DNA of 64,000 nucleotides, from assembly GCF_030867145.1 (NCBI RefSeq), contig NC_134429.1:20321115-20385114 (forward strand), in the 5' to 3' direction. Below are positions 1 to 64,000 of the stretch, piece after piece; the stretch's first letter is position 1; each line of letters opens with the position of its first letter. Position numbers and translations under genes: made by a program. This stretch comes from Opisthocomus hoazin (Eukaryota > Chordata > Aves > Opisthocomiformes > Opisthocomidae). A model generated the notes under the pieces. It saw only the letters and a list, made by a program, of their open reading frames with translations, searched no databases and was not told the DNA's origin.

Positions 1-1321
1 ACTCACAGCTTTTGCTTGAAAGAGTGAAAAAACTCTATTTTTTTTGTTTTATCTTGAGGGATTCTTGGCTTTGGCACTGTGAGTTCTTTGATTCCAAGGA
101 GCAATGCTGTGCACATTCTGGAAGAAACATCCTGGGCAATTAATGAGTCATATATTGACACAATTGTGGTTTTAATTCTGCGTCTCACTCATTGTAGTTT
201 AGCTCTCTTGCAGCTGGGGTGGGATTGAGGTATTCTCCTGAGCACTGTGAAAAGGGAAGCTGTGGACCAAACAGTTTAACAGGAGTTGTTAAAAGTCACA
301 CAGCAGAGCAGAGAGTAGAACCCAGAAGCATGGCTCACCTCAGTAACAGTACTTTTATGGGTGCATCTCCGTGTTTTTACCAAAGAGGGGAGTGTCATTA
401 TCTTTGTGGTACAAATGGGAAACTGAGGCGTGGGAAGGAGCAGTAATACAGGAAAGATCGATGGTGGGTTTGACGATTTGACAGTCACTTCAGTGCTGCC
501 TCCCGGGCTGTCCTGGCTCTCGTCACACTTGAACTCCCTGCCAGTGTCACGTATTGCCCTTGCTCTCTGCTCCTTGGCGCGGTACAGAGAACAGGCAACA
601 CAAGACAGGCTTCCCGGGCCCTCTCGCTTCCGTGCTGTCACTGTTGGCTCCTGGGTTTGATCATGGCCCTTTTGGAGGTTTTCATTTTCACAGGAATGAA
701 AAGTCACGGTGCTTATCCTCTGAGGGGCGAACGCACTACAACGTGGTGGAGAAAGGTTTCTACCCCAGTAGGTGCAGCTTCTATGGCTGCTCGGACGGGA
801 GGAACCTGTCATTGGTAGGGGAAGGGAAGAGAAAGAAAACCTGGTGTCTTGGAGCTTACCGGTGATGAGCTCTTGGTTGTTTACAGGGCTTCTCCTTAGG
901 GGTATAGACAAGGTTTTGCAGGAGTTGGGGGGAAATCTTAGTTGTGGGAAGCAGCAGGAGAGCTGGCTTTTCACCTTGTCAGGGAGGACAATAAGGAAAT
1001 CAGGCGATGGATTCTGTGGAATCAGTTCCTTGATGTGTGATTGACAGCCCTGATCATGAAGTGACAGTGAGAACCTTCTGCAGCCTGGATCCGGCTGTGT
1101 CTGTTCCTGCTTCTGGTTGTTTCACACTAACACTGCCGTGAAGGGGGAAAGAGATGTGACAAAACTGCTGCAAGCCGGCTGCTCTGCGAGCTTGTGAGTC
1201 AAGGATGATCATTCTGGTTACTGAAGTGCAATATGAAATGAGGGCATGAAAATTCACTTTTACAGAGCAGTAAATATAAGCCCTGTAAGAAGCTGATTTT
1301 GTTGTTGTTGTGTTTTTTCAG
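1..1321. other. Non-coding stretch, probably intron 1 of the kainate-binding protein gene
   Basis: No convincing coding exon is visible here. The first recognisable exon to the right begins at 1322 in the middle of a codon, so at least one coding exon with the start codon and signal peptide must lie upstream. I looked for a start codon followed by a hydrophobic stretch and a matching splice donor and found none I would defend, so the exon is probably left of the window. The stretch holds one ancient SINE-like relic (about 281-330) and otherwise unremarkable sequence. Confidence 0.5.
281..330 (-). repeat. MIR-like ancient SINE relic
   Basis: The + strand reads like the reverse complement of the well-conserved MIR core: a tract resembling 'gttaa...gtcacacagc' followed by 'agagtagaacccag'. 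A second short piece near 415-432 (gggaaactgaggcg) resembles another part of MIR but lies in the wrong order, so only the first part is called. Recognition is from memory of the consensus. Old amniote SINE relics are expected in birds but are hard to prove by eye. Confidence 0.35.
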
Positions 1322-4300
1322 GAACTGCAAGGAACGATGGTGCTGTGGGTAAGGTATGTTGAAGTTCGTTGGTGCAGAGCTGCCAATGAGGGTGCATGTG
1401 CAAAAGGTCTCACATTTGAAATCCAGAAATAGATGTGGTCGTAGTGTGCAGTGCTTGTAATCTGTGAAGAGTTGTTATTTTAAATACCCTTTTCATGGCT
1501 AGGGATGGCCGTATCTAACTGTCTGTGCTTTTTACTCAGTCTTTTGTCCAGGATTCAAAATTCAGTCATGCCTCAGGGAAGAGTCTGCCTCTAGGCCTGT
1601 CTTCATGGCTTATAGAATTTAAACATCAGAATTACTGCATCACTTGCGATCTTTATAAAATTCTGAACATCGAAGAAAATTCAGACACATGTGAACATGC
1701 AGAGATAACTTTATTAATTCTTAAGATGTATGTTTTAGTTCCAAAAGTTTGCAATTAACATAAAAAGAGTCTGTGTGGGATGTAATTCCTCAGGCTCTTA
1801 GAAGAAAGATGGCAAACACCACTTAAAATCTAACCTGCTAGTGTATATATTCACATAATGCAGGACAGTATTTGTCCTAAAGATTTTCCAATCAAAAATG
1901 ATGGGAGAGGTGGTTATGGCAGTGTTGGGAAATGAAATTGATTGTCCAGATGGCATAGGTAGAGACAGAACTTGTGTCACCTGAGTCTCAGCTCGTTTCT
2001 CATTCTCGAAGCATGCTGGATGCCTGTCACGTGCCAAAAAGGGAGTTTTGGGGAAAGCCATGGAATTTCAGGCAGGTTCAGTGAGCATAAACCTCCAGTT
2101 GGTGATTTCAGTGTTGAGAAATAAACACAAGCAAACAAAACGCCCCGGAGAAACACAACTCCTCTCATGTCCTCCCCTGTTCCGAGTCTCTGGTCCCCTC
2201 ACTGCACACATCTTACACTTCCTTCGTGCAGAGGTGAATCCGTGATTTCTTCCTCCCCCTCCTCCCAGGTCTCCTACTGTTCGTTGTCTCCTGGAATTGC
2301 TCTCTAATGAGACCTTAATTGGCCTCTAGCTGTTTTGCCTGCAACAGGAATTGATCTCTTTGGAAGACTTATGCACTGTGTATCTGAAGAACTGTGACAA
2401 CATTTAAAATGATTTTTATTTGGACAAAGTATGCTGACAACACCCAATGAAGTGAAATGCTTGTGATTTATTAATTACTGTTAAGGAACCAGGGGAGTGA
2501 GATCGCTGCAGTTTGCAGGGACAGATTCATAGGGGGCTTAGCACATGCGCACCCCCCAGTTACAATGTGAGCCCTAGCTGAGTGGGGCCGTGCCTGGGAC
2601 TTTGAAATCCAATTATTTCTTCTTCATTTTTTGATTGGCAGGGCGCTGACTCCAGGGGACCAGAAGAGGGTCTTCCAATGCTGACCGTCACAACAATCCT
2701 GGTGAGGCAGCGACACGACCCTGACAGCGGCAGGGAGATAGCTGCAATTACACCTTGGGGGTTTTTCACCCATATATTTGCAGGTGGTGTTTTGGGCTGT
2801 CTGTAACACCAATATCCCTGTTGATCACAGGCTGGGTTTGGAGTGCTGGCTCAGTGGTGCGGAGGGGCAAGGTGTCTGCAGTGTGCAGTGGGAGGATTCG
2901 AGGGCTATCAAGGCCAGCCCACAACACGGGCTGGGCGTACACTTCTATAAATGGCTGCTCTGTGGAGGCGGGCAGGCCTCTTCACCCTGTTTAGCTACAT
3001 CTAAGGGTTGTCACAGAATCACCGAATGGTGGGGGTTGGAAGGGACCTCTGAGCGTCACCCAGTCCAACCCCCTGCTGAAGCAGGGTCACCCAGAGCAGG
3101 CTGCACAGGACAGCATCCAGGCGGGGCTTGAATATCTCCAGAGAAGGAGACTCCACAGCCTCCCTGGGCAGCCTGGGCCAGGGCTCCATCACCCTCAGAG
3201 GGAAGAAGTTCTTCCTCGGGTTCAGCTGGAGCTTCCTCTGCTCCAGTTTGTGCCCGTTGCCCCTTGTCCTGTCGCTGGGCACCACTGGAAAGTCTGGCCC
3301 CGTCCTCCTGACACCCACCCTGCAGATATTTGTAAGCATTTCTAAGGTCCCCTCTCAGCCTTCTCTTCTCCAGGCTGAACAAGCCCAGCTCCCTCAGCCT
3401 CTCCTCGTAGGGGAGATGTTCCAGTCCCCTCACCATCCTTGTAGCCCTCCACTGGACTCTCTCCAGTTGTCATGTTACCTATACGTTGTTTCTGTCCTAC
3501 AGTGGAAATATGTAAAGATCACACGTGTGCAGGGATTAAAAACAGGCTATAAAAAAAGAAAGCGCGTTACCACGTGCAGCAGACAAGCAGGACTATTTGG
3601 AAGCTGCAGCAGTGAATTTTCCGATGCTGACATCAGGTCCTGCACCAGCACGCGGCCCTCATCTGATGCTCTGAGGGGACAAATGAAATGTGTTCGGGCT
3701 TTGAGACTGAGACAAGATTGTCACTTACTTCTGTGGCACCTGTGGCTTGCAGAATGCGGCTGCCCTGCCGGAGCTGCAGCCTGTGACTGGTGGTGGCACC
3801 TGACTCCAGCGAGCAGCTTTCAAATTTGGAAGTGTTGTTCCCCAATGATGTGGATAGAGGTCTTTGGGGAGGGTTTGCCAAAAAATGGTTCAATCCACAA
3901 TCAGCTGCACTGCAGAGTGTGTAATTGTGTGCTTTCCCCTTAAATGCAGGAAGATCCGTATGTCATGGTGAGAAGCACAGAACTGGAGGGATACTGCATT
4001 GATTTGCTGAAGGCACTTGCTGCAATGCTGCACTTCAGCTACAAGGTGAAGGTGGTGGGCGACGGGCAGTATGGTGCTGTCTCTTCCAGTGGGAACTGGA
4101 CGGGGATGATTGGCGAAATACTGAGACAGGTAATTTTCAATTTATATTTTTGACAAACTGCAGCTCTAGAAGGGAAGAACAGTGCTGGCAGCTCCTGGAA
4201 TTCATTAGAATTTGCTCTGGGACTGAGCAGCTTGGAGTCATCCTGCCTGTTGTGTAGAACTAATGAACAGCAAGGCTTGTCGTTGGTTTTAGTCTACAAA

Positions 4301-7300
4301 TGTGGAAACTAAGGAGCGAGGAGACAATGGCCATAGCAGGAATTCATTGTCACAACAAGGCACTCCTGGTGCAGTGCTTGTCTTGTCTTGGAGGCTACCC
4401 AGTGTTTCTTTGCAGTCTGAGAGATATCTGAGCTCACTAATGAAACAAAGATAATGGCTTTAAGGAAAACTTACCTTGAGCTTAATCACTAGGTGAACTT
4501 CTCTCTCAGAAGGGTAATCCCTTCGACTCTTCAAGCAGATGCTGAATGCACATCTTGCCCCATCCTGTGCCATTCCCTAGGGTGGGCATTCTGTCATCTG
4601 TTGGTAACGTTTGAATTAAACCTTCTTTGCTCCTTTGAATTCAGTCCCACGTCCAGCTGCCAGTCACATGGACACAGCAGCCAGAGACAGAAAGGAGCGT
4701 GCCTTCTGAGTCTGGTGAACAAACCCAATGTGGTTCGTGGTGCACAGCCTCAGTGCACCTGTGTGATGCTGGAGTAGGAAGCCAGAAGCTCCAGTACCAC
4801 CCAGCACCCCACTATGAACAATGCAAAATGGAAAACTCTCCTATTCCTTGGAACTCGCAGTCTGTAATGATGGCTGTCTGTTGACACAGAGAAGTGATTT
4901 GCTGTGTAGGTACCTGCCCACGCAGCCTGGGAAGGATTCCATTTGAGTGACAGAAATCTTCAGGTAGGTTGGATGGCTGATTATCTTTTGTCTCCCTCTT
5001 ACAGGAAGCAGACATGGCCGTGGCTCCGTTGACCATCACGTCAGCAAGGGAAGAGGTGGTCTCCTTCACCACACCATTCCTGCAGACTGGGATTGGAATC
5101 TTGCTTCGAAAAGACACCGTCTCTCCGGAGATGTCTTTCTTCCATTTCCTGGCGCCGTTCAGTAAGGAGACCTGGACTGGCCTTTTATTTGCTTATGTGC
5201 TGACGTGCTTCTGCCTCTTTCTTGTTGCCAGGTATAAATGAATTTGTTTCACAGATTTTGTTCCACTCAACTGCTTTCTCAGCTATGGAGAGATCTCAGT
5301 TTTAAAGACAGTACCAGGGTGCATTTTGCTTTGAGGAACCTTCTGTAAAGGTCCAGAACCAGGGCTAATAAAGCTGAGGTCATGTCAGATTAAGACAGCA
5401 TTAAGATTAGGATCTCACCAGGAGAGCACCATATCTCTTGATGTGGATTACCTAGGGTTGCTGAAAGGACTGTATGTGTGTACATCAGCTCTTATTTCTC
5501 ACTTTTATCAGAGTTTGTTCTGAACTATGGCCACGTTCTTACGTGTGGGTGTCTCTCCCGGTGTATTTTGGTGCACTGTGCCCTGCACTGATTTGTGGCA
5601 GAGCTGCTCTCTGCCGCCCTGCCGCCCCCTTCCCAGGAGACTCAGCTCTCTCCCCCTTGCTTGCTTAGGCCACACGAGTGCTCTCTGCAGCTGCAGTCTT
5701 GAACAGAAGCCCGAGCCACCGCTGCTGCCAGTGACTTGAGGCACTGAGCAGGGGCGCTTCCCTCTGCACTGGTTAAACTGGGGCTCAGGTGAAGGAGGAG
5801 CTACCGTGGAAGGAAAGGGCATTTCCAGGCCATCTGCACTGCTGCAGTCACACCGCAGGGTTATGTTTTCCCCCCTGAATGTCTGGTTTTATCCTGTCGT
5901 TTTCCTGCAGACTGAGCCCCTGTGAATGGAATGAGCCGAAGAATGAAGAGAACCACTTCACCTTCTTAAACAGCCTCTGGTTTGGAGCAGGAGCGCTCGC
6001 CCTGCAAGGTGAGCGGGGAGGACTGCAGCAGAGCAGCTCTGGGAGCAGGGTGGGTGCTTAAGCTGATCGGTGTCAGCCCTCATCTGTCTGTAACATGGTG
6101 TGCTGTCCTGTTGAGGGGAAAGCGGTTCCAGCAGGGACGCTCGGCAGCACTGAAACTCCCAGTCTGGGGAGTTTTGATTGCAGAGTGGTTGGAATTGTAC
6201 AGATGGGTGGCTTCAGTCGAGGAACGCATATTTTCTGCTGTACCAGTTGCCCTAGAAAATGTCAAGCTAACCAACTGGTGCTTGTAGGGTGGTTTTTTGT
6301 TGTTGCTTTTGGCCACCAATGTTGCTTCAGCTCTGCATTGCGTGCAGTAGCGGTGCAGTTCAAACCAGCCATAGCGGGTCTTTCCAGGCTCATGCGCTGA
6401 GTAGCTGCAGGGCAAGCTTTGAGTTTGGCCTTTAATTAAAGGGAAGTCTTCAGCTCACGCTCATGGATCTAAAGTTCTTTGTCTTTCTCTCACTGTACAT
6501 CACCTCCCGTATGTTTTATGGGCTCCGCTGGTCGTGCAGGTGTCACCCCTCGGCCCAAAGCGTTCTCGGTGCGGGTCATCGCTGCTGTCTGGTGGCTCTT
6601 CACCATCACCTTGCTGGCTGCCTACATCGCCAACTTCACCGTGCTGCTGAGCTCTGGCAGCGAGCAGCTCCCAATCCAGACTTTTGAAGATCTTGTGAAG
6701 CAAAGAAAGCTCGAGTTTGGGACACTGGATGGCTCCTCTACTTTCTACTTCTTCAAGGTGCAGAGAATCTCAATGTGCACACACATCTGTGCCGTAGAAC
6801 TGCTAAGCTGGAGCCAAATAGTCTAGCTTCAAGCCTGACGGTCCTTACCCCACCGTCATTCCTGTAGGCTCCATCAGTTTTCCTGTAATACTTCAAATAA
6901 TGTGATTGGCATCTGTTGTTTTGCTCATCTCCCACTTTTTCCCAGAACAAAAAGCATCCAGGACTGTATTTTTATAGTGCAATCTCTTTTAAGAAAGCAG
7001 TGCTAGTCTTGAGGGGTTATGTTTGAGTGCCTTGAACACGAGGACAGATGTAGGCAATTTCTGGATACGTTACCTGGATGCCTGCAAAGGTGGTTTGGGT
7101 GGGGGGGAGGTTGGGGGTGGAAAATATTTAGTACTTCCATCCCTGTAACACTGTGTGTTAGAGAGGAAATCTGTGCCAGCTGTATGCTAGTTTTGAGCAG
7201 AGAGGGCTCAAAGGGCAATGGTTTAAGTACTCTTATTCTCCAGATTGTTCTGCAGCCACCGCATGTATATGCAGATATTTTCGGGTGATTGTTATACGCT

Positions 7301-9073
7301 CCGGTTTGACACTTGGATTTTTGGGCTGCAGAACTCCAAGAATCCTATCCATCAGATGATCTACGAATATATGGACAAGAGACGAGAGCACGTTTTAGTC
7401 AAAACCTACCAGGAAGCAGTTCAGCGTGTGATGGAATCGAACTACGCCTTCATCGGCGAATCCATCTCTCAAGACCTTGCGGCTGCCAGGCACTGCAACT
7501 TGATCAGGGCCCCTGAGGTTATCGGAGCCAGAGGCTTCGGCATTGCCACGACCCAGGGTTAGTCACTGCGCACCACTCCTGCCCCGCTGCTCCACTGGGA
7601 TTTCACGGGGCTGAAGCAGCACTGGCAGAGCAGAAGGCCTGGCATAGCCACGTCCTGCAGGCTGCACACGGTTTCTGCATTAACGCTAATATCCGAGTGT
7701 GAACAAACTGGTAACCCTGCTGTGCAGCATTTCATTCTGTAGATGAATTACTGCCAGCACTCACTGACCCTTACACTGAACTGTAATGTGCAAAAAAATT
7801 CTGTCTCCTGGGGGTCACTGGTTGCCCTGGGTGTTTTGGGGTTTGTTTTGGTTCTGCCTTGCTCCCAGTAACGCCGAGCTCCCCGAGCAGTTCGCAGGGC
7901 ACCGTTAGTTCTCTTGTGGAGCACGACTGCTTGTGTTTCTCAAGGTGCCTTCGCTCTGTCGTCACTCCACAAGCATCGCCAGAGCTCTGTGGGTAGGACA
8001 GGAACGGTTGTTACCCAGGAAAAGCCCTTGGCTTTGCCTGCTGCATTCTGTCTGCAGAACGGCCGTCCGCGAGCGGGGAAGCAGCGCCCAGCTGACCCCG
8101 CTTGGCAGCGTAGCAGCAGAGAGCTTGGAAACGTTACCATGGCTGGGCTCCCTCCATACTCTTCTCTCTCTCTCTTTCTACCGCTGCCAGCATCCCCGTG
8201 GACTAAGAAGCTCTCCGTTGCCGTCCTCAAGCTGCGTGAATCGGGTGATCTCGACTACTTGCGTAACAAGTGGTGGGAGACCAGCTGCCTTCAGCAGAGC
8301 AGAGACAGATGGAGTCCTCTGCAGCCCCAGGCGCTGGGTGGGCTCTTCCTCACTCTCGCAGTCGGCCTTGCCCTGGGCGTGATTGCGGCCGTGGTGGAGC
8401 TCTCCAATAAGAGCAGGCACGCTGCTGGACACGTGAAGGTAGGTGACGGGGTGACCTCCTGTCCTCCTGCCTTGTGTCCCTCCTGCTGAGCAGGACAAGC
8501 TGGGCACAACGCTGGGCTTCCACACCGACCTTCTGCTTTCCAAGGAAAGCAGTGCAGCAGGGTGAGGGGGCAGACACGCAATGTGTTTGCTCTTTACAGC
8601 GCTGACGTTTCATAGCTCGGGCTGTGCAATAGCCGTGTAGCCTGAACAGGGTAACAGTAATAAAATAACCCCCCACCCCACAAAATATCAAGCAGAAACA
8701 TTTACTGTAACTCCTAGGCAGCCAAACTGCGTTCCAGTACGCTGAGTGTGTACAGAGGACTGCCCAGTAACAAGTTTATTCTCAGTTATGGCTGTTCTCA
8801 AGTCATCCGACACGCAGGACAACGCGTGTGAACGCAGCCGCACTGGGACCTGCGCGTGCGCCGTGGTGTGCTTGTTCCCCACCGCTGCAAGGGCTGGGCT
8901 GTGCACGCCGAGACGGTGCTCCATCACACGGAGCAACTCACCCCCCCGTCTCCTCCCCTTGTGTTTTTCAGAAATCGTGTTGCTCCGTTTTCGTAGAAGA
9001 GATGTGCGCTCGTCTACGTATAAAAGAAAATACAAGACAAAGCCAGGAGACTTCAGGGAGGGCTAACGCTTGA
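1322..9073 (+). CDS. KBP: Avian kainate-binding protein (ionotropic glutamate receptor family), 5'-partial
   Basis: Nine exons join in frame: 1322-1353, 2642-2701, 3950-4129, 5005-5231, 5911-6008, 6540-6757, 7332-7557, 8191-8438, 8972-9073 (stop TGA). They give about 463 residues; only the signal-peptide exon is missing. The product matches my memory of chick KBP, a 487-residue kainate-binding membrane protein of cerebellar Bergmann glia. The large amino-terminal domain of true kainate receptors is absent: two tiny exons lead straight into ligand-binding half S1 (EDPYVMV onward). M1 (around [18 protein letters not shown]), the pore loop ([12 protein letters not shown]), M3 ([11 protein letters not shown]), S2 and M4 ([18 protein letters not shown]) follow. 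Ligand contacts APLTIT...R and the Glu in FIGES are kept. The channel motifs deviate: Leu replaces the Q/R-site Gln, and AYIANFTVL stands for SYTANLAAF. This fits the reported lack of channel activity of KBPs. The gene converges on PANK4. Confidence 0.93.
3010..3469 (-). mobile_element. CR1 LINE, 5'-truncated 3' tail
   Basis: The tail starts with the reverse complement of the CR1 3' end (tcacagaatcac) and continues through the typical CR1 3' region: ggaagggacctct, tccaaccccctgc, ctccagagaaggagactcc, ctgaacaagcccagctccc. It ends abruptly near 3469, as expected of 5' truncation during target-primed insertion. It lies in KBP intron 3, antisense to the gene. Apparent open frames across it are read-through of the repeat. 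Confidence 0.95.
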
Positions 9074-9235
9074 GAATGTTTGGATTAAGGAATGGGCATG
9101 TATTAGGTTTATACCATATACACATCATAGGAACTACAGCAGTGTAGAAAGATGTTCTTCTGCAAGCCTAGCGTGTTAGTTTTCTAATTACAAACACAGA
9201 GAGCATTTCTGGATTGGCGGTGGAGCTGGACAGAG

Positions 9236-9241
9236 AATAAA
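9236..9241 (+). terminator. Poly(A) signal of the KBP gene
   Basis: AATAAA lies 163 bases after the KBP stop codon on the same strand. It is the first canonical signal downstream and gives a short 3' UTR. Confidence 0.6.
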
Positions 9242-10943
9242 ATTAAGTGGCTTGGAAGAATTTAAATTGGTAAGGGGTAGCGGGTCACTGTTTAAGGGAG
9301 GTTAACAACTTGGTAACGTAACGTTGAGGTGGCTAAGATGGAGCATCCATACTTGGTTTAGAAGTTCACGATGTAAGTACATGAACGCCTGTAGGAGTAA
9401 GTGACGCGGGACAGGTTAGTACGAAGCCTCTGCTCACTAGTGACAGCATGAGGTACAATCTTGGAAAAGTAAAGCTCTCCTCTGACTGTTCTAACCAAGA
9501 ACAACTGCCTCTTGAACACTGTAGTTATCAATAGACGGTGCTCCTCCCCTCTTCTCAGCAGAAGACGCTGGTCCCTGTGACGGCAGTTTCTGAATCAGAA
9601 ACGACAGCACTGATGCGCAAACCCCCAAAATGCAGGACCCCAGAAAGTGAGACCGCGCAATTACGGGACCGCCAGACTTCAGCAGTGCAAGACGTGGGCC
9701 TGTCCTTTGTCTGGTTCCCTGTTCAGCCACAGAGGGTGCTTTGTCCTCGTTAACCTGATCAAGAAGTATTTAGGAGGAAGATTGACAGTTGAAATCCAGC
9801 GCTACCAGAGCATGACATTAGGTAATCAGTCAAAACAAAGTCCGAGCTCACCAGGCAAGGGTGAGGCAGTGAGCAGGGGGCGTTCTGCATTATTCTGCTC
9901 TCGGAGAAGAATCTTTGAAATTCAGGGGTAACAGCGATCTCAGCTGCATATTAAAGAGTTTTCTAATTAAGCTGTTTTTCATTTCAGAGCTGGAATGACT
10001 GATGCATGCACATGCTGGTTTGCGAATTCGGGGTTAAATTACTCCATTTATGTTCTACACATTTGATGGAGGGGAAAAAAAAAGCAAATTCAGTTACTTG
10101 GAAATGGCTTTAACTGCACTGCATGAACAGAGAGAATAATTCTTCTCATTCGCAGCATTAAATAACCGAGGGCAACAGAAACTACCATGCCTGCACCAGG
10201 AAACCAGCTGGGTGTTCCTGAACAAAGCACTACGGCCTCCCTGGGAGGGTAACTTAGCGGGACTCACCTTCCAGCTCCTGCTGAGTAATGCAGAAGGGTT
10301 GCAGAGTTCCCCTCCCACCCAGCCATTACCAAGAGCAACCACCGAGAGCAGCAGGAGTCAGGAGTCCTTCCAGCTGCTGGTAAACTGGCGCTGTTCGGCC
10401 ACCGGCTGCGCGCTCTCGGATCACGACAGCGCGATTTTACAAACAGCTTAAGCAATGTTAGGTCAGAAGGTGGATCGGTCCTTCCACCGAATTAACCGCA
10501 AAGAGCATGAAACACTTTAGGCAGGTTTAAAAGCTGACGTGGAAAATGCGATGTCAGGTTCACTTAGCACTTAAAAACTGTTTGGTACGTGCCATGTCAT
10601 CGCTGGCAGAGATGTATAAAAAAAGGTTTCATTGACATTTAAATATATTTCTATATGAATGTCTCACAGAACAAAAAAATAGTCTTTTCATCACAGATAC
10701 TGCAGCATTAAAATAAACACTTACCAAAATAAACAATGAGTGATATACATATATATATTTGAGTGTGTATGCTATAGAGTGAATCATATTGTTGCTTTTT
10801 AAGTCACAAAAGCACAATATAAATACGGAATTTCCTGTGAACTCTTTTTCCCTGTTGTAATAAAAATACATTCTTTACAGTTAAAGTAAAACTAGTGCAA
10901 GTCCATTCTGCTGCTCCTGCTCACCCCGCCGACCAGATCCCTA
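9242..10943. other. Convergent intergenic region and PANK4 3' UTR
   Basis: KBP (+) and PANK4 (-) end towards each other here. I see no coding exon with splice signals and no recognisable repeat family. The right part (about 10600-10943) is AT-rich and probably PANK4 3' UTR, but I could not find a canonical AATAAA on the - strand, so the 3' end is unplaced. Confidence 0.5.
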
Positions 10944-34959
<24,016 letters not shown>

Positions 34960-35078
34960 TTTGAACGCGACCCACTCCTCGCCCGGCCTCATCGGCATGC
35001 AAATGTATGCGCATACATCTACATACTAAGAAGGCCGGCGCATAGATTATGCGAATGAGGCGGGAGCTGGTTCTCGCC

Positions 35079-35095
35079 GGGGGGGGGGGGGGGGG
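35079..35095 (+). repeat. Poly-G tract
   Basis: Seventeen consecutive G, followed by a second G run near 35137. It sits just upstream of PANK4. Runs like this can form G-quadruplexes and are also frequent assembly-error sites. Confidence 0.85.
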
Positions 35096-35747
35096 TGTCA
35101 CAGCGCGTCGTGAACGCGAGTGGGGTTTCAGAGCGGGGGGGGGGGAGCAGGGCTGGGTCCCCAGCGGCTCACGGGGGGGAAGCAAGGGCCGGCGGGGTGA
35201 GCGGGCGCTGCCAGGGCTGTGAGAGCTGCTGGGGTGCGGGCCCGCGCACACGCATGCCCACGCACACGTGTGTCGCGCTGCCACGCGTGCCTCCCGCTGG
35301 GCAGCACCCCAGGGGTTCCCAGTCCTGCTCTCCAGGCCGGGGTCTGACTCGGGTGCGTGCTGTGAGGACACGGAGCGTAACACGGGGTGCCTCGGCAAAC
35401 TTTACTCATCCAAAGCGTTTCTCTGTTTGGGAGCCAGGCAGGATTTTTCCCGAGTTTGCCCTTGCTGTGACCTCTCTCGACGAGTCCCTTGGCGCTAAAT
35501 TTCCAAGGAATTTGTCGACGAGGCGTGCCTCTCTTTTTGTCTCGCACTGGGAGAGCTGGGCTTGGTGTTTCGGGGCTGTGGAGAACAGCATGGCAGGGGT
35601 TCCCATGGACACGCGACCCCCGAGGTGGTGAAATACCAGTCCTGACTATCTCTGGTTTTACTGACGGCTTTGCCTGGTGCCCTCTAACCCCAGGGACCAC
35701 AGGGAAAACAGCTATGCGAACTACTCGGGAAAGAATGACTTGCTGGA

Positions 35748-35772
35748 TTTATTAACTAGATTTTTATTTATT
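35748..35772 (-). terminator. Poly(A) signal cluster for HES5 gene A
   Basis: Three overlapping or close AATAAA words on the - strand (TTTATT at 35748, 35763 and 35767 on +) lie about 950 bases downstream of the gene A stop codon. The stretch between has no other gene and is best read as gene A 3' UTR. Confidence 0.6.
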
Positions 35773-36717
35773 TTTGTACTAAGTTTCTGCAACTTCTGAA
35801 GTTCAAGAAAACTTCTGGTACAGGTTACACAATCGGTGCGGCTCACACAGAACACGTCATAGCATCCTCCAAGGACAGTAATGAACTCGCATTCTCCCCC
35901 GGTGCTAGGGTACTAACAAGTAAATACAATTTGTACACCTGCCTTTCATGGAAAGCTTTAATATTACCTCTTGTAAAATCGACAATGCAGCCGTAACTTT
36001 CTTTCCTATAAGGATATAAAAATGAGCTTTTGCCTTTATGAAAGGCATACATATCCTGAACCTCACAAACACTACTCTGACTCTGTGAGCAAGACATCCT
36101 GAGGAATTTCCTCTACGTAGTTTGAGTTAGAGTTTAACCATTTTCCGAGCATGCTCAGTACAGTCTACAAATATTATAGAACCCGTTACGGCACCCATAG
36201 GAAAGCTAGGTTTTCAAAAGTGTCCAGTCAGACTGGCTGCTCTGCTCGAGACACCCTGGGTCCCCACGGCTGCAGCCGGGCAGTGCAGGTGTGGACAGCT
36301 TGGGACGCTTCGGAGCCTCGGGTGGGACAGGTCAGGTCAGCAGGAAGGCTCCTCCTGAGCGGACACTTTTGAAAACGCTAGCCTGAGCGTCTTAGAAGTT
36401 ACTGCTTTCTCAACAGATACACGCACACAACCTCACTAAGGTTAAGAACAGGCGGTGTTCCTCTCTGAACAACTCCTCTCAGTCCTCCTAGCAGGAGGAT
36501 TACATCTCGTATTCTTCTAGAATAACTTTCTCTCCACGTGGTGGGATTGTTTCAGTCCTTCTGGAAGAAGGGAAGCAGACATCCAAGCATAGTAATGCTC
36601 TGCAAAAGGAAAACATTCTTCCCTACTCATGAGAGGAGCGGGGGGACTTGTATGGCAAGTCACCATCTCCTCTGGAGTACGAGCAATGTCCAGGAAACAC
36701 AGAAGTGTACTCTCGGC

Positions 36718-37421
36718 CTACCAAGGCCTCCAGAGGCTGCCGGAAGGTTTCAGTGCTGCTTGTTTTGCCGGGGGCTGGTGGGTGGAAGCGGGTGCAGAAG
36801 AAGAACCAGAGTCCTTAGGCATTGCTTGTGACCTCTGGAAATGGCAGATCAGCTTCATCCGGGTTTCTGCGTTTGCCGAGTGGAGAGACAGGAACTGCAG
36901 AGCTTCCTTGAGGCACCAGGCATACCCTTCGCAATAATCCTGCTGCAGGCTTTTGGCAGATGCTGCAAAAGCTGCAAGGGCAGAGGAGGAGAGAAGTGTT
37001 ACACGGGGAGACTCAGGCTGGAGTTTTGCCTAAAAGCAAGGGCAGCGTGCACGATGGGGGGCTGTACTCACCTCGGCTGTATTTCAGGTAGCTGACGGTC
37101 ATCTCCAGGATGTCGGCTTTCTCCAGCTTGGAGTTGGGCTGGTGCCTCTGGAACTCCTTCTCCAGGAGCAGTTTCAGCTGCTCGATGCTGCTGTTAATCC
37201 GGTCGCGGCGCAGTTTTTCCACAATTGGCTTCCTGAGCTGTAACACAGAAAGGGAAGAGGACGGTTAGTGTGAGACTTCCCCCTTCCCATCTCTGTGTAA
37301 CTCGCTGCTAAAGGAGCTTGGCCCTTAGCTCTTTGCCCTCGCAGTCACAGAGGCAGCAGATACTTACTCTGTTCTTCTCTTTGGGTGTTAGGATTTCCAG
37401 GGAGAGAGCACTGGGTGCCAT
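36718..37421 (-). CDS. HES5: HES5 (gene A): bHLH-Orange transcriptional repressor
   Basis: Three exons: 37368-37421 ([18 protein letters not shown]), 37072-37237, 36718-36971; phases close and give 157 residues. The basic region contains the HES-specific proline ([17 protein letters not shown]), then helix-loop-helix (SIEQLKLLL...[17 protein letters not shown]), an Orange domain ([28 protein letters not shown]) and a C-terminal WRPW that recruits Groucho/TLE co-repressors. It follows mammalian HES5 closely where genes B and C do not: the bHLH end reads [21 protein letters not shown], like human KHSKAF...KSLHQDYSEGY. It is therefore the best ortholog candidate. It is a nuclear repressor of proneural genes, induced by Notch. 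Introns are about 130 and 100 bases. The chick has several hes5 genes in one cluster; which published number fits this one I cannot say. Confidence 0.95.
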
Positions 37422-37490
37422 TATCCCAAGTGCTGGTTTCAGCTCGGAGCTTGCTGGTGAGCGGGTGGAGAAGGGAGCCGGGAGCTCCTC

Positions 37491-37728
37491 TATTTATACG
37501 CAGCGGCTGCATGCAAATGTATGGGTCCTGGGCGACTTCGAGTTTCCCACAGTCGAGAGCCAATCCACGCACGCCCCGGGACAATAGCGGAGGCATCTAT
37601 TACAGCATGGCAAATCGACTGTGAATTGCCTGGGGATAATACCCTGCTCCCAAAGGAGCAGGTGGACTGGGGAGTGTGGGACACAATAGGGCTTGGCATT
37701 ACCGCGCTGGGGTAAGAACGTGGGAAAG
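37491..37728 (-). promoter_or_regulatory. Notch-responsive promoter of HES5 gene A
   Basis: Read on the - strand towards the gene: a distal GTGGGAA-type RBPJ site (37719-37728, + orientation), SOX-like CTATTGT (37581-37587), CCAAT box in GGATTGGC (37559-37566), RBPJ site GTGGGAA (37544-37550), and TATAAATA (37492-37499), about 70 bases before the start codon. The same elements at the same spacing occur at genes B and C. An ATGCAAAT octamer (37511-37518) sits between the TATA box and the RBPJ site. Factor binding is inferred from the motifs. Confidence 0.85.
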
Positions 37729-39599
37729 CGTTCGCCGTCATTATAATCAAACTTCTGCCTGGTGTTGGGAACGTCAACATCTCAATGTGCTGCTTTTTCC
37801 CAGGCTGTGGTGAAATTAAGCACAGAAGACTGATCCCAGGAAGAGATAATGCTCTGTGCCCGCGACCATAAGAGAGGTTGAAAAGGAAAAGATGCTGAAT
37901 TAGAGGGACTAAACCTTTTCATTGACATTAAACCGTGCTTAGATGAATACAGTACCAGATAATTTTTGGGCAACTAAAGACTAAAATCAAGGGAAGAAAC
38001 TTTAAAGCAATTTGCGCTAAGCAGTTAGGTTAAAATATGTTGTTCTCCATTGTTTAAATACTTTTTAAGTCCCTCTACAAGTTATATTCGGAGCTCTTCC
38101 TTGCCTTTTTAGGGGTAATCTGGGCCTTCCTGTGGTACCCCATGACATGTAATGATTATGATGCCTTTCCCAAACAAGTCTGATTTAATTTCATGCCACT
38201 TTGCAAATGCCTCACGGTTCCCTTGGTCCCGAGTCTCCACGTGGAGCACCTAAATATATTTTCCCCTTACAGATGACTGAGATGCAGTCAAAAGTCAATT
38301 CTTGTCTATTACTCTGCTTGTATTATCCCACTTGCAGAATGTAAATGCAGGTGCTAGGATGTCCGGTGACTCTGCAGTCTTGGGCTTGCTCGGTATTTGT
38401 GCCACGCGTATTGCGATGAACACGGGTAACGAAGTGGAAAGGACCAGATAGAATCCAGGATTAAAGCTGCTTTTTTGAGACTTTTTTTTCAGGGTGTTCT
38501 TGTTTGCCTGCTCAGGTCTGCTGTTCCCCCTCTCCCCAGCACAATCCAATACAAAGCCAGTCACATTTAAGATCTGTCAGTCAGGCATGTGAGGCTTTGT
38601 ATTGACAGATTCCCAGTTACGCTTTATGGTATACATCGTTCAGCGATAGCGTGTGGAGCTCTGTGGGTTTAACGGGAGCTGTGCATGGGCATATTTTTTT
38701 GTTGTTTAATGCGTGTTGTGTGGTCAGAGGCTAGAACAGGGAGCAAACCTAGATTATGCTAATAGGGTGTCAGGTCAGGGATGTTATTTTTGAATATCTG
38801 TTTGTTACTAAGACAAAAACCTGAAAACGAACTAGCGCTCTCCTGTGTCTGTTTCAAAACCAGAAAGGAAACCTTCCATTTCGCTGCCAATTGCAGTCAG
38901 CCTGCTTCACCTGCCCTCAGCATCCCTCTCAGTAAGCCAGGACCAGAACCTGTGTCTGTGGGGATGTAGCGAGCAACGTGTTCCTGCACACATAGGGTTG
39001 TTGCATAAAAGGATATGATCCTGCACAGGATGATCCTGTAACTAGTTATTAACCCGAAGCTTACAAAGCCCCTTTGAACTTCCTGGCTTCTCGTGGCAGT
39101 TCATTCTCCCCTCCTCCCTTTCCAACCCAAAGGTATTTTGTGTTTAGATGGATCACGTAGGGGGTAACAATTTTAATTGCTGATGGTTGTCAAAAACCTA
39201 TAATTGAACAGGGAGTATGAGTCCTGTTCAAAATCAGTTCCCTGAGCTATTTTGTCAGCTTGCAAGCGGCATTATTACTCACGGCCGGGGCAATCCCTGG
39301 CTGCATGTACTTGTGCCATTATTGGAGCGCAAAGTCAAGCACAGGGCTTTGTACGTCTCTCTCGGGTCACGTGAGATGGAGTGGACAGCAGGTCCTGCCA
39401 CGCACCGTACGGCAAGGAATATGTTTGCAGCAGCAGCGGGCAGAGCGAGATGGGAGGGAAGCTTTGACCCAATTTTCAGTTCTGGAAATATGAAATGAGT
39501 GGGTTTAAATAATGCCATCCTATCCCCAGCACAATGCCCCTGCGCTCCAAAGGGCTAAACCAGCTCCCAGTGATTAAAGCATTAGCCCTTCCTTGAAGT

Positions 39600-39735
39600 G
39601 CTGGGCAGATGGTGCAGCAGGCGTTGGCTTTCTTCTCGGGACCCACAGAGGCACACTTCTTTTGTTGGCAGTTTAACACTGTGAATGGGGCAATGTGGGA
39701 AATCCTCGCAAGGGTGGACTTGCACCATCTGATGT
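39600..39735 (+). promoter_or_regulatory. Repeated Notch/proneural module, copy E1
   Basis: E-box CAGATGG (39606-39612), block GGCACACTTCT (from 39650), and RBPJ site GTGGGAA (39695-39701). The CTAATG block present in the other copies is missing and the E-box is about 35 bases closer. A second, inverted E-box (CCATCTG, 39725-39731) closes the module. It lies 2.1 kb upstream of gene A, antisense to it. Confidence 0.7.
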
Positions 39736-41529
39736 GAATGGTGAACTGGGCACGCTGCCTTGCAGCCAGCTCGCAGACAACAGCCCTCTGGGCTCACAAA
39801 CTCCCAGCTTCTCTCCCCCTCTCTCTGTCAGCTGAAAAGATAGCAAAGCTTCGGCTCCCCCTTGCTTCACCTACCCTCTGTACGCTGTTGATGGAGAAAA
39901 GAGAAACAAATATCTTCCCTTGCCACGTCTGGTTTGATTCTTAAGGCCTGAAAACCTAGTGGCAATGATATTTCCCAACTGATGCTTCAGAATAATAAAT
40001 TTTCTAGACTAAGGCTGTCCCTAGAATATATTCGTTATGGAACAGGGTGCAGTATGCACTTTTTGCAAGGATTTTGGTGACGAAAAAATTCCTGTGCCTT
40101 GGGCAGTTCAGTTGCTCGTTGTTAAAAGTCTGTAACTAGTTTGCTCAGTTTGCGCTTTTTTAAAATTCAGCTGTTGGCGCAGTTGTCTGTCCCACAGAAG
40201 CACGTGTTTGATCCCAATCCTTGTCACTGTCCTTCATCTCTCTGGGAGGAGTTTGTGCTTCCCTCTGACTGCTGATGCAGAGCCAGAATGAAAGATTGAT
40301 TGATTGAGGCTCAGAAGCAGGGGTTTCCCTGGTTTTGGAATGAAGGATTGAAAGAAACAAATCCCAAAAACTGCCAAACATGTGGAGTTGACTAAATAAT
40401 GTTCACAGACCAAATAATGTTGACTAACTAATGTCTCCCTTCTTTGGAGGCTGGTGTAAAATCTGGACCTGCTCCTGCGAGACGACAGCTATGCTGTGGG
40501 CAAAGAGGCTTCCTTTCTTGGTGGCCTTGTTCCACTGTAAATCACATCACAGCCGTGAGCTGCATCGTGAAGATGCAGTCTTCAAAATCACACATGAAAG
40601 CAGAGAGGGGTCTCCACCCTGTCTTGGTACAGATACGAAAAGCTTAAGGGGAAACAGAATCTGCAAACGATTGTCAGTATCTGTACTTACAGACCTCGCG
40701 TCTCGGGCAGGAGTCCTGGCTTTTCCTAAGGCAGGAACCACCACGTTGTCTCCGACTGTAGATGCTCACCCTTTGACCCTGAGCTATGGTGTGCAGTCTG
40801 TGTGCCCCAGATTGCTTTGAGCTGAGGAGCAGCCGCAGAGGAGCCGGGAGAGGTAACTCGCCAGCCCCAGGACTATCATCGGTAGGCTTGTGTTCACCAT
40901 AGCCCATCAATCAAAACAGCTGGAGGACCGTGAGTCTGGGAAACTGGTACTGGGCTACGGAGCTTTCCGGTACGCAGGTGGCAATTTCAGCCCAGGTGCA
41001 GACTTACTACATGTGCTGTTTTCACCAAAGCTGCTACTACTTGTAATACCAATTGGCAGCTTTCTTAGCCCCTCTGATCCGTAGCTTTCCGTGGAGAGGA
41101 ACCCGGTGTATTGCAGTGCAGCAACAGGTCGGGAGGAAAGCGGGCTATTAGATCAGAGTACAGAAAACCAGAATTTCATTGTCTATGTTATGCAGATCTA
41201 AAAAGAAGTGCTCCTGTACATCTGGGGCTGTACTTACAGCAAACAACTTGATGGCTTAAAGCTTTCCTTTCTGTCTCACTTTTAGAGCATTTTTATTTTA
41301 GAGCATTTTCTACATTCATGTCAGACTGTCTCACAAATGCTATTGATGGCGTTTTTAAAGAAATAATTACGATTTTTATTTTTTCTGTGCCTTCCTTAAA
41401 TGGTTTAAAATCTTTCTGACAACCCCTCTCGAGACACCTATTTAGTGTCAAAGAGCATAACGTTCCCAAGTTTTAAAAGGGCTCTGGCATAATACTGATC
41501 GATCAATGTGCTCCTTGGGAAAATAGCTC

Positions 41530-41705
41530 TCCAGATGGTCTATCGGGACAGGAATTGCTGGTCATCACAATGCAGAGCCAAAAAGCGTCACTAATGTGGG
41601 CTGTTGTGAGGCACGCTTCCTTTGTGGTCCCTTTGAATGTCATAAATAGGGAAGAAAGTGTGGGAAACTCTGAGAAACTCAGGCCCACACTCTGAGGTTA
41701 ATAGG
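41530..41705 (+). promoter_or_regulatory. Repeated Notch/proneural module, copy E2
   Basis: E-box CAGATGG (41532-41538), GTCACTAATG (41587-41596), GGCACGCTTCCTTTGTGG (from 41610), and AGTGTGGGAAACTC with RBPJ core GTGGGAA (41660-41666). A trailing block with CCCACACTCTG follows. It lies 4.1 kb upstream of gene A, antisense to it. It shares CACAATGCAGAG with copy E5. Confidence 0.8.
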
Positions 41706-44700
41706 GGCTTTGTCAGGAGAGTATTCCTGGGCTGTGGGATCAGCATAATAAACAACATCTTCCCTAAGGGCGGGAATGTGCTGGAGCAGGGGAGGGTCAC
41801 CCCAGGGGATGGAGGAGCAAGAAGCAACTTTGCGTTCAATTAGTACGAGTGATAATAATTAATAAATTGTAAACATAACCTTTGCTGTGCGAAGACTGGT
41901 GAAACTGGAGGTCTGGCTTTTAGCTCTCAATTAATTGGTAAATTAAAGTCCACAGGGGCACGTCTTTGGCTGGCGAAAAACAGAAGCAGTGCACTTGCAC
42001 CAGCCATGGATCTTGACTCCCTGGAGCAAATGGAGGCTTCCTGGTGGGGTTTGGTTTCTCCCCCCTGCCCAGAAAGAAAGCGCTTGCTGTTTCCTTCCCT
42101 TAATACCACTCTGCAAGCGGTAGGTCTGAATCTCACGTACGCCAACAGCTGAGCACGATCGGCTCCCCCGCTATAGCCGGAGCAATGCAATACGGCCTCC
42201 GTGTAAATGCGAGTCAGACCCTGTGGTCTGAGGGACGGTGGCTGTGTCTCTCCAGGCTTGTGCCAATATGGGTGGCAGGAATTCTGGGCTGAGAAGCCTG
42301 ACTGGGAGCTCACTGGGGTTTTGCACAGTCGTCACTTCTATGGCCTGTTGTTGTGTTACCCTAGAACTGGAGGGACCGGGTTCAAATCCAGCAGTTTCCA
42401 GTTTGTGCAGCTCTTATTTGGGTTCCTTTTCTCTTTTCTGCTTATGCTGTCAGTTTTAAACGCACTGCAGTGATGCTGCCAACTGTGACCTTCACATGTG
42501 GTGTACTGGGGTGGTGCCACATGAGCTGCAGATGCCACATAACAGCAGCAGACCTCTCCCTGCCCCGTGTGACTCCATTCCTCGTCCCTGTGGTGCACAG
42601 TCAGGTTGTGCTGTGCTGTGGGGCACGTTGCATTGTGACTGAGTCTGAACTCCCTCAGACTTCCTATCCGCAAGCTAGGCTAGATTTCAGAATGCCCAGG
42701 CGTGGATGAACAGCTGGAGTTTTGCTGGGATTCAGAAGCTTCTACTAATTGACAAAGGCAAGTTGAGCACAGCAAGGTGGAGTGACTTTTCAAGATCACT
42801 TAAGTAGCCACAAATTCTAAAAATATCTCTTCTGAATTATTTAGTCGTTCGTTAAGAAGCTCAGCTCTATCTGCAGCATTGGTATCAGCTCCTAGTGAAC
42901 TGCAGGACTACCAAAACCCCACCTTGTATTGCACTGGCAGATGGATGAAGAGCACTCAACCATCTTGTGCGTTCAGGGTAAAGTAAGAACCAAAATGATT
43001 CACACAGCCGTGATGAGGTAGAGCACTACGTTCGTGACCTGGCTAGCTGGCTTTTTGGTCCTTTCCATACGTATAACAAAGGGTTTAATTACAAATCATG
43101 TGAGGACTGGCCAGGTGCAGCTAGCAGTGTTTAAATGCAGTTTGATCTTGTCGGTTTATCAGATCTGAGCCTGCTTAGTGCTTAACTAAGCAGCCATTTG
43201 ACAAGATCAGATCTTCTAGGTTTCCTTTCATTTAAGGAAAAAAAGCATATGTTAGAAACAAAGTTTTTCATGGCATCTCTCCCAGGGGATCTGAGGAGAG
43301 CTGAAATTGTTGATCAGTGGTGTTTCATGCTGTTACTGGATCTCTGGAAGAATGAGAGGGTTCCCTGTCACATACCCAAATCAATGTGTTGCCGTGGTTA
43401 GATAACAGTTTTGTGAACTGATTGCTTGTGCGGATTTGTTTTACGTTGAAGAGAAGGGAAAATAAGAGGTTAATAGTCCCCACTGAGCAATGAATGGGAA
43501 CTCTTCTGAGCAAAAGTGAGTGACTGTTACTGGGGAAAGTGCTGTGTTTTGGAGAGACTTGGTATCTAAGGCGCTCGAGGTGGCTTTAGGATCCACTTCT
43601 CGTGCTTTTCTTCCTGCTTCCCCAAACACATTCTGAATCCCTTTTTGCTTGTTCACCTCAGCCCTTCCCTCTTTGTGTAGCTGTGTGGGAGCAGGGCAAG
43701 CACATCCCTTAGAGCACATGCTCCTCTTCCTCGCATCACCAGAGCGTGGCTGAATTCATCCTTGGGAGACAGGAATCACGGCCCACACGCAGGGGATCGC
43801 AGAAGGGGCTTGCAGGGCTCGAGCGGAGACCGCGCAGGGATGCTGCAGTGCCTCTCTGGCTGCTTCCCTTGGGTCACCCAGCTGGTGCCAGCCAGGCAGG
43901 CTGTTGTGAGCCGCTGTGTAAAAGGATATGCTAGACTGGTTTTCTGAATTGAGACGGGGTGAAAAAATCAAGGGAGGCTCAGCTAAAAGATTCTTGGCAG
44001 AGAAACCATCTCTACAACAGGCTGGATAGAAAACATCTTGAAGGCCTGGTGGAGAGTGGCACTTTCTCAACTCTGAGGCGCAGGCCCTATTCATGGTATG
44101 TTTTGGGCCCTTAGGTGGATGTCGGAGAAAGAGAATAAACTGTTTGAAGAAAAGAGTATGGGGAAATAATTTCAGAGAGGAAATGCTTTTTCAGTCTCTG
44201 TTTGCTATCAAATTATGTATACTTTTAGCCATATATGGGCAGATTTCCCTTCAGTAAAGAAAGCAATCCTGTTGCCTAACAGAATTTGTGTTTAGGTAAT
44301 AGAAGGTGCGAAAATTAAGAGACAACAAAAACTAGTTCACCCCATTGCAGGTGGTTTGAAAGAGGAGGATGAGATCCCCAAGCAGAGTCAGGTGCCAAAC
44401 TCTTTGGAAGTTATTCGGAGTTTTGCATGTTGCTACCTCCTAAATGGACAGAAAGTACAAGACTGAAGCCAGGTTGGTGGGTAAAGTAATGGGCAATGGG
44501 TGGAAATAAACAGGCTGTGAAATTAGTGCTTTGCTGAAGCCTGGAGAAGTTGCTGTTAAGTATCTGGGTCTACGCCTCTCAGTATCTCACTTCAATTTCA
44601 CCTCCATTTTAATTTTTGATGACTGTTCCAGAGGTTGCTTCTTTGCAGGATCTGAAATCCTGTTCTGCCAAATGAACTTCACAAATACAAACCCTGTACT

Positions 44701-44834
44701 GGAATGAAGGGCTCAGAAACACTGCATCTCCTCCTAGCTTCCCCACTGCAGGAGGAGTCTACATCCTGCGCTTCGTTCAGGAGTATTAGCCATGTTAGTG
44801 ATTTCAAACCAAAGGATTAGTGACTAAAACCATT

Positions 44835-44840
44835 TTTATT
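44835..44840 (-). terminator. Poly(A) signal of HES5-family gene B
   Basis: AATAAA on the - strand lies about 800 bases downstream of the gene B stop codon. The stretch 44841-45638 is then gene B 3' UTR; I see nothing else in it. Confidence 0.6.
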
Positions 44841-45638
44841 GTATTGAACAGTGAAGACACCAAAGTTGAACATCACACAGGATGAATACATCGCAACTTT
44901 ATAAAAGCTTTTTAAGCTCTTGAGCATGTTCAGTGAATGATTATAAAGTAGTTGTTGCCTCCCTTCCTCCCCCTTTTCCTCAAGGTATATCACAGGCGTT
45001 TCCTTTACAAAAGGCATCGATTCTCCCTCAACTGAGAGCAGCACATACTGACATGAAGAGAGTTTTCCCTAGAGCTATCTGTTCTCATCACAGCTTTCTG
45101 TAAGAAGGTATACTAAAAATAGCATGGGAACTTCAGAAGAATCAGCATTACTTAATAGCAACTTTCACTCAAAAGGTAAAGGCTCAATAGTCTCTTTATG
45201 ATACAAAATACATTCTTCAAAGTGCTCCTTCTTTAGGAAGGTCAATACATTGTCTGGAGACAATGGAGCACTTGAACCAGTGACCCAAGGAGTTAGTAGA
45301 AAGATTTCCACTGCCAGCCACAGGCTCAGCAGCCTTGCCACGCAAAAGGGCGATGGAGACCGAAGGGCGTTTGGCTCTCTAAATCACTGCGGAACTTGGT
45401 CCTCTCTTTGGCTGGGAGCCACCGATAAAAGCAGCAAATTTGCTGCAAGACACAAACACATTCCTTCACTATGAAGGGAAACAACTCAGTGACCCTCATT
45501 TCTTGTGACAGAAAAACAATAACTGCCCCCCTCCCACCTTTGGAAAGCAATGTTTCCTACTTTAAAGAGGAACTATTAAATCACAGGTCCCTCTAGTTTT
45601 TGTAGCAAAACATAGGAATAAAGCGAAGTCGAACAGGT

Positions 45639-46583
45639 CTACCAGGGTCTCCAGATGGTAGGAGCAGCAGCTGTGGTCTTCTGGGCAGGTTGCTTCCTGG
45701 CTAACAGACAGGGTGACAGAGGTGGACTACGCAGAGCCAGCGAGTACAGGACATCTGCACCCAGCTGAGCCTTGCAGAAATGCTTGAGTAGCTGCACCTG
45801 GGTTTCCTTCTTGGGTTCGTAGTAAGACAGAAAATGCATAGCTTCCTTGAGGCACCGCAGGTATCCACTGTTAAAGTCTTGCTCTAGGCTCTTGTGAATG
45901 AACGCTAGAAAAGAAAGGAAGAAGCAAATGCAGTGGGTTAAGGTCATGGCCAAAACATGGCATGGTGGCAATAAGAGCCCGTGGGAGCAGCCTTCACATG
46001 GTGTGCAATAGCTGCTCTGCACTCACCTTGGCCCTGCAGCTGGCTCTGCTGCTTCAGGTAGCTGACAGCCACTTCCAGGATGTCGGCTTTCTCCAGCTTG
46101 GAGTTGGGCTGGTGCCTCTGGAACTCCTTCTCCAGGAGCAGTTTCAGCTGCTCGATGCTGCTGTTAATCCGGTCGCGGCGCATTTTCTCCACCACCGGCT
46201 TCCTCAGCTGTAAGAGAGGTGGAGCAGATTGTTAAGGATTTTCTGAGACCTGACCTACTTTCCCCTGCTGATGCCCTGATATACACGTGTTCAAAGATGC
46301 TTTCTTTTGGTAGAAGAGCTTGGTCATGCTGCCTACATGTTCCCTGCTCAACTGAATTTTTATGAGCCTATACAGTCTCCTGTATCTCTTTAACCTCTTT
46401 GCCCTCCCCCAGAGCACTTTCTCCCTCCTTGTCTTGTCCCATGTAGTATTTATTTGAGAGCGGCAGCGCATTGCACAGGGCGCAGACCAGCCTTTCCAAT
46501 CCTGTCAAGCGCTCTACTTTATTCTTTTCTTTTGGCAGCAGTTTCTCCTCCATGTGGATCATGAGGGTGGTACTGGGAGCCAT
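45639..46583 (-). CDS. HES5-family bHLH-Orange repressor, gene B
   Basis: Three exons: 46518-46583 (MAPSTTLMIHMEEKLLPKEKNK), 46027-46207, 45639-45904, giving 170 residues. The bHLH is intact with the HES proline ([17 protein letters not shown]), followed by a KQQSQLQGQ extension not found in gene A, an Orange-type segment (YLRCLKEAMHFLSYYEPKKETQVQLLKHF), a divergent linker and terminal WRPW. The KQQSQLQ type resembles frog and fish hes5/esr/her paralogs more than mammalian HES5. It is expected to act as a Notch-induced nuclear repressor. The 109-nt core of exon 2 is identical in DNA to genes A and C, whereas exons 1 and 3 are clearly divergent. It is probably one of the chick hes5-1/-2/-3 set, number unknown. 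Confidence 0.94.
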
Positions 46584-46673
46584 TCTTCGTGCTCTCGGCG
46601 CTGGGCAGAGACCCCCACGGTGGGCTGCTGTGCCGAGCGTAAAGGCTGCGCTTCCGTGCTTACCGACTGCCTC

Positions 46674-46900
46674 TATTTATACGTCGGGGAGCTTCAGCAG
46701 AGACGTGAGTCTGGGGATGGCTGGTGTTTCCCACAGCCACGCAGCCAATCCAGGCCCCCAGCTGAACAATAGAGGAAGCCTCTGTTAGCGCATGGTACAC
46801 TGAGTGCAAATGCCCCGGAGAGAATAACCTTCTGCCCAGGCTGACTGGTGGAGCGTGCGGCGTGGCTCTTTGGGGCTGCCCAGGGATCTGGGAAAACGCT
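46674..46900 (-). promoter_or_regulatory. Notch-responsive promoter of HES5-family gene B
   Basis: On the - strand: a distal element with CTGGGAAAACGCTGACC (+ orientation, near 46888), CTATTGT (46766-46772), 14 bases, GGATTGGC with the CCAAT box, 9 bases, GTGGGAAAC (RBPJ core 46728-46734), then TATAAATA (46674-46681) 53 bases on. The start codon follows about 90 bases later. The order and spacing match genes A and C; binding factors are inferred. Confidence 0.85.
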
Positions 46901-47497
46901 GACCCTCCAGCTGCTTGTCTGGGACGCGCTGCCTTCCCGGGGCCCTGCGTGTGCCCGTCGTGTTGGTGGCGTGGAGGAGGCACGCGTCGGGGGGAAGGAG
47001 GGAGAAGGAGGAGAGGGGGAGCACTGTTAGGGTCAAGTTCAACAGCACCAGGGCATCTCTCGACCCGTTCTAGAGAGGGCACGTTACAGACGGCCTCCCA
47101 GGTGCCATCTGCCAGCGTGTGGGTGCATTTGTACTGGTCGATCCAGTCATCACACTGTTAACGGGTGAGCCAAAGTGTCACTGGTGTGAAGCGACAGGTT
47201 GGTTTGCACAGTGCTTCTAAATGCTGTGGAGAATCTGCAGTCGGGCTGGTGGGATGTTGGACTGACAGGGTGAAGAAAGAGGGAGTGGGAAGCAAATGGA
47301 AATGGTGACTCTGTTTCTCTCTTTACACGCTGAGGTCTGTGAGCCTGTTGCACCAGTGTTCCCATTGCCTTTATTAAGGACAACCACCCACCTCCTAGCA
47401 GAACTGGGCCCATGCCTAGTCACCCCGCAGCTCGCTCTTGTCCCTTCTCAACTCTTTCTTTCATATGGGCATTTACAAGAATGGTGGTTAAGGTGGG

Positions 47498-47678
47498 CTG
47501 ACAGAGCCCTGGAACAGGCTGCCCAGAGGGGCTGTGGATTCTCCTTCTCTGGAGGTATTCAAGACCCACCTGGACGTGGTGCTGTGCAGCCTGCTCTGGG
47601 TGACCCTGCTTGGGCAGGGGGTTGGGCTGGGTGACCCACAGAGGGCCCTGCCAACCCCAAGCATTCTGTGATTCTGTG
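47498..47678 (+). mobile_element. CR1 LINE, short 3' fragment
   Basis: Only the last 180 bases of a CR1 tail remain: gagccctggaacaggctgcc, through ggtgaccctgcttgggcag, to the terminal attctgtgattctgtga. It is in + orientation and strongly 5'-truncated. Confidence 0.92.
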
Positions 47679-47924
47679 AAGAATAGCACCAGATTCGACT
47701 CAGCAGCCCTAGCCTTGGGAAGTCAGAGGCATGTTGTGAATGGGATTTAGCAGCAGAGGCCCATCTTCAGACCTCACCAAGGAGGTCAGTTCTGCTTCTT
47801 GCAGAGATTTCTGGTGTGCTCCGGTCTCGTCTGACCAAGGAGCATCGCACTGCCCCGCTGCAGAACGGACCTGCCGCAGTTTGCAGAACGTGGGATCTCA
47901 GAGACCACCTGGTTGCCTCCCTGT

Positions 47925-48010
47925 GTAACCTTCAGCATGTCATCCCCACTCCATTTCCTTAGCTGGAGAAGGGGGATAGTGCTGCTTGCTTGTATTTGCA
48001 TGACAATTTC
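47925..48010 (+). repeat. MIR-like ancient SINE relic
   Basis: The run 'aaccttcagcatgtcatccc...catttccttagctggagaagggggatagtg' follows the order of the MIR 3' half (gaccttgggcaagtca, cagtttcctcatctgtaaaatggggataatag). It is heavily diverged. Identified from memory of the consensus. Confidence 0.4.
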
Positions 48011-48827
48011 AGTTAAAATTAAGCAAACATTATTTCCTTTGTGGTAAAGGCAAGAAAAAGAATGAAGCTGTGTGGACAGTTTAGGTCAGTTCTGATTTTG
48101 TCTTACAGGAAAAATCTCTGCCTGGATGCAGTCCTTGAGGCAGCACCAAAAATAACCCAGGACCTACCTGAGGAGAGCTGCGCTGCATCGTGCCGTCTGA
48201 GCATCGAGCCGGCAGCGCCCGGGGCAGGGGCATGCTCATCTGCTCCCTGTGTGCTGCTTGTGAGGATCTGGAAGGGGAAACGCTGGAGGGAAGCGTGCAG
48301 TGAGGTGAGAAAGCCACAGAAAATTTCTTACTTGGAAATCCTGAAGTGAAGCCTGAGTTTAATGGGGAGTTGACAGGAAGGAGGGATGTGTCACTGGAAT
48401 CGCCAGCTCTGTGGATTTCATTGTAGGGGTCTGAATGGGCTCAGCTCTTTGTTCAGGGCAGATGTTGTCCTCGGAGCCCTTTATTCCCTGTGTTGTGGGA
48501 AAGCCAGGAGACGAGACATCTCATGAACACTTTGAACCGGTCAAAGGATTATGATACAAAGTAAGATACAGCTCAGAGACCGTGCCCTAGCTTTTGCCAG
48601 CTAAAAGAAGGTGTTGCCCTTTCTCCTGTACTCTTTGGCTGGCCTTCCTCCCGAAGTCCTGTGTTAGCCCTCTCCTAGCAAGGGAGCAATGGTGGCAGGC
48701 CTTGAAGCTAGGAGCAGACAGGTAGACATGTACCAAACTACCTGAAGAGACTCGTCGGTGTCAGAAAACCTCCCTTCCCCAGCTCCTGAGAAGCAGCCCT
48801 GACCTTTATTGCTGTATTATAACTGAT

Positions 48828-49010
48828 AGCCAGATGGTCTTTTGGGAGTTGGATTCTTTCCCTTTAAATCATTCAGGCTCAAGCACCGTCACTAATGTCG
48901 TGAGTAGTTGCAAGGCACACTTCTATTGTCCCAACAAGAAATGTTATCAATGGGGGAAAAGTATGGGAAACGCGGAGAAATTCAAACCCACGCAGCCTGG
49001 TGCTAATAAC
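48828..49010 (+). promoter_or_regulatory. Repeated Notch/proneural module, copy E3
   Basis: E-box CAGATGG (48831-48837), CACCGTCACTAATG (CTAATG 48892-48897), GGCACACTTCT (from 48914), and TATGGGAAAC (core TGGGAA 48964-48969), followed by AAACCCACGCAG. The RBPJ core has A in place of the first G found in other copies, which may weaken it. It lies 2.2 kb upstream of gene B, antisense to it. Confidence 0.78.
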
Positions 49011-49334
49011 CCCTTTGTGGAGCCTGCGCTCCTGTCGAGGCACCATGATCTCACATGGTTTTTTTCACCACGTAAGGCTGAAAAGTGCAGGTTTGGCCGT
49101 GCAGGCAGGGGCTTCTCGGATCTCTTCACGGGGCGGTGTGGGGCGAGGGGGCAGAGGGTGGGCAGCGGGCACACCGAGCTCAGCGGCGGCACTGGCTGAC
49201 CCGGGGGCTGCTGCTTTGCATCCCCCTGCCCCGGTTTGCTCTGCTGGGAAACGGGAGCGGTGCTGAGCCGGGGTCTGTCGGGGGGTTAGGGAGGGGGCTG
49301 AAGCAGCCCTGTGCTTTTCTGGCATCAGTTAGCG

Positions 49335-49768
49335 CTACAAGGATGGTGAGGGGACTGGAACATCTCTCCTACGAGGAGAGGCTGAGGGAGCTGGGCTTGT
49401 TCAGCCTGAAGAAGAGAAGGCTGAGAGGGGACCTAATAAATGCTTACAAATATCTGCAGGGTGGGTGTCAGGAGGATGGGGCCAAGCTCTTTTCAGTGGT
49501 GCCCAGCGACAGGACAAGGGGCAACGGGCACAAACTGAAGCAGAGGAAGTTCCATCTGAACATGAGGAAGAACTTCTTCCCTCTGAGGGTGACGGAGCCC
49601 TGGAACAGGTGCCCAGGGAGGCTGTGGAGTCTCCTTCTCTGGAGATATTCCAGCCCCGCCTGGACAAGGTCCCGTGCAGCCTGCTGTAGGTGACCCTGCT
49701 TTGGCAGGGGGGTTGGACTAGATGACCCACAGAGGTCCCTTCCAACCCCTACCATTCTGTGATTCTGG
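49335..49768 (+). mobile_element. CR1 LINE, 5'-truncated 3' tail
   Basis: It begins at ctacaaggatggtgagggga and runs through the full 3' tail (ctgggcttgttcagcctg, gacaaggggcaacgggcac, ttccaacccctaccattctg) to the terminal attctgtgattctg. It is in + orientation and relatively well preserved. Peptides read across it are not host genes. Confidence 0.95.
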
Positions 49769-51099
49769 GTACTGCTGAATCCCCAGGAGAGCAAAGTGGA
49801 GGAGCAGCAGCCCTGGGGATGGTGCTCCTCTGCAGTGGAAGTGCTACTGGTGGCCTCTTCTCGCCGTCTCGCTGGGGAGTTTCTGTCCTCCCCATCCACT
49901 GAGAGCCTGGCAGAGATGCTTCTTCCCCGGGACACCCCTTTGTCATCTCGGCTGCCAGGGCCTTGCGGGGTCTGTCCTGCGTGCAGTCTGCTCTCAAGCA
50001 GGCTTGGCTCTCCTTCGGGCCAGCCCACAGCTAGCCTTGCTGGTGAGGCTTGCTGATGTGGGGAGAAGGGAAGGCTTTTTAGCACCAAGCTAGCTCTGAT
50101 CTCGCTTTCACAGGGGATGCGCTAGCGCAGCGTCACTGAGGAAGACGGTGGCAATGAGAACACCGACCAGGGTCCCAAGGAGACCTGTCCTGACACGTCC
50201 ACATGGCAACTGAATGCTTGATAAAACTACTGGGTCTGTATGTTGTGCCACACTGCTGCCTTACTATTGCCAGGTGGACGTGTCCTAATGTTTAAGATTC
50301 TTGGATTTTAGTGCTGCAGATCCCTGCAGTGTTACCACATCCCTTCATCATCCTCATACTCTTATGACCGGGATCTTGGATAAGGTCTGAAAAGACAGGG
50401 TGCTGCCAGTTTGAGGTGAACCCCACAGATCCTTGGACAGTTTTCAATCTAGGAGCCACGGCTTGTTTTGGTGTCACAGACGAAGATCCCTTCTCCCAGC
50501 CCCCTCGGCGCACCTAACCCTGCCTACCACGTTCTGCTCAGGGTGTTTCAGTGATGTTGCATTCTACAGAGTAAATAGTTTAAAAAATGGTTTGGCTTGG
50601 GAGGTGGTATATAAAGAAATTATCCTGCAGAACTTGCTATTCAGGACTGGCTTCTCCTGCCCTCACAAGCCGAGCATAATTCTGCTGTCTGAACCAACAG
50701 AGCAGAAGCGTAGTGAAATCTGCCGCTTTCAGGGGAAAAGGTTTTGTTGTTATTAGACCTATTGTATAAAATATTCCATTAAATGTCATTAGCATGGCAT
50801 TATCTTGCCTCCTTTAGACATTAGAACCCTGGCAAAAAGGGGTCTCTTATTACTGTAAAGTACATTCTTCACGGATTTAACCTTTTTTAATTAATTTTTC
50901 TTTAGATCCAGAATGCTTAATATACTGCCGCTCCCAGGTGTGTAAGTGAAGGAAAGCGGACTTTGATCATTAAGAAACATATGAGACAATTTGATCTGCA
51001 TTTTCAGGGTTGTTAGAGGCAGAAGCAATTTCTGTAGCTGCTTGTGAGGGTGACCCTGAAATAGTCGTGCACCGAGGACATAGTCTTTCTACAGTGAGT

Positions 51100-51345
51100 A
51101 TTACACGTAATTAAAAATTAAGGAGAATTTATTATTTTTCTGCCCAGCTGAAATTCCCACAAGGCACCTCTCGGCATATTCAAGAGTGCACAAGAGGGAT
51201 TTATTATTTCCTGGTATATTGACTCTGAAAGGTCTGGGGATTACAGCTGCTTTGCACATGAATAGCTGGAGTGTGTTGTACAAAAGGCATGGGCTGTGGG
51301 ATAATGGGCTTGGATGTGGGAAAGCGCTGACCCTGGGGGAGAGCA
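51100..51345 (-). promoter_or_regulatory. Ghost HES5-type promoter without a coding body
   Basis: On the - strand: CTCTTGT (51190-51196; CTATTGT with one change), 14 bases, a degenerate CCAAT position, 7 bases, then GTGGGAATT (RBPJ core 51154-51160). The CTATTGT-to-RBPJ gap is 29 bases against 30, 31 and 30 in genes A, B and C. Upstream, the run gagggatttattat...gactctgaa...tctgggg aligns with gene A's gaggcatctattac...gactgtgaa...cctgggg. The distal element GATGTGGGAAAGCGCTGACC (51314-51333) matches the distal elements of A (acgtgggaaagcg) and B (aacgctgacc). The TATA box is not recognisable, and I found no bHLH, Orange or WRPW sequence in the kilobase to the left. It is best read as the remains of a fourth cluster gene, or a promoter reused as an enhancer. 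Confidence 0.7.
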
Positions 51346-53879
51346 GGCTGGTGCCTGATGGCAGGAATCAATTATGTCTCAAAGGAACACATTGCCCCGG
51401 GAGCAGGCTTTGCGGGAGCCACCACGTTATGTGTTTACCACCCTCCTCCTTCAGAAACCCACACGGAACAGCCACAGAACGTATCCTAACTTTCTGCTTT
51501 TGCCGGGGGACTCGGCTGCACCTTGCTCTGCAGCTGCGCCAGTCAGTGCTAGGTTAGCTCTGATCTCGGTGACGTGACTGCTCCGCACCTCGGCCACAGG
51601 GCAGGGACCCCGTTTGGCTCCCACGCGCTGCCGGAGGGGTCTGAGGTTGGCTCTGAAGCACCCCAGACACTGCTGAGTTCAGTGGGAGCACACGCTGCCC
51701 GGAGCCCCCTGCAACACGCAGACCCCCGTCCCCTGCTCGGCTCTGGGCAAGGCAGGAGGACAGCCTGTCGCTGACAGGAGGGCAGGGAGCGAACACAGAA
51801 GAGTTCAGGCACTTCCTTCCTTGTTTTGGGGTTTTTTGGGAAGACAGTGGTATTCTGTTCTTACAACGGGCTCAGCATCTCCGAGGATCTGGCATCACTG
51901 CCAGCTTTTCAAATGTCAAAATTTGGGCTTCAAGAAATGGGCTGAAATTCATAGGGATTTAACAAAAACATTTTGATGTTTCTAATAAAAATAGAAGTAT
52001 TTTGATGGATTTTTTTATTTATTACTGAGCATTTGGACTTTGTTTGGATTGATATAATTAATTGTTTCTCTTTATAGAATCATGAGGCTTGGACGTGAAG
52101 TCTTACTGAAGGCCAGCAGTATTATGCGTCTCGTGATAAGAATCACAAGGCTTACCAAAGAGTGCTGCCAAGCATTTTGGCAGGGAGAAGGTGTCCTGCA
52201 GAGCGAATATTTCAGAGGAGCAGGTTGAGAATTGGGCGTGTGGTTCCTGAGGTCTGGCCCCGACAACCGCTTGCTGTCATTGACAAGATGGAGATGGTGT
52301 GTTCGTGCCAGATAGGAGGGCAGTCACCTCTCCCCTTTTATAAGAGCAGCAATTAATCCTATCTGCATGTGTCAGACATTTAATCACTCAACTCCTAGCT
52401 AGGGCAGCGGTGGAGGGGGGAGATAAGTCACAGACTTCCCTGGTGTCCCCTGAGCCTCATTTGATTGTTCCCTACCTTGGGACAAGTTTGTAACCTGCAG
52501 CTGATTCTCTTTTACACCCCAGCAGATTTATTTATGCCCCTTCCCTTGGGCTCAGCCTGAGCTTTGAGATGTAAGCGCCCGCGGGATCCACGCTCTCCTG
52601 CTTGGCGGCCGTCTGTCACCGTGCTGCGGGGCACAGTGGACCTGTGTCTGGAGAAACTGTCCTGGGGCTCGGAGTCAGGTCCTGCCCTGCCAGGCATGTG
52701 GGGTTTGGAGGACTGAGGAACATCTCTGCTGTGTTCAGCTGGCAGTAGAAGGAAGAGATCATGTCTGAGAAAAGCAAGCACCTGCCTTGCAGGCAAGAAT
52801 GGTTTTTCCAAAGCTAGATAACCTAGTTAAGAATAGCAAAGGGGCACATGCAAGAACTGACAGACCTTGGTCCATTCAAGGCAGAGTTGGATGCCCTCAT
52901 CACTGCACCACAGGGCAAGGCACCTTGTCAGATGCTGGGATCGGGGGAATCCAGTGCAATAAACAGAACCAGACTCTGAAGAAAACAGTCCATAGAGGGT
53001 TAAGAATAGGACCAGGACCCCCAGAACACCTCCGGTGTAGCTGGTAGCACGAAGCCCCCGGGAGCTGCCACCAGGAGACTGGGTGGACGACTCCTGCTTG
53101 CGATCAGTGACCAGCGCACAACACTGCAGCTGCGGATGGCACCGGACTGCTGCCTAAAGCAGTACGGCTCCTTTCTCCTGTCGAAGTCACTGGTTTTATT
53201 CAGGCCAAGTGTCCAAGGCCTGAAATTCCCTTATAAACTGGGAAAGTTTGTGTAACTCGGGGCACACCGCATCCTCTGCTCCAAGGAGCTCCAAGCCCGG
53301 AATAACCGTAACCGCTGGGACGCCGCTGATCAGAATTAGATGCTGCTGACAGATGGATCTGCACAAGGACTAAGGACAGCTGCAGCTTAAGGCTGAGATT
53401 TTGGTAGGTCTTTAGGAGTGTGAAAAAACAAATGCAAACTTAGTTTACTTTCTAGAGAGATCTAGTTGGTTTCTGTCCAATAGATCATGGAGTATTTCCT
53501 GATCCAGGGTTTGAGTGCATCTTCCTTTTCAGCCATTTCCTGGGCTTGAACAAATTGTCCTAAATAACATTTTCAAAAACCACTACTGAACTTTAGTCCA
53601 AAGGAGAACTTTTGCATCTGCTGATCTCGGTGGTGCATGACTGCAAGTGTGGTCCAGGCCAGTAATCCAAATTCTCCCACAAGCCAGGGAGTTGGCTCCT
53701 TTTCAGAGAAGCCAAAGCTAATTAAAACAAAAGTGGGTGCTGAGCATCTTTGCAAACCAGATGTCTCAAATAGCCCCTTGGCAATAGAAGCACTGCAACC
53801 AGTAGGCTGTGTGAAATACTGACATTTTGGTTTTCTCCTGTCGGCCTTATTTTTCTTTCTTTGTAAAACATTGCTAATA

Positions 53880-53962
53880 ATACGTCCTTATCTCACAGAG
53901 GAGGTTGCCGAGAATTCATTAGCTGGTATTTGTAAAGCACTTTGAAAATGCAAAGCCAGTGC
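53880..53962 (+). repeat. MIR-like ancient SINE relic
   Basis: The run 'ccttatctcacagaggaggttg...gtatttgtaaagcactttgaaaatgc' resembles the MIR-family segment 'acctcatagggttgttgtgag...tgtaaagcgcttagaa'. It is heavily diverged, with no target-site duplication visible. Confidence 0.4.
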
Positions 53963-54207
53963 ATTATTCCTAGTCTCCTGGATGCTTTCCATGTTATTAA
54001 AATCAGGATTTCAGAAAGGCTTATCGGGGATCAAAACAGCATCCCAAACTTGAAAGGAAGCAAGACTGTTAAACCACCAACGGTCGCCTCCCCCTCCGGC
54101 CAGATGTTAAGCCCGAAGGAGCTGGAGTGGCACAAGGAATTGCTTTCCCAAGTTCCCCCAGCTGGGCTGACAGGCCCTGATCAATGGTTTTCTCTGCAGT
54201 GAGTGCT

Positions 54208-54390
54208 ATGCAGATGGTCTACCCAGAGCAAGGGTTTTGTGCCGTACAAAGGGAAGTCAAACACCGTCTCTAATGCAGCTTGTAGCATGGCACACTTCCT
54301 TTATCCCCCGCCTGAATGCGGTGAATAGGGGAGCGGTGTGGGAAACTGGAAGGGACTCCAAACTCACACAGTCTGCGGGTCTGTGAGACA
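54208..54390 (+). promoter_or_regulatory. Repeated Notch/proneural module, copy E4
   Basis: E-box CAGATGG (54211-54217), CACCGTCTCTAATG (CTAATG 54270-54275), GGCACACTTCCTTTAT (from 54289), and GGTGTGGGAAACTGG with RBPJ core GTGGGAA (54338-54344), then a trailing CTCACACAGTCTG. Orientation and position (3 kb right of the ghost promoter) are what a module belonging to the lost - strand gene would show; it could also serve gene C. Confidence 0.82.
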
Positions 54391-55894
54391 CTCCTGTCCT
54401 CAAACCACATCTGCCTGTGACAGACAGAGGGGGGAAAGAGTGACAGAATGAAAAATCAGATTATAAAAACTTCATGAAGGGAAAATAAACCCCGAGTAAA
54501 AGGAAAAAGTGAAGGACGCTATGCAGACCAACAGAACTCGTTCCGGGTGCAAGCAGGGGACTGCCAGGCAGCAGGGCGAGGAAGGGCCGGGAGGAAAAGA
54601 TAGGGGAAGGAGCTGCAGGAGCAGAATCTTGCTCACCCAGCAGCGAGGCTGAGGAGGAATGTCCCACTGAAGGTGGCAGAGGTGGTTTTGGCCCACACTG
54701 AGACCTCTGAGCTGCGGACTCTGTTAGCCTCTGTAATTCCCCAGATTTGTTTAACGTGTCCTGGGAAACACAGACCCTTGATATTAGTCAGGCTGCTTGT
54801 AAGCTTATGCACACTGTTGCAAACAGATACAGAAGCTCCTCCAAGCCTTAATTACCCTGGCATGTTAATCTGAATTGCTGTTTGCTGTGATTTAAACACA
54901 GGGTTTATACACAGGACCGGTTTCCCCCTGCCAGCTTGGAGATCCTCTGCCGTAGGTGAGGCACTGCCCAGCAGGAGAACGTGGTTTTTGGCCCGGGCTC
55001 TCCGTGGAGCCACTGGCAGGTACCGAGAGACCCTGGTCCCGGTGCTGCTCGGCAGTCGGGGTGCCCAGACCCCAGGCTGCTCAGTCCCTCTGTCTCGCTA
55101 TTCTTGTTATCGAAGGCCGGCCTGCCCGAGTGCGACGGCACCCACCGCAGCCCGTCACCCGCACCGGTACCGCAGGGCGCCGATTCCCGAGCTCCACGCG
55201 TCGGTTTGTGCGCTCACCTTGAGCGGGGGTGGAAGTACGGAGCCCTGAACCACAGCCGGGCAGCCACCACCGCGGATCTGCAACGGGATTTTTGTGTCTC
55301 CTTGCTGCACAGTGCGGAGGGACACAGATGGCTCCTGTGGACCACGAGGATATCGTGAGACTTTCCTACAACCCCTACTGAGCTGTAGGAGCTGGGCTTG
55401 GCTTTTGAGACAATTAGATCAGGTTTTCTACCAGTAATATTATGGGGAAGCTTTTCATTAATACTTCTAAACTATTTTGTGTTGCTTGGATGAAAGGAAT
55501 GGGAAACAACAGACCAGAGTCCCGCATTTGGCAGGTGAAAACTCAGGCTCAGATTTTGCTGATTACAGTTTTGACAAATTCTGCCATAGGTGTAGAGGTA
55601 ATTTGTATCTATACCAGTTTATGGGAGATGAGGAAATAGCTCTGGAGGTAGAGTCCAGCAGCCTGCTCCACTCTTCATGGAGTCCAAAGTTTCTGTCGGC
55701 TTCAGTGAGGATCCAAGTAGGGCCCTTAGGCTTGGACTCATTTTATTTCTCACCTCCGGATGATCTGCAGGGCTTGGCACGACTCGAGTCTCCTACCTTT
55801 TGCTGTCTTTCCCGTTCTCTATTCAGAAGCATCGCTCCATCCCTGCTCCCAAGCGTTTTAGCGTTCTAACTGACTGACTAACATAAGGCTGTGG

Positions 55895-56050
55895 AAGTCT
55901 GTGTACCTCCGAGTTTCCCACACCATTTCTTAACTATATTCATTCCTGCCACAAAGGAAGTGTGCCTGCCTACAAACCACATTAGCAACGGTGCTTGCCT
56001 CTGCATTGTGTTCAGTGGGAAACCCCGCTCCCAAAAGGCCATCTGGGCAG
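55895..56050 (-). promoter_or_regulatory. Repeated Notch/proneural module, copy E5 (inverted)
   Basis: On the - strand: E-box CAGATGG (56039-56045), CACCGTTGCTAATG (CTAATG 55980-55985), GGCACACTTCCTTTGTGG (from 55966 leftward), and GGTGTGGGAAACTCGG with RBPJ core GTGGGAA (55915-55921). It carries an extra GTGGGAA on the + strand (56015-56021) between the E-box and the CTAATG block. It lies 4 kb upstream of gene C, antisense to it. Confidence 0.82.
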
Positions 56051-56599
56051 CACAGGTCGGGAGAGACGCGATGGGAGCAGCGAGCATCTCTCAAGACTTG
56101 GGAAAGCAGCAGCATCGTTAAGTCTCCCTAAAGAGCTAACATCTGGCTGAACTTCTGGGGCAAGGCTACTGCTAGTGCTTGATTTCAAACATGTTCCTCA
56201 GATCCCGTACCTTGGGGTCCTAGTAAGTTCTCTGTGCACTGCGGTGTATGTTTGGAAGCATAGTGGAAGAATTCATTATCCTTAGTGTAAAGTCCACTGA
56301 CTGCTGACTTTTCAATAGGGAGGAATTTTTGTTATCACTTTTCTTGAGGATTTCCAAGGAAAGCAGAAGCAGAGCATCTATTCTGGGTAACTGAACATCT
56401 GAGTAACTCTTCCAGGACAGTCAGTAACTGGCTATTTTTTCCCCTCACAGATTGTGAAACCAAAGAGAAAATAAACAGCTATTTTAAATATATGTTTTAA
56501 TTTCTGATGCTTTAAAATTTATGTGTCACAGAGTGAGGAAGTAGGAACCTCAGTGGATTTACCATCTGGGGGAGATTTGCTACATTCACCATTTGTATA

Positions 56600-56725
56600 T
56601 TTGTTAACCCTCACAATAAGACATTGAGTATTGTGATTTTTATTACCACGCACATTTGAAATGCGTGCAGCCTCCAGCCTCTATAGTTAAGTGAATTTCT
56701 CAAGGCCACAGAAGGTTATTTACCA
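56600..56725 (-). repeat. MIR- or L2-like ancient repeat relic
   Basis: The order 'aaccctcacaataagacattg...attgtgatttttattacc...gttaagtgaatttctcaaggccacag' follows the reverse complement of the MIR/L2 tail (aaccctgtgaggtaggta, attattatccccatttta, gttaagtgacttgcccaaggtcacac). Very old and diverged. Confidence 0.45.
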
Positions 56726-56729
56726 TTTG

Positions 56730-59695
56730 GGCTGCTCCGTAGCAGGCTGTGGGTTAGTTTGGACCCCAATGGAGATGACATTTTGAGCACTGACCCCTTG
56801 GTTGTGCCAAGCGCACAACTCCTGCCACAGTGCCACCGGGCAAAGTCTTGGCACGACTGCCTCCTGCTCCCCTCCTGTTCTGGAGGCCCCACCAGGAAAG
56901 CTGACAGTGCCTTTGCTGGACGGTGGGCTTTTTGTAAGGGACCTGAGCTCGCGTAGCTCCGAAACCAGCGTGGGGGTGCTGACCTGAGGGTGCAGGCACC
57001 AAGGGGCTGCTCACATCCCCACGGCGTGGGTCACGGGGCAGCGTGTGCCTTCGCCTGCCCTCAGGCTCACGCTGCCCTGAGCTGGTGGCAGGGCCAAAGG
57101 CAAGAAGTCGGGAGCCTTGGGTGACAGCGACAACGCCTCACCGCGTAACTACCGAGCAGCAGGAGAAAAAAGGGTCCATCACATCCCAAGTGCATGCAGT
57201 AAACTGACACGGAGCAGGGCTTGATGCCTGGGATCCTGGAGAAAATCGAGTAGGCTTTTTTATCCCATCTAACTCGTTCCTTCAAGAAGGTACAGGGAAG
57301 TTACTTTCTTGGAGCAAGAAAGGAGGTAGAGGTTTTCATTCCCTTTTAAGTTGAGCTAAACGCTGTAATAGTGAACTAAGTACAATTTCTACCAGGACAA
57401 AGCAGAGTGAGGTGGTTCAGCCGTGACGGTTCCTGTGGAGTCACCCTCGTAGTCCCCTGGGTACTGAGTGGAGAAAGAAGAGGTGCATGTGTGAAACCCT
57501 GCTGCAGAGATCCCAGGAGGAATCCGCAGCGGCAGACGTGGGTGGCAATGCATTCGGCCTGGGCCGGGGGGCTGCAGCCAGCTGCCCCAGCGCGGGCAGC
57601 GACAGCCGCCCGGGGCTCTTGCTGCTCTCCCTCACCTCTGCAGAAGCTCTGGGCAAACCCCAGAAACAGCCAGAGCCCACCAATGTGGCAGAAGAAAGCC
57701 AAAGGCAGACCAAGTCACACACCTGCTCTACTGCAGTTTTGTCATGGAAAGTTAATTTGTACCCCCCAGAATAAAAGTTCCATGAGGCAGGAATGCCGGA
57801 ATGCACAGATTCCTGAGAAGCAGGCTGAGTTTCTCCTCTGTACCGGAGGAAGGCATCTGGCACTTTGTTGGGCTAAAACTGGAGTGCCTGCTCCTGCACC
57901 TTGTTCTCGAAGGGGAAATTGTTGCTGTTCTTATAGCTGCTTATTAGTCAGCTAATCTGGAAAAGAGAAACTGTCTCTAGCAAAACTGCTGGTGGACCCT
58001 GCCGATCACGGGACGGGCACATTTCTTCTTCATGCACTTGATTAACGAGCTCAAGAAATGAGTTACTACTTAGGAGTTTCTGTTTCAGAGAATCTCCCCA
58101 AGAGGGATGCACAGAGCCAAAGATTGGTTTCAGAGGTGGCATTACATGGGCTCAGAGATAATCCACAAGCTTTGAGGAGAACGTGTGAAATGGTGTCACA
58201 AAAGCTTTCCCACAACTTGACATAAAAGACTCTGAGCTCAACAGCTGCTGCTCTGCAGGACAAGAAGGGAGCCTATTCAAGAGCAGCACAATAGGGATGG
58301 CAAGGCGGCTCCTGGAAGAGGTCATTTAAGCCTTACCTGGTCTCACGAATGAGGAGCTGCAGAGAGAGAGAGAAAAGTGTCTGTGTGTATGTCTATGCAC
58401 ATTAAAAGACACGTGTATATATTAATATATACCTGAACACACATACACGTACATTAAACACAGTGTTTACTTACTATAGTAAAACATCGCCAAACATAAG
58501 CCCTAACATTTCTTGACAGTAATTTACCTGATTATTATTATTTTTGTATTGGATCTTACAGAGGGACACACTGATGCTCCCAGAGAAGTGTGTCAAACTG
58601 GTTAGGTCACAGCACGTTTGGAGTAGATCTGGGAGCAGAGCGCGTGGTTCCAGGCGTGCGGGTGATGCTGCGGCCTCCTGCTTCGCCCCGCTCGGGGTGT
58701 GACAGGGCAACGCGGCCGGCAGCCGTGCTCCAGCCCGGGGTGCCTGGGCAGGGGATGCCCAAAGCCCCTCGGCTCCATTCCCTCCCTTCTTCGGCTGTTC
58801 GAGTGAGGTTAGAGCTCAGAAGAGCAGGCAGTGCGTGCGGGGCAGAGGGTGGGATAAATGCAAGCAGATGTGGTTCAGGTTTTCCGACGGGAATCTCTGG
58901 CTGTGTGTTTGTAGGAGGCAAAGAGCGGGAGCGGTCGCTCTTCCAGCTGCGGGCACCTGCGGAGCAAAGTCTGTGCATCTCAGTACAGAAACTGGCCCAG
59001 GGGAGAAGGAGGAATCAACAATGTGATTTCTAATAATCTTATGGGCTATGTGAATTTCTTCTGCACTCCGTTTTCCTTTGTGCACAGATTAAACGAAAAT
59101 AATTAGAGTAAAACGCATTTTGGGGAGGCAGTGAGAAAGCAGCACGTGAGACTGAACGGATCGCAAAACGCCCCGAGGTGCCGCTCCTCGAGGGTTGATC
59201 TTGCAGGTATTTGAAAACAGAAACATCAAGTGCTTATGACGTGGCTTGAGAGCGTGCTAAAGAGGTGCAGAGGTACCAAGGGCAGAGAACAAAGATGAAA
59301 ACAGAAAACATTTTCAATAACTGCGTGTACTTACAATTAAACGTATTGGTTTGCAATAAACCAAACTGGAAAAGCTGTTCTCTGTTTGACAGGGGCCAAA
59401 CTGGTGCCGCAGCCAGCTCTGGCTCACTGAGGAAACAAGGTGAGCGTGTTTAAAGCTCTGCTCTTCATCTCAGCAAACCAGAAGATGCTCCTGGGTGCAT
59501 CTGTGCGTGCTGAAGCGCGTGCCTCGGCGCGTCCCCAGGAGGACGGCCGGCAGCCCCATGCCGCAGCCCGCCCGCAGCAGCGCGTTCCCCGCCGTCGGCA
59601 GCAGACCCCCTCCTTCCCCCACGCCTGCCAGCCCACCTCGGCTGCCCCTGGAATGCCACTGATCCGCGGCGTTAGTCAGCAGCCCGTGCCCACCG
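56730..59695. other. Gene-free upstream region of gene C
   Basis: No supported exon and no repeat family I can name. A short CA/TA-type alternating stretch with (GA)n lies near 58355-58450. Open frames here lack splice or family support. Confidence 0.5.
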
Positions 59696-59841
59696 AAGGC
59701 CAGCTCGTTCCCAGCTTCCGACGCCGCAGTTCTGATCCCAGGCTTTCACGTAGCGCTCACTCCCCACCTGCTCATCTGGGAGAAGGTCATTATCCCCCCG
59801 CTATTCACCGGCAGCGGAGCGTGCGAGAAGAGATGCTGCTC

Positions 59842-59940
59842 CTATTGTGCTGCCCGTCTCCCGGATTGGCCGCGGAGTGTGGGAAACTCCGCCGAGCCGG
59901 AGACCCACAGGCTCTGAGCGAGTCTGCACGGTATAAATAT
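59842..59940 (+). promoter_or_regulatory. Notch-responsive promoter of HES5-family gene C
   Basis: CTATTGT (59842-59848), 14 bases, GGATTGGC with the CCAAT box (59863-59870), 8 bases, GTGGGAAACTCC (RBPJ core 59879-59885), and TATAAATA (59932-59939) 53 bases on; the start codon is about 77 bases further. The grammar is the same as at genes A and B. A distal CACGTAGCGCTC (near 59749) may be the decayed equivalent of the distal RBPJ element. Confidence 0.85.
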
Positions 59941-60015
59941 CGGGCAGAGGCGGCTTCCAGCAACACACTTCTCCTGGACTTCCACTCCGCGACCTTCCTC
60001 CCCTTCCCGGGACAG

Positions 60016-60800
60016 ATGGCTCCCAGCACGGTTTTCATGGAGCCCGACAACCTGCTGACGCCAAAGGAGAAAAACAAAGTAAGTCCGGGCACAGCGCGGC
60101 AGCTTCGGGCCACGCTCTCGGCTGTTCTCATAGCAGCTCACGCCAGCTGGGGAGCTGGTCCACGTTGCTTAGGAACAGTGACGGGCAACAAGCGGTCCTG
60201 CGAGGTGGCAGAGAGATCCTCCTAATAACGGGTCTCCTTTCCTTTGCTTTTTGCAGCTGAGGAAGCCGGTGGTGGAGAAAATGCGCCGCGACCGGATTAA
60301 CAGCAGCATCGAGCAGCTGAAACTGCTCCTGGAGAAGGAGTTCCAGAGGCACCAGCCCAACTCCAAGCTGGAGAAAGCCGACATCCTGGAGATGACCGTC
60401 AGCTACCTGAAGCAGCAGAGCCAGCTGCAGATGAAGAGTGAGTACTGAGTTTTGCCTCTAGCTTCCTGCAAATCTGTGACAGTTTATGAACCTCTAGCCA
60501 TGAGCAGCTGCTCTAAACTATTCTTTCTTCCCCCTCCCTCTTCTCTGCCCTTCTCCAGCGGCAGGATCCTTCCACAAAAGCTCTCAGTTTGACTTCCGAG
60601 AGGGCTACTCCAGGTGTCTGCAAGAAGCCTTCCATTTCCTCTCTCTTCAGAAAGTCCGAACTGAAACGCAGACCAAACTTTTAAGCCACTTCCAGAGGAG
60701 CCAGTCAGCTGCCGCGGCGGCCGCCCGGTCCCCCGGGAGCCCCAGCTCCCCGAAGCAAGCGTCTCCCAAGGCTGCCAGTGCTCTTTGGAGGCCCTGGTAG
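60016..60800 (+). CDS. HES5-family bHLH-Orange repressor, gene C
   Basis: Three exons: 60016-60078 ([21 protein letters not shown]), 60257-60437, 60559-60800, giving 161 residues. The bHLH is complete ([17 protein letters not shown] through [20 protein letters not shown]), then an Orange domain ([32 protein letters not shown]), an Ala/Pro/Ser-rich linker and WRPW. Divergent in orientation from gene B, it closes the cluster on the right. Its exon 2 is identical to gene B over about 137 nt from the acceptor, and to gene A over about 130 nt shifted towards the exon's 3' end. It is expected to be a Notch target that represses proneural genes in the nucleus. It is a paralog, not the clear HES5 ortholog. 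Confidence 0.95.
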
Positions 60801-61662
60801 CCAGGGCAGTCCTCATGTCATGGACCTTTGCCTTTTACTGTCCAGAGGAAGGATCTGACTGCACCTGGTAGTCCAGATCTGATCCCCTCTTCTGTAGGGA
60901 ACTTTATTTCCCCGGGTACTTGATTTACGTGTGCAAAGAATGGCACACTTGTGGCTTTTATGGGATCCTCTGGCAAAAGTTCAGGCGTTCCGTCGAGTGG
61001 TAGCGACGCTGTGTAGACGCCGGCGGTAGCAGCCCGCAGCGTGCTGCCCAGCCAGGGCGCGAACGTCTTCCGAGGGAAGGAGGGTTTTTCCGTAAACGTT
61101 CCGGCTGTGACGGACGAGAATCGCTGTAGGAGAGATCTCTCTCACGTTGCTTGTAAGAGCCACCAGCTGGGCTCTGGCTTGACTCGCGACGCTCGTTCGC
61201 TCGGTCGCTCCAGAGTGACAATTTGCCGCCCTTTGGTTCACGCACGCTGGGTTAAAATCCGTTTCCCTCTGCTCGTAACCGGTACAGCGTCAGAGACGGG
61301 TTTGGTTTTGCTTCAGGTTGTTCCCCAGCGACCCTTTCATAGTCCTGGGATGTAAAGTGTGACAGGCGAACAGAAGATAGGAAACTGTGTGGAATATTTC
61401 TACTATTTTGCTGCTTTTTTCAATTTAGAAAAAGAGTGCGTTGCTGCTTTATGTTAAAGAAAAGGTAGTAGGTAAAAGGCTTAAATGGTCAATGTTATAC
61501 ATTTTGGGTGTAAGCTATGCTTTTTCTAGCATTTTCATTATAATAATGATTTTTGTTTGTATTGAGTGGTTGAATTCATGGTGAATAACGTTTCTCCCGC
61601 TACTGGGACAGCCCTGCGGCTTACGTGCATACCGTGTATGCGTCTCTGGGTTTGTAGAGAGC

Positions 61663-61668
61663 AATAAA
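61663..61668 (+). terminator. Poly(A) signal of HES5-family gene C
   Basis: AATAAA lies about 860 bases after the gene C stop codon, followed by a GT-rich stretch (gcatttgtgtgcaac) typical of a downstream element. The stretch 60801-61690 is then its 3' UTR. Confidence 0.75.
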
Positions 61669-61689
61669 ATGCATTTGTGTGCAACCTCT

Positions 61690-63439
61690 GCCTGGGTCCT
61701 CTGCTTCTGAGCGATACGCAGCCACCTGCGCCCCGAAAAGGGCTAATACATAAGTCTTCCAAAGAAGTGGGGTTTTTCACAAAGCGAAAGGTGCTCGTAT
61801 TCTCACTTCCTCCCTGTGTTCTCGTTAATCCCATCACCTGAGTACCTGGCACCCTTAACCCCAAGAAGTAAGCAAGTGCTGCTGTCACACAGGTTCTCTC
61901 AGCTGAATCATATCAAGCATTCCCTTACTGCCCCTCCTCCCCACACAAAACCTGCTCACCTGAGCAATGAAGCCTTCGGCCTCACCATCAGGTCCTTTTA
62001 AAGGAAGCACCTGGAGGCTGAGCCCTCCTTCCACGCAGTTTTTCTCCTCGATACTGCAGCGGACAGACTCCGTGGCTGCAGCACTCAGCACCCTCTAACA
62101 CCTTCCCACCCTCTCCCCTCCGAGAGCTCAGCGGGGTGAACAGGCTGTCCCGCGGAGCAGGGCTGGGAGAGCCGTGGGGGTCCCGCGGACGCAGACCGGT
62201 GAGTGCTGCCCTGGCAGGGACACGCACCCGGGGGAGGCCGTTGGGGTGGGTCGGGACTCCTCGAGCATCCCCCGTCAGGGCTTGTGGGAGGGGTGCCGAG
62301 CCCCTCGGACGTGTCCCCAGAGCGGGGAAACCACCCACAGCTCAGTGCAAATTCTCTCCCTACGACAACAAACTAATCGTGATAATAAGCTAAGCTTGTG
62401 CAAGCTCAAGGCGAAAAATGTTCTCCTTTGATAAAAGAAATGCGTTAGCTCTGCAATTCACATATGAAATTACAGAATATTTTGGCTAGAAGCACATAAT
62501 CCAGTTATGTTAGCTAGAAATAGCACATTGCTTTCTTACGCAGGTTTTCATTTGTCTTTTGTTATGAGGAATGATTTGTTCTGCTGTGTTTTATCGCTGC
62601 TTTCTCACGTCTGTGCCTGTCATTGTGATGGGGAATTTGGGGTCCATGGTAGGAGACACCGTTAAGCGACAGTCCCCATGCTCTCTCCAGCTCTGGAGTT
62701 CCTGGCAGTAACTTTGCAAAGCAGCGGGCATCTGGGGACTGGAGATGTGGCTAAAATGCAAATAGTAACATCGATAAGGACGTGTTGTTATTGTTATCCA
62801 GCGAGTGAATTGGCTTGGGCACAGAGAACTTGCTACATAAACCTCTATGAATATGCAAAACAATTGTCAGAGCATTTAGAACGCTGAAAAGTCCTCACTG
62901 CAAAACATTCCTTGGGTGTACACAAATTCTTACTGGTGTAGTGTGAATACGATTTTGTGAGCTAACGCCCTTGCGAGGCTTATAAATGATATTTTAACTT
63001 TCTTTCACTTGTAGCCACCAGAGGTCGCAGTTCCTGCACAGCCCCTTTCCGCTTGGCCGAAGCAGCCAGGGCGAGCAGAGCTGTGGCGTTTTCAAGCGTG
63101 CGCTTCGTGTGATTTCGCTTTATGAGTTTTAATGACCAGATGTCAGCCAGCGCCGGAGACTTTATAAGATCTTTTCCACCTCCCGGTTTCTGTGTATGAC
63201 CCCGTCATTGTGTGCATGTGGACAGACGAACAGGGCAACTCGATGGAGCGTAAAGGTGATGCAGAGAGTTTATTTTTTCCAGCAGTACTGGAGCAGAATT
63301 CTTTTAGAACTTGGTTGCCGAATCTGATGCACAAGCTCCTTTCTCTGTCTTCCCTCACCAGGATTCGAACCGTATCGGTAACGGAGAATTCCAGCAGCTC
63401 CTTGGTGTCGTAAAACCTGGGGGTCTGCAGATCTGCGGC
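61690..63439. other. Intergenic region right of the HES5 cluster
   Basis: No exon or repeat family is recognised. One insulator-like motif near 63014 is annotated separately. Confidence 0.5.
63012..63032 (+). promoter_or_regulatory. CTCF-like insulator motif
   Basis: AGCCACCAGAGGTCGCAG matches the vertebrate CTCF consensus (CCACCAGGGGGCGC-type) at most core positions. It lies between the last HES gene and the next CpG island, where a domain boundary would be plausible. Occupancy is inferred. Confidence 0.45.
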
Positions 63440-64000
63440 TTCCGTTTACGCCGAGAGGTTCTGCCCGCAGAGAACGTCCCTGAGCGCTGCGGCCGGGGCT
63501 GCGGCCGGGGCTCCGGCCGGCTGCCCCGGCGCAGCCTGGCCTTGGGGTCCGTACCTCCCCCGGCGGGCCCCTGCCACGGCTTCTGCCGACGGCTGGGGGT
63601 TTTGCCGGGGGCTGTCAGCGGTTTTCTGAGCGGAGCCGCACGCTCGGCCTCCGAGCCAGGCTGCCGGGGGTTCACCAGCAGCCGCTGGTGAGGGGTGCGG
63701 GGGACCCCGGGGAGCCCCCCGGTGGGTAAGGGGTGCTGGGGGCCCCGGGAGCCCCCCGGCCCGCTCAGCCCCCCTCGCCCCTCCCCGTTTCGCTGGAGCC
63801 CGGCCCTTCCCTTTCCCTCCCCTCCCGGCGGGGGCGGGGGGAGCGGGAGCCATCGCCGCTTTCGGTTTCGCTTCGCTTCCAGCCGGGGCCCGGCCAGGCC
63901 CGGGCGCTGCATGGGGCCGGGGGCCGGGGCCGCGCCGAGCCCCCGCCGAGCCCCGCGCCTCCGGCAGCCGGCCCGGCCGACCATGCGCCTGGTGAGCGGC
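63440..64000. promoter_or_regulatory. CpG island with the possible start of a neighbouring gene
   Basis: Dense CpG sequence runs to the window edge. On the + strand an ATG in good context (gaccATGcgc) at 63983-63985 is followed after three codons by a GTGAGC donor, so a very short first coding exon (MRL) is possible. The product cannot be identified from this. Long open frames on both strands are GC artefacts. Confidence 0.4.

Follow-up and report, generated by a model that had tools for sequence, protein, structure and literature searches.

Five diverged copies of one element, including the bird copy of Hes5(e1), in the HES5 gene cluster of Opisthocomus hoazin

A cluster of HES5 genes raises the question of how its members come under shared control, and whether one distal enhancer or several lie among them. 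An earlier note on a HES5 cluster claimed five copies of one proneural and Notch enhancer module at near-fixed spacing. We present here the analysis of these modules. All coordinates are positions within the window, the whole 64,000-nt stretch of Opisthocomus hoazin DNA analyzed (NC_134429.1:20,321,115-20,385,114, GCF_030867145.1).

The gene cluster

Three HES5 genes and their core promoter regions were located as follows.

36718..37421, minus strand: hes5A (tblastn; Pfam HLH and Hairy_orange), with bHLH, Orange, and WRPW
45639..46583, minus strand: hes5B (tblastn; Pfam), with bHLH and WRPW, and Orange under the Pfam cut-off
60016..60800, plus strand: hes5C (tblastn; Pfam), with bHLH, Orange, and WRPW
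37487..37652, minus strand: hes5A core promoter region (self-comparison), homologous to those of hes5B and hes5C
46670-46838: hes5B core promoter region (self-comparison)
59758-59916: hes5C core promoter region (self-comparison)

The open reading frame at 34459-34998 is presumably PANK4, and hes5A is the HES5 gene closest to this PANK4-like exon. Genome-wide, three HES5 bHLH exons were found at E <= 0.001 (12 candidates scored), all within the window, and no further HES5 genes or modules were found within 100 kb on either side. Sequence exchange among the bHLH exons is possible. Core promoter identities are 69.6% over 171 positions (A-B), 68.7% over 163 (B-C), and 82% over 45 (A-C); all three promoters contain TATAAATA and TGTGGGAAAC, with a SOX-like ATTGT upstream in 3/3. 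The gene number and neighborhood are those of the chick, where three clustered HES5 genes adjoin PANK4 (available text of PMC3201213 and PMC8320183); those accounts, as far as that text goes, cover genes and promoter, whereas distal modules are treated here. No convincing place was found for the Vilas-Boas forward primer or for the HES5-1 and HES5-3 3'UTR primers of Sagner (best 6-9 mismatches), so chick gene names can be assigned by position only.

Five copies of one element

Five modules of 139-182 bp lie inside the three-gene cluster, 2.2-5.7 kb from the closest HES5 start codon. The modules and their shared blocks are listed below.

39597..39735, plus strand: module E1, shortened, without CTAATG (profile 72 bits, from a model that includes E1)
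41523..41698, plus strand: module E2 (leave-one-out profile; genome-wide match of E5)
48822..49003, plus strand: module E3, bird orthologue of Hes5(e1) (primers, probe, leave-one-out profile)
54202..54379, plus strand: module E4 (leave-one-out profile)
55881..56052, minus strand: module E5, inverted (leave-one-out profile)
39606, 41532, 48831..48837, 54211 (plus) and 56039-56045 (minus): E-box CAGATGG of E1-E5 (motif search)
41591, 48892..48897, 54270 (plus) and 55980-55985 (minus): CTAATG of E2-E5, in 4/5 copies, absent in E1
39650, 41610, 48914, 54289 (plus) and 55966 (minus): starts of GGCAC(A/G)CTTC, in 5/5 modules (alignments)
48914..48930, plus strand: GGCACACTTCTATTGTC block of E3 (alignments)
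39696, 41661, 48964, 54339 (plus) and 55920 (minus): starts of TGGGAA of E1-E5 (motif search)
48962..48969, plus strand: RBPJ site of E3, TATGGGAA (motif search, alignment)

All blocks were found where the earlier note had placed them; every module combines an RBPJ site with an E-box of proneural type, and the blocks are better kept than the sequence between. The RBPJ site reads TGTGGGAA in E1, E2, E4, and E5, and the GGCAC(A/G)CTTC block of E2 at 41610 reads GGCACGCTTC. Among the modules, exact GTGTGGGAAAC is confined to E2, E4, and E5 (E1 has AATGTGGGAAAT and E3 has GTATGGGAAAC); one more exact copy lies at 59877, inside the hes5C promoter. After GGCAC(A/G)CTTC, 4/5 modules carry TTTGT/ATTGT, which we take to be SOX-like, and E4 carries TTTAT; the TAAT core of CTAATG is presumably homeodomain-like. 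ATAAATA is present in E2.

E1 to E5 are diverged copies of one element. Each module was recovered (5/5) when the 64-kb window was searched with a profile of the remaining four: E2 at E = 2.6e-29, E3 at 4.8e-27, E4 at 7.9e-26, E5 at 2.4e-32, and E1 at 1.4e-6 through a partial match (39648-39703), with all matches beyond the five at E >= 0.15. The 10 pairwise alignments, which cover 133-177 bases, have identities of 54.7-69.8%. By leave-one-out and pairwise comparison, E1, E2, E4, and E5 are homologous to E3 over the module, E1 most weakly. When 800 bp of flank are added on each side, alignments at E 0.01 are obtained for 6/6 pairs of E2-E5 and extend no more than about 2 bp beyond the module; 0/4 pairs of E1 with E2-E5 pass that threshold. 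The window does hold 16+7 CAGATGG and 36+28 TGGGAA, abundant material for a chance assembly of common motifs, but leave-one-out values of 1.4e-6 to 2.4e-32 already refute that reading and leave it a vanishingly small probability.

Self-comparison of 35-64 kb listed 14 pairs (4 exon, 3 core promoter, 5 module, 1 CR1-like, and 1 G+C-rich inverted), none of which includes E1. Identity in its module pairs (68.9-71.4%) is on a level with that in the two longer pairs of core promoters (68.7-69.6%). In permutation tests, invariant columns were clustered into runs of at least 5, with p 0.005 when E2-E5 were taken and 0.0001 when E1 was included; the longest such run in E2-E5 was not significant (p 0.113). 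As to derivation of the module from a core promoter, a reading that was set aside, the profiles match promoters A and C weakly and in the RBPJ part only (E 0.16-0.99).

In E2, E3, E4, and E5, the E-box lies 59, 61, 59, and 60 bases from CTAATG, which lies 19, 22, 19, and 19 from GGCAC, reproducing the ranges of 59-61 and 19-22 claimed earlier along with the lack of CTAATG in E1. From GGCAC to TGGGAA, the distances in E1 to E5 are 46, 51, 50, 50, and 46, near-fixed as claimed, though at 46-51 and not 45-50. One point of that reading needs correcting: common descent with few insertions and deletions would largely account for the spacing, which alone is no sign of constraint. From E-box to GGCAC, the distance is 44 in E1 against 78-83 in E2-E5, meaning that 34-39 bp including CTAATG are gone from E1, which may be decaying.

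Restriction to the cluster

Searched against the whole 1.48-Gb genome, E5 finds E2 at E = 1.4e-10, and whole-genome DNA searches with E5 and E3 listed cluster places only. The pattern E-box-CTAATG-GGCACRCTTC occurs at 5 places, against 0 for its reversed control; E2-E5 account for 4. Its fifth place is outside the cluster, in what we take to resemble a CR1-like stretch. Another genome-wide pattern search gave 10 places, 1 being E1 and 9 elsewhere (reversed control, 1). CR1-like remnants flank E3 on both sides, as might suit members of a dispersed repeat family, the outcome that the earlier note had named as fatal to its reading. These genome-wide E5, E3, and pattern searches gave no sign of such a repeat, although diverged copies elsewhere could escape them, since the E3 search missed even the other modules. 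With 4/5 three-block places in the cluster and no extra copy within 100 kb on either side, we consider a dispersed repeat very improbable.

E3 is the bird copy of Hes5(e1)

E3 is the avian orthologue of an enhancer already in the literature, Hes5(e1) (PMC5811045, from whose available text all statements on this enhancer are taken). The chick Hes5(e1) primers fall at 48695-48714 (2/20 mismatches) and 48955-48974 (1/20), either side of the E3 E-box, and the mouse gel-shift probe matches E3 at 28/32 bases (48817-48848), against at most 20/32 elsewhere in the window. E3 lies between hes5B and hes5C, in the HES5 cluster beside PANK4. The mouse amplicon primers match more loosely: one has 5/18 mismatches at E3 and 4/18 at E2, and the second fits poorly throughout the window (6/21 mismatches at best). 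The lack of cross-species conservation that would count against the modules is thus not what the probe shows for E3, which is conserved to mouse.

Hes5(e1) is an element of about 200 bp, present in mouse, human, and chick and lying mid-cluster in chick, that drives neural expression in mouse and chick. In mouse, it is a site of RBPJ, NGN2, and OLIG2, the Olig2 site coinciding with mapped RBPJ binding, and its E-box is bound in vitro by OLIG2, NGN2, and E12. The element needs the E-box to reach full activity and to stay out of the Olig2 domain: OLIG2 homodimers repress through the same E-box that carries activation (PMC5811045). E3 shares with Hes5(e1) the CAGATGG E-box, the RBPJ site, the position in the HES5 locus, and the length of about 200 bp; the available text treats Hes5(e1) as one element per locus, whereas E3 is one of five paralogues. 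The proneural and Notch reading is largely upheld, its sites being present in the modules, but was incomplete: the E-box is also an OLIG2 repressor site, and OLIG2 is an input absent from that reading. It also follows that proneural and Notch logic at a vertebrate HES5 distal element was already published (PMC5811045, available text).

Against E1, E2, E4, and E5, the mouse probe has 12-17/32 mismatches, which makes them paralogues and not orthologues of mouse e1. Over the 32 bases around the E-box, E3 differs from mouse at 4 positions and from the other modules at 10-14; the 18 bases of the RBPJ arm are uninformative on this point (mouse-E2, 4 differences; mouse-E3, 5).

A weak second RBPJ half-site and a probable SOX input

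48985..48992, plus strand: weak inverted RBPJ-like partner of the E3 site, AACCCACG, at a gap of 15

Similar partners lie at gaps of 15 (E2), 16 (E4), and 17 (E5), each matching, like that of E3, 6/8 consensus positions (4/8 in E1), and those of E2-E4 lack the consensus TT. Each module has one strong RBPJ site; an RBPJ sequence-paired site (SPS), with two head-to-head high-affinity sites at a gap of about 16, was not found in them. With the gap range of 15-17 taken from the literature and related copies treated as independent, this range scored best of 34 three-gap windows (8 sequences; sum 45, against 35 for the best non-overlapping window), and half-site shuffling gave p 5e-5 for the five modules and 0/20000 with the three promoters added. 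Among single gaps, the mean score is highest at gap 9 (4.0, against 3.8 at gap 16).

The candidate pairing in the modules resembles the cryptic RBPJ paired site of the HES5 core promoter, where TGTGGGAAAC has a weak inverted half-site some 16 bp further on. In reporters, isolated cryptic paired sites of HES5 showed no dependence on NICD dimerization (available text of PMC7685452). The promoters differ in having GGATTGGC and TATAAATA beside the gene start, whereas the modules have E-box, CTAATG, and GGCACACTTC blocks and lie 2.2-5.7 kb from start codons. The HES5 promoter receives Notch and Sox2 input (PMC7685452, PMC3201213, and PMC5825848, available text), Sox2 acting on that of mouse Hes5 (PMC5825848). 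Judged by motif, likely additional inputs are a SOX-like block and a second, weak RBPJ half-site, each in 4/5 modules. In chick, the published Hes5(e1) amplicon extends only about 5 bp beyond the RBPJ site and thereby misses the weak half-site (PMC5811045, available text).

Proposed explanation and age of the array

The modules are probably paralogous copies of Hes5(e1), kept with at least one upstream of each HES5 gene and under the same Notch, proneural, and OLIG2 control. They would have been duplicated with, or within, the gene cluster and then retained, E1 and E2 serving hes5A, E3 and perhaps E4 hes5B, and E5 and perhaps E4 hes5C. NICD-RBPJ would act on TGTGGGAA in each module, possibly aided by the weak inverted half-site 15-17 bp away. 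CAGATGG would be the switch, taking either NGN-type/E-protein activators or OLIG2 homodimers as repressors, and SOX and homeodomain-like blocks may confine activity to neural progenitors. The three genes would then share one control: Notch-on, proneural-boosted, OLIG2-off. The activity of E1, E2, E4, and E5, the gene assignments, and the SOX and homeodomain inputs are predictions from sequence. Misexpressed Olig2 reduced all three chick HES5 genes (PMC5811045, available text), as would follow from an e1-like module at each of them.

Only E3 might work, the other four being decaying leftovers of cluster duplication; a close match to the mouse probe is seen at E3 only, and E1 has lost a block. 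We think this unlikely, as the short blocks are near-identical in E2, E4, and E5 despite diverged sequence between, exact GTGTGGGAAAC is retained in those three, and the modules are as similar as the core promoters.

As to age, it is quite possible, if slightly short of probable, that the cluster arose from gene-plus-e1 units before the bird-mammal split, birds keeping five e1 copies for three genes and mammals only the E3 orthologue on reduction of the cluster to a single gene, all copies still being Notch/NGN/OLIG2 switches. The less probable course is copying within birds or sauropsids only, with modules that look old through fast divergence or gene conversion. Possible sequence exchange in the bHLH exons, the single HES5 gene of mammals, and the one mouse element described, e1 (PMC5811045, available text), fit such recent copying; E3 being closer to mouse (4/32) than to copies in its own genome (10-14) argues against it, over one short stretch. 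Copying confined to birds or sauropsids is compatible with Hes5(e1) paralogy and competes on age.

Significance

Drosophila E(spl) complex enhancers have paired Su(H) sites and a proneural A site. The modules recall them in repeating Notch and proneural sites across clustered bHLH repressor genes, and differ in that OLIG2 also represses via the E-box in mouse and chick (PMC5811045, available text). The claim of novelty holds in part: proneural and Notch logic at HES5 is published, and the array is undescribed in the open-access literature searched. Titles and abstract openings there (supplements excluded) named no multi-copy e1 array; the available text of PMC3396596, PMC12935429 (without Hes5), PMC6597611 (a chance word match), and PMC10859470 does not describe it; and the 7 papers with exact GTGTGGGAAAC are, by title, not on Hes5. 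As far as searched, E1, E2, E4, and E5 are new, forming an array in which every HES5 gene has one or more e1-like modules upstream.

With five natural variants in a single locus, the retained bases can be read off: the E-box, CTAATG, GGCACACTTC with its SOX-like motif, the RBPJ site, and the weak half-site. The variants indicate candidate Hes5(e1) inputs, the GGCACACTTC block and the half-site outside the published chick amplicon (PMC5811045, available text). The array would be a simple reason for the joint OLIG2 response of the three bird HES5 genes; an ancient array of Notch/NGN/OLIG2 switches, if true, would explain the joint repression seen in chick. The modules may also serve as markers for tracing the shrinkage of the cluster to the single mammalian HES5.

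The five intervals E1 to E5 (139 to 182 bp), each with an E-box CAGATGG and an RBPJ core TGGGAA, are present as the earlier note described them, as copies of one proneural and Notch enhancer scattered through the HES5 cluster, and their motif positions were rechecked in the window. The three HES5-type genes were located by tblastn with a human HES5 protein query.

Features of the HES5 cluster (window coordinates)
37421-36718, minus strand, gene hes5A (tblastn, human HES5 query)
39597-39735, plus strand, module E1
41523-41698, plus strand, module E2
46583-45639, minus strand, gene hes5B (tblastn, human HES5 query)
48822-49003, plus strand, module E3
54202-54379, plus strand, module E4
55881-56052, minus strand, module E5
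60016-60800, plus strand, gene hes5C (tblastn, human HES5 query)

Leave-one-out profiles of four copies each recovered the fifth copy in 5/5 cases (E, 1.4e-6 to 2.4e-32, in the window), with a best E value of 0.15 elsewhere in the window. When every module is extended by 800 bp in both directions, all six pairs among E2 to E5 align at E 0.01, and these alignments end within about 2 bp of the module boundaries, so the similarity is confined to the module; none of the four pairs involving E1, a shortened copy without CTAATG, passes E 0.01 with the same flanks. Judged by sequence, the five modules are real and homologous, and they are probably functional. A dispersed genomic repeat, the outcome named earlier as fatal to the claim, is disfavored by whole-genome DNA searches, in which the E5 query matched itself and E2, and the E3 query matched itself alone (such searches thus overlook diverged copies), and by block patterns: the three-block pattern occurs at 5 places genome-wide, 4 of them within the HES5 cluster (reversed control, 0), and the E1-like two-block pattern at 10, one being E1 (reversed control, 1). 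Across 35 loci totaling 245,907 bases, among them the 100 kb on either side of the window, the module profile found the window copies only, with all others at E values of at least 0.28.

Hes5(e1), the published HES5 distal enhancer, is about 200 bp long. Its distance upstream of the gene is 7.9 kb in mouse (Hes5) and 10.5 kb in human (HES5), and in chick it lies mid-cluster among the HES5 genes, with 53% chick-mouse identity, or 87% across a 46-bp core (PMC5811045). It is an Olig2 ChIP site overlapping mapped RBPJ binding; Olig2, E12, and Ngn2 bind its E-box in vitro, it was precipitated with Olig2 and Ngn2 from mouse progenitors, and E-box mutation weakens its activity and lets expression enter the Olig2 domain (PMC5811045). 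The chick cloning primers are located, near-exact, at 48695-48714 and 48955-48974. At 48817-48848, 28/32 positions are identical to the mouse probe (next best window place, 20/32), bearing out for E3 the expected conservation beyond this genome. Because the chick primers and mouse probe map there, E3 is, by sequence, Hes5(e1), and E1, E2, E4, and E5 are its paralogues. The mouse amplicon primers match more poorly: the RBPJ-side primer has 4/18 mismatches at E2 and 5/18 at E3, and the other has no good place in the window.

Paired RBPJ sites are workable in vitro at gaps of 15 to 17 bp, with 16 preferred, and the HES5 promoter pair has been termed cryptic (PMC7685452). Half-sites were scored as the inverted consensus 3′ of TGGGAA in the five modules and three promoters. 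Best scores at gap 15-17 total 45/64, the top of 34 three-gap windows (best non-overlapping window, 35), with scores (of 8) of 6 for E2 to E5, 4 for E1, and 5, 6, and 6 for the promoters. Counting against this gap, the single-gap mean is highest at gap 9 (4.0), compared with 3.2, 3.8, and 3.1 at gaps 15, 16, and 17. The shuffle p is 5e-5 for the modules alone and 0/20000 with promoters added, which, because the copies are related, amounts to agreement between two families. The amplicon published for chick stops partway through this arrangement, at the equivalent of 48974, short of the E3 half-site at 48985.

Self-comparison of 35-64 kb (E 0.001) listed 14 pairs, sorted by eye into bHLH/Orange exons (4), core promoters (3), modules (5), one CR1-like pair, and one G+C-rich inverted pair at 63.5 kb; neither E1 nor the E3-E4 pair appears among these 14. 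Identity is 68.9 to 71.4% for module pairs versus 68.7 to 69.6% for the two longer promoter pairs. Invariant aligned columns number 75/169 in E2 to E5 and 45/131 in all five modules; in permutations that ignore relatedness, p is 0.005 and 0.0001, respectively, for columns in runs of at least 5, and 0.113 and 0.036 for the longest run. Some open frames in the window are presumably CR1-like, and a CR1-like repeat pair (47496-47676 and 49587-49767, 86% identical) flanks E3 on both sides.

A search of the whole 1.48-Gb genome for HES5 bHLH exons, with 12 candidates scored, gave 3 at E ≤0.001, all inside the window. Pfam HLH is found in 3/3 hes5 genes and Hairy_orange passes its cutoff in 2/3; the Orange domain of hes5B (45639-45920) is diverged (21.6 bits; cutoff, 25.3), and hes5B may be changing function. 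The bHLH exons of hes5A, hes5B, and hes5C (37083-37243, 46053-46213, and 60251-60411) share 94 to 97% DNA identity, with identical fourfold sites at 18/18 (B-C), 15/17 (A-B), and 16/18 (A-C) comparable positions, whereas the promoters of the same genes share about 69%, a difference that points to gene conversion or to selection acting at the DNA level. Exons at 6479-8489 resemble those of a kainate-type glutamate receptor gene (Pfam on one open reading frame there gave no match), and the open reading frame at 34459-34998 (minus strand) resembles PANK4 exon 1. In chick, three Hes5 genes lie within about 20 kb, adjoining Pank4 (PMC3201213, PMC8320183); their naming is inconsistent, nearly the same 3′ untranslated region primer being Hes5-1 in PMC3201213 and HES5-3 in PMC5811045.

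Over 32 positions around the E-box, E3 has 4 differences from mouse and 10 to 14 from the other copies in its own genome. The most straightforward interpretation is a divergence of the copies that predates the bird-mammal split. Faster change in E1, E2, E4, and E5 could also produce this pattern, and the 18-base RBPJ arm is uninformative on age (mouse differs from E2 at 4 positions and from E3 at 5). A hes5 cluster, reduced to one gene in mammals, has been placed in the jawed-vertebrate ancestor (Kuretani et al., PMC8320183).

From start codon to module center, E1 and E2 lie 2.2 and 4.2 kb from hes5A, E3 lies 2.3 kb from hes5B, and E5 and E4 lie 4.1 and 5.7 kb from hes5C; the distance between E4 and hes5B is 7.7 kb. 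E1 and E2, E3, and E5 are upstream of and antisense to their own genes (hes5A, hes5B, and hes5C, respectively), and E4 would be antisense relative to hes5B and sense relative to hes5C. This layout would fit duplication of genes along with their modules and a joint inversion of hes5C and E5. The multi-copy array itself, considered new in the earlier note, was not found in searches of open-access papers; its E3 copy is the already known Hes5(e1). The best-supported inputs to the modules would be Notch, via the RBPJ site, and a bHLH switch at the E-box, turned on by NGN/E-protein and off by OLIG2. Some module blocks carry SOX-like and homeodomain-like motifs; SOX input is likely, and Sox2 acts on the Hes5 promoter (PMC5825848). 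Expression of all three chick HES5 genes falls under Olig2 (PMC5811045), a response that an e1-like module at each gene would predict.
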